DNA of 64,000 nt, taken from a virus. The position numbers and the translations under genes were made by a program. The notes below the pieces were generated by a model, which saw nothing but the letters and a program-made list of their open reading frames with translations, had not been told where the DNA came from and ran no database searches. The stretch is taken from positions 1 through 64,000 of the IMG/VR virus record IMGVR_UViG_3300030060_004838; one strand, given 5' to 3'. The number at the start of each line of letters is the position of its first letter. Within the stretch, counting starts at the first letter, position 1. This document shows positions 1 to 64,000 of the stretch, one piece after another.

Positions 1-654
1 TAACATTTTTAGAATTCTTTTGGTATCTGTTAATTCTTGCCATTCAGCAGGACTATGTTCACTTGTATAAACTTGATAAAGTAATTCTCTTGCCGCTTGC
101 ATTTTAGATTTTAGTCTTTTAATATCTACTTCTTCACCGTAGTTTCTTTCTAACCATTCAAATATTTCTTTGTCTGTTAAATCTAACCCTACAAATCCTT
201 CCGTAAAATTATCTTCTAATTTACCAAATTCTTTCCAATTATCTAAAGAACCTCTACCTTCTCTATATGCCCAATGTAAAAACATAGCATATATTTCTTT
301 ATTTTCTAATAATTTTTTGGGTAAATTAGCACCATATTTTTTTCTAAATGGGTCTTTTGAAAATGATGATTGTTCCTGTATATTTTTTAAATTATCGTGT
401 ATTCTTTTTGCTTTAGCACCTTGAGGGTCTTTTGCTTGTTGGCTAAATAATAAAGACTCAGATAATTTTTCTCTTAGTAAATCACCAATAGGTTTAGGGC
501 TATCCCATTTTTCTTGTAATCTTTCTACAACAGTTTCCCATTCATCTCTATAATCTTTAGGTCTTTCTCTTGCACTAAGGTATGCAATTCTAACCTTATC
601 ATATAAGATTCTTATTTCCCTTGATAGTGGGTCAATTCTTCCCGTTACAGGCAA
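1..654 (-). CDS. Hypothetical virion-module protein, C-terminus beyond the window
   Basis: The reading frame is open from a TTG start at 654 to the left edge (218 codons, 3' end missing). The TTG is chosen because GGTGATT (659-665 on the minus strand) sits just upstream, and because the frame opens four bases after the stop region of the preceding gene. The visible protein starts LPVTGRIDPLSRE and is charged and probably alpha-helical, with repeated W/E/K-rich stretches (for example 'EIFEWLERNYGEE'). No family is recognised. It is the last visible gene of the leftward late operon, downstream of portal, so a head or tail role is likely from position only. Confidence 0.75.
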   Translation of the reverse strand, partial: MPVTGRIDPLSREIRILYDKVRIAYLSARERPKDYRDEWETVVERLQEKWDSPKPIGDLLREKLSESLLFSQQAKDPQGAKAKRIHDNLKNIQEQSSFSKDPFRKKYGANLPKKLLENKEIYAMFLHWAYREGRGSLDNWKEFGKLEDNFTEGFVGLDLTDKEIFEWLERNYGEEVDIKRLKSKMQAARELLYQVYTSEHSPAEWQELTDTKRILKML

Positions 655-665
655 TATTAATCACC

Positions 666-1199
666 TTATCTCATATCAGCAGGTTTTTGAGCAGATGAAG
701 CAGCAACTCTTGTAGTCATTAAATACTTTCTAAGTTTATTTGCCGCTTCTTGTAATGATGCTAAAAGAGCCTTACCTTCACTTGTACTCATAGGGTCAGC
801 CTTTTTCTCATCATCTCCACCTGATAAAGCACCAACCGCTAATGCTGGTAATATTTTTTCTTGACTTTCATTCATAAATTCATCTACTACTTCATCAATA
901 TCTTCTTTAGAAATAGAACGACCTGTAAAATCTCTTGATTCATTTCTTGTTTTAATAATACCTTTAGAAATATTTTGTACAATAGGTCTTGCAGTTAATC
1001 TAACTACATCTACTTCTTTACCTTTCTTTTGACTTGGAGTAGTAGGTTTTTCATTAGGGTCAATATTACTACCTAAATGATTAGTAATCAAATTTGCTAA
1101 TTCTACTAACTGTGTTATTACTGCCGCTGTTCTATCATCTTCATGTGAATGAACCGCAAAGTCCATTGTTAAATCTTGTTTTGCTTCCCAATCCATCAT
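666..1199 (-). CDS. Hypothetical late protein (177 aa)
   Basis: The start ATG overlaps the stop of the upstream gene (ATGA at 1196-1199), so the two are translationally coupled. The N-terminus 'MMDWEAKQDL' loosely resembles the W-x-x-x-L-K tag seen on many proteins further upstream in this operon, but is diverged. The middle is low-complexity with prolines and lysines. The C-terminal half contains an acidic linker and a helical 'ALLASLQEAANKLRKYL' segment. No known domain is recognised. Neighbouring terminase and portal suggest a structural or assembly function. Confidence 0.8.
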   Translation of the reverse strand: MMDWEAKQDLTMDFAVHSHEDDRTAAVITQLVELANLITNHLGSNIDPNEKPTTPSQKKGKEVDVVRLTARPIVQNISKGIIKTRNESRDFTGRSISKEDIDEVVDEFMNESQEKILPALAVGALSGGDDEKKADPMSTSEGKALLASLQEAANKLRKYLMTTRVAASSAQKPADMR

Positions 1200-1426
1200 T
1201 GTTCACCTGCCATTTTTACTACTAATTCATCTATTTCCGACCAATCCATTTTAGCGATTGTATCAGCACTTGGTACTCTACTTGCTGTTTGAATTGATGG
1301 TTTTATTCCTTCTACCTTTACGAGTCCTGCTTTTAGTAATACATTATCAGCATTATATACAGTCGTTTCTAAAGTCTTTACTCTCTCTACTAATTCTTTT
1401 AATAATAGTGTTAATTCTTCACTCAT
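1196..1426 (-). CDS. Small coiled-coil late protein (76 aa)
   Basis: A short acidic/leucine-rich protein beginning MSEELTLLLKELVERVKTLETTV, a clear heptad-type coiled coil over residues 1-22. It ends with 'MDWSEIDELVVKM', again a W-x-x-[IL] segment. The start has GGTGAAG upstream and its ATGA overlaps the stop of the 738-aa gene. Size and coiled coil are compatible with a scaffold, connector or chaperone-like assembly factor, but nothing in the sequence is diagnostic. Confidence 0.8.
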   Translation of the reverse strand: MSEELTLLLKELVERVKTLETTVYNADNVLLKAGLVKVEGIKPSIQTASRVPSADTIAKMDWSEIDELVVKMAGEQ

Positions 1427-3639
1427 TTTTCTTCACCTAATTTTGGATATACCATTTCTCTTAATTGTTTATATAATTTTTCGTAGTCCTTTCTTAATCT
1501 TGTTGCTAATTTTACTACTTTAAGATTTTCATCTTCTAATTTAAGAACCTTCTTATTTAGTTTTTTATCTCCCTTGACAACACCTAAAGATTTCAACACT
1601 CTAACAAGTTCCGACAACTTAAGGAAATCATGCCCAAAGTATTCTGTGGGGTCTGCTATATTTAAAATTGCCTTAACTTTCTTTCTTTGTTTTGCATTGA
1701 GAGATTCTAAAATTAAACCTACATCTTCTTTAATAATAATGTTATCTTCTTCACCTAATACTACCAATAAATTATCAAGAGATTTCTTTGTTTCTCTTTG
1801 ATAGGTGGGTAATTTTCTTGGTGTTGAAGGTGCTATTGATTGAACCTTTGCTGGTTTTAGATATTCTACTTCTACTAAAGCATCTTCGTCTTTTAGTAGT
1901 TTTGCTAATATTTTACTTGATGGGTACATTTGCATAAAAGTGCTAATAATATAAGATAAAACAGTTTCTCCTTCTATTTTTTCACTAACTGTATCTATAA
2001 TACTTTTTTCTATTGCTTTTAATTCTTGTGCATTTCTTCCTGCATATTTTTCACTTAAAGACCTGCCTCTAACAATATCAATCAAATCTTCTATAACTTC
2101 TGTTCTTTCTTCCATAGTTCTGTATTTTCTCATTAATTTACCAAAAGCAGGACCTAATCTAAAATCAATTGTATTTGTTTCTGTATCTACTACAATATTT
2201 GATTTAATCGCTCTAACTAATTTAGGTAAAGTATCTTGTTGGAATGTTTGTAGTCTTAAGAAGTCATTTGCAACAGTATCACCTTTTGATTGCATTATTC
2301 CATCTCTTAATCCCTGTGCAAAATAAGCAAAATTTTCAGGGTCTTCGGGTTTTCCTAAAGCATAATTTCTTTCCCAAACATTTCTATAAAGAGATTCGAG
2401 AGTTCCTAATGGTTTTAATTTAGGATATTCAGGCAATTGACCTGCTACCTTTTTGATAAATTCAGTCTTTTTATCTTCTGATAATTTTTCCCATTTATCT
2501 ACATCACCCTTGAAACCTGCTTTACCAACCCAATACATAGGAATATCTCTAAGAATAACACTATTAAACCAAGTAGGATTTCTCAAATCTAATTTTTCAA
2601 AGCCTATAAAGTAATCTGTTCCTTTGATTTTTAATCTTTCATCACCACCAAATCTAACAGATAAAGATTTTTTAAGTATCTTTGATTGTTGTCCTACTTT
2701 GATACCTTCTGTTTTTGCTTGTGTAGCATCAGGAGTAATTTTTGTTGAACGACCTTGCCTCTTTTGTTTTTGTTTTTGTTCACTTTGTAATTGTAATAAA
2801 ATTTCTTTTAGTTTGGTTCTGTCTGTATTAGGTATTTTAATATCAGAATCATTTAGATATTTTTCTAATCTTAAAATAGTTTTATCATTTGCTGTATATA
2901 AACTACCTACTAAATTAATAAGATTTATCAAATTAGAATATCTTTCAGCATCTTTTCCAGCAGCACTTTTCATCCATTCTTCTACAAGTTTTTGGCTTTC
3001 GGGTCTTTCTTTTCGTTCCTTTTGCCTCTTAACTTCTTCTCTTTGTAAATATTTTTTATATTTTTCACTTGCCACACGACTAATTTCTTGTCGTCTTTTT
3101 TGTTCGGCTTCTCTTTGAGGTCTTCTTTCTTCATTTAGTCGTCTTGTTTCTTCCATTCGTGAATCAAAAAGTTTCTCTCTATATTCTTTAACCTGTTCTA
3201 CAACATCATTTAAATTTTCAGCACCATGATTTTTTTCAAGATATTCAAAAATTAAATTAGATTCCATTTCACCTTCAGGGTATCTGTCGGCTAATTGTGT
3301 ACTTAAAATTGTATTAACATTTTTTATTTCAGATTCTTTTTGTCTTAAATCATTTTCATATGTATTATATGATTTGCTTCTATCAAGTGGATATTTTGCT
3401 TCAATAGCATCTATTTTTTTATTATAAGTTTTATTACCCCAATCAAATCTTTTATCTCTTGTATTACCAAATTGAATAATTTCCATTACTCTCTTTTTTC
3501 TTTTCTCAACCTCGTCTATCATAGTTTTTATTTCATCTTCTGATAACGCCTTAATAAGATAATCACTATCTACTAAAGCGTAGTAAAGTCTTGTGTAAAG
3601 ACTTTTTCGTAAATTATCTATTAAGATATGAGATTGCAT
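1423..3639 (-). CDS. Large hypothetical late protein (738 aa), coiled-coil N-terminal half
   Basis: The N-terminal ~300 residues are extremely rich in K, E and R, with long helical stretches ('EMEEVEKRKKR', 'REAEQKRRQEISR') typical of coiled coils. From about residue 320 the composition becomes that of a globular protein ('GTDYFIGFEKLDLRNPTWFNSVILRDIPMYWVG'). It lies directly downstream of portal and a small acidic protein, which is where scaffold, protease or major capsid genes usually sit in tailed viruses. I cannot recognise an HK97 capsid or protease motif, so function is left open. Confidence 0.85.
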   Translation of the reverse strand: MQSHILIDNLRKSLYTRLYYALVDSDYLIKALSEDEIKTMIDEVEKRKKRVMEIIQFGNTRDKRFDWGNKTYNKKIDAIEAKYPLDRSKSYNTYENDLRQKESEIKNVNTILSTQLADRYPEGEMESNLIFEYLEKNHGAENLNDVVEQVKEYREKLFDSRMEETRRLNEERRPQREAEQKRRQEISRVASEKYKKYLQREEVKRQKERKERPESQKLVEEWMKSAAGKDAERYSNLINLINLVGSLYTANDKTILRLEKYLNDSDIKIPNTDRTKLKEILLQLQSEQKQKQKRQGRSTKITPDATQAKTEGIKVGQQSKILKKSLSVRFGGDERLKIKGTDYFIGFEKLDLRNPTWFNSVILRDIPMYWVGKAGFKGDVDKWEKLSEDKKTEFIKKVAGQLPEYPKLKPLGTLESLYRNVWERNYALGKPEDPENFAYFAQGLRDGIMQSKGDTVANDFLRLQTFQQDTLPKLVRAIKSNIVVDTETNTIDFRLGPAFGKLMRKYRTMEERTEVIEDLIDIVRGRSLSEKYAGRNAQELKAIEKSIIDTVSEKIEGETVLSYIISTFMQMYPSSKILAKLLKDEDALVEVEYLKPAKVQSIAPSTPRKLPTYQRETKKSLDNLLVVLGEEDNIIIKEDVGLILESLNAKQRKKVKAILNIADPTEYFGHDFLKLSELVRVLKSLGVVKGDKKLNKKVLKLEDENLKVVKLATRLRKDYEKLYKQLREMVYPKLGEEK

Positions 3640-3641
3640 AC

Positions 3642-3866
3642 TTAAACTTCCTTCATTTTCTTATTTATTTTTGGTCCACCTGTAATAAAACCTGGAATTG
3701 TTTGTTCATTAGTTCCTTTATTTACAGGGGGATGTTCTTGAACACCTGCTGGAATTGTATTAACTGTTTCCTTTGGTGTTTTAGGTTCTTGATTTACCTT
3801 TTTTCTAAGGGCATCAATTTTTGCTCTTGCTTGTTCTAACTTTCTATTAATTATATCATTATTCAT
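3642..3866 (-). CDS. Small late protein after portal (74 aa)
   Basis: The frame extends upstream into portal, but the ATG at 3866 is preferred because it follows the portal stop (3868-3870) by one base, as at most junctions here. The product starts MNNDIINRKLEQARAKIDALRKK, a helical basic segment, followed by a proline-rich tail ('HPPVNKG', 'GFITGGPKINKK'). A small helical protein after portal could be a head-assembly or scaffold-like factor, by position only. An alternative start at 3902 or 3956 would add 12-30 residues. Confidence 0.6.
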   Translation of the reverse strand: MNNDIINRKLEQARAKIDALRKKVNQEPKTPKETVNTIPAGVQEHPPVNKGTNEQTIPGFITGGPKINKKMKEV

Positions 3867-3867
3867 T

Positions 3868-5508
3868 TTAACCAACTCGTCTTTCTGTTCTTCTATCAAC
3901 ATTATTATTTGCTGCTTCTTTAGGTAATCCTGTATTTCTTTTAGGTGGTCCAACACTCATAGATGGTTTATTTCTTGTTGCTGGTGCTTTTGCGCCACCT
4001 TGTTGTCCTAATAATTGTTGTTCTTGTAATTGACCTAATTGACTTGCATCTATATCTGTTCCCGCATATGGGTCAGTTTCTAATTTTTTATTGGATTTCA
4101 TATTACCCATTTCACCTTCTTCTTTTTTAGGTGGTGGTTTAGAGTATATGAAATTACCATCTTCATCCATATCTACTTCAAATCCTAAGTTTTTAATTTG
4201 AGTAGCAAGGTTGATTTCAATTTCTCTCCTTCTTAATTCTGCTACATTGTCTTCTTCTTCTGAACGCAGTAATTTTAAATCCCAATCTGTAATACCAAAC
4301 TGTCTTAAAAGGAATGGGAATAAGTATTGATTATATACATTTTGTGCTAATTCTACTGAACGATTAGTTACAAGTATTTGCATACCTTCGTTATTTAGAC
4401 CACCGCTTGTAGAAGTATCTCCTTGAAATATTTTACTTACTCCGTAGAAAGCACCAATCCTATCTCTTAAATCATCCTTTACATTTATGTAATCCATTTC
4501 TTTTAGAGTATTCATAAACTGTACCCATTCTATACTTCCCTTATTTCCACCTTCAGTTTCAATACCCATAATAGGAATATAGTGTGGGTCTTTTTCTAAT
4601 TTTTCTTTAACACCTTTCCAATACTTTACAAGTGATTCCATGTTATTTGTTTGTACTGCAAGAATACCTCTTGGTGCTCTTGCTTTTGTATAAGATGTAT
4701 TGATATAATTTTCCATAGCAATCAATGTAGTAATATGACTCCATAATGTTAGTATTGGTGAAAAGCCATATAATCTTGATGGGTTATATTTACTCAAATG
4801 CATAACTTCTCCTTCTACAAAGTATTGGTCTTTTCCATGCACTCTATTAATATATACGACAGGTTGTAATTTACTACCACAATGAGGACATGGATTAGTA
4901 CAGTCATCATCATAAATATCTCTATGTGTTATACAAGTATAATGTGCTTCGCCTCTATCTCCTTCTTCATCAACATCAATATACATTGTTAATGGGTCGC
5001 CTCTATAAACTTCTTTAATTTTGTGTAGGGCTACATTACCTTGATTATCTAAATAATATTCTTTAACTAATACTAAGTAAGCATCATCAGCAATATTTAA
5101 ATCAGATTCTAATTCTTTTAATACATCAATAAATTTTTGTTCTGAACGATTTACATAACCCTCAAAGAATTTTTTAGCATAAAGCATTTGTTCGTTAGAT
5201 GGACTTCTTAATTTTTTACTACCACAATTTCTACAAACATCTGTTTCCTTTTCATGTGTTGTTCCACAATCTTCACAGATTTTATAGAATGCTTTTTCCC
5301 ACTCATAGCCTCTCCTGAATATTTCTGTTTTTAATTGAGTAATACAAGTTCTAACAATTGTAGATTGATTTGCTACATCGTATAATACAGGTCCAATAAT
5401 ATGTTGAACATTTCTTTTTTCCTGTATTCCTAAATTATAAACTTCTTTAGCAAGTGGTGTTGGAGTTTTTCTCCTAACAAACTTTCCTAAATAATCTCTA
5501 AGACCCAT
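3868..5508 (-). CDS. Portal protein with zinc-ribbon insertions
   Basis: The 546-aa length, position after terminase, and the N-terminal pattern ('LGKFVRRKTPTP', 'VRTCITQLKTEIFRRGYEW') followed by a central helical region with 'GVSKIFQGDTSTSGGLNNEG' fit phage/archaeal portal proteins, which form the dodecameric ring for DNA passage. Two cysteine clusters interrupt the N-terminal half: C-x2-C...C-x2-C around residues 57-75 and C...C-x2-C around residues 195-215; both look like zinc ribbons. The C-terminus is Q/P/K-rich and disordered. The ATG (5508) shares a base with the stop of the homing endonuclease gene and has GGGGTGG upstream. Confidence 0.85.
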   Translation of the reverse strand: MGLRDYLGKFVRRKTPTPLAKEVYNLGIQEKRNVQHIIGPVLYDVANQSTIVRTCITQLKTEIFRRGYEWEKAFYKICEDCGTTHEKETDVCRNCGSKKLRSPSNEQMLYAKKFFEGYVNRSEQKFIDVLKELESDLNIADDAYLVLVKEYYLDNQGNVALHKIKEVYRGDPLTMYIDVDEEGDRGEAHYTCITHRDIYDDDCTNPCPHCGSKLQPVVYINRVHGKDQYFVEGEVMHLSKYNPSRLYGFSPILTLWSHITTLIAMENYINTSYTKARAPRGILAVQTNNMESLVKYWKGVKEKLEKDPHYIPIMGIETEGGNKGSIEWVQFMNTLKEMDYINVKDDLRDRIGAFYGVSKIFQGDTSTSGGLNNEGMQILVTNRSVELAQNVYNQYLFPFLLRQFGITDWDLKLLRSEEEDNVAELRRREIEINLATQIKNLGFEVDMDEDGNFIYSKPPPKKEEGEMGNMKSNKKLETDPYAGTDIDASQLGQLQEQQLLGQQGGAKAPATRNKPSMSVGPPKRNTGLPKEAANNNVDRRTERRVG

Positions 5509-6905
5509 CAAACCACCCCACTTTCAATACTGTCCATCAATTGCATCTTACAATTATCATGGTATTTAACTACTACTTCAGGGTCTATATTATATTTCTC
5601 AAATTCCTTTGCGCCCTGTCCCCTTGAGTCTTTCCAATTTTCATATTTAATTAGTTTAAATATTTCCTGTAATCTTGGTTTTGCCCATTCTGTTTTCTTG
5701 TGATTTTTCTTAATTCTAATTGCCTCTTGAATTAATTTACCCTGAGCCTTTTTCATTCTTAAATGTGGTAGACATTTTTCTAAAATAGCATTAATATCAT
5801 TTTGACTGTAAAAATTTAGTCTGTGTTGGCTTCTATTATTCTCTCCTACTTTTTGGTCTAAGTGTAATCTACCACATTTTAATTCAGATTCAAGTTCTTG
5901 GAAAAATGCTTTACCTCTTTTACCCGTAGCAATCATACCTACTCTTGGTGCTAAAGAAGAATCCATAGTAATAAAACCGTCTGAATCAATAAATCCTGCA
6001 ACATAAGAATATAAGTCTTTTTTAATTAGGGGCTTAACTAAATAGTATTCATTGTCTACCTTAGTAGCATCTAACTTCATTAACATTTTAGATATAGATT
6101 GAGGGGTAGATATTTTTGATTGGCCGTCTGTTAGCCTCGAATGTATTTCGTTTGAAGATAGCCCTTGATTATTACAAAGAATTTCTTTTACACTTTTTTC
6201 TATCATTTCCTTTTTACTTTTTCTAACAGATTGATGTGGAATATTTTTTAGTAATTTTCTTAATTCTTTTTTACTTTCATTTAGAATAACACATTGTTTT
6301 GAATATTCTGTTCCGTAATCTAAACTTTTCTTTTCTAAATCGCTTTCCCACATTTTACAACAAAGTTCTATAATTTTACTTCTCGTTTCACCATCTTTAA
6401 TGTTATGTAATTTTTGAATTTGTGAAGGATTATAACCTAATCTACTAAATCCTAATTGATAAGGTTTTAACCAATAAACTGAATCTAAACTTTTTTGTAC
6501 ATATTTTTCATATGCTGTAATTAAATAATCTATACCTTTTGTTAGTTTATCTTTAGAATCACCCTTTAATTTTCTTCTCATTCCTCTTAATTCTTTAACT
6601 AAATCAGGAATATTTTTATCAGCAACTATTGGTTCAATAGGCAACTGAGTAATATAAGATGTTGCTTCAGATAAATTAATTTTTAAAGTTTTAGATATTT
6701 CTTTTAGTATTTCTACTTCATCTCCATATTGCGTAGTAATCCATGTTGATACATTAGATTTACCAAATGCTTCTTTTATTTTTTCTTTAATAGGTGCAAC
6801 AGATTCTTCTAACATTTCTTGTTGCTGTTTAACTCTTTTAATTTCTTCGACATCTCTTTCTAATTCTTCGACATCAAGTTCATCTTGTTTAAATATTAAT
6901 ACCAT
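5508..6905 (-). CDS. LAGLIDADG-type homing endonuclease (free-standing)
   Basis: Residues near 305-400 contain 'YVAGFIDSDGFITM', a close match to the LAGLIDADG helix with its acidic residue, followed by the usual 'ATGKRGKAFFQELESEL', 'LNFYSQNDINAILEKCLPHLRMKKAQ' pattern of single-motif enzymes. Upstream, about residues 235-300 look like a winged helix ('LSSNEIHSRLTDGQSKISTPQSISKMLMKL'). The ATG at 6905 is chosen for its AAGGGGGTGG ribosome site; a longer frame reaches back into terminase. The gene is wedged between terminase and portal with overlapping starts and stops, so it is not an intron or intein. Single-motif members normally act as dimers that nick or cut a specific target. Confidence 0.85.
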   Translation of the reverse strand: MVLIFKQDELDVEELERDVEEIKRVKQQQEMLEESVAPIKEKIKEAFGKSNVSTWITTQYGDEVEILKEISKTLKINLSEATSYITQLPIEPIVADKNIPDLVKELRGMRRKLKGDSKDKLTKGIDYLITAYEKYVQKSLDSVYWLKPYQLGFSRLGYNPSQIQKLHNIKDGETRSKIIELCCKMWESDLEKKSLDYGTEYSKQCVILNESKKELRKLLKNIPHQSVRKSKKEMIEKSVKEILCNNQGLSSNEIHSRLTDGQSKISTPQSISKMLMKLDATKVDNEYYLVKPLIKKDLYSYVAGFIDSDGFITMDSSLAPRVGMIATGKRGKAFFQELESELKCGRLHLDQKVGENNRSQHRLNFYSQNDINAILEKCLPHLRMKKAQGKLIQEAIRIKKNHKKTEWAKPRLQEIFKLIKYENWKDSRGQGAKEFEKYNIDPEVVVKYHDNCKMQLMDSIESGVV

Positions 6906-8304
6906 AAAAACCACCCCCTTTCTTCGGTGAAACAGTAGGAGAATTAAACAATCCACCACTATCAATATCTATAAATGCATCGGTGAATGTTTTTGTAGCG
7001 TAGTTTGCTAAAGCAAGAGCAATTACAATATCATCATGCGCCCCCACACCTTCAATTTTACCATGTGCGTTAATTCCAAAAGCACCTAATTCTTGTGTAA
7101 TAGCGTTAGTTACACTTTTAGATTTTTCATTCTGTGTTGGTAAAATAAGTTTTCCATTGTCTATATTCATTTGTAAATTTAAAATTATTTCTTCCTTTTT
7201 CTTTCTACTCATAGTGAATTCCTTTACGGGGAAATCAGAAATATTTTTCAATTCCATAGCGAAGGCTTTAGCAAAGGTATTTGTTTCTATCATAACAATC
7301 TCGGGTTTGTATCTTCTACACAATTCCATTATGTGATTGATATGTTCTCGGAAATCAAGACCCTTTGCTCTAAACATATGCACAACCTGTTTATTCATAT
7401 TTTCATCAACCTCTAAGACCATCATTACAGTATAATCACCATTTGCGGAAATAGCAGGGTCATATCCTATGTAATATTGAAAACCCTCTCTCGCAACGCT
7501 CTCAAGCGAAGCATAGGGATTCTTACAGGCTTTAATTGCATCAGGGGCAAAAAGCATAGTATTGGTACTGATAGGAACACAAAGGTATTCTCTTGTAAAT
7601 TTAGATGACCCTATTTCTATTTTTCTTTCTTCTAACATTTTAAGACTCCAGCGATTAGGCCAAAGTGCTGAACCGTCTTGTTTGATTGCAGGGTATCTTT
7701 CAACATTGTATGCGGGGTTTTCTTCTAACTGTACAAATATATCTGTATAGGTAAAAGGAGTTCCTACCATTCTTAGAGAGGCAGTATGGTGAAGTGTAGG
7801 AATCATATCTCCCCAAAACCAATCTGTAACTCTTTGAATAGCCGTCATACTAAACTCTTTCAATGGGTCATCAATGATAATTTCTTGGGGGTGCAAACCA
7901 CGAATCTGAGAACCTACTGAACGCTCTAATATTTCATTACCATTAGTTAAACGCATAGCCCCAACTGCCCAACCCCCTCTCGGTTTAAACTTCTTTAATT
8001 GTGGAATATTAGTGAACATTCTATCTATGTCTTTCATATGTACCATTGTTTGTTTATGGTTTGAAGAAATGTATAACATTTGATATGGTGGTTCTTGAAA
8101 ACATAATTGATATACACACCATGAATGAAAGAAAACTGATTTTCCGTGGTCACGGCTACAAATAATTACTGTGCGTGAAGTATTATTTACAAGGTCTAAC
8201 CATTCCTGATGAAAGTCGGCTAACTCATATCCTAATACCTTTTCAAAAAAATAGGGAAAGTTTCCTTTAGACATTTCTAAATCCATTTCTGTAAGTAAAT
8301 CCAT
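6889..8304 (-). CDS. terL: Terminase large subunit
   Basis: A 471-aa packaging motor. The N-terminal ATPase has a Walker A variant 'SRDHGKSVF' (about residues 50-58), the motif 'SNHKQTMVHMKDIDRMF', and Walker B 'EIIIDDPLKEF' (about 145). The C-terminal RNase H-like nuclease shows 'YYIGYDPAISANGDY' (about 280), 'EIVMIETNTFAKAF' and 'GAHDDIVIALALA' with the expected acidic residues. The ATG at 8304 follows GGTGAGTATA. The product powers DNA translocation into the prohead and cuts the concatemer. The 3' end overlaps the homing endonuclease start. Confidence 0.95.
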   Translation of the reverse strand: MDLLTEMDLEMSKGNFPYFFEKVLGYELADFHQEWLDLVNNTSRTVIICSRDHGKSVFFHSWCVYQLCFQEPPYQMLYISSNHKQTMVHMKDIDRMFTNIPQLKKFKPRGGWAVGAMRLTNGNEILERSVGSQIRGLHPQEIIIDDPLKEFSMTAIQRVTDWFWGDMIPTLHHTASLRMVGTPFTYTDIFVQLEENPAYNVERYPAIKQDGSALWPNRWSLKMLEERKIEIGSSKFTREYLCVPISTNTMLFAPDAIKACKNPYASLESVAREGFQYYIGYDPAISANGDYTVMMVLEVDENMNKQVVHMFRAKGLDFREHINHIMELCRRYKPEIVMIETNTFAKAFAMELKNISDFPVKEFTMSRKKKEEIILNLQMNIDNGKLILPTQNEKSKSVTNAITQELGAFGINAHGKIEGVGAHDDIVIALALANYATKTFTDAFIDIDSGGLFNSPTVSPKKGGGFYGINI

Positions 8305-8309
8305 TATAC

Positions 8310-8945
8310 TCACCTACCTTTAATAATATCCCAAGCCTTCATCATAGCCTTATTATCTTCCATACTTTCAGGAATATAAATAGCATAAGTTCTATTTTTA
8401 CCTTTTAGTATATCATAATATTCTTGAGGAAGATTAGGATGTTTTTCTTTTGCATTCAAAAATATTTCAAAACCATCACTTTGATACTTTGTTAATCTGT
8501 TTTCACTATCATTAGATATATCAAAAACTATTGGTATTGCTTTTTGTTCTGCTAAACTTTTGATAAAAGGAATTCTTTTTTTATCTAACATTTGATTAAA
8601 GCCTCTACCAGTATAATCTACCCCATACATAGTAGGATGTTTAGGCATACCTCCTACTGTAAAACTACCTGCATCTCCTATAACATCGTCTAATACTACT
8701 GCACCAACTTTAGCAACATAATATCCAAACTCATCAACAATTATCCAAAGATAATTTTCATCTCCCCTAAATGTAAAGGGGCTATCCTTTCTATTTCTTG
8801 GTTTTCTATCTGCTTTAGGCCAACGGTTTGCTATTCTAATAAATGTTGGTTCATCTATTGGACCAACTAATGTAAAAGTTTCACCATCTTGTTGAAAAGT
8901 TTCTCCTGAAGGTACAGGAAATGTTCCCTCTCTTACACCTTTCAT
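8310..8945 (-). CDS. Hypothetical protein (211 aa), possibly GNAT-like
   Basis: No certain family. It is a globular protein with a strand-rich centre ('NYLWIIVDEFGYYVAKVGAVVLDDV'), then 'YGVDYTGRGFNQMLDKKRIPFIKSL', which faintly resembles the GNAT acetyl-CoA-binding strand-turn-helix, and a terminal 'YDILKGKNRTYAIYIP'. The resemblance is too weak to call. It overlaps the upstream gene by an ATGA and is followed directly by terminase, so it is co-translated with packaging genes. Confidence 0.8.
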   Translation of the reverse strand: MKGVREGTFPVPSGETFQQDGETFTLVGPIDEPTFIRIANRWPKADRKPRNRKDSPFTFRGDENYLWIIVDEFGYYVAKVGAVVLDDVIGDAGSFTVGGMPKHPTMYGVDYTGRGFNQMLDKKRIPFIKSLAEQKAIPIVFDISNDSENRLTKYQSDGFEIFLNAKEKHPNLPQEYYDILKGKNRTYAIYIPESMEDNKAMMKAWDIIKGR

Positions 8946-11515
8946 CTAAATAACCCCTTAACTTTATACACAACTTCGGTTGATAAACCTAACTTATCTG
9001 CAATATCATTAAAGGAAGATTGGCTCTTTACTATATTATAAATATCTATACCATATAAATCAATATGATTTTCTTTTTCAATTACATCAACAACAAAGGA
9101 TATATCATCTATGTCTGAAATATCAAGACTTGCTTTGTATATTTGTTCGCCTCTCATCTTTCTAATTATATCTGTTGCTTCTAACATAGCGTGAGTAATT
9201 GGACCTGTTAATTTTAGATTACTACTTTTTAATCTCTTAATTAATCTTTCATTTTGAGTTTTAATACCTTTAATTGTTGATTCTCTAACAAATGTTTCCC
9301 ATTCAGAAGAATCTAATAACCTAACTAAACTTTCAACAGAAGAATTTGTTTCTTGTTGTTTTCTATTCCAAAAAGGTAAAGGTTCACCCATAAATTCTAT
9401 CTTTTTTAATTCTTCTTCTGATTCCGTTGCTTTAGCAATTTCGTATAAACTATCTCCAAACATAATAGTAGTACTGTCTATAATATCAGGCATTCTTACA
9501 TTATCATCTTCATCTACAATAGAGTCTACATGGGCAAAGAATTTTGTATAAGCATCAACAGCATCTTCAAATTGTGTGTTTAAACTATCACTATAATATA
9601 TCTGTTCTTTCTGTGATAATTTGTATAAAAATGAATTTATTTTAATATAGTCATCGAGTTCTACAATAGGTTCAGAACCTGCTGTAATTGCTCTCCTTGC
9701 CATACTTACATTACTACTTTGCAATATTTTAGGAAAGTCTTTGAATTCCTTAGATGTGTAAAATTCAGGTAAATCATCAAAAAGAACATTTTTACTTGTA
9801 AGGGGTTTAATATGGTATTCTTCTATCAATTTAATTAATGGGTCTATTTCTCGCATTCTTTGTATATTTGCTTCTGCTAACTTAGTTACTGTTGGTCTTG
9901 TAATACCACCTAAAAACTGATATGGTGTTCCTGTACCTTTACCCTGTCTACCTCCAAATTTAGGTTTATAGGGTTGCTCTAATAATTTTTCAACTTCTGC
10001 TTGTAACTCAATAAAACTACCAACATTTTTAAAGAAATTTTTAGTATTATTATTAATAAATTCTGAAGCATCTGAGTATTTATCGAATGTTTTTTGTTTT
10101 GGTCCAGCACCGTTTTCATAATAGAAAACTGTAAATGCAGCACTTATAGAATCAAAATATGCAACGGTTTCAGAATTATCCATTAAAGGTAAATAAAACT
10201 CATTTGCTTCAAGCATTATATTAACTGCTCTTGATTCTCTAAAATTATCTAAGAAATTTTCTAATTGTTTATCTACAATATTTTTTAAGTCTTTAGTAAA
10301 TTTTCCTAACTTACCTAATTCTAATTTTTCTTCAATTATTTCTTTAGCACTACTTAATATATTATCAGTATATTCTCCTGATATTTCATTGTTCTTAAAT
10401 AGAATAGAAAATAGTGGGTCTACATCTTTTGTAACCATACTTTCTCTAACTCTTTCTTCGGCTTGTTCTATTTCATCTGTCAAATCATCTGTAACTGTTG
10501 GGTCTATATAGCCTGTGATTCCCCCACCCTCATAATCTAAATCAGAACCCATAGCACTTCTTTGTCTTGCTACTGCTTCACCTGCTAAATCTTTTGTTCT
10601 TTTGTCTATTTCTTCAGGTATTTCTTTACCTAACATACTAAAGAATTTTCTAAATAGTTTAAGTGCTAATCTTTCATCAGATTCATCTTCTATTCTTACA
10701 GCACTAAATTTAATTATATAAGATGGAAAAATACTGTTAGAAGTTAAATTTCTAAAAACATCTCTATATGGATTTTCTTCCTCTCTTTCTTCAGTAATAT
10801 TTACGCCTCTTTGTCTGAATGCTGCTAATAAATCATCTTGTAGACCATCTATGGCTTCCACCGCTTGAGCAAAGGTATCAAATTTATCTTCTATACCCTG
10901 CCAATAATTATAAATTTTTAACCTTGATTCAACAGGCATTACATTTACATTTACTAATGCTTCTTCTAATAATTCTAAAGTTTCAAACTCAGCCACTTCG
11001 GTTCTTTTTAATTTCTTTTTTGTATCGCCTTTCTGTAATACATCTAATAATTTTTTAAAGGCATCTTTTTCTTCTGATGTTAGTACTTCTAAACCTGTCC
11101 TTACATTTTTACCAGCAGTTAGACCTTCGTTAAGTCTTTCTATAAGTTTGTCTTTATTTTGTAGACCATCGTATGTTAGTTCAATAATTCTTGCATTATT
11201 AATAGCATTGATAGAACCTTCTCTAAACCTTTTTCTATTTGTAGAAGGAACAACTTCAGTCATTGGTCTTTTATCAAACATAAAATATTGAAATAGAGTT
11301 TCAATGTTTGGACTTGTACCGAAGAAAAATTTACCGTCTTCTAAATATTCTTGAAGGTTGCTAATTAAAATATCAAATTGTTTATCGGTTAAAGTATATC
11401 CTTCTCCCTCTAAAGACTCTTTGAAACGGGTTCTTCTTGCATCAGACATTCTATCTCTTGATGCGGCATTTAAGAGTTGTTCTCTTAATTCTTCGGATAA
11501 ATCTGCTATGTCCAT
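8942..11515 (-). CDS. Very large hypothetical late protein (857 aa)
   Basis: The ATG at 11515 follows GGAGGGGAGTAAT and lies one base after the stop of the preceding gene. The sequence is helical and charged throughout, with no transmembrane segment, no cysteine clusters and no recognisable enzymatic motif. The last 40 residues ('SSFNDIADKLGLSTEVVYKVKGLF') look like a small helix-turn-helix. It and the following 781-aa gene fill the place before terminase, and could be internal virion or tail proteins. Unlike its neighbours upstream it lacks the W-x-x-I-L-K tag. Confidence 0.85.
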   Translation of the reverse strand: MDIADLSEELREQLLNAASRDRMSDARRTRFKESLEGEGYTLTDKQFDILISNLQEYLEDGKFFFGTSPNIETLFQYFMFDKRPMTEVVPSTNRKRFREGSINAINNARIIELTYDGLQNKDKLIERLNEGLTAGKNVRTGLEVLTSEEKDAFKKLLDVLQKGDTKKKLKRTEVAEFETLELLEEALVNVNVMPVESRLKIYNYWQGIEDKFDTFAQAVEAIDGLQDDLLAAFRQRGVNITEEREEENPYRDVFRNLTSNSIFPSYIIKFSAVRIEDESDERLALKLFRKFFSMLGKEIPEEIDKRTKDLAGEAVARQRSAMGSDLDYEGGGITGYIDPTVTDDLTDEIEQAEERVRESMVTKDVDPLFSILFKNNEISGEYTDNILSSAKEIIEEKLELGKLGKFTKDLKNIVDKQLENFLDNFRESRAVNIMLEANEFYLPLMDNSETVAYFDSISAAFTVFYYENGAGPKQKTFDKYSDASEFINNNTKNFFKNVGSFIELQAEVEKLLEQPYKPKFGGRQGKGTGTPYQFLGGITRPTVTKLAEANIQRMREIDPLIKLIEEYHIKPLTSKNVLFDDLPEFYTSKEFKDFPKILQSSNVSMARRAITAGSEPIVELDDYIKINSFLYKLSQKEQIYYSDSLNTQFEDAVDAYTKFFAHVDSIVDEDDNVRMPDIIDSTTIMFGDSLYEIAKATESEEELKKIEFMGEPLPFWNRKQQETNSSVESLVRLLDSSEWETFVRESTIKGIKTQNERLIKRLKSSNLKLTGPITHAMLEATDIIRKMRGEQIYKASLDISDIDDISFVVDVIEKENHIDLYGIDIYNIVKSQSSFNDIADKLGLSTEVVYKVKGLFR

Positions 11516-11516
11516 A

Positions 11517-13862
11517 TTACTCCCCTCCATCTAATACTTCTCTTAGTGTTATCGTCTTTACCTTATCCGTATTTAAAGATGGCTTTTCTTCAAAGTCAAA
11601 TTTCTTTTCAAAAGCATAATACTTTAATTCAGCATCTAAGTCCTTTACTGTTGTCATAGATTCATCTAATTTATATCGAGTATTGCCTACCTTAATTTGT
11701 GTTGGTGGTTTAGGTAATTCTAAAAAGCCTTTTGAGGCAAGATATTCTCTTATACCTTTAGTTTGCCCTTTGATTTTAATACCTGATGATTTATATTTAT
11801 CAGTTGTATCTTCCCCAATTAGGATAATATTTTCCGCTATTTTTTCAGGTAGTTTTTCTTTTATTTCTAAAATTGCATCAGATAATTCTTCTTCTACATT
11901 AATTAAATATTGCTTAGTGCCGAACCAAGTATTTTTATCACTTTCTTCAAGTGAATCCATAGCGTCTATATCACTAAATATTTCTTTTCTATTTTCATCG
12001 GTATCAGGTTCAATATCTAATTCTTCCCCATTTTCTCTAAATACCTCATCTATGCGCTCAAAGAAATTTTCTAAGGTCATGTTAATATTTTGATTATAAT
12101 TTCTTAATGCTGCATTTGTTAAAATTTTTCTAAAAATAGTTAGTATTGCTCGCATTGAATCAAAAAATGTAGTTTCTGTTGAGTCGGCAAATATTCTACC
12201 TGATGGTAAATATCCTTTAAAATCACCTAATGTTCTAAGTTGTTCACCTTTATCTCTACCTTCTTGTGAACCAAAATCAATATAATAATCAAAAAATAAT
12301 GCTAATATATTTCTTGAAAGAATGTTTCTTGAAAATACTGAACTTCCACCTAAATTTTCTATAAAATCATTTATTTGATTTGAAGTTTTAAATGCAAAAC
12401 CTAAAGTCATTGGTTTAGCAACACTAACATCAGGATTTTGTGAAGGGTCTAATGTTTCTGAGCCGCCACCTTGATAACTATCTTCTAACTTTCTTCTTGT
12501 TTTAAGCCAAGTTTCAAAACTATTATTCCATTGTTCATTACCATCTCTAACTCTTCTTTTAATAGTATCAATCATTTTAGATTTATTTAATCTAAATGTG
12601 TCGTATTGCGTTCCCTTGTTCTCTATAATTTTAATAGATTCTTGTTGAGAAGGTAATACTATATCAAATAATTCAAAGTCCTGTGAGTCTGAATCATTAG
12701 CATTTTTCATTCTATCATTAACTTCTTTAACTGCCCAATCATGTAGGTAATCCTTCCTTCTTGAAGCAGGTGTCATACCTTTCCTTGAAATATCTATATC
12801 TCTAACTAAAGCGTTTATTGCTTTATTTTGTGTCATCAAGTCATGTACTATTTCAATAGTAGTACCTCTTAACGATGAAATAAAATCAATAGAAGAATTT
12901 GTTTTATTTAAATTATTAATCAATTCAATAAATTGTTGTTCAGTTAGTTTGCTAATTTTATCTACTAAATTATCAGGAATTAAATATTGTATAGATTTTC
13001 TTTCACCCATTACAATATTTCTTGAATCCCCTACTGTTCTCGTTACTTCTCTAAAGCCACCTTCTTTATCGAATCTTTTACTTGCAGGGATTACCTTCCC
13101 TTCTCTTGTTTCAAATCTATCTTTACCCCTTTTAACGGTAATATCTCTCATACCTTCTGTTGTATATTTATACTTATTATTTTTATTAAAATAATCAAAG
13201 ACCTTTTTATCGACTCCGCCTAATACATCATCTTCTAATCTTAAATCAAAAACATTCTTTAAGAATTGTGCATCAGGTTTTTCTATTGAATCTTTACCCA
13301 TTCTATTTACCCAACGGCCTCCCCTTAACCAATTACTATTAGTTGAAGTATCAATAAAATAATGAATAGCATATAACAAATCAACAGATGGTTCGTCAAT
13401 CATTTTTTGATATAGAGCATTTAAAGTTTCTATTGTCCATTCTTGGTCTGTCTTACCTTGTGGTGAAACTAATTGTCCAAATGTTATACCTCCTATTGTT
13501 TGTTTTATTAGAGGATTTTCATCTGTTCCTTTTAGAGCCTGTAATTCTTCTAATCTCTCTCCTATAATTTTAATACTATCTTCTCTATCTTTACCTACCA
13601 TTGAAAATGTTCCTTCAATCATTCTATTAAGAATGCTATTAGGTGCTTCTTCGCCAGCCTTAATTTTATTATAATCGGCTTTTAATTGTGTTAATGCTGT
13701 ATCAATATTTCTAATTTGTGTTTCTCCATGTATCTGTACTAATTCTTCTATTTCTTTAGCAGTAGGCAATTGTCCTTTACTAAATTTAGTTTTAATAGCA
13801 CCTGCACTAATAATATTAGGTGTACTATCTTCATCTTCTTTAAGAATTAGTTTCCAAGACAT
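11517..13862 (-). CDS. Very large tagged late protein (781 aa)
   Basis: Begins MSWKLILKEDED, a clear instance of the W-x-x-I-L-K N-terminal tag shared with about sixteen other genes in this operon. After the tag comes a long helical protein with no recognised domain. It has an internal linker rich in S, G and P near residues 465-480 ('YQGGGSETLDPSQNPD'). No transmembrane helix. By size, tag and position it is probably a virion component. It is the last gene in the direction of transcription that carries the clear tag. Confidence 0.85.
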   Translation of the reverse strand: MSWKLILKEDEDSTPNIISAGAIKTKFSKGQLPTAKEIEELVQIHGETQIRNIDTALTQLKADYNKIKAGEEAPNSILNRMIEGTFSMVGKDREDSIKIIGERLEELQALKGTDENPLIKQTIGGITFGQLVSPQGKTDQEWTIETLNALYQKMIDEPSVDLLYAIHYFIDTSTNSNWLRGGRWVNRMGKDSIEKPDAQFLKNVFDLRLEDDVLGGVDKKVFDYFNKNNKYKYTTEGMRDITVKRGKDRFETREGKVIPASKRFDKEGGFREVTRTVGDSRNIVMGERKSIQYLIPDNLVDKISKLTEQQFIELINNLNKTNSSIDFISSLRGTTIEIVHDLMTQNKAINALVRDIDISRKGMTPASRRKDYLHDWAVKEVNDRMKNANDSDSQDFELFDIVLPSQQESIKIIENKGTQYDTFRLNKSKMIDTIKRRVRDGNEQWNNSFETWLKTRRKLEDSYQGGGSETLDPSQNPDVSVAKPMTLGFAFKTSNQINDFIENLGGSSVFSRNILSRNILALFFDYYIDFGSQEGRDKGEQLRTLGDFKGYLPSGRIFADSTETTFFDSMRAILTIFRKILTNAALRNYNQNINMTLENFFERIDEVFRENGEELDIEPDTDENRKEIFSDIDAMDSLEESDKNTWFGTKQYLINVEEELSDAILEIKEKLPEKIAENIILIGEDTTDKYKSSGIKIKGQTKGIREYLASKGFLELPKPPTQIKVGNTRYKLDESMTTVKDLDAELKYYAFEKKFDFEEKPSLNTDKVKTITLREVLDGGE

Positions 13863-13871
13863 ATGACAACC

Positions 13872-14078
13872 TCACAATTGAGATTGTACTAATAGGACTA
13901 CTGCTACAAGTGTAGGAATAGCAATAAGAATTTGTTTCTTATACTGCTTTACTTTAGCAAGAATTTTATCAGCCTTCTTTTCACTAACAAGACCTAAATC
14001 TTCTGCTATATCAAGAGCATCTTCTACTAAATCCTCTACATCTTCTACTGTTTCTTTAATTTTATTTTCATCTACCAT
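13872..14078 (-). CDS. Small membrane protein, C-terminal TM (68 aa)
   Basis: The N-terminal 45 residues are acidic and helical ('IKETVEDVEDLVEDALDIAEDLG') and the C-terminus is one hydrophobic helix ('ILIAIPTLVAVVLLV'). The ATG at 14078 is preferred for the AGGTGAATAA upstream. It is one of three adjacent small membrane proteins (13.9-14.7 kb). Such clusters in tailed viruses are often lysis or egress cassettes, but archaeal virus holins are poorly known and this is inference. Confidence 0.8.
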   Translation of the reverse strand: MVDENKIKETVEDVEDLVEDALDIAEDLGLVSEKKADKILAKVKQYKKQILIAIPTLVAVVLLVQSQL

Positions 14079-14087
14079 TTTATTCAC

Positions 14088-14447
14088 CTATTCTGATTTT
14101 ATAGTTTCCATAGTATTACTATGAGTATTATTTTCTTTTTCCATATGCATTTGATGTTTATGTTGTGCATCTTCTAAACCTCTCCTGTGTTCATATTCAG
14201 CAGGAACTTCTACAATTTCATTTGCTTGTTCTGCTTCCCATGTTCTTAGTAAGGTATTAAATGCTGGCGCAGCAATACCACCAATAATAGCAATTAACGC
14301 AATAAATCCATCAAGATTCTGTAATACTACATCAGGCTTCATAATACCTGTATAAACAACTGCCCCTGATGCCAACAACCAAAGATATATTGCTGGTAAT
14401 ACTGTTTGTCTAACTAACTTATCATTAAATGATTTTTCTTTACCCAT
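14088..14447 (-). CDS. Two-TM small membrane protein, holin-like (119 aa)
   Basis: Two hydrophobic segments (about residues 15-35 'LPAIYLWLLASGAVVYTGI' and 46-65 'GFIALIAIIGGIAAPAFN') are followed by a charged cytoplasmic-type tail rich in H, E and N. Topology and size match phage holins and related pore proteins. GGTGATGTAAA precedes the ATG. It lies between two other single-TM proteins, supporting a membrane-disruption or envelope-associated role; sequence homology to a named holin was not seen. Confidence 0.8.
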   Translation of the reverse strand: MGKEKSFNDKLVRQTVLPAIYLWLLASGAVVYTGIMKPDVVLQNLDGFIALIAIIGGIAAPAFNTLLRTWEAEQANEIVEVPAEYEHRRGLEDAQHKHQMHMEKENNTHSNTMETIKSE

Positions 14448-14448
14448 T

Positions 14449-14688
14449 TTACATCACCTGTGTTCCAATTAATATTGCTGATAGTGAACTTAATAAACCA
14501 AGTATTACCTTTTTCATCAAATCGAAGCCTTCACCTATTAGATGGTTTTGAGCATCTATTGATGTGGCTAACTCGGTTAGTCTGGTACTTAACTCTAACT
14601 GATTATCTGTTAATTTTTCTAAAAGCATCTCATGTCTTTCTATTTTATCTTCAATATTATCCATTCTAACTTTTTCTACTGTTGTCAT
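14449..14688 (-). CDS. XhlA-like coiled-coil plus C-terminal TM protein (79 aa)
   Basis: Residues 5-50 form a coiled coil ('IEDKIERHEMLLEKLTDNQ', 'LSTRLTELATSIDAQ') and residues 58-79 form a C-terminal hydrophobic helix ('VILGLLSSLSAILIG'). This is the architecture of the phage XhlA/hemolysin family, an accessory of holin-based lysis; the similarity is architectural. The ATG follows GGGGATGAGTAA. Adjacent to the two-TM protein it strengthens the reading of this trio as a lysis or egress set. Confidence 0.8.
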   Translation of the reverse strand: MTTVEKVRMDNIEDKIERHEMLLEKLTDNQLELSTRLTELATSIDAQNHLIGEGFDLMKKVILGLLSSLSAILIGTQVM

Positions 14689-15399
14689 TTACTCATCCCC
14701 TAAATCGTAATAAAAGTCATCTTTTCTATGAATATTAGGGTCAAACTGTTCAGCCTTATCTGTATGCCAACCAAATAAATAATTTTTTACACTTCCAGGT
14801 TTTTCAGTCATTCCCATAACTCCTAATTTTTTAATAATTTCTTGTTGTACTTCTCTAACTGTAACCTTTCTATCTTGAGCATTTACAAATTTATCAATAG
14901 CATTTCTAATTCTTTTATTAGGTATTTTCTTTTTTGCTTTAGATATACCTTCTCTATAACTATATGTTGTAGGGTATCTTCCTGATACAACAATATTTGA
15001 ATCTGATTCTAAGAATTTTCTTAGTCTTTTAGTGGTCATGTTTGAAGGAAATGTATCTTGTAAATGTCTTTGAATTTGTGCAATTGAAACTCTCGGGTTT
15101 GTTTTTATAAATTGTACAACAACATCTGTTTGTTTAGGTTTAGGTTTTCCTCCACGCTTTAAATTTTTTCTCCAAGATTCATCGGCTTTTCTTACACCCT
15201 TAACACCTATAATATCATATTCTTTTAATAATATTTTAAGACCTTGAAATATATTTTCACTATAATTTTCTCTTAACATTTTTAAAATTAGGCGAACATA
15301 TTCTTTATCGTTAGCACTAAATTTATCCATATTTTCTTCAGTTAATGTAATAAAACCTTCAACCTTTTCTTTATTTTTAAGAATTTTTCCCCAAGACAT
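14689..15399 (-). CDS. Tagged DNA-binding-like late protein (236 aa)
   Basis: The ATG at 15399 gives MSWGKILKNKEK, the operon's N-terminal tag, with GGTGAGCGTT upstream; the in-frame GTG at 15411 is that ribosome site itself. Beyond the tag, residues ~75-145 and ~165-215 each look like winged-helix units ('VVVQFIKTNPRVSIAQIQRHLQDTF', 'AIDKFVNAQDRKVTVREVQQEII'). A basic linker 'KRGGKPKPKQ' separates the N-terminal domain. Possible roles are a packaged DNA-binding protein or a late regulator. Confidence 0.8.
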   Translation of the reverse strand: MSWGKILKNKEKVEGFITLTEENMDKFSANDKEYVRLILKMLRENYSENIFQGLKILLKEYDIIGVKGVRKADESWRKNLKRGGKPKPKQTDVVVQFIKTNPRVSIAQIQRHLQDTFPSNMTTKRLRKFLESDSNIVVSGRYPTTYSYREGISKAKKKIPNKRIRNAIDKFVNAQDRKVTVREVQQEIIKKLGVMGMTEKPGSVKNYLFGWHTDKAEQFDPNIHRKDDFYYDLGDE

Positions 15400-15400
15400 A

Positions 15401-15640
15401 TTAACGCTCACCTTCTCTTTTTTCTAAAAATTGAAGCATACTTATCATTACTTTATCTAATTCTTGTTTCTTGTTTATCACTTCTTGAAGCATAGATATT
15501 AAAGTTTGGTCATCAACTTTTATAGCCAAATCTGCTGCTTTATCTAAATCCTTTGCATCTTCAAAACTTCTCTTAGCGATTCTTACTAAAATTGGTGCAA
15601 GGACTTTTTCCTCAACTTTTAATAAAACATCCCAACTCAT
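15401..15640 (-). CDS. Small tagged helical protein (79 aa)
   Basis: Begins MSWDVLLKVEEK, the shared tag. The rest is a compact helical protein ('ILVRIAKRSFEDAKDLDKAADLAI', 'LISMLQEVINKKQELDKVM'). No family recognised. The ATG overlaps the end of the small-terminase-like gene, and the stop is one base before the next gene's start. Confidence 0.8.
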   Translation of the reverse strand: MSWDVLLKVEEKVLAPILVRIAKRSFEDAKDLDKAADLAIKVDDQTLISMLQEVINKKQELDKVMISMLQFLEKREGER

Positions 15641-16299
15641 GATAATCTCTCCGCTACACTATCTCTAATCTCAGTCCATACTTCAGGATATTTTTCTATA
15701 AGAACTTTTTGTATTATCTCTACTTGTTGTACTACAATAGTTTCTTCTCTCTTATGTACTAACTGACCTTTAAACTCTAACATATATTTTAACGACTCTC
15801 TTATTTCTTTTGCTAACTTAGTTAGCGAGTCTATTTGTTTAGTGCCTAATTCTGTATTTTGTAATAATTCATTTACTTTATTTTGTAATGTATTAACATT
15901 ACCTGAAAGTATATCTATTTCGTTTATATCCATTCTTGCTACCTCAATAGCACCATGTTGTTGTACAATAGGCTTCAAATGTTTTTTCATATGTAATTGA
16001 ACTTGGGCTTCTGAACATGATAGTATTTCAGCCGCTTCTGAAATTTTCATTGTACCTTCACTAATTGCTATTTCTATTTCGGCTCTATTAGGGTGTGTAC
16101 AAACAGGACAAGAAGGGTTAGAGTTATCATGATAATCCCCTAAATGGTTTTGCATATGTTTTTTAGAAGTTCCCGCCCACCAATTATTCTGTTTATCTAA
16201 TTCATCACAAGTAATATTTCCAGCAAGTATATCTTCTTCTAAACCATCACGGTCTTCGTGTTGGCATAATTTACAAGACTTTCTTACTTTTCTTGTCAT
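15637..16299 (-). CDS. Zinc-binding HTH protein, candidate terminase small subunit
   Basis: Two consecutive C-x2-C...H modules are visible. The second, 'CPVCTHPNRAEIEIAISEG' followed by 'ISEAAEILSCSEAQVQLHMKKHL', is the pattern of a widespread phage family in which a zinc knuckle leads a helix-turn-helix, often annotated as small terminase or terminase-like DNA-binding. The first module (residues 9-55, 'CKLCQHEDRDGLEEDI...HMQNHL') is a degenerate copy of the same unit. The C-terminal half is coiled coil. It would recognise viral DNA for the large subunit, though it is 7 kb from terL, which tempers the call. Confidence 0.7.
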   Translation of the reverse strand: MTRKVRKSCKLCQHEDRDGLEEDILAGNITCDELDKQNNWWAGTSKKHMQNHLGDYHDNSNPSCPVCTHPNRAEIEIAISEGTMKISEAAEILSCSEAQVQLHMKKHLKPIVQQHGAIEVARMDINEIDILSGNVNTLQNKVNELLQNTELGTKQIDSLTKLAKEIRESLKYMLEFKGQLVHKREETIVVQQVEIIQKVLIEKYPEVWTEIRDSVAERLS

Positions 16300-16303
16300 C
16301 TAA

Positions 16304-16468
16304 TCAATCCTTTGCCATAAATGCATTTCTTGAACCTTCTTTTTCTTTTTTATCTTTTAGGGCTTCAAAATCTGCACCTGTAATTTTTGTTTTAGGTTCA
16401 GCCGCTTCAGCAATTTTCTTTTGCTTGGGGCTTAGTTTCTTTTCTTTTAATATATCTTTCCAACTCAT
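16304..16468 (-). CDS. Small tagged basic protein (54 aa)
   Basis: A 54-codon gene: MSWKDILKEKK tag, then a lysine-rich helical stretch ('LSPKQKKIAEAAEPKTK') ending 'RNAFMAKD'. The stop lies five bases before the ATG of the zinc-HTH gene and the start is one base from the stop of the gene upstream, so it fits the operon tightly. Nearly half of the protein is tag plus linker, so the tag itself may be the main functional part. Confidence 0.75.
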   Translation of the reverse strand: MSWKDILKEKKLSPKQKKIAEAAEPKTKITGADFEALKDKKEKEGSRNAFMAKD

Positions 16469-16469
16469 A

Positions 16470-17888
16470 TTATCTTCTCCTTAAAAATCTTCCAGCATCA
16501 GGGGCTTCCGTTCCTTGCCTTTGATTTTGATTTGCTAATCTTCTACCTTCATCTATTTTGTTTTTAATTTCTTGTAAAATTTGTAAAGTTAATGGTACTT
16601 TATCTTGATTATATCTATTTACTACTCTATTAGCAAAATAACTTTTGTTTTTTCTTGCCCCTGTTTTTTGTCCATATTGTCTATCTGTATCTTTAAAGTA
16701 TTTTTTTGCTGACCTATCTTGGAATTTGACACCTATTCCTTTTTCTATCTCATCATTTTTAAGAATATTTTGCCAATTAGTATTTTCTATTTGTAATTCA
16801 CCTTGTTGTTTCAAAACTAATCCGGGTTTTGATGTACCTTCTTTAGCCTTTGGAGTTTCATATGTCTTTACTTCTTCACCTAAAATTCTTAAAACTTCTA
16901 CAATAGTTTTATTTAAAGCAAGATTATTTTTTGGGAATCTTAATTTTACATTTGTTAGTTTTTCAACACCTTCTACTCTATCATATCCCTTAGCAAAATT
17001 TAGAAGTTTTGCTTCTTCTTCATTTCTTATCGCATAACTTTCATTAGTGAATGCAGCATTTAATCTATCTTTCATAGGTGCTCTTGATTTACCAGCAGGA
17101 TAAATATTAGGATTTTGTAATACTTCAATTACTTTTTCTTGTACACTTTTAATTTGTGCCAATTGTCTTGGACCTGCTGAGTTATTAAAAATAGCAATTC
17201 TATTACCATCACCCATTTTAATTTTATCTACTCCCTTTAGGGCTTTTCTTGCTATGGATAAAATACCGCCCTTACCCTCATCTGTTTCTCCTTCTCCTGT
17301 TATGGCTTGCCATAATGGAGGTCTTGCTTTCCCTGTACTTTTATTAGACCATTCATCTTTTGCAGTAGCGATTTTTATTTTACTATTAGGTTTATTTTTA
17401 TTAGCCCACTCAGCATATTCATTATATGCTTTTGTTCTATAATGACCGTAGACCTTTCCTCTTGTAATATCAGGCTCTTGTGGGTCATCAGTTTCATTGA
17501 ATTCTATAACTGTATCAAAAGGAATATTTCTTGGATTCCATTTACCTTTATCTCTTGTTAAAACATTTAACATACCATTTATTGCTTTTTCTAATTGCAT
17601 TCTATGTTCTGTTTCAATTGTATCTCCATCTAATATTTCTGTTAGGGCTTCTAATAAAATACCTAAACCTTCAATACTTCTTGCTTGGTCACGGGCATAT
17701 GTAGCATCACCATGACTTAGTACTGTTTCTAAAACAGTTTTAGGTTTATTTCCTCTTTTTCCTCCTACAATTCCCCATTCAGTACCTTTATTCCACTTAA
17801 CTTTCCAAGCGTCATAATCTCCCTTGATAGCACCAACATCAAATGTTTGGTCTACATTATCAAAATCTGTACCTTCAAATTTACTCAT
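16470..17888 (-). CDS. Hypothetical late protein with internal tag (472 aa)
   Basis: The ATG at 17888 overlaps the upstream stop (TGATG), giving MSKFEGTDF. No domain is recognised in the first ~360 residues. About residue 370 it carries 'NTNWQNILKNDEIEKG', an internal copy of the W-x-x-I-L-K tag, after which the sequence is basic ('KKYFKDTDRQYGQKTGARKNKSYF') and ends in Q/R-rich disorder. The internal tag suggests a two-part protein in which the tag marks the start of the second domain, possibly a fusion of formerly separate genes. Confidence 0.8.
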   Translation of the reverse strand: MSKFEGTDFDNVDQTFDVGAIKGDYDAWKVKWNKGTEWGIVGGKRGNKPKTVLETVLSHGDATYARDQARSIEGLGILLEALTEILDGDTIETEHRMQLEKAINGMLNVLTRDKGKWNPRNIPFDTVIEFNETDDPQEPDITRGKVYGHYRTKAYNEYAEWANKNKPNSKIKIATAKDEWSNKSTGKARPPLWQAITGEGETDEGKGGILSIARKALKGVDKIKMGDGNRIAIFNNSAGPRQLAQIKSVQEKVIEVLQNPNIYPAGKSRAPMKDRLNAAFTNESYAIRNEEEAKLLNFAKGYDRVEGVEKLTNVKLRFPKNNLALNKTIVEVLRILGEEVKTYETPKAKEGTSKPGLVLKQQGELQIENTNWQNILKNDEIEKGIGVKFQDRSAKKYFKDTDRQYGQKTGARKNKSYFANRVVNRYNQDKVPLTLQILQEIKNKIDEGRRLANQNQRQGTEAPDAGRFLRRR

Positions 17889-19147
17889 CACTTTCCACAA
17901 CCGCAGGGTGTCGTTTTATCTCTACAATCTTTACAAGGTTTCTTTTTACCAAACATTCTATTACTAATATTTGGAGTAAAACCAGCATTCGTTGTCATTG
18001 TTGTTCCAAATTCTTTAGATAATAAATCTCTCCAACCGAATTCTCCTGTATATTGCTCGTTAGATTTAAACTCATCTTGAAATTTTCGTCTTGTTTCTTC
18101 ATCTTCTTCACCAAATTCTATTTCAGGTCTGTTTCTCATTTCTTCCGCTTCTTCTTGTGTTGTTTGGTCAGCAACTAATTCATTTGCTTCCATTCTTTTT
18201 TGCATATAAGGATAACGGAAAGTAAAAGCAAAAGCAACAGCACCTGTAAATTCTTTAATTAAACTAACAGTTTCAGATTTTGAAGCAAATCTTTGTACTG
18301 ATGATTTAATTGAATTAGAAATTTCTGCTGGTGTAACATCACTTTCACCGTCATTATCTAAATCAAATAAATCTATTGATGCTTGGTCTTGTGTTATTAC
18401 ATCTTGTAAATATTCATCTATATTAGATAATATTGATTTAACATCTTTTATAACTGTGGATTCTGCCGCACTCCATACATCATTTATAAATTCAGCGGGA
18501 ACTTCACCCATAGGGTCTACATCCATTAATTCAGACATTTCATCATCTTCAACATCAGCGTCAGCAGATGCTCTTACTGTTTTATAACTTGTATCAAATA
18601 TACTACTCATTAATTCTTCAGCCATTTTTAATGCTGCTGAGTAGGTTCTATTATAACCTGATGATGAGTATATTCTTTGTATGTTTGTCATTTCATCATT
18701 AAATTTAGGGTCTTTTGTAATTGCATCCATAAAACCTTCAAGTAGACTATCAATCATTTCTTTAGCAATAGTTACACCTAAATCTTTAATTTGATTTTTA
18801 AGTTGTGAAGGTTCTCTCCTTATAGCCCTAAATCCTCCCTGTTCTTCTGTTGATATATTAAAAGGACCAATACTATCTAACATATCTTCTAAAGGTTGTT
18901 CAAGAGCAACTTTAAACCAATTAACTAATTCTGTTATCTTAGGATTTTTAGGGTCATTTCTAAAATCTTGCATTCTTTTATCTCTTTCCTCACCCTCTAA
19001 TGGGTTACCTTGTTCATCTCTTGTAATAGGTTGCCTATCACTTCTAAAAGGTTCATCAACAAACCCATAACCTTCTATAAAAGCAGTACCATCAGGTTTT
19101 CTAAATTTATCACCATATTCTTTCAATAGTATATTTCTCCAATTCAC
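17888..19147 (-). CDS. Tagged late protein with second tag near C-terminus (419 aa)
   Basis: Starts at a GTG (19147) whose bases overlap the previous stop (GTGA). The N-terminus is MNWRNILLKEYGDKF and, remarkably, 'FGWRDLLSKEFGTTM' recurs at about residue 385: two copies of the same tag in one protein. The tail has a cysteine cluster 'CKDCRDKTTPCGCG'. The acidic middle is helical. The duplicated tag argues that the motif is a portable binding element and not simply an N-terminal start signal. Confidence 0.8.
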   Translation of the reverse strand: MNWRNILLKEYGDKFRKPDGTAFIEGYGFVDEPFRSDRQPITRDEQGNPLEGEERDKRMQDFRNDPKNPKITELVNWFKVALEQPLEDMLDSIGPFNISTEEQGGFRAIRREPSQLKNQIKDLGVTIAKEMIDSLLEGFMDAITKDPKFNDEMTNIQRIYSSSGYNRTYSAALKMAEELMSSIFDTSYKTVRASADADVEDDEMSELMDVDPMGEVPAEFINDVWSAAESTVIKDVKSILSNIDEYLQDVITQDQASIDLFDLDNDGESDVTPAEISNSIKSSVQRFASKSETVSLIKEFTGAVAFAFTFRYPYMQKRMEANELVADQTTQEEAEEMRNRPEIEFGEEDEETRRKFQDEFKSNEQYTGEFGWRDLLSKEFGTTMTTNAGFTPNISNRMFGKKKPCKDCRDKTTPCGCGK

Positions 19148-19299
19148 TTTTCATTCCTCCTTAGTGCTTTGGTTAAAGTATCAATAATATCTAAAGGCAT
19201 ACCTAATTCTTTACCTTTTTTAGTAAAGGCTTTAAGTGCTGATTCCCAATCAGTAATTTCTTCCTTTGTTATGCTTTTTAGGTATTCTTCCCATTTCAT
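19144..19299 (-). CDS. Small tagged protein (51 aa)
   Basis: A 51-codon gene encoding MKWEEYLKSITK, a variant tag, followed by 'TDWESALKAFTKKGKELGMPLDIIDTLTKALRR', which includes a second W-x-x-x-L-K. The start overlaps the end of the upstream gene and the stop overlaps the GTG of the next. The compact helical sequence has no recognised family. Confidence 0.75.
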   Translation of the reverse strand: MKWEEYLKSITKEEITDWESALKAFTKKGKELGMPLDIIDTLTKALRRNEK

Positions 19300-19769
19300 C
19301 TAAAATCTCTCCTTAGTGTTTTTTGCCAATTTGTTCCTGCTGTTTCTTGTTTTCTTTTAGCACAATACATCCAACTTTGTAATGCTTCAGCCCCTGCTGC
19401 TTTAGCGATTGTTGCTACACTACTTAATAATGATGTTTTCATTTGGTCTATTCTAAAATATCTACCTATAATTTTATTTACCGAAGCAGTAGCAAAACTT
19501 CCTGGCCTCATTTGGTATAATTGTTTTAACATTTCTAAAAAATTTTTACAATCTAAATTAGTAGGGTCTAATACTCTACTAATATCTTGACGATTAAGAT
19601 TATTTACACCCTGTTCTAATTCTCTAACAGTTTTTAACCAAGTATCTTTTGATAACTGGCAACAGTCTTTTGCCGAACCTTCTAAAACATCTTCCATATC
19701 AAACTCTTGATAAATATATTCTTCAGTATCTAATTCTCTATCAGGTTTATAGTTCGGCATTCTAACCAT
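19296..19769 (-). CDS. Hypothetical late protein with C-terminal tag (157 aa)
   Basis: The ATG at 19769 is preferred, four bases after GGTGATTAAA. The body is helical, with 'KDCCQLSKDTWLKTVRELE' and a small-residue-rich 'SLLSSVATIAKAAGAEALQSW'. It ends 'GTNWQKTLRRDFR', so the W-x-x-x-L-[KR] element is here at the extreme C-terminus. Position of the motif at either end of different proteins is as expected for a docking peptide. Confidence 0.75.
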   Translation of the reverse strand: MVRMPNYKPDRELDTEEYIYQEFDMEDVLEGSAKDCCQLSKDTWLKTVRELEQGVNNLNRQDISRVLDPTNLDCKNFLEMLKQLYQMRPGSFATASVNKIIGRYFRIDQMKTSLLSSVATIAKAAGAEALQSWMYCAKRKQETAGTNWQKTLRRDFR

Positions 19770-19774
19770 TTTAA

Positions 19775-19882
19775 TCACCTTTTATTTCCTGTAACAAAAC
19801 ATTTTTTAGTTTTTAGTTCTTCCTTATCTATTTCTTTAGATTTAGAATCAAACCATTCGTCAAGTAAAACACACCTTGTCAT
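19775..19882 (-). CDS. Very small hypothetical protein (35 aa)
   Basis: ATG at 19882 preceded by GGGAAGGGA. The 35-residue product (MTRCVLLDEWFDSKSKEID...CFVTGNKR) has two cysteines and no recognised family. Its stop lies within the ribosome site of the next gene, as at true junctions here. Could be spurious, but the strong ribosome site and tight packing support it. Confidence 0.5.
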   Translation of the reverse strand: MTRCVLLDEWFDSKSKEIDKEELKTKKCFVTGNKR

Positions 19883-19929
19883 TCCCTTCCCTCTATTTAT
19901 TTAAAATTTGAACTTCTTTATAATAATTA

Positions 19930-20694
19930 CTACCCAAGCAAGACCATTAGATTATTACCCATTGGCATTAATTGGTCTGCTATCATATTTAATTTTCTTT
20001 GAAATACTCTTTCATTAGTAGATAATAACATTGTACTTCTTCTCATTCCTGCGGGTATAAAATCTGTAAATTTAAAACTAACAATAAAAGCACCACTACC
20101 GTCATCATTTACTGGTCCAATATTAACATACATATCATTAGCATATTCACTTTTCCAAAAATTATCTATTATACCATAATATTCATTCTTAGTACCAAAC
20201 CTTTTTACTATTTCTCCCTCTCTTCCTTTTAATGTAGATTTTATCCACTCTAATACTTGACAAGCAATATCTTCATCTTTAAAAGGTATAAACTGAGCAA
20301 ACATTTCTACACCAATTTTTCCATCTAATCTATCGGGTCTATTCTTCGGTACTAATTCTATTTTAAAACCATAATAATACCCATTACCTTCATATCTTAT
20401 GTTATAATCTAAATCCGAATCTCCTTCTACACCATCAAATGCTCTTGACCTAACTATAAGTTCGTCTTGTTCACCGTCATCTCTATGACTTATTATAGTA
20501 CCTGACATAGAATTTAAAGCATCAAATATTTTTGATACATATGATTTCATTCTTGCTATTACTAATTTATGTTTTTCTAAAAGTTCAGCATTACAATCTC
20601 TTTCATCTTTTTCAGGTAATGGTTGTCTTTTGACCTTAGTAGATTGTCTACCTACCTGTATTTGGTCTTTTTTTAATTGTTCATTCCAAGTCAT
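19930..20694 (-). CDS. Late protein with both tags (254 aa)
   Basis: From ATG 20694: MTWNEQLKKDQIQVG, then 'RQSTKVKRQPLPEKDERDC', i.e. the W-x-x-x-L-K tag immediately followed by the second tag of the modular proteins at 27-31 kb. The rest is a globular domain of about 215 residues with strand-rich stretches ('YYYGFKIELVPKN', 'GAFIVSFKFTDFIPAG'). It appears to be a single-module relative of the multi-module proteins. Function unknown; probable virion protein. Confidence 0.85.
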   Translation of the reverse strand: MTWNEQLKKDQIQVGRQSTKVKRQPLPEKDERDCNAELLEKHKLVIARMKSYVSKIFDALNSMSGTIISHRDDGEQDELIVRSRAFDGVEGDSDLDYNIRYEGNGYYYGFKIELVPKNRPDRLDGKIGVEMFAQFIPFKDEDIACQVLEWIKSTLKGREGEIVKRFGTKNEYYGIIDNFWKSEYANDMYVNIGPVNDDGSGAFIVSFKFTDFIPAGMRRSTMLLSTNERVFQRKLNMIADQLMPMGNNLMVLLG

Positions 20695-21559
20695 GTAATT
20701 CCTCCAATAATTCAAACATTGGTTTATCTAAATTTGGCTCAACATCTATTTTATCCCTTCTTAATGATTCAGAAACTGTACTATATTCTGAGTCTTCTAA
20801 TCTTCCATTATCTACTAAGTTGTCAAGATGTGTTTCTCCTTTAGAAGTTATACTTGGGAAGCCCTCTTTTTTAAAAGTTAAATAACCTTTGCTAATTAAT
20901 CCTACTACTGTTTTTTCATTTTTAGACCACTCTCCAAAAAAGTGCCTCCAAGCATCAGATAGTTTCCAATTAGGATTTCTATTTCTTTTTGACTTTTTAA
21001 GTAATTTTAAACCAATATATTCTCTAAGTTTTACATTTCTAAATGTTTCATAACCATAATATATCCCTAACGGACTATTTCTATTAATAGTAATATAAAT
21101 CCAATTACCATCATAGGTATGAACAAAGTGAACTAATACTTCATGTCTTCCTAAATCAACACTAAATTGACCTGCTGCTAATTTCATTTCATCTCCTTGT
21201 GGTTTCAAAGCCCAACGGTCTGTTAAACCCCAAAATCTAACTAAACCTAATTTGTATAAGTGTCTTTGTACATTTAATTTATTAGCAATAGGGACAGGGT
21301 TCATTCTTTTTAAATCAAAAACACCAATAAAATTTATACTGTAATCACTACTTTGTCTAACTGTTGGGGAATTGTCTAATGATACCATTATAGTATCATA
21401 CTTCCATGTTTTAGAATAAGTGGTTGTTTGTCCACTTTCATCTTTATAATTATTAATTGCTATGGCTTTATCTTTTATATATTTTTTTAATTTATCAGGT
21501 AGTACAGAAAGTGCCACATAAAAATAGCCACCTGAACCTCTCGGTGTTAATTTTTTCAT
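20681..21559 (-). CDS. Hypothetical late protein (292 aa)
   Basis: Starts MKKLTPRGSGGYFYV and overlaps the stop of the GNAT/ART-like gene (ATGA) and the start of the next gene. The middle is beta-rich ('GRHEVLVHFVHTYDGNWIYITINRNS'), and the last third contains a helix-turn-helix-like 'KTVVGLISKGYLTFKKEGFPSITSKGETHLDNL'. No tag and no recognised family. It could be a partner of the upstream enzyme with which it is translationally coupled. Confidence 0.8.
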   Translation of the reverse strand: MKKLTPRGSGGYFYVALSVLPDKLKKYIKDKAIAINNYKDESGQTTTYSKTWKYDTIMVSLDNSPTVRQSSDYSINFIGVFDLKRMNPVPIANKLNVQRHLYKLGLVRFWGLTDRWALKPQGDEMKLAAGQFSVDLGRHEVLVHFVHTYDGNWIYITINRNSPLGIYYGYETFRNVKLREYIGLKLLKKSKRNRNPNWKLSDAWRHFFGEWSKNEKTVVGLISKGYLTFKKEGFPSITSKGETHLDNLVDNGRLEDSEYSTVSESLRRDKIDVEPNLDKPMFELLEELHDLE

Positions 21560-23172
21560 TCTACCCTCTCCAAATTTTCAGCAGGTATTCCACCTTCACG
21601 AACAAATGTAATTGCATTAATTCTAATATCTTTATGAAGGACAGGTTCTTTTAGGTTTTTAGTTCTAACTCCTACAACACCTACATTAGATTCTGGTATG
21701 CCTAATTCCTTTGCCCTTCTTTTAGCAAATTCTAATGCTTCTTCTTTACTTTCAGTTGTATAAGTTATTCTTTCAACATTTCTCAATTCTTTAGGTATGT
21801 GTTTATTACTTCTTGTGCGAGTATAACCTCCTGTAATACCTTCTCTTAATATTCCTTCAATATCTAATGTTCCATGATATTCTGTGATTTCTCCTAATGG
21901 ATTAACTGACTTTTTTAGGTAACTATCTAAATCATCTTGTGAGCCTGCCCAATCTGATGCAATCCCAATAATTCTATCATACATTCCTTCTGTCGTTGAG
22001 TTAAGAATTGATATTATATCTTTTAAATCCGATTCATATTTTTCAGGCTTATATCCTTCTTGTAAATCTTCAAGTATTTTTTCTTTATCTACTACCATTT
22101 GAAAATCTTTAGCAACATGAGTTGTTAATTGTACATTAGATGCCGTAGGCCATTCACTAACTGATTGATTTATATCATACCCCATCTCAGATAAAACATC
22201 AAATGTATTAAATCTGTAATAATCCATATTAAACTCTACATCTTTTTCCCATGTTGTTTTAGACAAAATTGCCAATAAAGCACACGCATCTTTTTCAGAA
22301 ATATTATCAGGTGCGGCATATATATAATCAACCATAATAACATGTCTTTTATCTTCTGGTAATTTTAAATATGGGCACAAGAATGATTTATCATAATTTC
22401 TATGCATGTGTGATGAACCTGTAAAATTATAAGAAAAAGTTTGATTCGTAATTTTATTATCAGCATAATCAACAAAACCATATGCTTTACCAACATCAAC
22501 AAGATAATCAATTTGATTTTCTATCACATCTACTATTTTCCTATAAACTTGAATACATCTTGGTGGTGGTTCATCTTTAACAGGTTTTATTTCTTTTTCT
22601 TTTTCAGGTAGTGGTGTTGTTTTTATTCTTGAAGTTCCTCTTTGTGTAGGTTTTAATTCAGCCTTTTTAATATCATATCTATTAACCATCTTTTGCCAAA
22701 ATCTTATTGATTCTGGTTCAATACTACCCACTATCAAATCAAGTTCGTATGGATTTTCTTGTCTTTCTTCTATTTTTCTTGTAATTATTTTTAGGCTATG
22801 TTCACCTACTGCTAATGCTTGTTTAAATGGTACTTCAATGTTTAATATATTTTCATAAATTTGTTTAATTAATTCATCACCTTTTTCTTTTAACTCATTA
22901 ATTAATTCTTGTACTGCTATTTCTCCAAGCCCTTGTCCTCTAACATCTTCTCTTGTAGCAAAGGTATCTAATAACCAAAATAGTTTATCTGTTCCTTTAT
23001 TATAATCTAAAAATACTGTGGCTCTTACTTTTTTATCTTTAGATATAAATTTAATATTAAAATCATTTTCTGCAAATTTGACTAACCATTCAAAACCATA
23101 TTGGTATTCTCTATCTTCTTCAGGATATTCTTGCCCTACATATACAGGTGCTTTTAGAATATTCCTCCACAT
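21556..23172 (-). CDS. Tagged GNAT acetyltransferase plus ADP-ribosyltransferase-like fusion (538 aa)
   Basis: MWRNILKAPV is the shared tag. Residues ~25-175 are a GNAT domain: 'FWLLDTFATREDVRGQGLGEIAVQEL' holds the R-G-x-G-x-G acetyl-CoA loop (78-83) and 'SIEPESIRFWQKM' fits its last helix. A diverged second tag, 'QRGTSRIKTTPLPEKEKE', links to a middle domain. The C-terminal ~110 residues start 'EYHGTLDIEGILREGI', the YHGT...I..EG pattern of ADP-ribosyltransferase-like folds (PARP/Tpt1 class), then 'YTTESKEEALEFAKRRA'. Two protein-modifying domains on a tagged late protein suggest a packaged effector that modifies host proteins early, as T4 Alt does; the analogy is inference. Confidence 0.8.
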   Translation of the reverse strand: MWRNILKAPVYVGQEYPEEDREYQYGFEWLVKFAENDFNIKFISKDKKVRATVFLDYNKGTDKLFWLLDTFATREDVRGQGLGEIAVQELINELKEKGDELIKQIYENILNIEVPFKQALAVGEHSLKIITRKIEERQENPYELDLIVGSIEPESIRFWQKMVNRYDIKKAELKPTQRGTSRIKTTPLPEKEKEIKPVKDEPPPRCIQVYRKIVDVIENQIDYLVDVGKAYGFVDYADNKITNQTFSYNFTGSSHMHRNYDKSFLCPYLKLPEDKRHVIMVDYIYAAPDNISEKDACALLAILSKTTWEKDVEFNMDYYRFNTFDVLSEMGYDINQSVSEWPTASNVQLTTHVAKDFQMVVDKEKILEDLQEGYKPEKYESDLKDIISILNSTTEGMYDRIIGIASDWAGSQDDLDSYLKKSVNPLGEITEYHGTLDIEGILREGITGGYTRTRSNKHIPKELRNVERITYTTESKEEALEFAKRRAKELGIPESNVGVVGVRTKNLKEPVLHKDIRINAITFVREGGIPAENLERVE

Positions 23173-23276
23173 AACATCATCTCTTTCTCGGATAGTTTGG
23201 TTTATTTGGTCTTTTCTTTTCCGACTTTTGGCTCGGTTCTCCTTTTTTTCTTTTTATTGGTTTTCGTATTTTATTT

Positions 23277-23405
23277 TTATTGGGCAATCGTATCACCATT
23301 CATCGCTTCAGGTTTGCCATGTTTAACCCAACATTCTTTACAAAACCCAAAAGGATAATTAGCATCTGTATTATAACAACGACCACAATAAACAAATTCT
23401 TTCAT
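23277..23405 (-). CDS. Zinc-ribbon mini-protein (42 aa)
   Basis: Starts with ATG overlapping the previous stop (ATGA at 23402-23405). The product has two C-x2-C pairs, 'YCGRCYNTD' and 'FCKECWVKHG', the classic rubredoxin-knuckle zinc ribbon, with only a short tail. Many such mini zinc proteins occur in the rightward module; this is the only free-standing one in the late operon. Function unknown. Confidence 0.7.
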   Translation of the reverse strand: MKEFVYCGRCYNTDANYPFGFCKECWVKHGKPEAMNGDTIAQ

Positions 23406-23893
23406 TTTCTACGCTTCCTTTTCTCTTTAGTCTTTCTCTTTTGTGCGTTGATGAAAGTCCTATAAATACCTGCCGCAGATTTTTTACCCATTTCTCTTGC
23501 CCTTTGTTCCATAGCAATAGCCGCTTGAGTTTTATGTGCATGAGTTCTACTACTTCTTTTTATTTTTGCTACTGAGCGTTTTGCATCTTTTACAGTTTTA
23601 AATCCTAAACCATGTATTGTTCCTTTTGGATTTTCATCTGTATATAAATCTGAATGTTTTTTAGAATTAGCGGGTTGCCCTTTCTTTCTTGGAATTCTTT
23701 TTGCTTTAAGAATATCTTTCCATGTAATAACATCTTCAGATTTTTTATAACCTGAAGCATATGCAGCAGCCGCTTGGCGTTCAGCATCTTTACGATTTTT
23801 ATAGACTTTACCACGCTTACCCCATTTATAGCCGCCTTTCACTTTTCTTATTGGTATATCAACCCCTCCTTTTGAACCAACCATGAAGGCCAT
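23402..23893 (-). CDS. Basic late protein with internal tag (163 aa)
   Basis: Three parts: residues ~15-50 'KGGYKWGKRGKVYKNRKDAERQAAAAYASGYK', a short domain common in phage and giant-virus proteins; residues ~55-66 'ITWKDILKAKRIP', an internal copy of the operon tag; and a C-terminal domain 'HSDLYTDENPKGTIHGL...KRSSRTHAHKTQAAIAMEQRA' also widespread in phages, uncharacterised. The tail is nearly all K/R. The extreme basicity suggests DNA contact inside the head. An alternative start is the in-frame ATG at 23884. Confidence 0.8.
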   Translation of the reverse strand: MAFMVGSKGGVDIPIRKVKGGYKWGKRGKVYKNRKDAERQAAAAYASGYKKSEDVITWKDILKAKRIPRKKGQPANSKKHSDLYTDENPKGTIHGLGFKTVKDAKRSVAKIKRSSRTHAHKTQAAIAMEQRAREMGKKSAAGIYRTFINAQKRKTKEKRKRRK

Positions 23894-24872
23894 ACTTTTC
23901 TTCTAAACTAAAAGTTCCTTTTCTTCTTTTCTTTTTCTTTCCTCTTTTACCTGCTCGTCTTTTGTAAGTTTTACAGGCTGAACAAGTAGGTCTGCATCTT
24001 CTCTTTCTTCCTTTAGATGCATCTTTTCTTCCACAAGGTTTCGGACCACCTTTATCATTACAAGTTCCGCAAGCAATCCAACCTTTGAATATTTTTTCTT
24101 CCCATGACTTTTTAATATCGCTATCTAAATAAGCATCAGCAATCATTATTCCTATTTCTTCACCTGCTTCTATATCACTTGGATAATGACTTCCCATAAT
24201 TACTCTTGATAATGCTATACCTTCAGCCATATTAAATAATTCATCTTCTTTTTCAGGGTGTTCTTCAGCAAGCATTTTTGCTAAAGCATATGCTTCAATT
24301 GCATGACCACTCGGAAATGCTGGTGTATCATCAGTATCTGTTACAGATTTAATTTTATCTGAAATTTCATAAGGTCTTGGTCTTTTGTATTTCATTTTTA
24401 ATTGCATTGTATAAATATCTACATCTTTAATGAATTGCTCATAATCAATTAAATTAGCCCCTACTATATCTAACATCATTTCATTATTATTTTGGTCTAA
24501 ATCATCTTGAATATCTTTGTCCATTTCATACTTTTCCATTATGTTAAGGACTTCAGATATTTCACTTTCGTTAGAAGGAAAATCTAATTCAGGAAATTTT
24601 ACCTCAAAGGAGGGTTTGCTATTTAGTAATTTTTTTTTACTGTCTGAAAGTTCTTTCATCCATTTAGATTCTGCCTTTTTAACAGAATTACCCCAATTTT
24701 TAGCACCTTTTTTTCTACATTGTACTAATGCGCCACTTGCATATGCCGAAGGCCATTTTTTATATCTTCTTCTAACTTTGTAATAACAGGCATCTTGTTT
24801 TTTACCTGATTTTTGCGTCTTACGCCTACGAAGTTTTTTCTTCTTCGCTTTCAAAGTTTCTTCCCAAGACAT
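23859..24872 (-). CDS. Tagged PAP2-type phosphatase with DUF5872-like N-terminal domain (337 aa)
   Basis: MSWEETLKAKKKK is the tag. Residues ~25-65 ('ACYYKVRRRYKKWPSAYASG' and 'ALVQCRKKGAKNWG') match a small viral domain I recall as DUF5872. Residues ~150-240 contain all three PAP2/acid-phosphatase motifs: 'KYKRPRPYE', 'PSGHAIEAYA' and 'SRVIMGSHYPSDIEAG', so the catalytic histidines are present. The tail (~260-337) is Cys- and Lys/Arg-rich. PAP2 enzymes remove phosphate from lipids or small molecules; with no TM helices this is a soluble form. Whether it acts on host lipids at entry is unknown. Confidence 0.85.
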   Translation of the reverse strand: MSWEETLKAKKKKLRRRKTQKSGKKQDACYYKVRRRYKKWPSAYASGALVQCRKKGAKNWGNSVKKAESKWMKELSDSKKKLLNSKPSFEVKFPELDFPSNESEISEVLNIMEKYEMDKDIQDDLDQNNNEMMLDIVGANLIDYEQFIKDVDIYTMQLKMKYKRPRPYEISDKIKSVTDTDDTPAFPSGHAIEAYALAKMLAEEHPEKEDELFNMAEGIALSRVIMGSHYPSDIEAGEEIGIMIADAYLDSDIKKSWEEKIFKGWIACGTCNDKGGPKPCGRKDASKGRKRRCRPTCSACKTYKRRAGKRGKKKKRRKGTFSLEEKYGLHGWFKRRG

Positions 24873-24876
24873 TAAA

Positions 24877-25197
24877 TCACCACAATTTTTTACACGCTAA
24901 ACATTTAGGGGTTGTAATTCTACCTTTACATTGGTCGCAATTATGTCTTGCTCTAAAATTTCTTCTTCTCTTTCTACTTCTATGAGTTCCGCCACCACGA
25001 TTCTTTCCTGAACGCTTGTAATTACCATACCCTTTAGCACCCGCATGAATCTTTTTACCTTCATGCGTTAGCATCATAATTTTTTTACCTGCTCTATCAG
25101 AAGGATAAACACGGCCTACTCTCATATCCTCTTTTTTCTTGGGCTTGCGCTTTTTTGTTTTGCGCTTTTTTCTTTTAAGAATATCCTCCCAACCCAA
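24877..25197 (-). CDS. Tagged very basic zinc-finger protein (106 aa)
   Basis: TTG start (25197) after GGAGGAATAAA gives MGWEDILKRKKRKTKKRKPKKK, the tag followed by a long K/R tract. The body, 'GKKIHAGAKGYGNYKRSGKN' with 'RNFRARHNCDQCKGRITTPKCLACKKLW', resembles a small family in phages and large DNA viruses (GxxGxxxY...RRxxFxARH...ACKxLW), with C-x2-C...C-x2-C zinc ligands. Probably binds nucleic acid in the virion. Confidence 0.8.
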   Translation of the reverse strand: MGWEDILKRKKRKTKKRKPKKKEDMRVGRVYPSDRAGKKIMMLTHEGKKIHAGAKGYGNYKRSGKNRGGGTHRSRKRRRNFRARHNCDQCKGRITTPKCLACKKLW

Positions 25198-25199
25198 GT

Positions 25200-25451
25200 T
25201 TATTCCTCCTTTAAATAATAATCTCCATGTTCATGTTCAGCCAAATAATCTTTATGGTCTAAAGCATCACTAATAACATACTTCAAATATACTTCTTCAA
25301 AACCTTCCAATTTTTTTCCTGCTTCGATAAAGTTTTTCATTCCAGCGGCACCGCCTTCATCTTTTAAAACTTTTTTAATAAATTTTTCATAGACTTTATA
25401 TTTTTTATTTTCAACGGCCTTTAGTTTTGCCTTTAAAATTTCTTCCCACAT
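25200..25451 (-). CDS. Small tagged protein (83 aa)
   Basis: From ATG 25451: MWEEILKAKLKAVENKKYKVYEK, the tag at the extreme N-terminus, then a helical protein ending in an acidic/histidine stretch 'LAEHEHGDYYLKEE'. No family recognised. Located in a run of five small tagged genes (23.4-25.8 kb). Confidence 0.8.
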   Translation of the reverse strand: MWEEILKAKLKAVENKKYKVYEKFIKKVLKDEGGAAGMKNFIEAGKKLEGFEEVYLKYVISDALDHKDYLAEHEHGDYYLKEE

Positions 25452-25456
25452 AGTAA

Positions 25457-25777
25457 TCACATATTATTAATTATATTATCATACATAGACATAATCTCTT
25501 TTGTAACTGTATTCCAATTTACATCATCAAGAGAATATCCATCACCTACAAATCTACGACTCCATTCAGCATCCATATTAACTAAGTTTCTTGCATTACC
25601 CCATGTTCTTTGGAATGAATCTCTAATTGTTTTATAATCAACAGGCATACCTAACCTTTTATTCATAAAAGACATAGTTTCTATATGATAAGGGATAGTA
25701 GTGGCTAAAGATTCTTTCATCATATCTAATAATACCTTAGTGGCATCGTCTTCTTTTCTAAGAATATTATTCCACAT
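25457..25777 (-). CDS. Small tagged protein (106 aa)
   Basis: MWNNILRKEDDATK: tag with K replaced by R. The rest is an alpha-helical globular protein ('LLDMMKESLATTIPYHIETMSFMNKRLG', 'WNTVTKEIMSMYDNIINN'). The start overlaps the end of the membrane surface protein gene. No family recognised. Confidence 0.8.
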   Translation of the reverse strand: MWNNILRKEDDATKVLLDMMKESLATTIPYHIETMSFMNKRLGMPVDYKTIRDSFQRTWGNARNLVNMDAEWSRRFVGDGYSLDDVNWNTVTKEIMSMYDNIINNM

Positions 25778-26525
25778 CTTCTTCCCTCGCTTCTAATTCG
25801 ATATTATACCAAATAATTTCGTCTATTACTATGTTATCATCATTTATTAAATAAACATATGCATCATAACTGCCATTAGTAAAACTACCTAAAGACATAT
25901 TTCTATATTCAGCATCTCCATTATAAACATCCCATACATCTATTGAATAGTTATAAGGTTCTTCGTATGTTCCATTAGCATCATATACTAAAAATTGTAC
26001 TTCTACCTGTTGTACTTCATCACAATTAACATCAACATCATATGTAAATTCTAAAGATGTATTTGCAATTTTATCTAAGTAATAATCATAGAATAAAGGT
26101 TCACATTCTTCATAAGGTTCACATGAACCATCATCTACATTTGCTTCAGGGTCATAGTTTTCAGCAGCATCATTTGTACAACCCCAAATCATTTCATCAT
26201 ATTCATTACCTTCATCATCTTCCCAAAACCATTCATCGTCATCTCCATTACCTGCGGGAGTAAGGTCAATAATACCTGATAATTCTAAACCACTTGTTGA
26301 TAGTAGAATGAGTATTGGTATTAGGGCGGTTAATAATTTATGAGTTTTATTTGCCATTTCTGTTGCCCTATCAATTGCTGAAGTATTTTCTTTAATAGCA
26401 TTAGAATTATTTAATTTACCATCGTCAAGTAAATCAGCAATAACATCTCCTTTTGAACGACCTGTTAATTTAGCAATCTCATCAGCATTTTCTAAGGAAG
26501 TCTGTATATCAGGGGTATCACTCAT
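25767..26525 (-). CDS. Membrane-anchored surface protein with DDGSC motif (252 aa)
   Basis: ATG at 26525 follows GGAGTGTTAAAA. Residues 1-63 are helical, residues ~64-88 are hydrophobic ('LLTALIPILILLSTSGLEL'), and the C-terminal ~160 residues are very acidic and cysteine-containing. Residues ~115-140 read GCTNDAAENY-DPEANVDDGSC, a motif frequent in secreted proteins of marine bacteria and archaea. The rest is beta-rich ('EVQQVEVQFLVYDANGTY', 'GSYDAYVYLINDDN') with N-x-S/T sites. A likely exposed domain on virion or infected cell; receptor binding is a guess. Confidence 0.75.
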   Translation of the reverse strand: MSDTPDIQTSLENADEIAKLTGRSKGDVIADLLDDGKLNNSNAIKENTSAIDRATEMANKTHKLLTALIPILILLSTSGLELSGIIDLTPAGNGDDDEWFWEDDEGNEYDEMIWGCTNDAAENYDPEANVDDGSCEPYEECEPLFYDYYLDKIANTSLEFTYDVDVNCDEVQQVEVQFLVYDANGTYEEPYNYSIDVWDVYNGDAEYRNMSLGSFTNGSYDAYVYLINDDNIVIDEIIWYNIELEAREEDVE

Positions 26526-27006
26526 TTTTAACACTCCATAGATTTTTCCAAAGTTTATGTTGTTTATAATTTTCTTGTAAATATTGTAATATTTCTTTTT
26601 TACTTGGCGAGTTAAATTTCATACTTTCTGTAATATTATTATATATCATTTCAAATGGTGTATCTTTAGATACGAGATTATCAACCATTGTTTTCCAATT
26701 AGATTTTATGATACTTTTTTTAATTAATCTATATTCTTTAGTTGGTCTACTACTTCTACCCGTAGTAGTTTCTTTAGTAGTTTCTCTACCTTCAGCCCTA
26801 CCTTGTCTAACTAATTTATCTAATACCATTCTTAATTTTAAATTACTAAATATACCTGACATTTTACCTCCATGTCGGGTTTTTAGATTACCTAATACTT
26901 CATCAACAGAATAAAATCTTTCTTCATCTATCCCATATTTTTCAACATAATTTAATTTAGTTGGGGAAAGACCTTTGCCACCTTTTAATATATGTAGCCA
27001 ATTCAT
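26518..27006 (-). CDS. Tagged winged-helix-like protein (162 aa)
   Basis: MNWLHILKGGKGLSPTK is the tag. Residues ~30-95 look like a winged helix ('FYSVDEVLGNLKTRHGGKMSG' then 'LKLRMVLDKLVRQGRAEGRET' and 'TKEYRLIKKS'). A W-rich C-terminal segment contains 'SNWKTMVDNLV'. Could bind DNA in the virion or regulate late genes. Overlaps the surface protein gene by eight bases. Confidence 0.75.
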   Translation of the reverse strand: MNWLHILKGGKGLSPTKLNYVEKYGIDEERFYSVDEVLGNLKTRHGGKMSGIFSNLKLRMVLDKLVRQGRAEGRETTKETTTGRSSRPTKEYRLIKKSIIKSNWKTMVDNLVSKDTPFEMIYNNITESMKFNSPSKKEILQYLQENYKQHKLWKNLWSVKNE

Positions 27007-27048
27007 AGTATTCCCTAAAAAGAAATAAAATAAAAAAACTATTTAAAT

Positions 27049-28347
27049 TTAACGAATACTATCAGGGAAAGTACTTGTGGGTGTATCTTCATAAACAACA
27101 CTTATATTTCCAAATTCTATTTTTATCCTATCAATGCATTGTGTTATTTTTTGCTTTAAATTTTCTTTAAATTCTGCCCATTTTTTATCATCAAACTTCA
27201 ATTTATAATCTTCTTTATAAGTTAAGTTATGTTTTCTCCAATCAAGATAATGATATGGATTATAAGATGCTGGATTCATACCCGTTCTATTCATAACTAT
27301 TTCTATTCCTAAATCATGACCTGTTTCTGAATGAACTTCAGTCATCAATACAAATTGTATAAGCATATCATTACTTCTCATTTTCCCCTGAATAGAAATT
27401 ATTTCCTCTACTGCATAGTGTAGGCCGGTTGTATAATTTTCTGAAAAGTATCTTATTTTTGCTGTTTCTATAAAATGACACCAATCAGAAACAGAAATGT
27501 TATTAAAATATTCAGTATTTCTCCACCATGCAACATAATTTACCTTTTTTCCTGTAATATATTTACTTAATTCCCCTAACTGTAACAACGCTGACCCTAT
27601 TCTAAATTTACAATCGTCATCCTCATCGTCTTTTTCAGGTAATGGAGTCTTTTTAGTTTTAACATTCTGTCTACCAATTTCTACTTGTGATTTTTTTATA
27701 AGTCCAGGAAAAATATTATCACAAGTTTCCCAAGCAAATGAAGGTAATCCATAATTTTTCATAGTTGGACTACCTATTGCTTTAGACCATTCTTTAAATG
27801 CCTTTACCCAACGATTATATGTTTCACACATAGACTTTATTGCTGGTCTTCCACCAACTTTAGGGTTATATCCATCCCATCTTTCATAAGGAATTGTCTC
27901 TCTCCCTACTTGTACATGTTTTGCCATATAGAAATAATGAACAGTTGCTTCAAAATGCGATATTCCCTGACCCCTATCACCAAATAAACCAAAAGAAAAA
28001 GACAATTGTACCCTTTCTTTACCATTATTTACCTTTCCTTCAACCCATACATATGTAGTAATATGGTCTACAAATGAATTTGCTATATGTTCATCTCCAT
28101 TTACAGTAACTTTCATAGTATCTTTAAATTCACACCAATATTCTTCTTTTGGCATATCAAATCTAACACTATCGAATTGAGGCATATACAAAGTAGCATT
28201 AGAATCCCAAGCCGTCTTTAAATTTAAAAAATCATTAATTAGTTTTTCCCAAAAAGGCCAACATTCTTCAGGCTCATCTTTTTCGGGTAAAGCCCTCCTT
28301 CTTGTTTTGACATTTTGCCTACTAACATTAATTAAATTCTTCTTCAT
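27049..28347 (-). CDS. Two-module late protein with PLPEKD tags (432 aa)
   Basis: Two modules of about 200 residues, each led by the second tag: residues ~8-25 'SRQNVKTRRRALPEKDEPEEC' split here as SRQNVKTRRR / ALPEKD, and residues ~218-245 'GRQNVKTKKTPLPEKDDEDDDC' as GRQNVKTKK / TPLPEKDD. Each module later has an aromatic-W/Y-Cys element ('EEYWCEFKDT', 'VSDWCHFIET') and strand-rich segments ('VQLSFSFGLFGDRG'). The cysteine closing each tag and the WC cysteine could pair. Probably a virion surface or internal modular protein; no family recognised. Confidence 0.85.
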   Translation of the reverse strand: MKKNLINVSRQNVKTRRRALPEKDEPEECWPFWEKLINDFLNLKTAWDSNATLYMPQFDSVRFDMPKEEYWCEFKDTMKVTVNGDEHIANSFVDHITTYVWVEGKVNNGKERVQLSFSFGLFGDRGQGISHFEATVHYFYMAKHVQVGRETIPYERWDGYNPKVGGRPAIKSMCETYNRWVKAFKEWSKAIGSPTMKNYGLPSFAWETCDNIFPGLIKKSQVEIGRQNVKTKKTPLPEKDDEDDDCKFRIGSALLQLGELSKYITGKKVNYVAWWRNTEYFNNISVSDWCHFIETAKIRYFSENYTTGLHYAVEEIISIQGKMRSNDMLIQFVLMTEVHSETGHDLGIEIVMNRTGMNPASYNPYHYLDWRKHNLTYKEDYKLKFDDKKWAEFKENLKQKITQCIDRIKIEFGNISVVYEDTPTSTFPDSIR

Positions 28348-30911
28348 TTATTCCACCACATTACTTCAGCAGGTATAATTTCATAATTATCCAACATATT
28401 TTCTACTGCTATGTCACATATATACTTATCTTTTATAGTACCTTCATAGTAATCATCATATAATGTTGCAACAAAACCTATCATACTTTTTTGACTTGAA
28501 TCATGACTATCCATAAAATTGTTTCTCATAGAAGCACTTGTAAATTGACAAGCAAGAACATAATCCTGTCCTTTATATTCAAAGGGGTATTGTTTATCAA
28601 CATAAGTTATTATGATTGAACCTGTTGTAAAAGTTTGTTCACCTGATACTACTTGATTAATCGCCTCTATCATTTTACAACAACAATACTCTTTTAACTG
28701 CCCATCTATTATTTTAAAATCTTCATATTTTAAATCAATAGTAGTAGAAGAATTAGCAACTTTAGCATCTAACAATATTTTCTTAAGTAATACTGCTTTT
28801 CTAAAAGCAATATTTTCCCACCTTGCTACTTCATCTCTACAATCTGATTTTTCTTTTTCAGGTAATGCCTTCCTACGAGTTCTTACATTTTGACGGCCTG
28901 TTTGTATTTGGCTCTTTTTGATAGGAGAACCTAATATTGAATTCCATTGACTTAGAACACTATCTAAATTTAATTCGCTTAGTATCATTTTCATGTGGTC
29001 TTTTTGTTGTACATATAGTTCATTTTCATATGCGAAGCCATAACCCCAACTTACTCTAATAATCCATTTTCCTTTTTCATCATCACCGTCTAACATAAAA
29101 TGACCTATGGTTTGAGTTTTAGGGTTTGTTGCGGCAGCCCTAATACCATAATCATAGCCTGTTCCACCTTTTTCCTTAGTATCTTTTTTATAATATTCTG
29201 TAATACCATTAAAATTATCATCGGGTTTTTCTGACCATAATTCTATTGCTTTACATGCAGACCATTCAGTTATATTTTCAGGACTATCAACTGTTACAAC
29301 AAATTTTGTACTATAAGTAAAAGGTACTGATAAAGTATATTTTGTTGTATTATCATAATCTGAATATTCTGTCTTTAAATCTATCTCCGTGACTTTGTTA
29401 TTATATTTTGAAAATCTGTGATTAGAACCATAAACGGGAGGGTCGTTTAAATTAATATCATATACCAATTGTTTTAATATAGTACCAATAATATCTCTTA
29501 AACTTTCAACATAATCAGCCAATCTTAAAAGTTTAGGTCTACATTCTTCTTCTTCCTTTTCGGGTAGTGGTTTTCTAATAATTTTAGTGTCTTGTCTACC
29601 TTGCGTTCTCAAATCCGCTTTAGTAATAGAGCCTCCATATTCACCTCCCCTATACCAAAGTTTATTTTTTCTAACTTCATCATTCATTTTAATTAAATTT
29701 TCTTGATATTTGGTCATGTAATTAGACTTATTGGGTATTTCTACATCATAATCTCTCTCTAACATACTTAACCATGCAAATAATGTATCAGCATGATGTA
29801 CTAAACCATCTTCATAATAATCCACATTTTCAGTAGATGCGTAACTTGCAATTGAATCTTCTCCAAAAGTATGATAAAGTTCACCATCGTTCAACCAATT
29901 TCTTTTATCAATAAAAGCATGTGCTCTATATATTATTACGCCTTCTCCATCTTTTAATGCCCACTCATGTTTGCAAGCAAAAGTAATGGTAAAATCTTTC
30001 ATTTCTAAATTCATTGTAAATGGAACAGTATTTCCAGCAGTTAAAATTCTTGGCCTCATAATTCCTACTTTATCTTTGTAATTAATATTATTACACCAAA
30101 ATTGATTATCTTTTTTTGATTCAGCACTTATTACATTAAACCTATACTTATCTTTAAATTCCCTACCATAAAATTCTTCTACTATTTTATGTATTTTAGG
30201 ATAACACCTTTCATCATCCTTTTCGGGTAGAGGGGTTCTTTTAGTTTTTACATTTTGCTTAGGTACAGTAATTTGATTCTTTGATATATCACCATCACCT
30301 ACCATGTCATAAAGTATTCTTTGTGCTTGCGTTAAATCTCCTGAACTGTTTTTTATTTTTGTATTAAAGGGTTTCATCTGTTCTAATTTATCAGCGAAAT
30401 TTAAACAGTTTTTACTTGTTTCAAATAATTTTTCTACATACCCTTTAGTAAAAACATTAGGTTCTACTTCCCAATTTATCATTACTGTTCCTAACATATG
30501 TGAAGAATAACCTTCAAAATCTATTTCTGCATACTGCCAAACTCTCCATTTATTAAACCTTTTAGATATATTCCAAGATAGATAAAGTTGTACATTATCG
30601 GTTAAAAAAATATAATACCTAACACTAAATATATCAGAGTCATCTTTAGTATCAGGATGAATTATTAAATTATTATTTCTATCCTTAACCATTTCACACC
30701 AATCTTCATTTGAGAATTTAGAAAGCCAATTACTATCTCTTGCATGTCTTACAGTAGGTCTTTGTATTTCGTTACAATCAGCCCATGCTTGAAATATATC
30801 ATCTATAATTTTATAGCAATCAGGGTCTTCTTTTTCAGGAAGTGGGCTTCTTCTTGTCTTTACATTCTGTTTAGGAATAGTAATTTGATTCTTCAGAACA
30901 TCCTCCCACAT
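28344..30911 (-). CDS. Four-module late protein with repeated tags (855 aa)
   Basis: First gene of the main late run. N-terminus MWEDVLKNQI is the W-x-x-x-L-K tag fused to the second tag. Second-tag copies lie at about residues 8-32, 206-235, 430-459 and 662-688: 'PKQNVKTRRSPLPEKED', 'PKQNVKTKRTPLPEKDD', 'GRQDTKIIRKPLPEKEE', 'GRQNVRTRRKALPEKEK', each ending in a cysteine. Each is preceded by [IL]-x-K-[KNA]-x-[QD]-[IL] that echoes the N-terminal tag. Modules are strand-rich and weakly alike ('NEDWCEMV', 'NQFWCNNI'). This looks like a concatenation of tagged single-module proteins such as that at 19930-20694. Structural or cargo role inferred. Confidence 0.85.
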   Translation of the reverse strand: MWEDVLKNQITIPKQNVKTRRSPLPEKEDPDCYKIIDDIFQAWADCNEIQRPTVRHARDSNWLSKFSNEDWCEMVKDRNNNLIIHPDTKDDSDIFSVRYYIFLTDNVQLYLSWNISKRFNKWRVWQYAEIDFEGYSSHMLGTVMINWEVEPNVFTKGYVEKLFETSKNCLNFADKLEQMKPFNTKIKNSSGDLTQAQRILYDMVGDGDISKNQITVPKQNVKTKRTPLPEKDDERCYPKIHKIVEEFYGREFKDKYRFNVISAESKKDNQFWCNNINYKDKVGIMRPRILTAGNTVPFTMNLEMKDFTITFACKHEWALKDGEGVIIYRAHAFIDKRNWLNDGELYHTFGEDSIASYASTENVDYYEDGLVHHADTLFAWLSMLERDYDVEIPNKSNYMTKYQENLIKMNDEVRKNKLWYRGGEYGGSITKADLRTQGRQDTKIIRKPLPEKEEEECRPKLLRLADYVESLRDIIGTILKQLVYDINLNDPPVYGSNHRFSKYNNKVTEIDLKTEYSDYDNTTKYTLSVPFTYSTKFVVTVDSPENITEWSACKAIELWSEKPDDNFNGITEYYKKDTKEKGGTGYDYGIRAAATNPKTQTIGHFMLDGDDEKGKWIIRVSWGYGFAYENELYVQQKDHMKMILSELNLDSVLSQWNSILGSPIKKSQIQTGRQNVRTRRKALPEKEKSDCRDEVARWENIAFRKAVLLKKILLDAKVANSSTTIDLKYEDFKIIDGQLKEYCCCKMIEAINQVVSGEQTFTTGSIIITYVDKQYPFEYKGQDYVLACQFTSASMRNNFMDSHDSSQKSMIGFVATLYDDYYEGTIKDKYICDIAVENMLDNYEIIPAEVMWWNK

Positions 30912-30972
30912 AATATCCCTTAGTAAAGCATTAAACGATATTTACTATTTAATTATATGGCAAAATAACTTG

Positions 30973-30990
30973 TGGTATAAAAATATACCA
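30973..30990 (-). promoter_or_regulatory. TATA-containing palindrome upstream of the late operon
   Basis: TGGTATAAAAATATACCA is a perfect 7-bp inverted repeat with a four-base centre, 62-79 bases upstream of the 855-aa gene start, in a region with long T/A runs. TATAAAAATATA is a good archaeal TATA-box candidate. The palindrome could also be an operator for the operon's regulator. Confidence 0.5.
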
Positions 30991-31083
30991 GACTCTTTTT
31001 TCAAAAAATGGCCGGAAATTTTTTTGCTATTAGCGAAAATTTTTTTTTTGAATTAAATCTATTTCCAGAATAAGAATTTGTAT

Positions 31084-31446
31084 TTAATTGTACATATTAA
31101 AATTAGAATCGTCATCTTTCTTTGATTTTGACATCATTTCTTTCATTTGTTTAACAACATCCTTTTCAAACTGTGAATTTGTATCACTTTCTTCATGTAT
31201 ATCTGCAAAATAGTTAATTTTCTTGTTATATTCTCGTATTATACTAACAAATTCCTCACGCAAGTCTTCATAAAACTGTTGTATCTGTTCTTTAAATTTA
31301 TCAGGTACAGGTGCATGTTTAGAATAGAATTGATAGAAATCATGCCAATTAGCGAAATGATTCTCGAGGTTTTTCATGATATTTTCTAAGTCTTTGTTAG
31401 ATTTGTCTTCTTTTTCGTTATTGTTAAAGTAAAAGTTGAATACCAT
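31084..31446 (-). CDS. Hypothetical leftward protein, acidic/helical (120 aa)
   Basis: Begins MVFNFYFNNNEKEDKS, followed by helical charged sequence ('NIMKNLENHFANWHDFYQFYSKH', 'FKEQIQQFYEDLREEFVSIIREY') and an acidic tail. No tag and no family. It sits between the control region and the 855-aa gene with 172 bases of AT-rich DNA after its stop, so it may be a separate transcript and is the first leftward gene of the late side. Confidence 0.75.
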   Translation of the reverse strand: MVFNFYFNNNEKEDKSNKDLENIMKNLENHFANWHDFYQFYSKHAPVPDKFKEQIQQFYEDLREEFVSIIREYNKKINYFADIHEESDTNSQFEKDVVKQMKEMMSKSKKDDDSNFNMYN

Positions 31447-31668
31447 GTGGTTATCCTCATTACAAGTAGGATAAGTAGAGGGTTATAACTGTATGTATTG
31501 GATTATTTGTATCATTTTGTAGGATATGCGAATTTACTTTAACATAATGTGCAAAAAATGTATTTTTATGGTGCTACAAAGGCGTTTTTATGTAGAGGGT
31601 GTTTTTAATGTCGCCCACAAAAAAGAATTAAAATCAATTAAAAAAAATTTAGGAACCTTCAAAGTAGA

Positions 31669-31678
31669 ACCATATGGA
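31669..31678. repeat. ACCATATGG palindrome, copy 1
   Basis: ACCATATGGA; eight of its bases form the perfect palindrome CCATATGG. First of nine copies restricted, as far as I can see, to 31.67-35.85 kb. Confidence 0.85.
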
Positions 31679-31715
31679 TATAGAATGAATCTGAAACTAA
31701 AAAGAACCCTCCGCC

Positions 31716-31736
31716 ATGAGAGATGATGACGAATGA
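31716..31736 (+). other. Micro-ORF MRDDDE
   Basis: ATG-AGA-GAT-GAT-GAC-GAA-TGA: a six-residue frame ending DDDE, like three other micro-ORFs in this region. No Shine-Dalgarno sequence precedes this one, so it is the weakest member. Confidence 0.35.
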
Positions 31737-31749
31737 ACCTGCACACAGA

Positions 31750-31759
31750 ACCATATGGA
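31750..31759. repeat. ACCATATGG palindrome, copy 2
   Basis: ACCATATGGA. The GGAT that ends it can pair with ATCC about 18 bases further on, as the GGT arms of other copies pair with downstream ACC. Confidence 0.85.
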
Positions 31760-31817
31760 TTGAAACTTTGTGGCATCCTTAGTAATAGAACGAACACCTA
31801 TTATATGGTGAATTGTA

Positions 31818-32060
31818 ATGGTAAAACAACAATGCAAACTAACAGGCAAGATGGTAGAACGCAAAGAGATTAACCAAAATGGTTATTCAAAACTGCATTA
31901 TAGCGAGTATCAGAAAATGAGAAACTACGCTAAGAAGCAATTGAATCAAACATTTGGTATCGCTGATTATAGAAAAGTCATGGGCTTTGAAGTAGTTAGT
32001 CGCAAATCTCTATCAGAAGAATTGAAAACAAAAGTGAGAGTGTATTTCCATGACGAATGA
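31818..32060 (+). CDS. Small basic rightward protein (80 aa)
   Basis: MVKQQCKLTGKMVERKEINQNGYSKLHYSEYQKMRNYAKKQLNQ: highly basic and helical. GGTGAATTGTA precedes the ATG. It ends 'VYFHDE', and its stop overlaps the next start (ATGA). No family recognised; size, charge and location next to the palindromes suggest a DNA- or RNA-binding regulator. Confidence 0.7.
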   Translation: MVKQQCKLTGKMVERKEINQNGYSKLHYSEYQKMRNYAKKQLNQTFGIADYRKVMGFEVVSRKSLSEELKTKVRVYFHDE

Positions 32061-32266
32061 AGGACTTTAGTAAATTAACATTTGATGCTATGATTTCAGC
32101 ATTAATGAATGTAGATGACCAATTTCAGCAATTTGATGACATTTCTATTAATGTCAAGCAAGGCGGCATTCAATTAAGAATGAAGAAGAATTGGAAGGGC
32201 GTTTCTATGAGTTTGAAAAACGAGGAACGACTAAGAAGGCATGAAGAAAGCATGTCGGAATACTGA
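32057..32266 (+). CDS. Small rightward protein (69 aa)
   Basis: Translationally coupled (ATGA) to the 80-aa gene. MKDFSKLTFDAMISALMNVDDQFQQFDDISINVKQGGIQLRMKKNWKG: amphipathic helix followed by a strand-like basic segment. No family recognised. A terminator-like hairpin follows 27 bases after the stop. Confidence 0.7.
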   Translation: MKDFSKLTFDAMISALMNVDDQFQQFDDISINVKQGGIQLRMKKNWKGVSMSLKNEERLRRHEESMSEY

Positions 32267-32292
32267 TTAAAATCAGGTAAGTTTGGAAAATT

Positions 32293-32337
32293 GAGGGATT
32301 TTGGGGCTTTTCGGAGTCCTGAAATCTCTCTTTTTTT
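32293..32337 (+). terminator. Hairpin plus T-run terminator
   Basis: GAGGGATTT (32293-32301) pairs with AAATCTCTC (32322-32330) over nine pairs with one G-T, followed directly by seven T residues. It closes the rightward pair 31818-32266. Confidence 0.65.
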
Positions 32338-32375
32338 AGGGTGCGTCATTTCCACAAATTTACAATTTAATACTT

Positions 32376-32385
32376 ACCATATGGT
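32376..32385. repeat. ACCATATGGT palindrome, copy 3
   Basis: Perfect 10-bp palindrome that begins hairpin unit A. Confidence 0.9.
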
Positions 32386-32423
32386 AGGCGATAGCACATT
32401 CTACCGCAGGAGGGATAATAAGA

Positions 32424-32444
32424 ATGTTTGATTGTGATGAGTGA
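32424..32444 (+). other. Micro-ORF MFDCDE
   Basis: ATG-TTT-GAT-TGT-GAT-GAG-TGA preceded nine bases upstream by AGGAGGG (32408-32414), a near-ideal Shine-Dalgarno. The start codon touches the left arm of a helix whose partner is 32457-32465. Confidence 0.55.
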
Positions 32445-32464
32445 TGTTAGTTTATTTTCTTATT

Positions 32465-32474
32465 ACCATATGGT
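32465..32474. repeat. ACCATATGGT palindrome, copy 4
   Basis: Perfect palindrome at the joint of units A and B; its first A ends the right arm of unit A, and its GGT begins the GGTTC/GAACC helix of unit B. Confidence 0.9.
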
Positions 32475-32515
32475 TCATGCGTTAGCATATGATGAACCGC
32501 AGGGGGGATAACAGA

Positions 32516-32539
32516 ATGTTCTTTGACGATGACGAGTGA
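32516..32539 (+). other. Micro-ORF MFFDDDE
   Basis: ATG-TTC-TTT-GAC-GAT-GAC-GAG-TGA, eight bases after AGGGGGG (32501-32507). The first codons lie in the left arm of a nine-pair helix (32515-32523 with 32551-32559). Confidence 0.55.
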
Positions 32540-32569
32540 TTACATCAGTTAAGAACATTTTAATCTGTT

Positions 32570-32579
32570 ACCATATGGT
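32570..32579. repeat. ACCATATGGT palindrome, copy 5
   Basis: Perfect palindrome closing unit B. Confidence 0.9.
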
Positions 32580-32612
32580 AATGCTTTGCAATTACCTTAG
32601 ATTTTTCAAAAA

Positions 32613-32650
32613 TGGTATTTTTTATTTTCCTGCATTGGAAAAAAATACCA
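32613..32650. terminator. Long A/T hairpin between convergent genes
   Basis: TGGTATTTTTT (32613-32623) is the exact reverse complement of AAAAAATACCA (32640-32650), with TTTTCC/GGAAAA pairing inside. It lies between rightward units and the end of the leftward gene at 32673, and with T-runs on both strands could terminate in both directions. Confidence 0.6.
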
Positions 32651-32672
32651 AAAAACCAAATATATCAAGATA

Positions 32673-32855
32673 CTAAAAATGGAAAGAAACTCCCCAATAA
32701 TGTTCTATTGCGCCTCTAAATTTATCTTCATTAAATCTCTCATTATCCTCTTTGAAAAATTGACAAAACGAATTTATCGTATATTCATCTATTTTCAAAT
32801 CTCCAAATAAACGAGCCACTATTTCATAATGTCTTTGTTGAAATTTAGGATTCAT
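32673..32855 (-). CDS. Small leftward protein (60 aa)
   Basis: MNPKFQQRHYEIVARLFGDLKIDEYTINSFCQFFKEDNERFNEDKFRGAIEHYW: a compact helical sequence with many aromatic residues. Last gene of the four-gene leftward operon 33590-32673; overlaps the preceding gene by 11 bases. No family recognised. Confidence 0.7.
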   Translation of the reverse strand: MNPKFQQRHYEIVARLFGDLKIDEYTINSFCQFFKEDNERFNEDKFRGAIEHYWGVSFHF

Positions 32856-33096
32856 TTAAATTCCACCCCCTATAAAATGGATAATCAGGTAAGTGTCTAC
32901 AAATTTGATTAAATGCTACACAATACATATCTAATGTTTCATAAAATGATGGGTGGTCATCTTCTTCATAAATTTCTTCCATTTGATGAATTAGGAATCT
33001 AACAGTCATAAGTATATCTGTAATTTCATCATTTGTGATATTATCAGCATACCATTGTTTTATCATCTTCAATCTTTTTTCTGTAAATTTTACCAT
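32845..33096 (-). CDS. Small leftward protein (83 aa)
   Basis: From ATG 33096 (GAGG upstream) MVKFTEKRLKMIKQWYADNITNDEITDILMTVRFLIHQMEEIYEEDD. Helical, aromatic-rich; ends in 'CRHLPDYPFYRGWNLNES'. No family recognised. The longer frame from 33111 would overlap the upstream gene by 11 bases. Confidence 0.65.
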   Translation of the reverse strand: MVKFTEKRLKMIKQWYADNITNDEITDILMTVRFLIHQMEEIYEEDDHPSFYETLDMYCVAFNQICRHLPDYPFYRGWNLNES

Positions 33097-33100
33097 AATA

Positions 33101-33379
33101 TCAAGCCTCAAATGTAAATATTTTTCTAATATTTTCTAATTCTTCTTTTACAGGTTTTGCACAACATTCACAATCCCAATCTTCAAGATTACTTAGAATA
33201 TATAGGATTTGTGTAGAAACTCCTTCACTTCCATATTCCATCCATGCTCTATCCATAGCCAAAAAATATGATATTGCATATTCTCGGTATGTTGGTTTTT
33301 TATCGTTATAGCAATTCTTTGCACTTATTACTTTGAATCTTAGGCTGTATAATTTTCTAAATATTTCTTCCGTTGGCAT
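33101..33379 (-). CDS. Small leftward protein with Cys cluster (92 aa)
   Basis: ATG 33379 after GGAGATGAGTAAA gives MPTEEIFRKLYSLRFKVISAKNCYNDKKPTYREYAISYFLAMDRAW. The C-terminal part has 'DWDCECCAKPVKEEL', three clustered cysteines that might bind zinc. Helical. No family recognised. Confidence 0.65.
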   Translation of the reverse strand: MPTEEIFRKLYSLRFKVISAKNCYNDKKPTYREYAISYFLAMDRAWMEYGSEGVSTQILYILSNLEDWDCECCAKPVKEELENIRKIFTFEA

Positions 33380-33380
33380 T

Positions 33381-33590
33381 TTACTCATCTCCATTAACTT
33401 CATTTGTTTTCTCAATTACTGCTTGAATTAGTGCTTCCATATTTTCTTTCACTTCATCAATTGTATCACCTTGCACTCTTGCGCTTTCACAAATCCAATT
33501 TTTATATCGGTCTTGTTTTAGTTTAACAACAAAATTTTTCTGCACAGGCTCGCTTTTTTCTTCTTCTAAATTCTTTTTCCAGAATGGCAT
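33381..33590 (-). CDS. HicB-like small protein (69 aa)
   Basis: 'KNFVVKLKQDRYKNWICESARVQGDTIDEVKENMEALIQAVIEKTNE' follows the HicB antitoxin pattern: a strand pair, then 'GDT.eEa..N...ai......'. HicB proteins are partial RNase H folds that neutralise HicA and repress their operon. No HicA gene is adjacent; a HicA-like gene lies at 39421. First gene of the leftward operon; GTGGTGAAAAAAT precedes the ATG. Confidence 0.55.
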   Translation of the reverse strand: MPFWKKNLEEEKSEPVQKNFVVKLKQDRYKNWICESARVQGDTIDEVKENMEALIQAVIEKTNEVNGDE

Positions 33591-33863
33591 ATTTTTTCAC
33601 CACATAATTATATTTTGAACGGTTTATGGTTCGTGCTTCAAAGTAGCCTTACCATATGGTTCTGCTTTGAAGAACCTTAAAAAATTAAAAAAAATAAAAT
33701 TTTAAAAAATATTTTTTTGGTGAAGGAAAAAATAATTAAAAACCTTGATTTTTTTTGACAAGAAAAATTCTAAAAACTTGTGGCAATTTTTTGTGTGATT
33801 GCCAAATCAATATCTACGGGCTTCTCAAAATATTTGATGTATCTAAAGATTCAATCTTCATCT
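33591..33863. other. AT-rich spacer with one palindrome
   Basis: No gene. Contains palindrome copy 6 and, at 33680-33730, runs of A and T typical of promoter or unwinding DNA. It serves as upstream region of the leftward HicB-like operon. Confidence 0.5.
33651..33660. repeat. ACCATATGGT palindrome, copy 6, with flanking arms
   Basis: Flanked by CTTCAAAG (33636-33643) and CTTTGAAG (33665-33672), an eight-base inverted repeat centred on the palindrome; GGTTC (33658-33662) can also pair with GAACC (33672-33676), as in unit B. Confidence 0.85.
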
Positions 33864-34499
33864 TCAATTAGAAGATTCATCAGATTCACCTTCGTCATTA
33901 TCAGATTCTGTTGCATTTTCTTCTGATGGTGGTGGCGCAATTGTCATTCCATCTTCAAGAGAAAAGTTTCCATCCCAACGACCATCATTGAAATATTTTG
34001 TAAATCTTTGATTTACTGCTACTCCACGACCATCTCCGAAATCTAAACCGTTCTCAAATGGTGAACCACCAACCTCTTTATTTCTATCAGAAATTACAGA
34101 TGTCATTTGGATAATCGGATTTGAATTCCAAAATTCTGCGTATGCTTCTGCAACCAATTTCTTTAGAGTTTTCAAACTTGCTTGAGCGTGTGCTGGCAAA
34201 TTTGATTCTTTTCCAATTGAAACAGGCCAATCCATAGCCAATTTTCCATCTGTTTTTTCTACTGTCCAATCTCGACCTTCAATGAGGATTTGATTCCATA
34301 AATTCTTCCGCTTTTCTGCATTTCTGTTTCCTCTACGGATATTCATGTTAATCAATTCAACAGCATCAATAATATCATCTGAAGAATTCAAAAATTCTTG
34401 ATTACCTTCAAGGCTCAAGAAATCCTCAATTCTTCCAATTCTCTTATTCCATGCTTCATCTGTCATTGACAAATCTTTTTCTTTCTTTTCTTTCGGCAT
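33864..34499 (-). CDS. Control-region protein, paralogue of the 34656 gene (211 aa)
   Basis: MPKEKKEKDLSMTDEAWNKRIGRIEDFLSLE, then 'AVELINMNIRRGNRNAEKRK' (about residues 46-65), which aligns with 'AVNTIKRGRKFANKRKRC' of the divergent gene at 34656. 'AYAEFWNSNPI' aligns with 'PNEDYWNALPI', and 'DGRGVAVNQRFTKYFNDGRW' with 'DGKSFAKRMNESLVKKWTVH'. Acidic, S-rich tail (EENATESDNDEGESDESS). A basic helix flanked by shared motifs suggests a DNA-binding regulator or origin protein. The stop is followed by palindrome 6. Confidence 0.75.
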   Translation of the reverse strand: MPKEKKEKDLSMTDEAWNKRIGRIEDFLSLEGNQEFLNSSDDIIDAVELINMNIRRGNRNAEKRKNLWNQILIEGRDWTVEKTDGKLAMDWPVSIGKESNLPAHAQASLKTLKKLVAEAYAEFWNSNPIIQMTSVISDRNKEVGGSPFENGLDFGDGRGVAVNQRFTKYFNDGRWDGNFSLEDGMTIAPPPSEENATESDNDEGESDESSN

Positions 34500-34588
34500 A
34501 TTTATTTCTCCTTATTTTTTTTCTGTCGCCAATATTTTTTGGCGTAGAATATCATCATTTTTTATTATTCAAGGTAATTCAAAGTATT

Positions 34589-34598
34589 ACCATATGGT
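34589..34598. repeat. ACCATATGGT palindrome, copy 7, with flanking arms
   Basis: Between the divergent paralogues. CAAAGT on the left and ACTTTG on the right give a six-base inverted repeat around the palindrome, and GGTT pairs with AACC 14 bases on. Confidence 0.9.
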
Positions 34599-34655
34599 TG
34601 CAACTTTGTGAAAACCCTATACCTGAAACCCTCTTTTATTATGTGGTGAAAACCA

Positions 34656-35135
34656 ATGAGTAAAGAAAAATACGAAACTGATGAGGGCTATGAAGCATTT
34701 GTAGCACCTCTTGAAGAATATATGAAGAAGAACAAAGCCAAAGATGCTGAAATGACAGATGCCTATGAGTATGCTGTGAACACCATCAAAAGAGGTCGAA
34801 AGTTTGCTAACAAAAGAAAAAGATGTTTTGACAGTCTGTATGATGAGTGGAACCATCTTAATTTTGAAGGTTGGCCTTTGAAGAAGTTAGATGATGAAAC
34901 CACTAAGGAAATTCAAAAGATGGCTGATGATATGGACACACCAAATGAAGATTATTGGAATGCCCTACCTATCAAACCTACATTTAAGGTCAAAGGTAAG
35001 GAATACATTGATGCTGATGGCAAATCCTTTGCTAAGAGGATGAATGAATCACTTGTGAAGAAATGGACTGTTCACGCCAAAGAGAACGGTTCACTTTGGA
35101 AGTCCCAAGATGATATACCCACCCGAGAGGCTTGA
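34656..35135 (+). CDS. Control-region protein, paralogue of the 33864 gene (159 aa)
   Basis: MSKEKYETDEGYEAFVAPLEEYMKKNK; the shared basic helix 'TIKRGRKFANKRKRCFDSLYDEW' lies at about residues 43-65, followed by 'NEDYWNALPIKPTFKV' and a short C-terminus. GGTGAAAACC precedes the ATG. It is shorter than its partner, lacking the acidic tail. The pair is transcribed outward from the palindrome at 34589, so they may be autoregulated through it. Micro-ORF MFDDDE follows three bases after the stop. Confidence 0.8.
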   Translation: MSKEKYETDEGYEAFVAPLEEYMKKNKAKDAEMTDAYEYAVNTIKRGRKFANKRKRCFDSLYDEWNHLNFEGWPLKKLDDETTKEIQKMADDMDTPNEDYWNALPIKPTFKVKGKEYIDADGKSFAKRMNESLVKKWTVHAKENGSLWKSQDDIPTREA

Positions 35136-35137
35136 AT

Positions 35138-35158
35138 ATGTTTGACGATGATGAATGA
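35138..35158 (+). other. Micro-ORF MFDDDE
   Basis: ATG-TTT-GAC-GAT-GAT-GAA-TGA, seven bases after GAGAGG (35125-35130). Directly follows the stop of the 159-aa gene and would be co-translated with it. Confidence 0.5.
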
Positions 35159-35204
35159 TTGACAAAAATTGACCCCTAATTTTGCCCATACCCCATGCTG
35201 TTTT

Positions 35205-35242
35205 GGTGATTCAGCACAAAAAAAATCACCACCCTTCGGGGT
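35205..35242 (+). terminator. Two adjacent hairpins
   Basis: GGTGATT (35205-35211) pairs with AATCACC (35224-35230), immediately followed by ACCCTTCGGGGT, a stem capped by a TTCG tetraloop. Then TTTC. Probably terminates or stabilises the transcript of the 159-aa gene and its micro-ORF. Confidence 0.5.
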
Positions 35243-35290
35243 TTCTTACCACTATTCAAAGAATCGTTTTTACAATGTTTATTGTTAGTA

Positions 35291-35300
35291 ACCATATGGT
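35291..35300. repeat. ACCATATGGT palindrome, copy 8
   Basis: Perfect palindrome, preceded by an extra A and followed by T (AACCATATGGTT, 12-bp palindrome). Confidence 0.9.
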
Positions 35301-35840
35301 TGTAATTTTTACACCCTGAAAAAAATAAAAAAAATAAAAAAGGTGGTAGAGAAATCATTTAAGATTTTTTTAAAATATCGGGGATGATATTTATGCATGA
35401 TAATATGATACAACAAACAAAGAACCAATTAAGAAACTCTACCATGAGTTATTTGTTGTAAAAGGGTGTGGGCAGGATTAGGTCGGTTAAACCATAACTT
35501 ACCTGCAAATTTTCACGGAAACACCTGCTTTTATTCTTGATTTGCAAATAAAATCGGCCGCTACTTCTAACTTCCCCACTTGAGCGTTTGTTCTCAAATG
35601 TTCCCACAGACAATTCGCTAAAACTGTTCACGCTATTAAATCGTTCACAAATGCAGCCTTTGATTATTACGCCACTCCTTCTCGATGGAAAGATTAATTG
35701 CATTTATCCGCTAAGAAAATCTCGGGAGGAATACCTTAAAGTGTTCAATCTCTTTTTCAGTCACCACAATATCTTGACCCGCTAAAGCCAAGATGTAGAA
35801 TATGATTGATTTATAGCCGTAAGGTCATCACAAAGAGATT

Positions 35841-35850
35841 ACCATATGGT
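35841..35850. repeat. ACCATATGGT palindrome, copy 9
   Basis: Last copy in the window, 29 bases before a second palindrome CTTCATATGAAG (35879-35890) that shares the CATATG core. Confidence 0.9.
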
Positions 35851-36095
35851 TCTAAAACTTGTAGATATTCGAGGCTATCTTCATATGAAGGGGTCGGCAG
35901 GAGAGGGCTACCCCTTATAAGTGGGTCGGGGTCGGATTGGGTGTCAATAATTGACAGAATGTAGCAGATTATTTCAGATAATTTGTTTTATTTATGTAAT
36001 AATAACCAAAACAATATATAAACTATATCTAATAGATTCAATATATTATTATCTCTTTATTCTTCTTTATCTTTATTCAGTTAATAGAAGTAAGT

Positions 36096-36433
36096 CATTT
36101 TGTATTAGATAATTTTCCCGATGGGATTTCCCATCTTTTCCCATTCCTATGAGAAAACATTTTGTTTTAGATAATTATATTATCTTAATCATTATGTTTA
36201 TTTTAGTATCTTTTCCCCTTTTCCCTTTCCTTCCTTACTTACTTACCTTACTTCTCTCTCTATTTATGTATATATTTGTGTATATATGTGAGAGGGGTAA
36301 AGTGTGGGAAAAGTGGGATTATGGGAAAAGGTATCAAAATGTTTAAGAAAAAGCAATTATCTTATGCAAAATATTATCTCATACATTTTGTAGCATGGGA
36401 TAATGGGAAAAGCCTACATTTTGTATTAGATAA
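36096..36433. repeat. CATTTTGTATTAGATAA repeats upstream of the early operon
   Basis: Four direct copies: CATTTTGTATTAGATAA at 36096-36112 and 36417-36433, CATTTTGTTTTAGATAA at 36158-36174, and a diverged CATTTTGTAGCATGGGATAA at 36384-36403. TGGGAAAAG elements and a GATGGG/CCCATC hairpin (36120-36135) are interspersed. The last copy ends 13 bases before the ATG of the first rightward gene. Likely binding sites for an early regulator or replication initiator. Confidence 0.65.
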
Positions 36434-36446
36434 AGTTTTGAATTAA

Positions 36447-36740
36447 ATGAAAAAGACTGAAGTTCTGGTGGACAGCATGGAAACAAAAAAGAAGATAAAA
36501 GAAACAATGGATGAAATTAGGGATTTCCTAATCCAAAAGAATGAACAATATGGCGATTCTGTGATGAACCCAATTAGGGTTTTTTCAAAAGCAGGAATTG
36601 ATGAAGGGTTAAGAATTAGAATTGATGACAAACTCAATAGATTAATGCAAGGTAATGATAGCATGGAATCTGATGAGGATGTTGTTAAAGATTTGATAGG
36701 TTATTTGACCCTACTATTAATTCAAATTAGGGAGGAATAA
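36447..36740 (+). CDS. DUF1599/Nmad1-like protein (97 aa)
   Basis: 'LIQKNEQYGDSVMNPIRVFSK...IRIDDKLNRLM...DEDVVKDLIGYLTLLLIQI' matches the KN..YGdS...r...R.DDKL.R.....D...DLiGYL pattern of the family named DUF1599 or nucleotide-modification-associated domain 1. Members are found beside phage DNA-modification genes; the activity is not established. First gene of the rightward operon with no clear ribosome site, so its mRNA may be nearly leaderless. Confidence 0.75.
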   Translation: MKKTEVLVDSMETKKKIKETMDEIRDFLIQKNEQYGDSVMNPIRVFSKAGIDEGLRIRIDDKLNRLMQGNDSMESDEDVVKDLIGYLTLLLIQIREE

Positions 36741-36751
36741 ACCTGGGAAAA

Positions 36752-36958
36752 ATGAAAATGATTCACTACATGTTAGAAAATGAATTTAGCGAAGATAGAA
36801 TTGCTTGGTTTATATTCTTAAATGGTCGTGCTGGCAATTGGCATAAGTGTAAAAAAATTGCAAGAGAAATGAGGAATGATTATGAAAATACAAGAAAAGA
36901 AAATGAAAATGCAAAACAAACTGAACAAGCAAAAGAAAGAATTGAAGAAGATTCTTGA
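36752..36958 (+). CDS. Small rightward protein (68 aa)
   Basis: MKMIHYMLENEFSEDRIAWFIFLNGRAGNWHKCKKIAREMRNDYENTRKEN: a small globular N-terminal part and a charged helical tail. Overlaps the following gene by 77 bases in another frame. No family recognised. Confidence 0.6.
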   Translation: MKMIHYMLENEFSEDRIAWFIFLNGRAGNWHKCKKIAREMRNDYENTRKENENAKQTEQAKERIEEDS

Positions 36959-37277
36959 TGAGATTGAAACTAAGAAACAAAAAGATATTGCTATATTTGG
37001 CAAACCTTTGAGTAATAAAAGAGGTACAGATAAGGCTGAATCTAAGAAACGAGCAATCAAACTAACACAAAAAAGTTTAGATAAAATTGAAGATGATTTG
37101 AATAGAAAGTTCAAACTATCCGCAAGAGATTCTAAGGTTCTCGATTCAATTAGAAACGGAACTAATATTGGGAATACAACTGCCGATGATAAAGGTTCAA
37201 AATGGGATAACCGTTGGAATGGTTCATCAGCATCAAGAAGAAATGCAAAAATATATCATAGGAGAGGTACAAGATGA
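36882..37277 (+). CDS. Basic coiled-coil protein (131 aa)
   Basis: ATG 36882 lies eight bases after GAGG. MKIQEKKMKMQNKLNKQKKELKKILDEIETKKQK is a strong basic coiled coil; the C-terminal half has 'LSARDSKVLDSIRNGTNIGNTTADDKGSKWDNRWNGSSASRR'. Overlap with the previous gene is long but both frames have typical composition. No family recognised. Confidence 0.65.
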   Translation: MKIQEKKMKMQNKLNKQKKELKKILDEIETKKQKDIAIFGKPLSNKRGTDKAESKKRAIKLTQKSLDKIEDDLNRKFKLSARDSKVLDSIRNGTNIGNTTADDKGSKWDNRWNGSSASRRNAKIYHRRGTR

Positions 37278-37489
37278 TAGAACCTAAATTAACAAACTGC
37301 GCTTTTTGTCAATGTAAATTATCTATTGGAGAAAAGTTTCTTTGTACTGATTGTTTGACTGATGGTAGAAATCTTTTGAGAAAGGTTGAACAATTAAAAG
37401 AGTGGAGGAAAACTCTCGATGAAAAACTTGAAGTAGTCGAAAAATTAGTAGATGATATAGAAAATATCGTTGCAGATATGCAGGAGTGA
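37274..37489 (+). CDS. Zinc-knuckle plus coiled-coil protein (71 aa)
   Basis: 'CAFCQCKLSIGEKFLCTDCL' gives C-x2-C and C-x2-C zinc ligands (residues 9-29), followed by a coiled coil ('LRKVEQLKEWRKTLDEKLEVVEKLVDDI'). The start overlaps the previous stop by four bases (ATGA). Function unknown; possibly an RNA/DNA-associated adaptor. Confidence 0.75.
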   Translation: MIEPKLTNCAFCQCKLSIGEKFLCTDCLTDGRNLLRKVEQLKEWRKTLDEKLEVVEKLVDDIENIVADMQE

Positions 37490-37494
37490 AGTAA

Positions 37495-37728
37495 ATGAAA
37501 TATAAAAGAATCAAAGCAAAAATAATTAAGTTTTTGAAAGAAAATGGTGAGAAGTCTACTATGGAAATATACGCCCACATTAATCGTATAGATAAGAATG
37601 GGATTACAACAGCAGCCCTTAGTAATGTGCTTGCAAAAACACCTGAATTTATCAAGGTTGATACAATGAGAGTTTCAGGCATGACACAAAGCACATACAA
37701 TTTGATGATGTGGAGAGTTGAAAAATAA
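37495..37728 (+). CDS. Winged-helix transcription regulator-like (77 aa)
   Basis: 'IKAKIIKFLKENGEKSTMEIYAHINRIDKNGITTAALSNVLAKTPEFIKVDTMRV' has the three-helix plus wing pattern of a small winged-helix DNA-binding protein. It is followed by two palindromes (37739-37785), which are plausible operators for it. Confidence 0.65.
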   Translation: MKYKRIKAKIIKFLKENGEKSTMEIYAHINRIDKNGITTAALSNVLAKTPEFIKVDTMRVSGMTQSTYNLMMWRVEK

Positions 37729-37738
37729 TGCGATTCTA

Positions 37739-37785
37739 ATACTGTACAAAATGTGCAGTATAACATAATGATAATTTATCATTAT
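37739..37785. promoter_or_regulatory. Paired palindromes upstream of the 37884 gene
   Basis: ATACTG/CAGTAT (37739-37744 and 37756-37761) is followed by a perfect 21-bp palindrome at 37765-37785 (ten-base arms ATAATGATAA and TTATCATTAT around one T). Located between the winged-helix gene and the next gene; operator-like. Confidence 0.55.
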
Positions 37786-37883
37786 AGCAGACATAATTTA
37801 CAAGAATCTTTATAGACTCAGTATTTTATGTAAATATGGTGAGGAACTGCCTTAAGTCCAACACAAAAAATGGAAGTGAAGAA

Positions 37884-38201
37884 ATGAGCAAGAATGTAAA
37901 TGAATTGGAAACAATGTTGAAGGAACAAGTAGAAGCAGGTCTTATTACGGATTTTGAACTCCGTAGAATTATGAGTCGTGCAACAGGCGGAGTTTATCTT
38001 GATGAGAACCAAAATGCACAATTTGAATTGGCAAAAGAATTCATCAATGAAACACTAACTACTCTATCTAACTTGAATGTTGTAAGTGAAAAGAGAATGG
38101 ATAGCACACGAAGAAAAATGGAAAAGGCAATTGTAAAGCATATTACAAGTGGCGGAAATCTAACAGATTCAGGTGCGCCAATTTGGAACGATGAAGTTTG
38201 A
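37884..38201 (+). CDS. Hypothetical protein (105 aa)
   Basis: ATG 37884 follows GGAAGTGAAGAA, the same leader type as the next gene. MSKNVNELETMLKEQVEAGLITDFELRRIMSRATGGVYLDENQNAQFELAKEFINETLTTL: helical. It precedes the ubiquitin-like gene by 22 bases, so the two may be functionally linked. No family recognised. Confidence 0.75.
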   Translation: MSKNVNELETMLKEQVEAGLITDFELRRIMSRATGGVYLDENQNAQFELAKEFINETLTTLSNLNVVSEKRMDSTRRKMEKAIVKHITSGGNLTDSGAPIWNDEV

Positions 38202-38223
38202 ATAAAAAAGGAAGTGAAGAAAA

Positions 38224-38430
38224 ATGGTAAAGATAACAATTTTGAATGAAACAGGACACACAGAACTAACTCTAAGTGCTAATGAAGCATTAGACCAAAT
38301 TATTGACCACCCTACCCATTGGGCATATATTGATGGTGAATTGGTTACAAGAGAAGAAATTGCTAACATTGATTTTAATGCGGTTGATGAAGTCGTATTA
38401 ACACAAGCAATTGTTGGCGGTTCTGTTTAA
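38224..38430 (+). CDS. Ubiquitin-like beta-grasp protein ending VGGSV (68 aa)
   Basis: Pattern of a ThiS/MoaD/SAMP-type beta-grasp fold: strand 'VKITILNET', strand 'HTELTLS', helix 'ANEALDQIID', strand 'WAYIDGELV', short helix 'EEIANI' and last strand 'DEVVLTQAIVGG'. The C-terminal diglycine (65-66) follows [IV]-V as in ThiS and MoaD, but two residues, SV, come after it, which in ubiquitin-like systems calls for a processing peptidase. A JAMM peptidase gene (47519) and an E1-like gene (45910) lie in the same module. GGAAGTGAAGAAAA precedes the ATG. Fold call rests on pattern, not a search. Confidence 0.65.
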   Translation: MVKITILNETGHTELTLSANEALDQIIDHPTHWAYIDGELVTREEIANIDFNAVDEVVLTQAIVGGSV

Positions 38431-38591
38431 GTTTCTAAATAAAATAGAAATCACCCGTAAGGGTTTAGGTGGCACACTATTTATGCGTAAATAGTATTAC
38501 TAAAGTTAGTGGAACTTACCAAAATCCACACAACACATAGCAGTTTCCCGTCTGCTTTATCAAAACGGGATTTTTTTATTGAGGATTTACT
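38431..38591 (+). ncRNA. Structured intergenic element and terminator
   Basis: 161 bases without a gene but with hairpins: ACTATTTA-TGCG-TAAATAGT (eight pairs), ACTAA-AG-TTAGT, and TCCCGT...ACGGGA followed by seven T residues (about 38547-38577). The last is a terminator-like element after the ubiquitin-like gene; the first two could belong to a small RNA or a leader of the next gene. Confidence 0.45.
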
Positions 38592-38999
38592 ATGAGTAAT
38601 TTTTGGAGAAAGAGTGAAGGTGCCGATGACTTTATCGAAATAGCGAGGATAGCATTGGGTAAAAATATAAAAGAAGATTATACTGAATGGTGTCATTATG
38701 CAAACCCAATGCATTTTTGTAAATACCCTGTATTTCATAAAGGGTTTGAAACATTATTAGCGGAGTGGAGAAATGAAGTTAATAGCCCAAAGATACAAAA
38801 ATCAAGTTATTTAAGTGCAAATTTAAATTTAAAAGTTGCTGATGAATTTGAAGAATGGAGAAATTTATATCTAATTCGCAAGGTAGATGATTACCTTAGT
38901 AGACACTTAAGATGGTCTAACAGTCAAAACCCAAAACAACAATTTGGTAGAGCAAAAGATATATTTATTTATTTCCAGAAAGAGGCGAATTATCAATGA
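38592..38999 (+). CDS. Hypothetical protein (135 aa)
   Basis: MSNFWRKSEGADDFIEIARIALGKNIKEDYTEWCHYANPMHFCKYPVFHKGFETLLAEWRNEV: aromatic-rich globular protein, C-terminal helical part 'LSRHLRWSNSQNPKQQFGRAKDIFIYFQK'. Start after GAGGATTTACT. Stop overlaps the next start (ATGA). No family recognised. Confidence 0.75.
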   Translation: MSNFWRKSEGADDFIEIARIALGKNIKEDYTEWCHYANPMHFCKYPVFHKGFETLLAEWRNEVNSPKIQKSSYLSANLNLKVADEFEEWRNLYLIRKVDDYLSRHLRWSNSQNPKQQFGRAKDIFIYFQKEANYQ

Positions 39000-39304
39000 T
39001 AAATGACATATTGAAAACTCTTCGTGCGATGCCAAAACTGTTCAAAGAGTTTAGAAAAGAAACAAAATACATTAATAGGTTATCAAAAATGGAAAAGAAG
39101 GAAGGAATGGTAGGAACTTTTCTTCATGTATTTGAAACAGAATTAATGGACATACTACCAACAGAAGTATTAGTATTAATACTAACAGAATTCGTAAAAG
39201 AGTATGAAAGCAAAAAAGAAGAACATCAGCATGATATGGATGTTGTAAATATACCTGCTTTTAATGCTTATTGTGATAAATATGGGGTAAAAACTGCCCT
39301 ATGA
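38996..39304 (+). CDS. Hypothetical helical protein (102 aa)
   Basis: MINDILKTLRAMPKLFKEFRKETKYINRLSKMEKKEGMVGTFLHVFETELMDILPTEVLVLILTEFVKEYES: amphipathic helices, moderately hydrophobic centre, not a clear TM helix. Translationally coupled to the previous gene. No family recognised. Confidence 0.75.
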   Translation: MINDILKTLRAMPKLFKEFRKETKYINRLSKMEKKEGMVGTFLHVFETELMDILPTEVLVLILTEFVKEYESKKEEHQHDMDVVNIPAFNAYCDKYGVKTAL

Positions 39305-39314
39305 AATACAAAAT

Positions 39315-39402
39315 GCTAAGGTGGCTGAGTTTGGTTAAAAGCGCAGGGCTTAAATTCCTGTCCAAAAATGGTTCGTAGGTTCAAATCCTACCCTTAGCAC
39401 CA
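39315..39402 (+). tRNA. tRNA-Leu (anticodon TAA), CCA encoded
   Basis: Acceptor GCTAAGG (39315-39321) pairs with CCTTAGC (39392-39398), then A and an encoded CCA. D-arm GCT...AGC, anticodon stem CAGGG/TCCTG around loop CTTAAAT (anticodon TAA), a long variable arm as in class II tRNAs, and T-arm GTAGG-TTCAAAT-CCTAC. It reads UUA, the leucine codon favoured in this AT-rich genome, so it may offset a host shortage. Confidence 0.93.
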
Positions 39403-39420
39403 ATTCAAAAAGTGATGATT

Positions 39421-39651
39421 ATGTATAGAAACAGAAAAGAAATTAAGAAAATGACAAAAGCAATAGAATCTTTAGGTGTTGAAATTGTTGATTTTGAAAT
39501 TAGCAAACATTTTAAGATTCGGGTTAAAAATCCGACAACAGGAACTGTAAAATTAATTACAGTTTCAAGTAGTCCAAAATGTAAGGGGGTTTATCATGAG
39601 ATTAAATCCTCAGTAAGAAAAGTTTTTAGAAAAGAAGGTGAAATAATATGA
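39421..39651 (+). CDS. HicA-like small protein (76 aa)
   Basis: ATG 39421 after GTGATGATT. 'LGVEIVDFEISKHFKIRVKNPTTGTVKLITVSSSPKCKGVYHEIKSSVRKVF' has the strand-strand-helix layout and the conserved H within 'SKHFKIRV' seen in HicA-like double-stranded-RNA-binding-fold proteins common in phages. A HicB-like protein is encoded at 33381, not adjacent. Function in the virus unknown. Confidence 0.6.
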   Translation: MYRNRKEIKKMTKAIESLGVEIVDFEISKHFKIRVKNPTTGTVKLITVSSSPKCKGVYHEIKSSVRKVFRKEGEII

Positions 39652-39929
39652 GTTATAAATGTATAAGTTGTGAAAAAGAGATAGAGGTAGTAGAAACAGG
39701 CTCAGAGGAAAAGATATTAAATCCTAAAAAAGCAGTAATGCTTCTTTCTTATGCAGCGTATGGTAGTAAATTTGACTATGGTAAAACATCGTATAATTAC
39801 AGTAGTAAAGTTAGTATGTTTTTTATGTGCGATGATTGCTTTGAAAAGAATATTTCAATGGCTGTTAAATTAACAACATTGTCTAATGGTAAAATAGAAC
39901 CAGCAGTACTACCTAATTCTAATGAATAA
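39648..39929 (+). CDS. Zinc-binding protein (93 aa)
   Basis: 'YKCISCEKEI' near the N-terminus and 'FFMCDDCFEKN' at about residue 60 supply C-x2-C pairs separated by ~50 residues, like a split zinc ribbon. The segment between is aromatic and small-residue-rich. Overlaps the HicA-like gene by ATGA. Function unknown. Confidence 0.75.
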   Translation: MSYKCISCEKEIEVVETGSEEKILNPKKAVMLLSYAAYGSKFDYGKTSYNYSSKVSMFFMCDDCFEKNISMAVKLTTLSNGKIEPAVLPNSNE

Positions 39930-39985
39930 TTTGAAAATAACTAATTATGGACCTAATAAAACCGTAATTTTTTACAAAAAACCCT

Positions 39986-40468
39986 ATGATTAAAATTGTA
40001 GGTAATATATATGGTGATAAAATGAGAATAACAGAATTTTACAAAGAGTATGACATAGATGAAGAAGCCTACGATTTCGTACCAACCAAGATGTTTGAAT
40101 TAGATTTAAAACAATCAGGATGGAAGATTAAAGAGGGTAAATCTTTATCAAAATTGCATGATAAATTTAATGACTTAAATATTATCTGTGCTAACCCTAA
40201 CTTTTATAACGATGGAACAATAATTGCAGAAAGCCGAAAAAGCATAATTCAAGCGAGTGGACACCCTATTATCAAATATAATAACAAAGAATATTGGGAA
40301 ATAGGCCATTTAGTAAAAATTTACGGTGATGAAGCAATAAAAGAAATGGATAAATGGGAGTGGCTTCAAGTAATGGATTGGATAATAGTAGAAAAGAAAA
40401 CAAATAAACTTCTACTACAATTTGATTCATGGGAAGATTTACCAACAAGAAAGGAAGTGGAACAATGA
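39986..40468 (+). CDS. Hypothetical protein (160 aa)
   Basis: MIKIVGNIYGDKMRITEFYKEYDIDEEAYDFVPTKMFELDLKQSGWKIKEGKSLSKLHDKF; C-terminal part 'EWLQVMDWIIVEKKTNKLLLQFDSWEDLPTRKE'. A second in-frame ATG at 40022 is a possible start. Its stop overlaps the start of the ribonucleotide reductase, so it may modulate or accompany that enzyme. No family recognised. Confidence 0.7.
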   Translation: MIKIVGNIYGDKMRITEFYKEYDIDEEAYDFVPTKMFELDLKQSGWKIKEGKSLSKLHDKFNDLNIICANPNFYNDGTIIAESRKSIIQASGHPIIKYNNKEYWEIGHLVKIYGDEAIKEMDKWEWLQVMDWIIVEKKTNKLLLQFDSWEDLPTRKEVEQ

Positions 40469-42324
40469 CAAGAGCAAATAAAATATTAAGTGATGTAACT
40501 GTGCATATGAAATACGCAAAATATGTACCTGAGAAAGAAAGAAGAGAAACATGGAGTGATATATGTTTTAGAAATATGCAAATGCATACTAAACAATACC
40601 CACAATTAAAAGAACAAATAGAACAGATATATTCTGAGTTTGTAGTAACAAAGAAAGTATTACCTTCTATGCGTTCTTTACAGTTTGGAGGAAAGCCGAT
40701 TGAAGTAGCACCCAATAGAATTTATAATTGTGCATATATGCCCGTAGATAATATTGCTGCTTTTTGGGAATCAATGTTTTTACTTCTTGGCGGAACAGGC
40801 GTAGGATATTCAGTACAGTTTAATCATATAGATAAACTACCAGAAATAAAACAACCTAATTCTAAAAGAACAAGAAGATATTTAATTGGTGATTCGATTG
40901 AAGGTTGGGCTGATGCAGTTAAGGTATTAATTAAATCTTATTTTGGTAGACTTTCAAGCACACCAATATTTGATTATTCTGATATTCGTGCAAAAGGTGA
41001 AAGATTAATTACTTCTGGAGGAAAAGCACCCGGCCCTCAACCGTTAAAAGAATGTTTAGTTAAAGTTGAAGGAATTCTAAAAGATGTTCAAACAGGGGAT
41101 AGATTATCTCCTATTCAAGCACATGATATTATGTGTCATATTGCTGATGCAGTTTTAGCAGGTGGTATTAGACGAGCCGCTTTGATTTCTTTATTTAGTG
41201 CAGATGATATGGATATGATAACTGCAAAAACGGGTAATTGGTGGGAACTAAATCCACAAAGAGGAAGGGCTAATAATTCAGCCGTTCTTATTAGAAGTAG
41301 AATTGATAAAGACTATTTTATGAATTTATGGAAAAGAATTGAAGAATCAGGTTCTGGAGAGCCAGGAATTTATTTTTCAAACGATAAAGATTGGGGAACA
41401 AACCCGTGTTGTGAAATTGCATTAAGACCAAATCAATTTTGTAATCTAACAGAAATAAATGTAAGTGATGTTGAAAGTCAAGAGGATTTAAATTCAAGAG
41501 TTACTGCGGCTACCATATTAGGAACTTTACAAGCAGGTTATACCGATTTCCATTATCTAAGAGAAACATGGAAAACTACAACAGAAAAGGATGCATTACT
41601 TGGTGTTAGTATGACAGGTATTGCTTCTAATAAACTAAAAGGATTAGATTTAAAATTAGCGGCAAGATTATCAAAGAAAGTTAATGAAACAATTGCTAAA
41701 GAAATAGGAATAAAACCTGCGGCAAGAATTACTTGTGTAAAACCTGCGGGAACTACATCTTGTGTTTTAGGAACTTCAAGTGGTATTCATGCATGGCATG
41801 ACGATTATTATATTAGAAGGATAAGAGTTGGAAAGAATGAAGCAATTTATAATTATTTAGTTGAAAACCACCCATCTATTATTGAAGACGAACAGTTTAG
41901 ACCACACGATACTGCTGTAATTTCTTTACCACAAAAAGCACCCGAAGGTTCTACAACAAGAAGTGAAGATGCAATTCAATTACTTGAGAGAGTAAAAAAT
42001 ATTGCTACTAATTGGGTAAATGAAGGACATACATTAGGTATGAATACTCATAATGTTTCAGCAACCATTTCAATTAGAAAATGGGAATGGGAAGAAGTTG
42101 GAAATTGGATGTGGAATAACAGGAAATTTTACAACGGTTTGTCTGTATTGCCCTATGATGGCGGAACATATGTTCAAGCCCCATTTGAGTCAATTACAAG
42201 GCTAAAATACGACCAAATGATAGCGGGTTTAGATGAGATAGACTTGACTAAAATTATTGAAACAGAAGATAATACAGATTTACAGGGCGAGGTTGCTTGT
42301 GCAGGTGGCCTTTGTGAAATCTAA
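40465..42324 (+). CDS. Class II (B12-dependent) ribonucleotide reductase
   Basis: ATG 40465 overlaps the previous stop (ATGA). The 619-residue protein has 'PSMRSLQFGG', 'RIYNCAYMPVD' (Cys89), 'GGTGVGYSVQF', the catalytic 'NPCCEI' (N313, C315, E317) with 'FCNLTEIN' (C326), and a C-terminal redox pair 'CAGGLCEI' (C612, C617). These match monomeric adenosylcobalamin-dependent ribonucleoside-triphosphate reductases, in which C315 would be the thiyl radical and C89/C326 the reducing pair. It supplies dNTPs for viral replication. Shorter than the ~740-residue Lactobacillus enzyme, so an insertion domain is reduced. Confidence 0.92.
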   Translation: MTRANKILSDVTVHMKYAKYVPEKERRETWSDICFRNMQMHTKQYPQLKEQIEQIYSEFVVTKKVLPSMRSLQFGGKPIEVAPNRIYNCAYMPVDNIAAFWESMFLLLGGTGVGYSVQFNHIDKLPEIKQPNSKRTRRYLIGDSIEGWADAVKVLIKSYFGRLSSTPIFDYSDIRAKGERLITSGGKAPGPQPLKECLVKVEGILKDVQTGDRLSPIQAHDIMCHIADAVLAGGIRRAALISLFSADDMDMITAKTGNWWELNPQRGRANNSAVLIRSRIDKDYFMNLWKRIEESGSGEPGIYFSNDKDWGTNPCCEIALRPNQFCNLTEINVSDVESQEDLNSRVTAATILGTLQAGYTDFHYLRETWKTTTEKDALLGVSMTGIASNKLKGLDLKLAARLSKKVNETIAKEIGIKPAARITCVKPAGTTSCVLGTSSGIHAWHDDYYIRRIRVGKNEAIYNYLVENHPSIIEDEQFRPHDTAVISLPQKAPEGSTTRSEDAIQLLERVKNIATNWVNEGHTLGMNTHNVSATISIRKWEWEEVGNWMWNNRKFYNGLSVLPYDGGTYVQAPFESITRLKYDQMIAGLDEIDLTKIIETEDNTDLQGEVACAGGLCEI

Positions 42325-42427
42325 TACAATATGTAATAGATAAAAAATGTAGTTTTACTATTTTCTACACGATAGGATGGATATTCCACCCTTTTCAAAA
42401 AAATAGAATTAAAAAGGAAATGATAGA
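42325..42427 (+). other. Short intergenic region with hairpin
   Basis: TGTAG (about 42349) pairs with CTACA across an AT-rich 11-base loop; ATGTAATAGATAA resembles the tail of the early-promoter repeats. Possible internal terminator plus promoter after the reductase. Confidence 0.35.
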
Positions 42428-42643
42428 ATGAGCGAAAGCAAGGATTATGAAAATGAAGAAAGATATGAAGTGTTTAGGATAACTTCTTTGAAGTCAAACG
42501 GTAGCGTTTGGACAAAACAATACGATAGCAATATTGATTGGAATAAGGTAATACCAATGTTATTATCTAAGTTTCCACATATTTTGCTAAGTAAGCAAGT
42601 AATGAAGACAGACCCACTAACACACTTAATGAATTTGGAGTGA
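42428..42643 (+). CDS. Small hypothetical protein (71 aa)
   Basis: MSESKDYENEERYEVFRITSLKSNGSVWTKQYDSNIDWNKVIPMLLSKFPHILLSKQV. Start after AAAAGGAAATGATAGA. Mixed strand/helix pattern, no family recognised. First of three short-spaced genes. Confidence 0.7.
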   Translation: MSESKDYENEERYEVFRITSLKSNGSVWTKQYDSNIDWNKVIPMLLSKFPHILLSKQVMKTDPLTHLMNLE

Positions 42644-42648
42644 TATAA

Positions 42649-42882
42649 ATGAAAAAAGCAGTAGAATTTAGATTGATAGAAAGCGAAGAAATGCCACCTG
42701 TGGTAATTAAGAAAGATGAAGATACTAACGGATGTATTATTGTATTAAATAGAGCACATACTATTTGGCTTAGTTTAAATCGTAGTACAATTCCAGGAAT
42801 TACACAAAGTTTAGCCGAAAAACTAAATCAAATGTGTGATGGTTATTTAGAACAACAATTATTCAATATGGGAATGGAGTGA
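42649..42882 (+). CDS. Small hypothetical protein (77 aa)
   Basis: MKKAVEFRLIESEEMPPVVIKKDEDTNGCIIVLNRAHTIWLSLNRSTIPGITQSLAEKLNQMCDGYLE. A strand-rich start and a C-terminal helix. GGAGTGATATAA precedes the ATG. No family recognised. Confidence 0.75.
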   Translation: MKKAVEFRLIESEEMPPVVIKKDEDTNGCIIVLNRAHTIWLSLNRSTIPGITQSLAEKLNQMCDGYLEQQLFNMGME

Positions 42883-42887
42883 TTTGA

Positions 42888-44087
42888 ATGGAAGATTTTA
42901 TTGGACACCATATAGAAGGCGAACATAGACATGAAATTAATATTAATCAAAGCGGGGCTTTCAATAAATCACTAATTAATAATTTAGTAGATATAAGTGT
43001 ATCTAATGATTGGGAAGAAGCAAAACATGAATGGAGAGCAACAGGTAATGTTTGGTATAGACCTATGAGATATTTAGATACTACAATACAAGAATTACCT
43101 GAACCTCATTGTGATAATCACCCTAATTATTGTGTTTGTGGACACCCGATTGCTTGGCATTTTGAAGTAGAAAATACTGAAAATGGTACATTAGAAATTC
43201 TTGGTAGTGAACACATTACAAATTGGATGATTATTAGACACTTAAAAGAAAACAAAGGTATTCCTGAAGATGCAATTACTGAAGAAAAAATTATTGAATG
43301 GATGAAAGAAGCAGTTAAAACTATGAAAGCCGAATGGTGGTGGAAAGAACATGGTGATGATTGGGAAGAAATGTTTAATGAAGTTAAAGAATTAGATTTA
43401 AGAATCAATGTTCGTTCTAATGGACAATATTGGGATTCTTCTACAAAAAGACATGAAGATAAAATGGTTATTGCAAAAACCAAAACTAATTCATTAGGTA
43501 AAATGGCTTCTGTTGTATGGAGATGGAATCACCCTGATAATCCAAGACGACAAATTGATACAAGAGGTTATCCTAATGAAAAACTTTGGAGAGATGTGCA
43601 ATTGTTATTTGCTAAGGCTCAAAGATTTGAAAAGCAATTAGATATACAAATGGAAGAAGTAGAACAAAGAAAATCATATATCCGTGAACAACAAGCAAAG
43701 CAAGATGAATTGGCTGAACAAAGAAGAATGATGATTAAAGAAGAAGCCATGAAAATTAGAGCAGAAGCAATATATGAAAGAGATGATAAAACATTAGCGG
43801 AGGCTTGTGAGTATTATGATTTACCACCTTTCACAGTAGAGAAAGGTAATAATGAATGGGAAAGAAATTTCTTGAAAGATATGAAAGGTAAAATTATTGC
43901 AAGAAAACAACTTTCACCAAGACAATTAAACAGAATATTACAAATTATTATGCCCGAAGTGGCTGAAGAAGAACCTGCAACATCAAAACAAATTAATTAT
44001 ATTAAAAAGTTAGGTGGAGAGGTTTTAGAAAACATGACAAAAACCCAAGCAAGTGATTTGATTGGTGAATTATTAAGGAGAAATTAA
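42888..44087 (+). CDS. Zinc-finger/coiled-coil protein with phage-type C-terminal domain (399 aa)
   Basis: Residues ~65-110: 'CDNHPNYCVCGHPIAWHFEVENTENGTLEILGSEHITNWMI', a zinc-binding domain (C...C-x-C...H) of a type found in phage replication-associated proteins. Middle: W-rich helical region, then a coiled coil ('QLDIQMEEVEQRKSYIREQQAKQ'). C-terminal ~36 residues: 'SKQINYIKKLGGEVLENMTK' and 'TQASDLIGELLRR', a small helical domain repeated in the HNH protein at 61245. Likely in DNA replication or repair; exact function unknown. Confidence 0.75.
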   Translation: MEDFIGHHIEGEHRHEININQSGAFNKSLINNLVDISVSNDWEEAKHEWRATGNVWYRPMRYLDTTIQELPEPHCDNHPNYCVCGHPIAWHFEVENTENGTLEILGSEHITNWMIIRHLKENKGIPEDAITEEKIIEWMKEAVKTMKAEWWWKEHGDDWEEMFNEVKELDLRINVRSNGQYWDSSTKRHEDKMVIAKTKTNSLGKMASVVWRWNHPDNPRRQIDTRGYPNEKLWRDVQLLFAKAQRFEKQLDIQMEEVEQRKSYIREQQAKQDELAEQRRMMIKEEAMKIRAEAIYERDDKTLAEACEYYDLPPFTVEKGNNEWERNFLKDMKGKIIARKQLSPRQLNRILQIIMPEVAEEEPATSKQINYIKKLGGEVLENMTKTQASDLIGELLRRN

Positions 44088-44088
44088 A

Positions 44089-45342
44089 ATGGGAACAGTA
44101 ACATTTAGAGTAAGACATGCAAGCGATGACAGAAACTCAGTATTAGAAACAACACTATCTTGTAATAAATTTACAAGAGATAGAAATGTAGATATTTGGG
44201 CACAAAGACAAAGACAGAATATTTCTAAAGAACCGACAATTGAAAGTATTCACAATACACTTAAGGGAACATTGAATATAACAGGATTAGTTAGAAGCGA
44301 TGAAAAGAAGTCCTTGTTTATGAGAGTAGGTAATTGTAAATATCTAATTAATATGCGTAAAGTAGGAAATAGATATATGGCTAATGGAGATTTTGCTAAC
44401 TTAGATACTATTATGAAAGCAATTAGTAGAACTATTATGCGTTCTGCTTATATTAATGGAGAAGGTCAAGAAGCACAAGAAGCATTAGATGATTATTTTC
44501 TAAGATGTGTTGAAGTGCCTGAAAATGTTTCTTATGCTATGGAAAATAGAGTGCCATATAAATTCTTTGAGAGAGATGGTAGTGAAATCCATGAAAGAAG
44601 CACAAGACTTTCTTTAATGAGAATTGCTCAAAACAATTATGCTCTTGAAATTAGTAGTGGTGTTTGGGGAGAAATAAATGCTAAGAATCTAAATACATTT
44701 ATTAATTCTTATTTGTATAATAAGCGTTCAGGAAAATGGTATATGGTTTCTCCTGCTGAACTTTGGTTTAGAACTGTTGGTACAAAAGGAACTCCTGCAC
44801 AGATTAAAATTATGAAAGAGTTTTTGAAACAAAATAGAAGAAGTGATTTGGCTGAACAAAGGGCTATGCAATTGTTTAATGATATGGTCAATAAATATGA
44901 TACTGTCACAAAAGGAACATTTGAAAGAAATGGAGAAAAGGTTTTGGCTATGTTTGTTAGAGGTAAATATGCTGATTGGATGATTGTTGATAATAAATCA
45001 AAGCGTGGAATCCAAGATGTAAGCACATATGTTTTGACAACAAAAACATTAGGAGAAGGACAAGCAGTTACTGTTTTAGATAATGTAATAAATAATACTG
45101 ACAAAGAACCTTATTGGGCTGGACCGATTTGTATTGATAATTTATCAAGTGGTGCTTCTGTTGGTGACCAATTTGCAGCAAGAGCATTTGCTTGTATGAA
45201 TGATACTATGCTTCTTAAATTAGTTTCTACTGTTAGTAGATATATTAAAGGGCATGATGCAGAACAAAATGATATAAGGTTGGATTGGGATGCCATGTGT
45301 AAATTGTCAAGCAAAGCACCTGAACTTAAACAAAGAGATTAA
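44089..45342 (+). CDS. Hypothetical protein of replication module (417 aa)
   Basis: MGTVTFRVRHASDDRNSVLETTLSCNKFTRDRNVDIWAQRQ. Globular, mixed alpha/beta, no Walker motifs, no zinc cluster. It overlaps the TFB-like gene by 53 bases. No family recognised. Its size and steady codon use suggest a conserved core function. Confidence 0.8.
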   Translation: MGTVTFRVRHASDDRNSVLETTLSCNKFTRDRNVDIWAQRQRQNISKEPTIESIHNTLKGTLNITGLVRSDEKKSLFMRVGNCKYLINMRKVGNRYMANGDFANLDTIMKAISRTIMRSAYINGEGQEAQEALDDYFLRCVEVPENVSYAMENRVPYKFFERDGSEIHERSTRLSLMRIAQNNYALEISSGVWGEINAKNLNTFINSYLYNKRSGKWYMVSPAELWFRTVGTKGTPAQIKIMKEFLKQNRRSDLAEQRAMQLFNDMVNKYDTVTKGTFERNGEKVLAMFVRGKYADWMIVDNKSKRGIQDVSTYVLTTKTLGEGQAVTVLDNVINNTDKEPYWAGPICIDNLSSGASVGDQFAARAFACMNDTMLLKLVSTVSRYIKGHDAEQNDIRLDWDAMCKLSSKAPELKQRD

Positions 45343-45913
45343 TTTACCTGTTTGTTCAGTTTGTGGTTGTATTCAGGCATATAGAATATATGAGGTAAGT
45401 GATATACCTAAAAATGAAAAAACATTTAGCACAGACTTAATGATGCTTATGAATGAGTTTGATATAGAAGATAAAGATGAAGTTATCAAAAATGATAAAT
45501 ATATTTCTTATACTAATATATATTATACTTATGATTTAGCGGAGAGGGCTTGTGCTATCTTATACTATACTATGAGGGATTTAAATAAACCTGCTATCAT
45601 GTTGGATTATTGTAAATTTTTGGGATGCAAAACAAGTAGAGTAAGTAGACTTGCAAAAAGAATAGCAAGACATTATTCAAATAGTGGAGTGTTTGGTATA
45701 AATGATATTGACGAGTTTTTGGATAATATGGAAATCAATAGTAAAGAAATTAGTGAAGCGTGTAAAGCGTGGAATGAGCAACAAACCTTGACAAGAGGAA
45801 TAATTGCGGCATATGTATATGAACACACAACATATACTCAAAAACAAGTGTGTGAAAAATTTGGAGTTAGTTTGCCAAGATTAAAAAGAAACTTAAGGAA
45901 AGTGAGAAAATGA
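45290..45913 (+). CDS. TFB-like transcription initiation factor (207 aa)
   Basis: N-terminal zinc ribbon from 'CVNC' (3-6) and 'CSVCGC' (22-27), then a B-finger/linker-like stretch and a helical cyclin-type region ('YTYDLAERACAILYYTMRDLNKPAIMLDYCKFL', 'AACAWNEQQ...'), ending 'IIAAYVYEHTTYTQKQVCEKFGVSLPRLKRNLRKV', a close match to the TFIIB/TFB pattern AA..Y......t..ev....gVs...i. It is shorter than host TFB (~300 residues). It probably redirects archaeal RNA polymerase to viral promoters. The start inside the previous gene is kept because it retains the first zinc pair. Confidence 0.8.
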   Translation: MPCVNCQAKHLNLNKEINLPVCSVCGCIQAYRIYEVSDIPKNEKTFSTDLMMLMNEFDIEDKDEVIKNDKYISYTNIYYTYDLAERACAILYYTMRDLNKPAIMLDYCKFLGCKTSRVSRLAKRIARHYSNSGVFGINDIDEFLDNMEINSKEISEACKAWNEQQTLTRGIIAAYVYEHTTYTQKQVCEKFGVSLPRLKRNLRKVRK

Positions 45914-46464
45914 AAAAGAGAGATGTATTGATAATAGGCGCAGGTGGAATTGGAAGTTTTCTAATACCATTGTTGGATAAAGTAGGATTGTATGACATAA
46001 CAGTTTATGACCCTGATATTGTAGAGGAAAAGAATCTAACATATCAAAACTTTACCAAAGTAGACTTAGAAAAGAAAAAGGTAGATGCTATGAGTGAAAG
46101 ATATAATATTGATGCTCAACCATATCCTGTTCTAACAGCAGGACAATTAAAGGGATATGATTTGGTAGTATGTTGTGCTGATAATTTAGATATTAGAAGA
46201 ACAATGTATAATTCAAATGTTAAATGGTTAGACTTAAGAGCACAAGCAAGAAACGCTGCTATGATTTCACATTTAGAAGACCCGAAATTATATACTGTTT
46301 TTACAAGTGGACCAGATGGTTCTTTTTCTTGTCAAGGAGAATGGGATGGAAAACCTGAAGGGATTAATTTTATGCAAGTTGTAATTGCAGGTTATGGCGC
46401 ACAATGGATTCAAAGATTCTTTACAGGCGACCATGTAGAAAAACACTTTAAAATTAATGGGTGA
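45910..46464 (+). CDS. E1/ThiF-like adenylyltransferase (184 aa)
   Basis: Rossmann 'LIIGAGGIGS' (7-16), 'VYDPDIVEEKNLTYQNF' (32-48) with the ribose-binding D34 and N42, lysines 55-57, and 'VVCCADN' (86-92), as in ThiF/MoeB/E1. The usual N-L-x-R-Q arginine is Y45 here, and the paired CxxC zinc site is missing. 'GSFSCQG' supplies Cys141 as possible thioester site. These enzymes adenylate the C-terminal glycine of a ubiquitin-like protein. It overlaps TFB by ATGA. The match to PRTRC-type ThiF proteins (short, no zinc) is by layout. Confidence 0.85.
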   Translation: MKKRDVLIIGAGGIGSFLIPLLDKVGLYDITVYDPDIVEEKNLTYQNFTKVDLEKKKVDAMSERYNIDAQPYPVLTAGQLKGYDLVVCCADNLDIRRTMYNSNVKWLDLRAQARNAAMISHLEDPKLYTVFTSGPDGSFSCQGEWDGKPEGINFMQVVIAGYGAQWIQRFFTGDHVEKHFKING

Positions 46465-46468
46465 TATA

Positions 46469-46621
46469 ATGTCTAAGATTGATTATAATAAACAATCTAA
46501 AAAATTACTAATAGCCATGTTAGAAGAACAAGATGATATTATTAATGCAGTATGTAACTTTATGGGAACATCTACTGTTATGGATTTATTTATGTCTTTT
46601 AAAGGAGAGGAAGAAGAATGA
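46469..46621 (+). CDS. Small acidic protein (50 aa)
   Basis: ATG 46469 after GGGTGATATA. MSKIDYNKQSKKLLIAMLEEQDDIINAVCNFMGTSTVMDLFMSFKGEEEE: helical with an acidic end. Its stop overlaps the next start. No family recognised. Confidence 0.65.
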   Translation: MSKIDYNKQSKKLLIAMLEEQDDIINAVCNFMGTSTVMDLFMSFKGEEEE

Positions 46622-46716
46622 AAAACGAATGGATTTGGATGAGAGATATTATTAAAAAGATAGAAGATTTAGGATATGCAGTAGTTAATGACATAGGAGA
46701 TGAAGAAGATGAGTGA
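46618..46716 (+). CDS. Very small protein (32 aa)
   Basis: MKNEWIWMRDIIKKIEDLGYAVVNDIGDEEDE; preceded by GGAGAGGAAGAAG. Coupled at both ends. Its 3' end (GGAGATGAAGAAGATGAG) doubles as ribosome site for the next gene, exactly as at the histone-like gene end (48580). May be mainly a coupling leader. Confidence 0.55.
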   Translation: MKNEWIWMRDIIKKIEDLGYAVVNDIGDEEDE

Positions 46717-46792
46717 ATTAATTATAGGAATTATAGGTATGGTATGTTTGTATGTTATAGGAAAATTTCTTTATAGATGGGAGGAAGAATAA
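46709..46792 (+). CDS. Single-TM mini-protein (27 aa)
   Basis: MSELIIGIIGMVCLYVIGKFLYRWEEE: one hydrophobic helix with a short basic then acidic tail. Ribosome site GGAGATGAAGAAG. The TAATG at 46790-46794 couples it to the next gene. Too small to classify. Confidence 0.55.
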   Translation: MSELIIGIIGMVCLYVIGKFLYRWEEE

Positions 46793-47325
46793 TGAATTTC
46801 TTTTACATAGAAACTTGCCCTGTCGCTATTGCTAAAAGTCATAACAATGCACATTGTATTAAAATGATTTTAGAATATGCACAAATGCTATCTACGACTC
46901 ATAGAGTTGTAGACCAATATTATCATGAAGTAGATGGTAAATATGTATTTGTAGGATTACCCAAAGATATGCAAAAAGTGTACAAGATTGCTCATTTAAA
47001 TCACCCCACTACAATTTGGGTTAGAGAATCTGTACAACATTACAATTTTATGTTTGATGTATTTGAAGCATTATGTGATGAATATACTTATCGTTATGGT
47101 AAAGTGCATCAATCAGATAGATTATTAAGAGAGATGTTAAGAAAACCACCATCAAGATTAGAAGATAATGGATTTGAAGAACCGCCTCAATGTATGCCTG
47201 ATAAATATAAAGTAGAAGGAAATAGTCTACAAGCCTATCGTAATTTTTACATGGGTGATAAACAATGGAAAGGTTGGAGAAGTGAATATAAGAAAAGAGA
47301 TAAACCAAAATGGATGTGTGTATAA
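46792..47325 (+). CDS. Conserved phage-type protein of unknown function (177 aa)
   Basis: 'CHAHCIKMILEYAQMLSTTHR'-like segment (residues ~20-38, 'AHCIKMILEYAQMLS'), 'NHPTTIWVRESVQHYNFM', 'LCDEYTYRYGKVHQSDRLLREM', 'PPQCMPDKYK' and 'AYRNFYMGDKQWKGWRSEY...PKWM' are the signature motifs of a family I know from many phages of marine bacteria, of unknown function. Several conserved H, E and W residues suggest an enzyme. The ATG at 46792 fits the TAATG coupling and GGAGGAAGAA ribosome site. Confidence 0.75.
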   Translation: MNFFYIETCPVAIAKSHNNAHCIKMILEYAQMLSTTHRVVDQYYHEVDGKYVFVGLPKDMQKVYKIAHLNHPTTIWVRESVQHYNFMFDVFEALCDEYTYRYGKVHQSDRLLREMLRKPPSRLEDNGFEEPPQCMPDKYKVEGNSLQAYRNFYMGDKQWKGWRSEYKKRDKPKWMCV

Positions 47326-47519
47326 TGACAGAATGGAAATTAGGAATAGGAACAGGAAATGCAAAATGTAGAGTATGTGGTAAGCCAATTAAAGAAGGCC
47401 AACCAATGATTAAAATAATTAATTCAAGGATTAGTGGACAGGTTCATTCTAATCCCTTTGAATGTGGAAAAGAAAGACAAGAACAATTAGGATTTGAATA
47501 TGTAGGAGAGGAAGTATAA
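47325..47519 (+). CDS. PARP-type-like zinc-finger protein (64 aa)
   Basis: ATG 47325 overlaps the previous stop (TAATG). MTEWKLGIGTGNAKCRVCGKPIKEGQPMIKII...VHSNPFECGKE: C-x2-C (15-18), then H and C, with the 'AKCRVCGKPI.EG' pattern of PARP-like zinc fingers, which bind nicked DNA. Function here unknown; it precedes the JAMM gene and is coupled to it. Confidence 0.7.
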   Translation: MTEWKLGIGTGNAKCRVCGKPIKEGQPMIKIINSRISGQVHSNPFECGKERQEQLGFEYVGEEV

Positions 47520-47962
47520 TGATAGAAAGAATGAATGATAATGAACTGTGGGATATGTGTAAAGATTTGATAAATGCCGCTTATGTAAATAATTATGATG
47601 ATGAAGATTTTCATGCATCTATTTGGCAGGTATCAGTAGATTTACTTGAAGGAAAAGAAGTTTCTGTAATTGTAGATAAAGATAATAAATTATTTATTAG
47701 TAGAGGAACTGCAAGTTTCGTAGACTACAAAAATGAAAATGTAGCAGGTATGAAAATCCCTCTTAAATGCTGGATTCATACTCACCCTTTTGGAACTGCT
47801 TATTTTAGTAGCACAGATTGGGGAACAATTAATGCCCAAGCACCTATATTAAATTCAGCAATTGTTCTTGGAAATAAGGAGAGAATGAAATGGTGGAAGA
47901 ACGATGGAAAAGAATTTCTGAGCAAGACTCATCTAATGGATTTAGACGAGTGCGAAGAATAA
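47519..47962 (+). CDS. JAMM/MPN-type isopeptidase (147 aa)
   Basis: 'CWIHTHPFGTAYFSSTDWG' carries the JAMM signature H87-x-H89-x10-D100 with S97, and a glutamate (E44 or E47) upstream completes the zinc-peptidase set. JAMM enzymes cleave after the diglycine of ubiquitin-like proteins, to mature them or remove them from targets. Length is that of stand-alone bacterial/archaeal JAMM domains. TAATG coupling with the zinc-finger gene. With the E1-like gene (45910) and the VGGSV protein (38224) it would complete a minimal conjugation cycle. Confidence 0.85.
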   Translation: MIERMNDNELWDMCKDLINAAYVNNYDDEDFHASIWQVSVDLLEGKEVSVIVDKDNKLFISRGTASFVDYKNENVAGMKIPLKCWIHTHPFGTAYFSSTDWGTINAQAPILNSAIVLGNKERMKWWKNDGKEFLSKTHLMDLDECEE

Positions 47963-48312
47963 GATTCCCTGTATTATCAAACTTAATTATAGAATGCCCT
48001 ATTTGTAATGGGGCTAAATGTAATGTTTGTAATCAAACAGGTGAATATGAATTATCTTCAGAACCGTATGTAGAAATCCAACAACCTTTGATAATAAAAT
48101 ATATTGTTGATAATTTACCAATTATTGCAAGTGAAATTCAAAGACTATATGGAAAAACACCAACGGTAGAAACTTATTTTGTTTCTGAAGAATATGAAAT
48201 AATTAGAGTCGATTCTCTAAGTGGTTCGGTTTGGATTGCCTTAAACCTTAAAAAATTAGAAAATCCAAAATATTTTTACAACAAGGAGAGTGTAGATAAA
48301 TGGTTAGCGTAA
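47890..48312 (+). CDS. DnaJ-type zinc-finger protein (140 aa)
   Basis: ATG 47890 lies within the JAMM gene but seven bases after AAGGAG, so the 73-base overlap is likely real; GTG 47950 is the alternative. 'CPICNGAKCNVCNQTGEYELS' is a single DnaJ-like CxxCxG...CxxCxG zinc knuckle. The C-terminal part is globular ('VETYFVSEEYEIIRVDSLSGSVWIALNL'). Function unknown. Confidence 0.65.
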   Translation: MVEERWKRISEQDSSNGFRRVRRIRFPVLSNLIIECPICNGAKCNVCNQTGEYELSSEPYVEIQQPLIIKYIVDNLPIIASEIQRLYGKTPTVETYFVSEEYEIIRVDSLSGSVWIALNLKKLENPKYFYNKESVDKWLA

Positions 48313-48587
48313 GAGAAATAAAAAGAATATTTGAGAAAATAGCACCCGATAGACAATTGCCTTTACCTGCAATTATAGAATATCAAACAAGAGCCGAAAA
48401 GATTTTGGAACAGTTTGCTGAATTATGTAATTTAGAAGCAGGTGGAGATATGACAAAAACAAGATTGACAGTAAATCATGTGAAGTTAGCATCAGTTAAT
48501 TTTAACGATAGAGTTGTTGAAAGAAAAGAAGAAGAATTGGAATTTGGTGAATGGAATACAGATGAAGGAGATGAAGAAGATGAGTGA
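48300..48587 (+). CDS. Archaeal histone-fold-like protein (95 aa)
   Basis: 'VREIKRIFEKIAPDRQLPLPAIIEYQTRAEKILEQFAELCNLEAGGDMTKTRLTVNHVKLAS' follows the histone fold: helix 1 (3-14), long helix 2 (20-47), a loop with 'TRLTV' in place of the 'RKTI/V' loop, and helix 3 'NHVKLAS'. Archaeal histones are ~67 residues; here a ~30-residue acidic tail (EEELEFGEWNTDEGDEEDE) is added. It could compact viral DNA, compete with host histones, or form a TAF-like pair. Pattern-based call. Confidence 0.6.
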   Translation: MVSVREIKRIFEKIAPDRQLPLPAIIEYQTRAEKILEQFAELCNLEAGGDMTKTRLTVNHVKLASVNFNDRVVERKEEELEFGEWNTDEGDEEDE

Positions 48588-48744
48588 ATGGTATGAAGAT
48601 TGGAGTAATATAAGAGCATTAATTAGATTTTTACACGATGTAAAAGGTGTAGATTTTGATAATCTAATGTATGCTATGGAAAAACCGTGGAAATATAATG
48701 ATGAATATAAAGAAATGAGAGAATTGGAGAGTGAAGAAGAATGA
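48580..48744 (+). CDS. Small acidic protein (54 aa)
   Basis: MSEWYEDWSNIRALIRFLHDVKGVDFDNLMYAMEKPWKYNDEYKEMRELESEEE. Starts at an ATG overlapping the histone-like stop with GGAGATGAAGAAG upstream, and its stop overlaps the ligase start. Helical, acidic. No family recognised. Confidence 0.65.
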   Translation: MSEWYEDWSNIRALIRFLHDVKGVDFDNLMYAMEKPWKYNDEYKEMRELESEEE

Positions 48745-50228
48745 TGTGGAATGAATTTGCAAGAGTTAATGAAGAATTTATAGATATGACACCTACACAA
48801 ATGGTAAAGTATTTTGATGAAAACCCGATGGATAATACTGAAGAAATATTAAACCTATGGGCAAGAAATTATCCTAATAATGGTGCAGGTGAATCAGGTC
48901 TTATATCAAGAGTAGCAAAAAGATATGGAGTAGATGTTGATACAATTGAAACTTTAGTAGAAATACATGGTGGAGTAGGTGAAGCAATTGAAACTTTATT
49001 TGATGAGGCTGATGGAAATAGAGATATTACAGTATCAGATGTTTATAGTGCTTTACATGGACAAGATATGGAAACTGTATTTACTGAAATAATGGATTGC
49101 TTTGACAATGTAAATGCTATGGGTAAGAAATGGCTTGCTGCTTTTCTTCTAAATCAAACAAGAAATAAATGTGGTAATAATGTTGTTAAAAAGATTTTAC
49201 AAAAGACATACGGTATTCCTGCTGATGATATTAAGAAAGCAGTAAGTTTCCTACCTATCGAAGATGTAATTTACCAAGCAGTTAATAATGGTGCTTTAGT
49301 ATATGTTCCCGAAGCAGGTAATTATATGAAACCAATGTTAGCAAAAGGTGGAGATTTTACAGTAAGAAATCGTAGATTCTGTGATTATAAATATGATGGT
49401 ATTAGAGCACAAATTCATAATAGTGAAGAAGGTATTACAATCTTCAATAGAAAGGGTGATGATATTACATCTAAATTTGCTAATGATTTGGTCGAAGTAA
49501 TAAAGAAAAATTCTGACCCTGTTGATTGGATTGCTGATGGGGAAATATATCCTATTGATGCTGACGGTAATCCTGCTGAATTTAAAAATATCATGAGTCG
49601 TATTCATGGTAAAACAGATGATGTTATTTATCGTAATCCTGTAACTATTAAATTATTTGACTGTATGATGTATGGTGGACAACCCGTGTTTGAAGATGAT
49701 TTAGATACCCGTTGGGAAACTTTGAAAATGCATTTTGATAATAGTTTAGTTGCTAAAATGATAGAAATTAACTCTCATGAAGAAATGTTAGAAGTTTATA
49801 ATGATGCTATTGAAGCAGGGTTTGAAGGAGTAATTGTAAAAGACCCTGAAATGATTTATGAATTTGGTGCAAGAAGTAAAGGTTGGTTAAAGTATAAACC
49901 ACCTATGGTTGAAGTAGATGCTATTATTACAGGTGCTACAATGGGAACAGGAAAAAGAGCAGGTGTTTATGGTGCTTATGATATTTCTATTAAAGATGGA
50001 GATAATTTAATTTCTGTTGGAAAAGTAGGAAGTGGATTTACAGATTCTGACCTAACATTTTTAACCCAAGAGTATAACCGATTAGGCGCAGGGAATTTAA
50101 TTATTGAGGTAAAAGGTGACATGCTTACTAAAAATGAATCAGGAGATTATGGATTAAGATTTCCAAGATATGTTAAATACCGAGATGATAAAGAAGAACC
50201 TACACAATTAAAAGAAATATTGGAGTGA
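48741..50228 (+). CDS. ATP-dependent DNA ligase
   Basis: Motif I 'CDYKYDGIRAQIH' with the adenylated lysine at about K217, motif III-like 'IADGEIYP', 'IMSRIHGKTDD', 'FDCMMYGG', motif IV 'GFEGVIVKDPE', motif V 'RSKGWLKYKPP' and an OB-fold end. The N-terminal ~170 residues form the helical DNA-binding domain of archaeal/eukaryotic ligase I. It seals nicks during viral replication. Coupled to the preceding gene. Confidence 0.93.
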   Translation: MMWNEFARVNEEFIDMTPTQMVKYFDENPMDNTEEILNLWARNYPNNGAGESGLISRVAKRYGVDVDTIETLVEIHGGVGEAIETLFDEADGNRDITVSDVYSALHGQDMETVFTEIMDCFDNVNAMGKKWLAAFLLNQTRNKCGNNVVKKILQKTYGIPADDIKKAVSFLPIEDVIYQAVNNGALVYVPEAGNYMKPMLAKGGDFTVRNRRFCDYKYDGIRAQIHNSEEGITIFNRKGDDITSKFANDLVEVIKKNSDPVDWIADGEIYPIDADGNPAEFKNIMSRIHGKTDDVIYRNPVTIKLFDCMMYGGQPVFEDDLDTRWETLKMHFDNSLVAKMIEINSHEEMLEVYNDAIEAGFEGVIVKDPEMIYEFGARSKGWLKYKPPMVEVDAIITGATMGTGKRAGVYGAYDISIKDGDNLISVGKVGSGFTDSDLTFLTQEYNRLGAGNLIIEVKGDMLTKNESGDYGLRFPRYVKYRDDKEEPTQLKEILE

Positions 50229-50234
50229 ATATAA

Positions 50235-50507
50235 ATGGATGTAAGAAAAATAGAAGAAGGAAAAGTTTGTCATTATTGTCATCAGCCTTTCAATGGAATA
50301 GAAGAAGGATTGGTACAAACACTACCTAATGGTGAGGAATCATATTATCATCTTAGATGTGTCGGTAAATTAATGGTTTATAGAATTGAAGGTGTATTAC
50401 CTCAACATTTATTTGAGGCATGTATTGATAAATTAAATCAACCTTTACCACAGAAATTAAAAGATGAACAACAAATGTCTTTAGATGATTTTAGTGAGCA
50501 AGAATAA
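50235..50507 (+). CDS. Zinc-finger protein with PIP-box-like tail (90 aa)
   Basis: 'VCHYCHQPFNGIEEGLV...YYHLRCVGKLM' gives C-x2-C...H-x2-C ligands (residues 12-45). The last residues, 'QQMSLDDFSEQ', resemble the PCNA-interacting box (Q-x2-L-x2-F). It follows ligase by six bases, so it may link a DNA-end or nick-binding finger to the clamp. No family name assigned. Confidence 0.7.
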   Translation: MDVRKIEEGKVCHYCHQPFNGIEEGLVQTLPNGEESYYHLRCVGKLMVYRIEGVLPQHLFEACIDKLNQPLPQKLKDEQQMSLDDFSEQE

Positions 50508-50570
50508 TATTATATAAATATAAAAATATAGATATTATTATAAGGTATTAGTAAAAAAGGTGATATAATT

Positions 50571-50984
50571 ATGTTTAATAATGAACAATTACAAGGTATA
50601 TTACTTACAATAGCAAGACCTGAAACGACAGTATATCGTTCACAAAGTAAAACAGGGTGGACAATAAGAACAAGAATTATGTTTAGAGCAAAAAGAACAT
50701 TCTTAATTGCTTTACAAAGAAAGTTTGAACAGTTAGAAATAAGTTCAATATTAAGAGATAAAGAAGGAGTGAATAGAAAAGCACCTGTATTAATTATAGG
50801 TAAGCAAGATTCTATTACTAAACTTAGAAGTCTTATGCCTAAACATATACCTTGTTCACATGCTAATTGGGAATTGTTTGATACAGTAATTACTAAGATA
50901 AAAGATAAAGAACATTTAGAAATAGAAGGAATGAAAAGATTGAGAGAGTTGTTAGAAAATGAAAACAAAAGCGAAGAAGTTTAA
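50571..50984 (+). CDS. Hypothetical protein (137 aa), LAGLIDADG-fold-like
   Basis: 'GWTIRTRIMFRAKRTFLIALQRKFEQLEISSILRDKEGVNRKAPVLIIGKQDSITKLRSLMP' has the strand-helix layout and 'I.g..si..l..l.P' ending of a single LAGLIDADG domain, but no LAGLIDADG helix with its acidic residue is seen. It may be a domesticated, inactive relative used for DNA binding. GGTGATATAATT precedes the ATG. Low certainty. Confidence 0.6.
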   Translation: MFNNEQLQGILLTIARPETTVYRSQSKTGWTIRTRIMFRAKRTFLIALQRKFEQLEISSILRDKEGVNRKAPVLIIGKQDSITKLRSLMPKHIPCSHANWELFDTVITKIKDKEHLEIEGMKRLRELLENENKSEEV

Positions 50985-51789
50985 TTTGTATGTTGGTGGT
51001 CATGGTAGTGGTAAAACTAAGAAGGCTAAGTTAGAATTAGGTAGTAGACCTTACACTATAATGCAAGCGTGTGATATTACTATTGATGATATTTATTCTT
51101 ATCCTAAACATCACGGTGTATTGATTGAAGATGTACATTACAAACCTGAGAAGGATAAAATATTACAAATATTATATGTTCTTCCTTATGTAGCATTAAC
51201 ATCATTAAATGAAAGAGATGTGCCAAAAGCAATTATGAATCTATGCACAAGAAAAAGAATGGGTAGAATAGATAATAGACAAATAGATATTAAAAAGTTA
51301 GCCCCAAACTGTGAGGATATTAAAAATCTTGATAGAACAATATATGATTTGAATGTTGAATACTTAAAAAACAAAGATAGGAGAGAAGTGTTAGATTTAA
51401 TTAAACACAATAAGCCTGCTGATTTACAGTTAATTAGTTGGATTCAACCTAATATTGATTGTAGAAATATAGCATTTGCTGATAATATTATGAGGCGTTG
51501 GAGTATAGATTATTTCTATGAAATACTTACATACTCTTGGTCAGGTTATCATGGCGGAAGAATTGAATTTCCTAAAAGATATTCGTATTCACCTGTTCCA
51601 AAGATATGTAATAAGTTAGGTCTTAAAACAAAGGATGCTTATTTAGTTAAAACATTCTTAAAGAATGATAAATATAAAGAATGGGCTATTTCTAAATTAG
51701 ATAAAGACGAATGTAAAATATTGGGACTACAAAAACCAAGAAAGAAATCTATTAGAGTAGTAAATACAAAATTGGGTGATTGGATTTGA
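50959..51789 (+). CDS. AAA+/P-loop ATPase of replication module (276 aa)
   Basis: Walker A 'GGHGSGKTKK' (13-22), Walker B-like 'GVLIEDVHY' (about 52-60) and a sensor-1-like 'VALTSLNERDVPKAIM'. The remaining 150 residues are helical, as in clamp-loader or DnaC-like lids. Its position just before the RFC small subunit suggests a second clamp-loader subunit or a helicase loader. Overlaps the upstream gene by 26 bases. Confidence 0.7.
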   Translation: MKTKAKKFNLYVGGHGSGKTKKAKLELGSRPYTIMQACDITIDDIYSYPKHHGVLIEDVHYKPEKDKILQILYVLPYVALTSLNERDVPKAIMNLCTRKRMGRIDNRQIDIKKLAPNCEDIKNLDRTIYDLNVEYLKNKDRREVLDLIKHNKPADLQLISWIQPNIDCRNIAFADNIMRRWSIDYFYEILTYSWSGYHGGRIEFPKRYSYSPVPKICNKLGLKTKDAYLVKTFLKNDKYKEWAISKLDKDECKILGLQKPRKKSIRVVNTKLGDWI

Positions 51790-51944
51790 GATTGGCTAAA
51801 GGAACAGGAGTTTCATTTAATGTTTGGTTAGGTAAGTTAGATAAGTCAGTTACAGATAGAGTAAAATTCTTACAGTTAAGGGAATATTATGAAGATGACT
51901 TAACACCTGATGAAGTAAAAATAAAGGTGGATATTGATGGTTAG
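51786..51944 (+). CDS. Small protein (52 aa)
   Basis: TTG start overlapping the previous stop (TTGA). MRLAKGTGVSFNVWLGKLDKSVTDRVKFLQLREYYEDDLTPDEVKIKVDIDG. Short basic helical protein; its end overlaps the next start. No family recognised. Confidence 0.55.
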   Translation: MRLAKGTGVSFNVWLGKLDKSVTDRVKFLQLREYYEDDLTPDEVKIKVDIDG

Positions 51945-52290
51945 ACGAAATTGGATTAGGGGAGTTAGGCGTAAAAGAAATAAAACTTATGCTGAAAGGT
52001 TTATTGATAGAGCCATGAATGATGGTGAAGAAAGAACGGCAAGTCTAATATTAGACGCTATTCTTGATTATATTGATAAATCAAAAAGAAAAATTACTTA
52101 TACTTTTGTTCCAACAAAAGGTAAAATATCTTCTTATATTAGTAATAACCCTAATTATATTTTAGTCGAAAAAGCAAACAATAAACATAGTACGATTTAT
52201 CGTAAAAAAGAAATATGTGATACCTGTGATGGTTCAGGTTTTAAAAACCATAAGAATTGCGAAGAATGTAATAGTGAGGAAGAAGAATGA
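51937..52290 (+). CDS. DnaJ-type zinc-knuckle protein (117 aa)
   Basis: Basic N-terminus MVRRNWIRGVRRKRNKTYAERFIDRAM, a helix-turn-helix-like middle ('ILDAILDYIDKSKRKITYTFVPTKGKISSYI' with 'YILVEKANNKHSTIYRKK'), and 'CDTCDGSGFKNHKNCEECN' at the C-terminus. Looks like a DNA-binding protein with a zinc knuckle. Ribosome site AAAGGTGGATATTG. No family name. Confidence 0.65.
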   Translation: MVRRNWIRGVRRKRNKTYAERFIDRAMNDGEERTASLILDAILDYIDKSKRKITYTFVPTKGKISSYISNNPNYILVEKANNKHSTIYRKKEICDTCDGSGFKNHKNCEECNSEEEE

Positions 52291-52493
52291 AATGTGAAAT
52301 GTGCGGTAGAGAAAATGCAGAATCAGTAGGAATGCATTGTGGTAAATATAAAGTTTGTAACAATTGTGTGAGTAAATCTATTCATACAAGAATGTGGGTT
52401 TTAGGAAAACCAACAAAATATACTGATTATTTATACGGTGTTGAATATAAGGTGAGTAGCGATGATGGAGAAAACGAATCAGTTATTAAATAA
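52287..52493 (+). CDS. Zinc-finger mini-protein (68 aa)
   Basis: 'CEMCGRENAESVGMHCGKYKVCNNC' gives C-x2-C and C-x2-C ligands with an extra Cys. The ending 'GVEYKVSSDDGENESVIK' is acidic. Coupled to the previous gene by ATGA. Function unknown. Confidence 0.7.
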   Translation: MKCEMCGRENAESVGMHCGKYKVCNNCVSKSIHTRMWVLGKPTKYTDYLYGVEYKVSSDDGENESVIK

Positions 52494-52590
52494 ACTCAAT
52501 GATAATATTGAGAGAGGAAATAGAATATTAGTTATTGTCACGATTGTTAATATTCTAACTGTAATTATGATAGGATTAGTGCTATTATGA
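52462..52590 (+). CDS. Single-TM mini-protein (42 aa)
   Basis: MMEKTNQLLNKLNDNIERGNRILVIVTIVNILTVIMIGLVLL: a short coiled coil followed by one C-terminal hydrophobic helix. Overlaps the zinc mini-protein in another frame; AAGGTGAGTAGCG precedes the ATG. Small tail-anchored protein of unknown function. Confidence 0.55.
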   Translation: MMEKTNQLLNKLNDNIERGNRILVIVTIVNILTVIMIGLVLL

Positions 52591-52709
52591 TTTGTAAATA
52601 TTGTGACGGAAGTGGTGTGGCTATTGAAATGCCATGCCCTGAATGTAAAGGATTAGGAGAGATTGAAAATGAATTGGACAGAAAAATACAGACCGAAAAG
52701 AGTAAGTGA
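52587..52709 (+). CDS. DnaJ-type zinc mini-protein (40 aa)
   Basis: ATG overlaps the previous stop. 'CKYCDGSGVAIEMPCPECKGLGEI' is a complete DnaJ-type CxxCxGxG pair in a 40-residue protein. Its end overlaps the RFC gene by 41 bases. The overlap and zinc pattern together make it credible. Confidence 0.6.
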   Translation: MICKYCDGSGVAIEMPCPECKGLGEIENELDRKIQTEKSK

Positions 52710-53583
52710 TATTAGAGGACAAAATAAATTTGTAAATGATGCTACATCATGGATAGAAAAAGGTAATATGCCTAATGTATTAATTTATGGAAATCCTGGA
52801 AATGGTAAAACAACAGCAGGACATTGTTTAGGTAATGAATTCTTAGGTGAATCAAAAGCCCTAAACTATTTAGAAATTAATGCAAGTCAAGATAGAAGAT
52901 TAGAAACTATTAGAACTACCATTACAAATTTTGCTAATACAAGAGGAACAGATGATGTACCATTTAAGATTTGTTTATTAGATGAAATTGATGGTATGAC
53001 AAGAGATTCTCAAAGAGCATTAAAAAGAACAATGGAAAGAGCAACCAATGTTAGATTTATTATTACTTGTAATAATGTTGCTGATGTTGATTATGCTATT
53101 CGTAGTAGATGTGCTAATTATTATTTTGAACCACTTAGTATAGATGGTATGGTAGAAATGCTTTGGCAGATTGCTGAAGAAGAAAATATTGTATTATTAA
53201 AAGATGAAGTTATTGATTTCTGTAAATCACTTAACGGTGATATGCGTAGAGGAATTAATGAATTACAAGCAACAGCATTTAGTGGTGCTGGATTAAAAGA
53301 AAAGACAAAAGAGTTTATGATAAATTATGATAAGATTTTGGATATGCTTGCGGCTGGACAGATATTTGAAGCAAATGAAATACTTACAAAAGAAATAGTA
53401 AGTGGTCGTTCTGTAAAAGAAATCTGTAATAATCTGCATCATTGTGTATTAGAAAAAGAAGAATATGATAGAGTCGCTATGTTTAAGTGCCTAAGTCATA
53501 TTGGAGAAATGGAATGGAGAAGTAAGTCAATGACTCCTAAAATTGTTGTGTCATGGTTTGTGGCGCAATTCATTGACAATTGA
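52669..53583 (+). CDS. Replication factor C small subunit (clamp loader)
   Basis: Begins MNWTEKYRPKRVSDIRGQ, the RFC box. Walker A 'YGNPGNGKTTAG', Walker B 'CLLDEIDGMTRDSQRALKR', sensor 1 'ITCNNVADVDYAIRSRCANYYF' with the SRC arginine finger, and the lid helices ('GDMRRGINELQ'). It loads the PCNA clamp. The ATG at 52669 (after GGAGAGATTGAAA) is preferred to 52663. Confidence 0.95.
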   Translation: MNWTEKYRPKRVSDIRGQNKFVNDATSWIEKGNMPNVLIYGNPGNGKTTAGHCLGNEFLGESKALNYLEINASQDRRLETIRTTITNFANTRGTDDVPFKICLLDEIDGMTRDSQRALKRTMERATNVRFIITCNNVADVDYAIRSRCANYYFEPLSIDGMVEMLWQIAEEENIVLLKDEVIDFCKSLNGDMRRGINELQATAFSGAGLKEKTKEFMINYDKILDMLAAGQIFEANEILTKEIVSGRSVKEICNNLHHCVLEKEEYDRVAMFKCLSHIGEMEWRSKSMTPKIVVSWFVAQFIDN

Positions 53584-53609
53584 AAAAAGAAAAACAGGAA
53601 GTGAAAAAA

Positions 53610-54848
53610 ATGAATGAAAGAATAGAAAATGAATTGAATGGTTTGGCTACCAAATTAGGTAAGTCCGAAGAAGAAATGTTAGCAAAGTTTAATGAAATTG
53701 CTGAGAGTAATAACCTTGATTTAGAAAATGAGCGACAGTCTATGGTTGCACTAACTCTAACAAGAAACTTTGTGCGAGGTTCTTTGAAAGGAAATACATC
53801 ATCAAGGAGAGGCGGATATGGTAATGATGCTTTTGGATTTGTTGTTGGTAGTGAACCTGCAAGAGATGTACAAGAATGGAGTAGAAAAAGATTGCTAAGT
53901 GATTATAATAGTAATTCTAATACTGTGTTTAATGAAGAAAGATGTGCTGAAGTTACACTAACAGATGCAGGATATGAAAAGAGTCAAGTTGTTAATGGTG
54001 ATGTTCAAACAAAGACAATTCCTCAATTACCAAATTCTGCTATTGAAGTAGATGAGAATAAGTGGATTGTACCTATTGATAATATTAAAGCATTTATGAG
54101 TGGAGATTCTAACCCTCGATATGGTAAGCCTCTACCTGCTGAAGAATTTAGAAGGAGAGTACATTTGATTGCTAAGAAAGATGGTGGCGATTTCCAATAT
54201 TGGACTTTTGGTTTGAAGAATATTGCCGCTAAAGAATGGGATGTAAAAAACTTTGAATGGCTACATCTTAATGCTATCTTTAATGATGATAGAAATGCTT
54301 GTTATGGTATTAAGGGAAGAACACTTTCTTCTCTACAATATAATGCTAACTTAGATGAAGATGATGATTTATATGTTGGTAATCTACCTTCTATGGAAGA
54401 TTTACTTGTAGAATGTATGGGTGATTATATTGCTGATTTGTTAGAAATTGAAGATTATCATTCAACAATTATGTCAAATCCAGGAATGAAACTATGTATT
54501 ACTGATGGAATTGTTAGCAGTATGAATTTGACTGTTAATGAAAAGACAGGAAATAGAGTATTGTGGATTGAACCTGCTGATGCAAGTTATGGTTTTGAAG
54601 AAGCAGATATTCCTGATTCAACCCCATGTTGGATTCCTTCTAATGTAGATATTGATTTTGGTGTAGGTAGTGATGTTATTATTATCGGAAGAACAAATCA
54701 AACACAAAAGAGAGATGAAGATGGTAATTATCTTGAAGATGAATATAATCCTGTTTCTTTGAACATTTATGGTATTCTACCGAGAGTTGCTCTTGGTGCG
54801 CCTAATGAAGTTGCAGAAGCAGTAGATGATGATTTAAATTATTGGTGA
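53610..54848 (+). CDS. Candidate ssDNA-binding protein, RPA-like (412 aa)
   Basis: ATG 53610 after GGAAGTGAAAAAA. The N-terminal helical segment ('NELNGLATKLGKSEEEMLAKFNEIAESNN') is like the leader of archaeal RPA-type proteins, followed by strand-rich regions with conserved aromatics ('FQYWTFGLKNIAAKEWDVKNFEWLHLNAIF', 'YGIKGRTLSSLQY') and an acidic, aromatic C-terminus 'VDDDLNYW', typical of ssDNA-binding proteins. It lies between clamp loader and recombinase. Family not proven. Confidence 0.55.
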   Translation: MNERIENELNGLATKLGKSEEEMLAKFNEIAESNNLDLENERQSMVALTLTRNFVRGSLKGNTSSRRGGYGNDAFGFVVGSEPARDVQEWSRKRLLSDYNSNSNTVFNEERCAEVTLTDAGYEKSQVVNGDVQTKTIPQLPNSAIEVDENKWIVPIDNIKAFMSGDSNPRYGKPLPAEEFRRRVHLIAKKDGGDFQYWTFGLKNIAAKEWDVKNFEWLHLNAIFNDDRNACYGIKGRTLSSLQYNANLDEDDDLYVGNLPSMEDLLVECMGDYIADLLEIEDYHSTIMSNPGMKLCITDGIVSSMNLTVNEKTGNRVLWIEPADASYGFEEADIPDSTPCWIPSNVDIDFGVGSDVIIIGRTNQTQKRDEDGNYLEDEYNPVSLNIYGILPRVALGAPNEVAEAVDDDLNYW

Positions 54849-54853
54849 TTTGA

Positions 54854-55009
54854 ATGAATTGGAAAAAATTAGGACTTTATAGTAGTTTATTTTCTATTGT
54901 TAGTAGTATTGCTATTTATGCTTTACATGATGAAAACTTAGGTATCTTTGTTGGATTGTGGGCTTCAGCATTATTGCTTCTAACAGATAGAGTAGACGAA
55001 GTAGTTTGA
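54854..55009 (+). CDS. Two-TM mini-protein (51 aa)
   Basis: ATG 54854 after GGTGATTTGA. MNWKKLGLYSSLFSIVSSIAIYALHDENLGIFVGLWASALLLLTDRVDEVV: two hydrophobic segments joined by a charged turn. Interestingly begins M-N-W-K-K-L, faintly like the late tag. Membrane protein of unknown role in the replication module. Confidence 0.65.
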   Translation: MNWKKLGLYSSLFSIVSSIAIYALHDENLGIFVGLWASALLLLTDRVDEVV

Positions 55010-55085
55010 TTAGTTATTTGTGTAATCGTAGGCGTTAATGACGGTCAAATAGGTGCGAAGCCTATCCTCTAAAGGAGAAATTAAA

Positions 55086-55298
55086 ATGAAAAGATATGTA
55101 AGAATGAATCAGTTAAGTATGGATTTAGCGGAAGTTGAATCTATTGAATGGAAGAAAATTGATGACGATGAAGTAATTGCTGACCAAGATTTGTATTCAG
55201 TTAGAATACATATGAAAAGTGGTAAGATGTACACACGACAGATATTTGAAACACAGTTTGAAGAATTGAAAGAACAATTCAAAGAATTAATAGTATAA
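55086..55298 (+). CDS. Small protein (70 aa)
   Basis: ATG 55086 after AAAGGAGAAATT. MKRYVRMNQLSMDLAEVESIEWKKIDDDEVIADQDLYSVRIHMKSGKMYTRQIFE: two or three strands plus a helix, OB/SH3-like in size. No family recognised. The 76 bases before it contain ATAGG/CCTAT and no gene. Confidence 0.7.
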   Translation: MKRYVRMNQLSMDLAEVESIEWKKIDDDEVIADQDLYSVRIHMKSGKMYTRQIFETQFEELKEQFKELIV

Positions 55299-55317
55299 AA
55301 AAAAGGAAGTGAAATAA

Positions 55318-56232
55318 ATGGGAATAGGAAATAAGAAAGGAATTGCGGCAGGAAAGGTATTGAATAATGCAAAAGAAGAACAAGGTTTATCAGCGTTTAA
55401 ACAAGCAAAGTTAAAGGCTATGAATCAAAGAAAGATTTTGTTAGAACAAGAATCAGCATATATGATTTGTGGTATTAGCGGAAATCCGGGAACAGGAAAA
55501 ACAGGTATTGCTTTAGATTGTAGAACCGAAAAAGAAAGAAAAACACATTGGTTGTTTATTCTTGATTTTGATGAAGGTGCAGAACCTACATGGCGACAAC
55601 ATTGGGCTAATGATGAAAAAATTGTTATCTTTAATCCATATATGTATAATGAAGATATGACTGTTGATTATATGGCTACTGCTGATATGGCAAGATATTT
55701 TATTGCTATGGTAAATGAAGCAATTGAATCAGGAGAAATTGAAGATGGTGAAGATACTGTAAAAATTGAAGCAGTAAAAGCAATTATTTTTGATGGTCTT
55801 GATTCATGGTTAGATACTACTAATATGATTGCAAGATTAAATCATATTAAGGGTAAAGACCCAAGAGCAGCAGATAAAGTAAAAATGGTGCCGACACAAT
55901 GGTATGCAAGAACAGAAGAATATAAAAGATTATTTAAGGCGGCTTGTCAATTAAGATGCCATAAATTCTTTATTACACATATGAAAGAAGTCCATGATGG
56001 ATTTGATATTGTTGGTCTAAAGCCTGATTGGGAGAAATCTACAACGGCTAAATTATTCCAACACATTGAGTGTAAAATGGAAGAAAGAGGCAAGAACTTT
56101 AAGTTGGTAGGACAAGTTAAGAAATCTAAAACTAATGCAGATAATGTAGGTCAATCTTTTACTATTATGGAAAATGATAATGGTAAGATTAAGTGGACAG
56201 GTATTCCTGCAATTAGCGAAGGAACTCTTTGA
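55318..56232 (+). CDS. Sak4/RadA-like recombinase ATPase (304 aa)
   Basis: Walker A 'GNPGTGKTGI' (55-64), 'HWLFILDFDEGAEPTW', Walker B-type 'VKAIIFDGLDSWLDTT', and a RecA-like continuation ('MKEVHDGFDIVGLKPDWEKST'). Matches the phage Sak4 single-strand annealing/AAA_24 family, distant RadA/RecA relatives lacking the DNA-binding N-terminus. Probably acts with the ssDNA-binding protein upstream in recombination-dependent replication. Confidence 0.85.
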   Translation: MGIGNKKGIAAGKVLNNAKEEQGLSAFKQAKLKAMNQRKILLEQESAYMICGISGNPGTGKTGIALDCRTEKERKTHWLFILDFDEGAEPTWRQHWANDEKIVIFNPYMYNEDMTVDYMATADMARYFIAMVNEAIESGEIEDGEDTVKIEAVKAIIFDGLDSWLDTTNMIARLNHIKGKDPRAADKVKMVPTQWYARTEEYKRLFKAACQLRCHKFFITHMKEVHDGFDIVGLKPDWEKSTTAKLFQHIECKMEERGKNFKLVGQVKKSKTNADNVGQSFTIMENDNGKIKWTGIPAISEGTL

Positions 56233-56353
56233 GGATTTAATTCCTCTTTGAAATTATAGGGTTTTGTTAGAGTAATGAATAAAAAAGTGGGCATCACTAA
56301 CAGGGTTTTCCTCCAACCCTTTATTCCCCCTATGCACATTGGAGATGAAAAAA

Positions 56354-57118
56354 ATGAAATGTAAAGTAAATGGAAAGATATTGAAAGGAAAGATTGAGAG
56401 TGTTTTACTAAAAGGTAAATGGAACAATGGCGGAACAAATAAAAATTCTGTACTATGTCCTACTATTGTATTTAGTGTAGATAAAGAAGGTAACAATTGT
56501 ATATTAACAAATGGTAATCCTTCTACTTATATTACCAACTCATTAGATTTAATTGAGATGGATGAAACTAAATCAGGTAGAGTAGCATTAGATTCAGATA
56601 TTCTATTGAAATATTTACCTAAAGAAGATTGTATTTTTCAATTGAAAAATAATAATTTGCAATTGGTAACTGAAAAGAAATCTGTATCTTTGCCTATTTT
56701 AGATAGACATGAGAATAATGATAGTATATTATTTGTTGAAAAGAATCTAAAGGTAAGTAGAGATACTAAAGAAAAGGTAATTGTAAGTTCAAAAACTCAA
56801 TTAGAAACAAGAATTAAAGTTAGTTCTGATGAATTATCAGAAGCGTTTTCAGATTGTGAAGCCGTAGGTAATTCAGTTTATAAATTAGATTATGATGGTG
56901 AAAGATTAACTATTTCATCTTCTACTAATACTGAATCTGTTTCAGTAAATATAGAGCCTGTTGATTCAATAGGTGTAAAAGCAACGATGGAATTTAGTGC
57001 GCCCTTCTTTAAATATTTAGAAGGTAGGACTACTATTCTATCATTTAATGATGAGTCACCACTCTCAGTAATTAGTGGTAATATGAAAATATTAAGAGCA
57101 CCAAGAATAGAAGCGTGA
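56354..57118 (+). CDS. PCNA-like sliding clamp
   Basis: ATG 56354 after GGAGATGAAAAA. Although diverged, the 254-residue length, the repeating strand pattern ('KVNGKILKGKIESVLLK', 'RIKVSSDELSEAFSDCEAVGNSVYKLDYDGERLTISSS') and the C-terminal 'ATMEFSAPFFKYLEGRTTILSFNDESPLSVIS' match PCNA (F.a.yLk.i......v.l.....Pl.i). PIP-box tails occur on PolB and other proteins here. It tethers polymerase and ligase to DNA. Confidence 0.85.
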   Translation: MKCKVNGKILKGKIESVLLKGKWNNGGTNKNSVLCPTIVFSVDKEGNNCILTNGNPSTYITNSLDLIEMDETKSGRVALDSDILLKYLPKEDCIFQLKNNNLQLVTEKKSVSLPILDRHENNDSILFVEKNLKVSRDTKEKVIVSSKTQLETRIKVSSDELSEAFSDCEAVGNSVYKLDYDGERLTISSSTNTESVSVNIEPVDSIGVKATMEFSAPFFKYLEGRTTILSFNDESPLSVISGNMKILRAPRIEA

Positions 57119-57122
57119 TATT

Positions 57123-57359
57123 ATGAGTAAAAAGAAAAAAGAAGAAAAGCCTAAAATAGAAAAACAAGACCCCCAAGTATTAATACAAAGCCTATTACAA
57201 ATGATACAGTATATGGCTAACGCTCTAAATTTAGAAGCGGCAGGTGTATTACATAATACCGGTTGGTGTAAAGATTTAATTGCCGATGACGGTTGCCCTG
57301 TTTGTAAGATTGAAAAGGAGAGGGAAAACGATGAATTGGTGGAATCAAAAGATAATTGA
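57123..57359 (+). CDS. Small zinc-associated protein (78 aa)
   Basis: Basic start MSKKKKEEKPKIEKQDPQ, a helix 'VLIQSLLQMIQYMANALNLEAAG', then 'GWCKDLIADDGCPVCKIEKE' with a C...C-x2-C cluster. Shares 'LNLEAAG' with the histone-like protein ('CNLEAGG'). Four bases after the PCNA stop. Function unknown. Confidence 0.7.
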   Translation: MSKKKKEEKPKIEKQDPQVLIQSLLQMIQYMANALNLEAAGVLHNTGWCKDLIADDGCPVCKIEKERENDELVESKDN

Positions 57360-57546
57360 TAAAACCGTTTGTGGCTTTGATGATTGTGATAATTCAATTG
57401 TAAATAATTCTTTTGATGGAAACCCTGTAATAAATAAAGACATTTGTGTTTATTGTTATAGAGAAAGAGTCCATAAAAAGGCTATGCAATTGTATAGAAA
57501 ACAAACAAGAGAAAGATTGGAGGAAGAATTACATGCCAATGTCTGA
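57331..57546 (+). CDS. Zinc-finger protein (71 aa)
   Basis: ATG 57331 after GGAGAGGGAAAACG. 'VCGFDDCDNSIVNN...KDICVYCYRERVHKKAM' gives C-x4-C...C-x2-C ligands in a small basic protein resembling short DksA/TraR- or GATA-like fingers in layout only. Overlaps both neighbours. Function unknown. Confidence 0.65.
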   Translation: MNWWNQKIIDKTVCGFDDCDNSIVNNSFDGNPVINKDICVYCYRERVHKKAMQLYRKQTRERLEEELHANV

Positions 57547-57805
57547 CCATCAAGATTCTGAAAACTTTGCTTATGATAAAACATGGGAACAAATTGAAGC
57601 ACTTTTAGATGAGGCTGAAAGAGAACAAAATAGAAGATGGGTAGCATTTCAAAAATGCCCACCAACTTTAAGACAACAACATTGGAATAATTATAAAGGA
57701 TTAGAAGGAGTAATTAATGCTCTTAGATGGGTTCTTGGCGACCTTAAAACGCCAAAAGATAAAGTATTAGGGAGAGATAGATTTGAAAATAGAAGAAAGA
57801 GATAG
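57533..57805 (+). CDS. Small hypothetical protein (90 aa)
   Basis: ATG 57533 after TTGGAGGAAGAATTA. MPMSDHQDSENFAYDKTWEQIEALLDEAEREQNRRWVAFQKCPPTLRQQHWNNYKGLEGVINALRWVLGD: helical and W/R-rich, of a kind seen in phage small proteins, no name. Overlaps the IMPDH-like start by 23 bases. Confidence 0.7.
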   Translation: MPMSDHQDSENFAYDKTWEQIEALLDEAEREQNRRWVAFQKCPPTLRQQHWNNYKGLEGVINALRWVLGDLKTPKDKVLGRDRFENRRKR

Positions 57806-58835
57806 TTTAACTTATGATGATATTAGTATTATACCGAGTATGTCTGATATAAAATCAAGAAGTCATTGTGATACAGCAGTTGGATTCGGCAATTTTAATT
57901 TAAATGTGCCATTAATTGCTTCACCAATGGACACAGTTTGCGGTTCAGAAATGTGTATTGAATTAGCAAAACTTGGTGGGATTGGAGTATTGCATAGATT
58001 TCAAAATATCAAAGAACAGGTAGCATTATGCTATGATATTGAAGCAGAAGTAAGAGGACAATATATTGCTGCAATTGGTGTAGGCCAAAGAGGTAAAAAT
58101 AGATTTGATTCTTTAGTAGGTTATACTAATATTCAAGGTGTCTGTATTGATGTAGCACATGGCGACCATGAATTAGTAGGTGAAATGATTTCTTATATTA
58201 AAGAAGAATTTGAAGATGTACATGTAATGGCAGGTAATATTGTAACTAAAGGTGCGGCTGAAAGATTAATTGAAGCAGGTGCTGATTCTTTAAGAGTAGG
58301 AATAGGTAATGGTTCTATGTGTGAAACAAGAATTAGAGCAGGTGTAGGAGTTCCTCAAGCAACAGCATTATTAGATATTGCATATCATATAAATGAAGTT
58401 TTAGACTTAGATGAAATACCATATATTATTGCTGATGGTGGTTGTAAAACAGTAGGAGATATTCCTAAAGCAATTGCTCTTGGTGCTGATGCAGTTATGA
58501 TAGGTTCTTTATTTGCAGGAACAAAAGAAACTCCTGGAATTATATCTAAAATGGGTCAATGGCCTAATGAACAATTATACAAAAAGTATCAAGGTTCAGC
58601 ATCTATTGATTCTAAAACAGCAAGGGGTGAAGAAACTAAAAATGTAGAGGGTAATTCTAAAATTACACCATACAAAGGAAAGGTAAGAAGAATAGTTGAA
58701 GATATATCTGATGGAATTAAAAGTTCTATGAGTTATGTTGGGGCATATACAATTGCTGATTTCCAAACTAAAGCAAAGTTTTGTAGAGTTACACAAGCAG
58801 GACAATTAGAAGCAAAACCACACGGATTATATTAG
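57783..58835 (+). CDS. IMP dehydrogenase / GMP reductase family enzyme without CBS domains
   Basis: TTG start. (beta/alpha)8 barrel with '[11 protein letters not shown]', '[12 protein letters not shown]', '[10 protein letters not shown]', '[10 protein letters not shown]', '[36 protein letters not shown]' (catalytic Cys in GSMC), '[31 protein letters not shown]', 'YQGSAS' and '[25 protein letters not shown]'. At 350 residues the regulatory CBS pair is missing. The flap and 'GVGVPQATA' favour IMPDH, the length favours GMP reductase. It would shift purine pools for replication or base modification. Confidence 0.9.
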
Positions 58836-58843
58836 GTGATAAA

Positions 58844-61243
58844 ATGATAATTAGTGAAGCAAAAAATAATGTAGAATTAAGATGGAGAGATAAAGATAAC
58901 AGAAGGGTTAATAAAACTATTACTAATTTTAAACCATACTTTTTTATTGAAAGAACAGAACAAATGCCTGAGTATATAGATTCATCAAGTAAGTATGGGG
59001 CTAACAGAATAAAGCCTACATATGTATTTGGTGAGTGGAAATCATTGGGTGGTAAAGAATTAACTAAAGTTGTATTTGATACTGTTGGTGATTTTCATAA
59101 TGGTAAAAAGCATTGGACTATTACATATGAAGCCGACATAGGTTTAGCAAGAAAATATACAAATGACTGTATGGAAGAAATAAAAGAATATAACTTGCGT
59201 AAATGGTATCTTGATATTGAAACTCAAGTTGGTGGTAGATATGACGGGCAAATAAATGCTTTGACTTTCTATGATTCTTTTGATGATTACTATTATGTTA
59301 TGACCCATTTTCCTATTGAACCACTACCATCATATAAAGATGTATTAGTTTATGAAGACGAACAGGATATGTTAGAAGCATTTGTTAAATTTGTAGAAGA
59401 TAAAGACCCTGACATGATTATAGGTTGGTATGTATTAGGTTTTGATATACCTACTATTCTTAAAAGATTAATTGCTAATGATATTAATCCTAAGAAATTA
59501 TCACCACATAGAGAAGTTAGAGGCGTTTCTCATAATAGAGTTTATAATATTAATTATGCAAATACTTCACAACCAATAAAAGGTAGAATTACTTATTGTC
59601 TTATGACTCGATTTGAAAGATTATGGTTAGATTCTCAAAAAGGAACATTACCTTCTCTTAAATTAGATTATTGTTCAAGAAGATTATTAGGTGAAGATAT
59701 TGGTAAAGAAAAATCAAATGCTAAGTTTGGTGATGATGAATTTTTCTTGCGTTCTTGGTTAGAAGATACAGAAGTTTTTCTTGAGTATAACCGAGTAGAT
59801 GTAGAATTGATGGTTAGAATGGATAATGAAATGAATATTACTGAAAATGATATTGCACTTCAACATTTATTCGTATGTCCTTTTGAATGTGTATTTCATA
59901 ATTCACAAATGGGGGCGGCATATTTTATGCGTCATTCTGATTGGATTGCACCAACAGGTCAAAAAGGTATTAAAACAAAATATGAGGCAGCATTCGTAAT
60001 GAATCCTGAAGAAGAAGATACTTTTGGATTACATGAAAATGTCGCAGTATTTGATTTTAAATCGCTATATCCAAGCATGATGGCAAGTCGTAATATTTCA
60101 TGGGAAACAAAATCTAACCATGACAATGCTCACAATGTTTATTTCTCTACACCTAAAAATCTTAGAGAGTGGGAAGGAGAAAACATTAGTGTATCATTTA
60201 GAAAAGATAACTTAGGAGTATTACCAAATGCCGTTTTAACACTCATGAAAATGCGTGATGGGTATAAGAAAAATATGCGTGATGCTAAGACTGATGAAGA
60301 ATATAGAAAATGGGATTCAGCACAAATGGCTACTAAGCGTGGTGTAAATGCTTTGTATGGAGTATTAGCAAAAGATGGTTATGGTTGGGGCGATATGGAA
60401 ATGGCTCAAGCGATTACCGCTTCAGCAAGAGAAGCCATGAGAAGCGTAGCATTCAAAGCAATAGAGTTAGGCTATGAAGTAATTTACGGTCATACTGATT
60501 CTATATTTGTAAAGGTAAAAAATGTTGATGATGCAAAAGGTCTTTGTGTTTTACTAAATCAACATATACAAAATGAAGTTTTCAATGAACATGTAGTTTT
60601 AGAATTTGAAAAGTATGCTAAGTCATTTTTCCTATCTATGAAAAAGAATCGCTATTGTGGTTATTTATCTTGGAAAGATAATAAAGATGTAGACGAATTT
60701 TTTGTAATGGGATTTGAAATGAAAAAATCTAATGAAACTAAACTTGCAAAAGAAGTGCAATCCAAAATATTACAAATGGTAGCACAAGGTAAATCAGAAT
60801 CTACTGTTACTAAATATGCAAAGGCTATGTATAAAATAGTAAAGGCAGGTAAATATAAACCGTCTTCTGTTATTAAACAAAGTAGGTTAAGAAAATCATT
60901 AGATGAATACGAATCAATCGCTGGCGGTTCTGCTGGTGTATTGTTTTACAATCAAGAAATTGGTGAAATAAAAGAAGGTGATAGTTATTATTATTATACA
61001 GTAGATAATAAAGGTATTACTAAATACCCCCGACAGTATGAAACTAAAGGTAGGGTAAGAAATGTAGATTATATTGCATTTAAAAAATTAGACGAAGTTA
61101 TTAATAACTTTCCGATTAATTGGAGTCGTTTGGCTGAATCTGAAATTAGTAAGAAAGTCAAACTGATATATGAATCTCTAAGGTGGGATTTATCAGCGAT
61201 AGCCAATGATGGCAGACAAACAACATTAGATAATTGGTGGTAA
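58844..61243 (+). CDS. polB: Family B DNA polymerase with proofreading exonuclease
   Basis: 799 residues, GGTGATAAA ribosome site. Exonuclease motifs 'WYLDIET' (D124, E126), 'GWYVLGFDIPTI' and 'YNRVDVELM'. Polymerase motif A 'DFKSLYPSMM' (about 403), B 'KRGVNALYGV' (about 500), C 'YGHTDSIF' (about 549). The final 'QTTLDNWW' is a PCNA-interacting box. No intein. It is the replicative polymerase, acting with clamp, clamp loader and primase encoded nearby. Confidence 0.97.
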   Translation: MIISEAKNNVELRWRDKDNRRVNKTITNFKPYFFIERTEQMPEYIDSSSKYGANRIKPTYVFGEWKSLGGKELTKVVFDTVGDFHNGKKHWTITYEADIGLARKYTNDCMEEIKEYNLRKWYLDIETQVGGRYDGQINALTFYDSFDDYYYVMTHFPIEPLPSYKDVLVYEDEQDMLEAFVKFVEDKDPDMIIGWYVLGFDIPTILKRLIANDINPKKLSPHREVRGVSHNRVYNINYANTSQPIKGRITYCLMTRFERLWLDSQKGTLPSLKLDYCSRRLLGEDIGKEKSNAKFGDDEFFLRSWLEDTEVFLEYNRVDVELMVRMDNEMNITENDIALQHLFVCPFECVFHNSQMGAAYFMRHSDWIAPTGQKGIKTKYEAAFVMNPEEEDTFGLHENVAVFDFKSLYPSMMASRNISWETKSNHDNAHNVYFSTPKNLREWEGENISVSFRKDNLGVLPNAVLTLMKMRDGYKKNMRDAKTDEEYRKWDSAQMATKRGVNALYGVLAKDGYGWGDMEMAQAITASAREAMRSVAFKAIELGYEVIYGHTDSIFVKVKNVDDAKGLCVLLNQHIQNEVFNEHVVLEFEKYAKSFFLSMKKNRYCGYLSWKDNKDVDEFFVMGFEMKKSNETKLAKEVQSKILQMVAQGKSESTVTKYAKAMYKIVKAGKYKPSSVIKQSRLRKSLDEYESIAGGSAGVLFYNQEIGEIKEGDSYYYYTVDNKGITKYPRQYETKGRVRNVDYIAFKKLDEVINNFPINWSRLAESEISKKVKLIYESLRWDLSAIANDGRQTTLDNWW

Positions 61244-61244
61244 T

Positions 61245-61718
61245 TTGAGAGAACAAAGTAATATAAAAGAAATAATTAAATTAAAGAAAGAAATGGATAG
61301 ATTGGAAGAACGATATAATAAAGCGGAAGAAAAGATTGCCAAGTTACAGACAGAAGAAGAAAATCTTTGGGTTAAAACAGGCATTTGTAGTATTTGTATG
61401 GAAGCCCCTAAAGATGGCTATACTGAATGGCATCATATTATTTCACAGCATAAATGTAAAAAAGAAGGACTATTACACTTAATTAGTGCAAGGTCTAATG
61501 TTGTTGAATTATGTAAAGCATGTCATGATTTAACTACGGCTTCTATGTTAAGAACAAATTTAGAAAACTCTACTTCAAGGGTTTCTAAAGAAAACGCTGA
61601 TAAAGAACCAACAGAAAATCAAATCAAGTATATCAAAAAACTGGGTGGAGATATACCTGATGACCTTACCCGACAGGGGGCAAGTCAATTAATTGACGAA
61701 CTAAAAAAAGTGAGTTAA
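61245..61718 (+). CDS. HNH endonuclease with phage-type C-terminal domain (157 aa)
   Basis: TTG start overlapping the end of polB by little. N-terminal coiled coil ('IIKLKKEMDRLEERYNKAEEKIAKLQTEEENL'), then the zinc HNH core 'CSICMEAPKDGYTEWHHIISQH...NVVELCKACHDL' with C-x2-C and C-x2-C plus the HH pair. C-terminal 'ENQIKYIKKLGGDIPDDLTR' and 'GASQLIDELKK' is the same small domain as in the 42888 protein. May be a repair/packaging nuclease or a selfish element. Confidence 0.85.
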   Translation: MREQSNIKEIIKLKKEMDRLEERYNKAEEKIAKLQTEEENLWVKTGICSICMEAPKDGYTEWHHIISQHKCKKEGLLHLISARSNVVELCKACHDLTTASMLRTNLENSTSRVSKENADKEPTENQIKYIKKLGGDIPDDLTRQGASQLIDELKKVS

Positions 61719-61747
61719 GAATCCTCCCAAATAAAAATTATGAAAAG

Positions 61748-62626
61748 GTGTTTAGAGTGAGAAAAGAGAATGGAGAATATACATATAAATGGGAAGGAAA
61801 TATAGATGGAAGTCCACCTATATTGAAAATTACTAAATCTTCTATTGGTAGTTATGGTTTTTGTAATCTTAATTATAAGTATGGATATATTGATGATATA
61901 AAACAGAAAACAAGTCCTGCTATGATTAAAGGAACAATTGTGCACAATGCCCAAGAAGATTTTTGGAAAATGGTAAATGTTGATAATGCATTAGAGTTTA
62001 TAGAAGAACCTATGAAATTACAAAAACATTTCCGTAGTTTATATCCTGAAACAGATAAAGAAGATATTGAAGAATTATATACCTCTATGTCGGCATATAA
62101 TACTGAAAGATTTATTGAATGTCATCACGAAGAAACACTAAATGAATTTATACCTGTTGGTAATGAAATTATGCTTGATGCAAGATACACTACTGAATCA
62201 GGAATAGAAGTACATCTTCAAGGGATTATTGATAGATTATTTTTAGAAGGTGATGGTTATATTCCTATGGAATTAAAAACAGGTGCATGGAAGGATTCTA
62301 AGAAAACTATGATGCGTAAAGAAATGGCTTTTTATAAAATACTATTTGAGAATGCTGACCCCGATGAACTTAGAAAGTTAGGCTTAAACCCCGAAACTCC
62401 TTTTACTCATTGGGCTTGGTATTATCCAGCAAGTAATTATGTATATGCTGAAAAAGTTTCTAAGCGTTCAGAAACAGCAGTTAAAAACTCTTTTGAAAAA
62501 TTAATTAATTCTTATATTGAAGAAGAATGGAAAGCATCTTATTTCTATAAGAAATGTATTCATTGTGGACATTATGACCATTGTGAAGCGGCAGATGGAG
62601 GAAGTCAAAATGACGATTGGTTCTGA
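61748..62626 (+). CDS. Cas4/RecB-like PD-(D/E)XK nuclease (292 aa)
   Basis: GTG start at 61748. 'LKITKSSIGSYGFCNLNYKYGYID', 'MIKGTIVHNAQEDFW' (motif H), 'LQGIIDRLFLEGDGYIPMELKTGAWKDSKKTMMRKEMAFYKILF' (D...E-x-K, then Q/R-motif equivalents), and a C-terminal 'CIHCGHYDHCEA'. Four cysteines (one N-terminal, three C-terminal) fit the Fe-S cluster of Cas4-type exonucleases. The tail 'SQNDDWF' resembles a PIP box. Role: end resection for recombination-dependent replication. Confidence 0.85.
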   Translation: MFRVRKENGEYTYKWEGNIDGSPPILKITKSSIGSYGFCNLNYKYGYIDDIKQKTSPAMIKGTIVHNAQEDFWKMVNVDNALEFIEEPMKLQKHFRSLYPETDKEDIEELYTSMSAYNTERFIECHHEETLNEFIPVGNEIMLDARYTTESGIEVHLQGIIDRLFLEGDGYIPMELKTGAWKDSKKTMMRKEMAFYKILFENADPDELRKLGLNPETPFTHWAWYYPASNYVYAEKVSKRSETAVKNSFEKLINSYIEEEWKASYFYKKCIHCGHYDHCEAADGGSQNDDWF

Positions 62627-63092
62627 TAATGCAGGTCAAGCATTTTATAAAAGTGGTGTTATAGAAGATAAAATAATGGAAAGACAATGGACTCTTAATG
62701 ATATTATTAACAAAAAAGATACTATATCAGAATTAGCAAGTGAATTATTATCAGATATGGATATAGAAACTAAATACTATATTGTGTGTGATACAGCATT
62801 ACCTAAAAGTCCAATGTCTTTTGCTAAAGCAATACACAATAGAGCATTTGATATAGTAGAAAATTGGATTACTGCAAAGTTATCTATGTATTTAAAAACA
62901 GCAACGGTGAATTTTAATGAAGAAGAACCTATGGAATTACTTGAAGAACACTTGGAAAGAACTGAAACTAAGTTGGAAACAGTTGAAGGAAGTCTTAGTG
63001 AAGATGAGAAGGTAATGACTCTAAAAGATAGAATTAGAGCCGATACAAAACAATTAAATAAAGACGAAATGAAAAAGAGAGGAATGGAATGA
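62610..63092 (+). CDS. Hypothetical protein (160 aa)
   Basis: ATG 62610 after GGAGGAAGTCAAA. MTIGSDNAGQAFYKSGVIEDKIMERQWTLNDIINKKDTISELASELLSDMDIETKYYIVCDTALPKSPMSFAKAIHNRAFDIVENWI; C-terminal acidic helices. Coupled to both the Cas4-like nuclease and the next zinc protein. No family recognised. Confidence 0.75.
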   Translation: MTIGSDNAGQAFYKSGVIEDKIMERQWTLNDIINKKDTISELASELLSDMDIETKYYIVCDTALPKSPMSFAKAIHNRAFDIVENWITAKLSMYLKTATVNFNEEEPMELLEEHLERTETKLETVEGSLSEDEKVMTLKDRIRADTKQLNKDEMKKRGME

Positions 63093-63229
63093 AAAGAAGG
63101 TGTAAAGTTATAGGGTGTAAAGCCCAATTAACTAATCCTGAAAAATTATTTTGTTCAATACATGAATATGTGAAAGGTGAGAATGGTGTATTTTCCGAGA
63201 GAAATGTGGGCAGGGAGTCTAAGAAATAA
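63089..63229 (+). CDS. Zinc-finger mini-protein (46 aa)
   Basis: ATG overlaps the previous stop. MKRRCKVIGCKAQLTNPEKLFCSIHEYVKGE: C-x4-C...C-x2-H, a zinc knuckle of the kind in many of the small proteins here. Its end overlaps the primase start by 47 bases. Function unknown. Confidence 0.6.
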   Translation: MKRRCKVIGCKAQLTNPEKLFCSIHEYVKGENGVFSERNVGRESKK

Positions 63230-64000
63230 AGCAAGAGAAGCGTCAAGAATAGTAGTAAAGAATGAAGAAGAATACAGAAACTTTATACAAATGTATAATG
63301 GTAAAATGAACCTTTTTACATCTGTATATGATTACAAACACTTTACTCCGAATAGAGGATTAGAATATTCTATTATCATTGATAGAATATTTCTTGATTT
63401 TGATGCTCACGGTGATGAAGAATCTATGCCTAAGTTATATCAAGATGTATTGAGAATGCATAATTGGTTATTAGAAAAAGACTATAAACATAATATATCT
63501 TTTTCTGGTAGAGGTTTTCATATATTTGTATATGGTAATGTAGCAAGAACATTTAGACAAGTTAAAGCATTTTTTAATATCTGTTATGATGTTGTAAATA
63601 GAAGTCCTTATCTTGATACAGTTGTTATTAATACGAGTAGACTCAGAAGAATACAAAATACCTTTCACCTAAAAGCGAATCGTTGGTGTATTCCTATTAC
63701 TCATGAAGATTTACTTGCGGGGTTGCCCACAATATATAAACTGTCAAAAGAAGGTAAAAGAAAAATAAAACCTGTTTATTATGGAAACAAATTAGTTGAA
63801 TGGCCTGAAGTCAAAAAGATGGAAACAGCAGATATAGAAATTGATAGTGTTGAAAGTCCTGGAGATTTACCAATTTTACCTTGTTTAAAAAATGCTGTTA
63901 TGTCTGAGAATCCTAATCATAGAGCAAGGGTTCTTTTAGTACAATGGTATAATGAGTTTTTATCTGAATTAATGGTAGTAAAAGATAATTTAGATTGTAG
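63183..64000 (+). CDS. PriS-type DNA primase, possibly fused to a PriL-like domain (5' part)
   Basis: ATG 63183 after AAAGGTGAGA; the frame is open to the right edge (272 codons). Catalytic motifs of archaeo-eukaryotic primase: 'IFLDFDAHGDE' (two Asp), 'SFSGRGFHIFVYG' (SGxGxH type) and 'LRRIQNTFHLKANRWCIPI'. After ~200 residues comes 'LPILPCLKNAVMSENPNHRARVLLVQWYNEF', which resembles the start of the PriL iron-sulfur domain (P-C-x...H-R...). A small/large fusion would resemble single-chain primases of other archaeal viruses and plasmids. It makes primers for PolB. Confidence 0.85.
   Translation, partial: MVYFPREMWAGSLRNKAREASRIVVKNEEEYRNFIQMYNGKMNLFTSVYDYKHFTPNRGLEYSIIIDRIFLDFDAHGDEESMPKLYQDVLRMHNWLLEKDYKHNISFSGRGFHIFVYGNVARTFRQVKAFFNICYDVVNRSPYLDTVVINTSRLRRIQNTFHLKANRWCIPITHEDLLAGLPTIYKLSKEGKRKIKPVYYGNKLVEWPEVKKMETADIEIDSVESPGDLPILPCLKNAVMSENPNHRARVLLVQWYNEFLSELMVVKDNLDC

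Follow-up and report, generated by a model that had tools for sequence, protein, structure and literature searches.

The nine copies of the palindrome CCATATGG in the divergent strand-switch region of this viral genome are best explained, with a probability of roughly 0.6 and judging from sequence, as junctions at which gene cassettes are exchanged and which double as transcription boundaries. The window, that is, the whole 64,000-nucleotide stretch analysed here, comes from a virus whose hosts are probably ocean archaea and which resembles the magroviruses, uncultured tailed viruses of Poseidoniales archaea that abound in the surface ocean. The palindrome joints seem to be a gene-shuffling device that has not been described before; no account of them was found in the literature searched, which left out two key magrovirus papers. 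A defined joint sequence would make cassette arrays countable in any metagenome: CCATATGG with GGT...CTTTG...ACC half-sites delimits accessory genes, gives promoter positions and flags proteins and tiny peptides missed by gene finders. If the exchange is active, orientation-free and independent of known recombinases, the mechanism of cassette shuffling would be distinct from that of integrons, and the junction sites may serve as a tool to reorder DNA parts.

The Magrovirales are defined by genomes of 90-110 kb, about 31% GC and a PolB replisome module that lies on the strand opposite the virion module (PMC10768690, PMC12999244). The virus record, with 95,975 bp, 31% GC and divergent modules, resembles this description; no magrovirus reference genome was among those compared, and none was found by protein searches of the phages collection. 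The viral PolB is closest to those of haloarchaeal tailed viruses, and PCNA, RFC and an archaeal-type primase were read by eye among the ORFs.

Layout of the cassette array

The 8-base palindrome occurs in nine exact copies between positions 31,670 and 35,849, compared to 0.67 expected in the 64-kb window (the mean of dinucleotide-preserving shuffles, with a maximum of 3). The preliminary description had listed nine copies restricted to the region where leftward and rightward modules meet; the exact count returned the same positions in a divergent strand-switch region and no copy elsewhere in the 95,975-bp record, including the 32 kb beyond the window. Seven of the nine copies form the perfect 10-mer ACCATATGGT, and those at 31669 and 31750 end in A (ACCATATGGA). 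The palindromes are single, 80-1,100 bp apart, with genes in between.

Together, the nine junction sites and eight intervals constitute an array (31670-35849) in which the sites separate cassettes of small genes, one-gene or tiny-ORF units among them. The array is bordered on the left by a conserved gene (31084-31446, minus strand) that is 40-92% identical in six relatives. Site 1 (31669-31678), the left edge, has GGTTCTACTTTGAAGGTTCC on the minus strand as its left half; site 2 (31750-31759), located 67 bp upstream of the ORF at 31818, has a right half that consists of AACTTTGT followed by CCTTAGTAA. The cassette between sites 2 and 3 (31818-32266, plus strand) contains two small ORFans of 80 and 69 aa. 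The right half of site 3 (32376-32385) is an S-type hairpin, GGTAG-GC(GATA)GC-ACATT-CTACC (32383-32405, plus strand), followed by GCAGGAGG and by a tiny ORF (32424-32444, plus strand) that encodes MFDCDE and a stop and is preceded by a Shine-Dalgarno-like GGAGG. Site 4 (32465-32474) likewise has an S-type hairpin, GGTTCAT-GC(GTTA)GC-ATATG-ATGAACC (32472-32498, plus strand), and a tiny ORF for MFFDDDE and a stop (32516-32539, plus strand). At site 5 (32570-32579), a K-type hairpin, GGTAAT-GCTTTGCA-ATTACC (32577-32596, plus strand), is followed by TTAGATTTTT, and the cassette that extends to site 6 carries four small ORFs of 60, 88, 104 and 69 aa (32673-33590, minus strand).

Site 6 (33651-33660) is accompanied by the K-type hairpin GGTTCT-GCTTTGA-AGAACC (33658-33676, plus strand). 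Site 7 (34589-34598) lies between two divergent cassette genes, one from a family of 211-aa ORFans (33864-34499, minus strand) and the other a 159-aa ORFan (34656-35135, plus strand). Its left half is the K-type hairpin GGTAAT-ACTTTGA-ATTACC (34573-34591, minus strand), and the outer edge of the half-site holds a promoter-like box, ACCCTATACC (34614-34623, plus strand), 36 nt ahead of the ATG in the 34656 gene. Immediately past the stop of that gene, a possible tiny ORF for MFDDDE and a stop (35138-35158, plus strand) was read by eye. Site 8 (35291-35300) forms the left end of a 550-bp cassette, site 9 (35841-35850) is the right edge, and a conserved gene, phrog_1485 (36447-36740, plus strand), lies to the right of the array.

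Some of the short cassettes encode acidic peptides of 6-11 residues; a plus-strand ORF at 31716 (MRDDDE) was dropped from this set, its ATG being not conserved in relatives and not preceded by a Shine-Dalgarno sequence. The array proteins yielded no convincing Pfam match, the structure model of the 33864 cassette protein was of low confidence (pLDDT 67) with no fold match, and at Rfam gathering thresholds there was no match in the window array, the sole match in the window being a tRNA outside it.

Gain, loss and inversion among relatives

Twelve other near-complete relatives contain 4-17 copies of CCATATGG per genome, grouped in a single array in every case for which positions were listed, and a motif-blind search anchored on the phrog_1485 gene gave the same picture of conservation. 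The motif is therefore conserved in relatives, and it does not recur at equal density elsewhere in the genome of the virus itself. From one relative to another, entire cassettes have come and gone, flipped and changed order, and the breakpoints fall within the 8-10-bp core. There are 75 pairs of homologous half-sites with different neighbours, and on the non-homologous side identity is down to about 0.3 no more than two bases from GGT. Two empty sites illustrate the precision: removal of the 550-bp cassette at site 8, which is absent from the relative L039, leaves a joint that matches L039 at 157 of 191 positions (controls 18/166 and 11/173), and L124, once a 96-bp tiny-ORF cassette is taken out, agrees with L123 at 163 of 194 (controls 16/167 and 19/162). 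Cassettes occur in both orientations, and inversions of whole cassettes separate relatives; the cassette of the 33864 gene, for example, is inverted in L014/L040, L019 and L007. The evidence of exchange is wholly comparative and comes from metagenome contigs, and functional selection on the core alone, for example as a binding site, could preserve the core at every surviving breakpoint.

Paired hairpins and the putative mechanism of exchange

The composite site consists of two head-to-head half-sites around the invariant CCATATGG core, and the full half-site is a short hairpin, GGTnnn-loop(CTTTG)-nnnACC, in which the variable stems covary. Inverted arms had been pointed out in the preliminary description at 33651 (CTTCAAAG/CTTTGAAG) and 34589 (CAAAGT/ACTTTG); both are present, and they belong to a wider pattern of recurrent hairpin half-sites that flank the core on both sides. 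Among non-redundant K halves, 40 of 149 pair at all three variable positions (permuted mean 4.3, maximum 13); stems of at least 5 bp were found in 103 of 418 halves, compared to about 9 in shuffles, and the loop-closing pair covaries too (ACTTTGT 69, GCTTTGC 32). Such GGT/CTTTG/ACC hairpins adjoin cores in 37 cases and are found in 0 cases elsewhere in 240 kb, and wherever the core is flanked by K halves on both sides, its ATAT never varies (60/60). The left and right arms of the same site avoid identity (77 identical letters versus 103.5 +/- 6.8, with a count this low in 0 of 5,000 permutations); this speaks for two separate hairpins and led us to reject a single long cruciform. A recognisable CTTTG hairpin is absent from about half of the halves (326 of 654), and the window has just three K-type and two S-type halves with good folds; in RNA folding of single sites, the long dyad is often preferred over two hairpins, and several z-scores are weak. 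The asymmetry of wobble pairs in the stems (GU 20 and AC 5 versus 24 and 15.5 in permutations) hints that the outward strand folds, the effect being too small to choose between RNA and DNA.

The core equals its own reverse complement, so that joining of any two joints should be possible whichever way round they lie. During replication, the hairpins on its flanks may expose the core in a folded single strand, and strands would then switch or anneal there. A site that forms a two-sided transcription boundary would allow a moved cassette to carry its own promoter and to stay insulated. The exchange is most likely driven by the replication and repair proteins of the virus itself; this is a guess, favoured because no known recombinase family was detected. 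Tyrosine recombinases (Phage_integrase, PF00589) were found in 0 of 13 near-complete records, compared to 14 of 14 control genomes; serine recombinases (Resolvase, PF00239) and Y1 HUH transposases (Y1_Tnp, PF01797) are likewise absent from the 13 records, with positive controls, and a search for Hjc (PF01870) found none. An ERCC4/XPF-type nuclease is encoded in 13 of 13 near-complete genomes and, as common replication and repair equipment, is no more than a candidate. Tentatively, the sites might represent a categorically new site-specific cassette system: an orientation-free recombination site that combines an 8-bp palindromic core with paired single-strand hairpins, and on which an unrecognised recombinase or structure-templated strand switching would act to build arrays of genes and micro-ORFs throughout a major group of viruses of marine archaea.

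A rather unlikely alternative is an integron-like one: the folded hairpins, with their stem and CTTTG loop, would be the target of a dedicated recombinase from an unrecognised family, encoded by the virus or its host, that cleaves within the CCATATGG core. The conserved loop and core with variable, covarying stems resemble recognition of structure plus loop, and exchange is precise within 8-10 bp, but none of the three recombinase domains was detected, and the attC boxes are missing: GTTRRRY is found near the core in 8 of 656 halves, and together with RYYYAAC in 1. CALINs may lack an integron integrase in cis. The array shares with integron arrays and phage CALINs small gene cassettes joined at structured sites, with precise gain and loss (PMC9892861), and the covarying half-site stems match a folded single-strand site in which structure is conserved over sequence. 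Unlike integrons, the virus has no IntI or other tyrosine recombinase (13 near-complete genomes), its cassettes bring their own promoters in both directions whereas integron cassettes are promoterless and mostly in one orientation, and its site comprises two small hairpins where attC is one.

Inversion of segments between short repeated sites is a feature that the array has in common with shufflons and other multiple-inversion systems, but no shufflon-type recombinase (PF00589, PF00239) was detected in the 13 records, the array also shows insertion, deletion and permutation, and its core is fully palindromic. The Y1 HUH transposase that characterises IS200/IS605-like hairpin elements is absent, as noted above. 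REP and BIME elements are similarly short intergenic palindromes in many copies, sometimes paired (PMC3733652), but the palindromes described here are limited to one array instead of being genome-wide, and mark cassette breakpoints.

Probable transcription boundaries and the remaining alternatives

On gene-start sides, a TATA-like promoter box directly adjoins the half-site hairpin, with a sharp peak of TATA-to-ATG distances at 23-26 nt (17/57), and on gene-end sides a terminator-like sequence does so; the composition after ACC differs between the two. The half-site motif is kept in 67% of end/end, 67% of end/start and 77% of start/start joints.

These features recall the mobile cassettes known from T4-type phages as promoter early stem-loops (PeSLs; Arbiol 2010 and Comeau 2014, both cited in PMC4503421), which are intergenic units of promoter and stem-loop/terminator between small ORFans, tied to modular shuffling. 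The array has such promoter and stem-loop units among shuffled ORFans, and not the sigma-70-type early promoter in a T4-related phage; its boxes are TATA-like, of archaeal type, and its PolB is near those of haloarchaeal tailed viruses. It further differs from PeSLs by the invariant symmetric palindromic core, the two head-to-head hairpins with conserved loops, the presence of both cassette orientations, breakpoints within 8-10 bp and no relation to T4. The best reading is that the junctions work like PeSLs or integron arrays and are members of neither. It is improbable that the sites are kept only as terminator-hairpin-promoter units, with shuffling as a by-product of ordinary homologous recombination or of selection on intergenic joints: promoter boxes and terminators do adjoin the sites, and genes are shuffled at such motifs in T4-type phages (PMC4503421), but the sequence common to breakpoints is only 8-10 bp with a sharp end, convergent promoterless joints have hairpins about as often, and a promoter needs neither arm avoidance nor an invariant core.

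The preliminary description had proposed operators of a master regulator. The link to promoters stands: many start codons have the palindromic core about 50-65 bp upstream of them, and the TATA-like box directly after the half-site on gene-start sides leaves room for a regulatory role. Operators alone are nevertheless insufficient, because hairpins also occur on gene-end sides and at convergent junctions without a promoter, because stems covary, as is unexpected for an operator, and because breakpoints fall at the core. The sites are not confined to promoters, as those of a transcription-factor operator array would be, given that end/end joints have the motif no less often than end/start joints and almost as often as start/start joints; we consider it very improbable that a dimeric virus-encoded regulator on the core, controlling cassette promoters, accounts for the array, and reject the operator-only reading as sufficient. 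Replication-origin iterons, also suggested previously, are not supported and seem highly improbable: the array does coincide with the strand switch and with the minimum of cumulative GC skew, in the divergent middle of the genome, but the skew tracks gene orientation even within the array and so offers no independent evidence, and single copies spread over several kb between genes, 4-17 per genome, are unlike iterons.

A cellular origin of the sites was considered and rejected, the 21 pattern matches in genome_contigs being mostly tandem or chance pairs. Of two that were inspected closely, L138 is an unrelated archaeal plasmid repeat and L144 is a magrovirus-like contig.

A palindrome clustered at the strand switch

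The window contains nine copies of the palindrome CCATATGG, all of them within positions 31,670-35,849, in a row of cassettes (the array) with leftward genes on its left side and rightward genes on its right side; in dinucleotide shuffles, the mean count is 0.67 and the maximum is 3. Seven of the nine copies carry the full ACCATATGGT. The nine coordinates of the preliminary description are exact, and so is the confinement that it reported: the motif shows no equal density elsewhere, and the 32 kb of the record (95,975 bp) outside the window contain no copy. The description further stands because the motif is conserved and clustered in relatives. A first set, motif-selected by a pattern scan for two copies 70-100 bp apart, comprises 31 viral contig stretches, many of them with clusters of 5-16 copies. 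The second set was chosen solely by homology to 36447-36740, the gene on the right-hand side of the array (alignment A1), blind to the motif; among the closest relatives, nearly all loci that reach the array have 4-16 copies, every one on the side of this anchor gene that faces the array and none in up to 10 kb on the opposite side, and the motif is missing in the more distant homologues. The 13 near-complete records contain 4-17 copies each, and those with positions listed show one clustered array with rare outliers.

The array sites of NZTP01000016, labelled as an Altibacter metagenome-assembled genome (L144), match a viral locus (L027); the contig is probably viral and was wrongly binned with a bacterial genome. 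The Actinarchaeum halophilum plasmid CP071308 (L138) contains five CCATATGG copies at 569-2664. Their repeated flank, TATACGCCATATG.ACATAAGCGTTTCGCATATTG, is another one and stands in both orientations; this archaeal repeat family shares the core but is unrelated.

The virus, with a GC content of about 31%, is likely a magrovirus, as judged by its fit to the published description of these tailed viruses of Poseidoniales (PMC10768690, PMC12999244). Pfam matches include an adenosylcobalamin-type ribonucleotide reductase and PD-(D/E)XK and ERCC4/XPF nucleases; PCNA-, RFC- and primase-like ORFs were identified by eye only, and the nearest relatives of the DNA polymerase B are those of haloarchaeal tailed viruses (22-25% identity). 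Also matched are two different ATP-dependent DNA ligases in a single virus genome (window 48741-50228, plus strand; L006, 14114-15973, minus strand) and a ThiF/E1-like protein (E 4e-16) encoded near a weak JAB-protease match (45910-46464 and 47519-47962, plus strand), neighbors that recall ubiquitin-like conjugation/deconjugation pairs.

Hairpin half-sites and flanking gene signals

Each site consists of the core and two head-to-head half-sites. Reading outward, roughly every second half-site contains CTTTG, or AATTTG in GC-richer relatives, mostly 4-9 nt past GG; many half-sites end in ACC, and the bases preceding it can pair with those that follow GGT. Stems at least 5 bp long are found in 103 of 418 halves compared to about 9 in shuffles, and all three variable positions are paired in 40 of 149 non-redundant halves (permuted mean 4.3, maximum 13). 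The loop-closing pair covaries (ACTTTGT 69, GCTTTGC 32). The left and right arms of the same site share 77/312 identical letters versus 103.5 +/- 6.8 within loci (0/5,000 permutations); the arms are less alike than expected by chance, and therefore two separate local hairpins are constrained rather than one long palindrome. Freely folded single sites do not consistently form the two hairpins, and the long dyad is sometimes preferred. The central tetramer between two CTTTG-hairpin halves is ATAT in 60/60 cases, and all 37 such hairpins in 13 loci (240 kb in total) abut a core. The sites may fold as single strands in vivo.

With gene starts called mechanically (ORFs of at least 50 aa), so that single assignments may be wrong, the half-site motif is present on 134/195 gene-start and 103/138 gene-end sides; convergent joints retain it as often as other joints (16/24 halves). 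The ACC is followed by a (T/C)(T/C)ATA box on gene-start sides. On gene-end sides, either A-rich or CCGAAGGG-type sequence follows it, the latter reading on the opposite strand as a CCCTTCGGG terminator-like hairpin. Where box and ATG occur together (57 cases), the distance between them is most often 23-26 nt (17 cases); members of a second group, at 31-37 nt, mostly have a Shine-Dalgarno-like GGTGA or GGTAA. Such distances are expected of archaeal leaderless and short-leader promoters. The sites could act as transcription boundaries.

Cassette exchange and its possible mechanism

Comparison of inter-site segments across relatives reveals inversion, replacement, and presence or absence of entire cassettes. 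The 33652-34590 cassette, encoding a 211-aa ORFan, has the opposite orientation in L014/L040, L019 and L007; the tiny-ORF cassette 32466-32571 and its neighbor form a block inversion between L019 and L039 (98% and 86% identity); and in L119 and L120, the cassettes flanking one tiny-ORF cassette are 96-99% identical whereas the versions of that cassette differ (79%). A 96-bp cassette of L124 is missing in L123, where the empty site matches the joined L124 flanks at 163/194 positions (controls 16/167 and 19/162); likewise, a 550-bp cassette of the window is missing in L039 (157/191; controls 18/166 and 11/173). In 75 homologous half-site pairs (73 without duplicates) whose neighbors differ, the sequences agree closely on the homologous side, and on the opposite side identity is down to background no more than two bases from GGT. 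This sharp loss places the breakpoint inside the 8-10-bp core, which is itself the limit of resolution given that core positions were required to match. Assembly artefacts are an unlikely cause of the joints because many contigs, assembled from different samples, have these joints in common.

No Phage_integrase, Resolvase, Y1_Tnp or Hjc domains were detected in the 13 near-complete genomes; in 14 control genomes, 14, 10, 5 and 4, respectively, were positive. An ERCC4/XPF-type structure-specific nuclease is encoded in 13/13. The main rival explanation is that an undiscovered recombinase drives the exchange. We favor a mechanism whereby cassettes would be exchanged at the palindromic core, which the hairpins would present during replication and viral replication and repair proteins would process. 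The sequences themselves show the cassette structure, its breakpoints, the covariation of the hairpins and the promoter geometry; the enzymology is our conjecture.

The nearest system in function is the PeSLs of T4-type phages (PMC4503421). Integron arrays, which phages are also known to carry in the form of attC-site clusters (PMC9892861), come closest in appearance, but the defining features tested, namely the integrase, attC boxes and promoterless one-way cassettes, fail for these sites. We found no description of these sites in the literature, with the magrovirus literature covered incompletely, and they are likely, although not certainly, new.

Tiny ORFs, noncoding cassettes and leftward-module motifs

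Among 122 unique cassettes of up to 260 bp, an acidic ORF of 6-11 residues downstream of a Shine-Dalgarno-like motif is found in 31 (0.55 per shuffled set); examples are MFFDDDE, MYCDDE, VFNDEDE and MKYTSDEDDE. These conserved acidic micro-ORFs, of the M-F-x-D-D-D-E type, number several per genome; those of the window lie at 32424-32444 and 32516-32539. The interchangeable GAT/GAC and GAA/GAG codons and the GTG and TTG starts argue for translation of these putative genes. In many cases, a distinct hairpin tipped by GC(GNNA)GC immediately follows the core and precedes the ORF. The arrays also include noncoding-RNA cassettes: at L030:8106-8490, the 384-bp cassette between two CCATATGG sites largely consists of a manA RNA (Rfam RF01745, 62.5 bits) and contains no obvious gene.

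Many leftward-module ORFs (minus strand; 13862, 19147, 23172, 24872, 25197, 25777, 27006 and 30911) share an M-x-W-x-x-I-L-K-type N-terminus (for example, MNWRNILLKE, MWEDVLKN, MGWEDILKR and MSWEETLK), perhaps a targeting or assembly signal. An RQNVKTRRxPLPEK-type motif is present in several leftward-module proteins (19930-30911, minus strand) and is repeated inside the 855-aa ORF 28344-30911.

Follow-up and report, generated by a model that had tools for sequence, protein, structure and literature searches.

What does a palindrome do that recurs between small hairpins in the genome of a large virus, and does it act in RNA or in DNA? The window analyzed here comprises bases 1-64000 of the 95,975-base IMG/VR virus record IMGVR_UViG_3300030060_004838. 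Within it, the sequence-only reading of positions 32376-32579 had pointed to two tandem units (A and B) with matching base changes on both sides of their helices, the palindrome at the joint between consecutive helices and a ribosome site exposed between them, and had proposed either a repeated RNA device or a DNA cruciform array. Indeed, all the pairings on which it drew are present in the sequence: GGTAG with CTACC in unit A; GGTTC with GAACC in unit B and again at 33658-33676; GGTT with AACC at 34595; GGAT with ATCC at 31756; and TAATAAGAA/TTCTTATTA in unit A, to which TAACAGA/TCTGTTA corresponds in unit B. The motif array extends well beyond these two units, however, and comparison with related viruses indicates that ACCATATGGT is probably the joint of neighboring cassettes in a shuffling gene array.

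The palindrome occurs in the window as seven exact copies of ACCATATGGT and two of ACCATATGGA. With one mismatch or less, 12 copies of ACCATATGGT are found versus 2.06 expected, a count that none of 100 shuffles reached. Relatives were gathered through the proteins adjoining the array and by scanning IMG/VR with the pattern CAAAG-n-CCATATGG-n-CTTTG, which was present in at least 118 stretches. The related virus loci hold 646 copies of the core, CCATATGG, in 1.22 Mb, where 18.6 would be expected. All 20 long records match the pattern; a record has ∼6-13 cores, which for the most part form a single cluster. A few copies of CCATATGG lie outside the arrays, and the reversed control pattern gave few or no matches in these 20 records. 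A survey of 84,980 cellular genomes, one per bacterial or archaeal species, gave 12 scattered pattern matches and no element array except on one viral contig in a bacterial bin. This contig (L132; Altibacter MAG contig NZTP01000027.1, in a flavobacterial bin) carries seven cores and an array protein that is 82% identical, and is evidently a virus contig placed in the wrong bin.

The array carriers are probably a group of ∼90-100 kb tailed viruses of marine archaea. All nine CCATATGG cores of the window lie at 31.67-35.85 kb, between a minus-strand gene block that includes the portal protein and a plus-strand block encoding a family B DNA polymerase, a ribonucleotide reductase, an ATP-dependent ligase and a clamp-loader-like ATPase. 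Because the polymerase is closest to those of haloarchaeal tailed viruses, albeit distantly (∼25%), the host is probably an archaeon. Upon checking for magrovirus membership, the archaeal-type polymerase, the AAA clamp-loader-like ATPase and the ATP ligase were found, and a magrovirus-like host (Poseidoniales) may be envisaged. The phage collection searched contained no named close relative, and the sole match of Rfam models in the window was a tRNA. An IMP dehydrogenase/GMP reductase domain protein is encoded at 57783-58835 (PF00478, E 3e-91).

The array of the window coincides with the strand switch and with the GC skew minimum, as might be expected of a replication origin or a cruciform array placed where both gene direction and skew reverse. 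Divergent transcription also accounts for the change in skew, however, and the copies of CCATATGG are dispersed over 4-8 kb, with roughly one for each gene, follow gene boundaries and flank cassettes that are exchanged between relatives, so that an origin at this hub is very improbable.

Each half-element, read outward from the core, is a hairpin of the form GGTnnn-(CTTTG)-nnnACC. The core is near-invariant (244 exact versus 4 one-mismatch copies among elements with both loops), and its distance from CTTTG differs by several bases. Covariation between the three bases after GGT and the three before ACC was counted from anchored positions (MAFFT misaligned the short arms). Among 565 arms, Watson-Crick pairing at stem positions 1, 2 and 3 was 0.73, 0.55 and 0.48, compared with 0.35, 0.25 and 0.31 after permutation, and 180 non-redundant arms gave 0.69, 0.52 and 0.45 versus 0.32, 0.25 and 0.30. 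Sliding the partner by 1-3 bases lowered the pairing at positions 1 and 2. All four Watson-Crick pair types are seen, enriched 1.3-8 times, with C-G and G-C at the first stem position 5-8 times above expectation. The hairpins are short, and some arms have none. Stem covariation well above the permuted level over hundreds of arms in related viruses thus bears out the earlier proposal of a selected hairpin structure. G-U pairs in the stems are at or below expectation, with no clear enrichment, which points weakly to DNA rather than RNA. The stems covary only within an arm; no covariation links the two arms of an element, which therefore consists of two separate hairpins placed back to back. The full-length palindrome as one large hairpin was rejected for the same reason, and ACCATATGGT is the joint of two independent hairpins, just where the sequence-only reading had placed it.

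Occupied and empty versions of the same site were compared in the array loci of relatives. Among 67 such comparisons, 31 have an element at each end of the occupied segment and another at the empty site, corresponding to ∼26 distinct pairs once near-identical contigs are collapsed (∼5 near-duplicates); the remaining 36 are insertions elsewhere than at elements, some of them within arrays. All 31 empty sites are composites, whose left arm is that of the left element and whose right arm is that of the right one, with mean arm identities of 0.77 versus 0.28 on the left and 0.78 versus 0.28 on the right. HSPs at the empty sites often overlap by barely more than the 8-bp core. The crossover interval favored by parsimony overlaps the core in 20 of the 31 pairs (13 of the 15 that score best); the 11 other best intervals lie off the core, mostly in diverged pairs. 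From these alignments we infer that exchange takes place at the core, its exact position being not proven. Two segments of the window that end in cores are missing from relatives (Table 1), neighboring f47 and f0 cassettes are in swapped order between L095 and L115, and one cassette is inverted in place between L043 and L114.

Table 1. Features of the predicted cassette array (window coordinates)
Feature	Position	Strand	Remarks
Cassette-joint core CCATATGG	31670-31677	.	Sequence
Acidic mini-ORF MRDDDE*	31716-31736	+	Ribosome site not clear; L009/L014 keep closely similar DNA
Cassette-joint core	31751-31758	.	Breakpoint of 31751-32466 segment missing from L009/L010
Two-gene cassette	31755-32380	+	ORFs 31818-32060 and 32057-32266
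Cassette-joint core opening unit A	32377-32384	.	
Unit A nano-cassette	32381-32469		
Unit A first hairpin, GGTAG...CTACC	32383-32405	+	Arms 32383-32387/32401-32405
Unit A second hairpin, TAATAAGAA...TTCTTATTA, around mini-ORF	32416-32465	+	Arms 32416-32424/32457-32465
Mini-ORF MFDCDE* (unit A)	32424-32444	+	Ribosome site GGAGGG 32409-32414
Cassette-joint core, unit A/unit B boundary	32466-32473	.	
Unit B nano-cassette	32470-32574		
Unit B first hairpin, GGTTCA...TGAACC	32472-32498	+	
Unit B second hairpin, TAACAGA(ATGTTCTT)...(AAGAACAT)...TCTGTTA, around mini-ORF	32509-32570	+	Arms 32509-32515/32564-32570
Mini-ORF MFFDDDE* (unit B)	32516-32539	+	Ribosome site 32502-32507
Cassette-joint core closing unit B	32571-32578	.	
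Four-gene cassette	32575-33655	-	ORFs 32673-32855, 32845-33096, 33101-33379 and 33381-33590
Cassette-joint core	33652-33659	.	CTTTG/CAAAG loops on both sides
Cassette with f0-family gene	33656-34593	-	Gene 33864-34499; relocated and inverted in L009
Cassette-joint core between divergent genes	34590-34597	.	Both loops present
Cassette with f0-like gene and mini-ORF MFDDDE*	34594-35295	+	Gene 34656-35135; mini-ORF 35138-35158
Cassette-joint core	35292-35299	.	Breakpoint of 35292-35842 segment missing from L014
Final cassette-joint core of array	35842-35849	.	

The median length is 678 bp for the 285 stretches from one element to the next that carry reliable genes; a single gene is present in 234 of them, and the strands are evenly represented (138 plus, 147 minus). 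Gene families reappear in changed order and orientation among relatives, and the elements sit between genes in every relative orientation, including at gene ends and between convergent pairs. With the simple ORF caller used, about a quarter of the elements land inside predicted ORFs, mostly short ones. On the gene-start side, the outer arm leads into a TATA-like box, with an A/T-rich step at +25-27 and start codons most frequent at 40-60 bases from the core; the box, ACC[CT]TA[TA], is found in 113 of 245 gene-start arms versus 34 of 212 gene-end arms. Sense-strand hairpins with a TTCG loop occur on 58 of 285 gene-end sides versus 1 gene-start side. These UUCG-type stem-loops are a transcript feature, probably serving 3′-end formation or protection. 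Judged by such signals, most cassettes look like complete transcription units, of predicted activity. The UUCG stem-loops after about one-fifth of the cassette genes may be a 3′-end signal of the host or of the virus. One cassette family, f1 (L059, 13067-13378, and 27 relatives), matches Pfam Kyano_Gp96 and phrog_554, a T4-like cyanophage family; its genes are common to unrelated marine phages.

The strictly palindromic core and the TATA-like promoters adjoining it on gene-start sides would also suit an operator, at which a viral repressor or activator of probably early genes binds CCATATGG and shuffling is a by-product of the repeats. Precedents are the repeats of halovirus HF2 (PMC8707807) and the early genes of Sulfolobus viruses (PMC11065993). 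The core also occurs where genes end and where two genes converge, however, its spacing from CTTTG shifts, and covarying stems are unnecessary for an operator. An operator and nothing else is therefore unlikely, although binding of a regulator may be an added role of the core.

Units A and B can be termed nano-cassettes: the sole predicted gene of each would encode an acidic hexa- or heptapeptide, MFDCDE or MFFDDDE. In both, the first hairpin is followed by the ribosome site and then by an ORF of 6-7 codons within the second hairpin; the ribosome site seen earlier between the helices is thus present and leads this acidic mini-ORF. In the same setting, relatives have MFDDDE, MFDDCE, MFCDDD, MFEDDE, MYDDED, MYCDDE and MFDEED, among others, and in L014 a third nano-unit sits between the counterparts of units A and B. 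Acidic mini-ORFs led by a ribosome site were counted 27 times in 326 kb of array DNA, versus 2 in 573 kb outside and 0 in shuffles. The first-hairpin stems show compensated differences across units and viruses (GGTAG/CTACC, GGTTCA/TGAACC, GGTAGC/GCTACC). Having no TATA-like box of their own, the nano-cassettes would rely on read-through. The mini-ORF MFDDDE also overlaps or directly follows the stop of an f0-like gene in two viruses (Table 1; L014, 4928-4948), with synonymous codon changes, as though an acidic tail were produced as a peptide of its own.

These mini-ORFs, with their start codons in the second hairpin, are consistent with an RNA device in which the hairpins form a translation switch, a ribosome decoy or a protein-binding array with the ribosome site as its functional center. 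The gene-end UUCG stem-loops are clearly transcript features, and the sense RNA of unit B folds better than shuffles (z -4.0). Unit B folds equally well as antisense RNA and as DNA, however, and the sense RNA of unit A has a z of only -0.55, another fold being favored over the two-hairpin one. In addition, the element is symmetric and lies at gene starts and gene ends and on both strands, the stems are enriched in Watson-Crick pairs and not clearly in G-U pairs, and an RNA device leaves the cassette breakpoints unexplained. An RNA device is improbable, and an RNA switch as the main role was rejected, since neither G-U strand asymmetry, sense versus antisense folds nor element orientation supports it. 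Of the two alternatives first offered for units A and B, the DNA one came nearer the truth, while the switch, decoy or protein-binding array found no support as the main role.

For the cassette joint, an exchange mechanism can be proposed from the evidence, all of it comparative. A cassette extends between the midpoints of two consecutive CCAT/ATGG sites. Its ends carry the same kind of sequence in inverted form, ATGGTnnn-CTTTG-nnnACC, so that any end-to-end join rebuilds the palindrome, whatever the order or orientation. Recombination at the common core would allow cassettes to be lost, gained, moved or inverted and would leave the terminal hairpins unsplit. Such sparing of the hairpins fits covariation within arms only, a connection that may be causal, and the hairpins may serve recombination rather than, or besides, regulation.

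Tyrosine recombinase (PF00589), serine recombinase/resolvase (PF00239) and Y1 transposase (PF01797) were found in none of the 20 records and were rejected as the enzyme; HNH is present in just 5 of the 20. The f0 family (130 sequences of ∼160-210 aa with acidic tails, two of them in the window) occurs in 1-4 copies in 19 of the 20 records, mostly within the array. It has no Pfam match, and its AlphaFold model is all-helical (pLDDT 88) with no fold match in the PDB, so that a known DNA-binding protein was rejected; f0 is an unremarkable candidate partner.

The strict core, core-centered exchange in both orientations and inverted-hairpin cassette ends argue for a dedicated site-specific system, in which a viral or host enzyme would recognize the core, the folded single-strand ends or both, integron-like in nature with a symmetric and orientation-free site. 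Likewise, the identical stretch common to both arms is short and offers little for ordinary homologous recombination, and the 84,980 cellular genomes surveyed, bar the misplaced viral contig, lack the array. With no tested recombinase or transposase family in the 20 records, and an array-associated f0 that resembles no solved structure, such a system is possible but doubtful. General viral or host enzymes acting at the conserved core, a route also proposed for the promoter-early stem-loops of T4-type phages, seem likelier than a classical site-specific recombinase. Only tentatively could one speak of a new gene-capture system of marine archaeal viruses, a symmetric integron-like array with an enzyme for the palindrome and the folded ends, trading small genes as well as nano-genes of six or seven codons; we think this rather unlikely.

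The closest known kind of element is the promoter-early stem-loop (PeSL) of T4-type phages (Arbiol 2010 and Comeau 2014, cited in PMC4503421), reportedly an intergenic promoter plus stem-loop. PeSLs are said to be dense among small variable genes, which recombination between copies shuffles. Analogous to a PeSL, the viral joint has a promoter-like box where the downstream gene begins, a stem-loop (a predicted terminator) after the upstream gene in a minority of cassettes, and gene gain, loss or replacement bounded by the elements in the occupied/empty pairs. Unlike a PeSL, it places a perfect palindrome between hairpins that are inverted relative to each other, which lets cassettes lie in either direction, and it has covarying stems and nano-cassettes. 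PeSLs are directional, in same-strand blocks, and have a sigma-70-type early promoter in a T4-like genome, whereas the array has both orientations and an archaeal-type TATA-like box, in viruses that are unrelated to T4-type phages and probably archaeal. Halovirus HGTV-1, an archaeal tailed virus, has been proposed to carry a motif resembling the PeSL: a TATA-like region and an inverted repeat precede many small genes, and shuffling was suggested (PMC3950731). When the HGTV-1 sequence was compared, more than 20 copies were found in a same-strand gene block, with one conserved hairpin, CTCCTCGTGGCACGAGGAG; it has no palindromic joint, and CCATATGG occurs twice in the 94 kb examined, neither time in the motif region.

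Integrons are arrays of small single-gene cassettes with recombination sites whose hairpin arms conserve structure. The viral array resembles them in its small single-gene cassettes separated by structured, hairpin-armed sites, but it has no tyrosine integrase in the 20 records. In contrast to attC, a single large hairpin with a GTTRRRY core, the viral site has the core CCATATGG and two separate hairpins with no between-arm pairing; it is symmetric and used in both orientations, and most cassettes have their own promoter-like sequence. Serine-recombinase invertases and IS200/IS605-type elements differ in their enzymes, which these records lack. In HF2, an archaeal tailed virus, intergenic repeats carry promoters and keep their position and orientation among relatives, with no cassette exchange described in the available part of that report (PMC8707807). 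Anti-defense genes of archaeal viruses are small, mostly single and variable, and have a common upstream early regulatory sequence; the available part of that source describes no palindromic joint, terminal hairpins or motif exchange (PMC11065993). The one dedicated magrovirus paper searched leaves repeats and palindromes unmentioned, and other literature searches found no report of the CCATATGG element.

The viral joint thus acts like a PeSL but is symmetric, orientation-free and hairpin-ended, and it probably operates at the DNA level, not mainly as an RNA switch. This gives a concrete, testable account of how accessory genes are rearranged in a large group of marine viruses, probably of archaea, in which the breakpoint sequence is visible. 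Few conserved genes that might be proposed would be shorter than those of the putative acidic hexapeptide cassettes. The joint also serves as a search handle: a small gene between two copies of CCATATGG is a candidate accessory gene, for example for anti-defense, and hundreds of cassette genes without known function already lie within the loci gathered.
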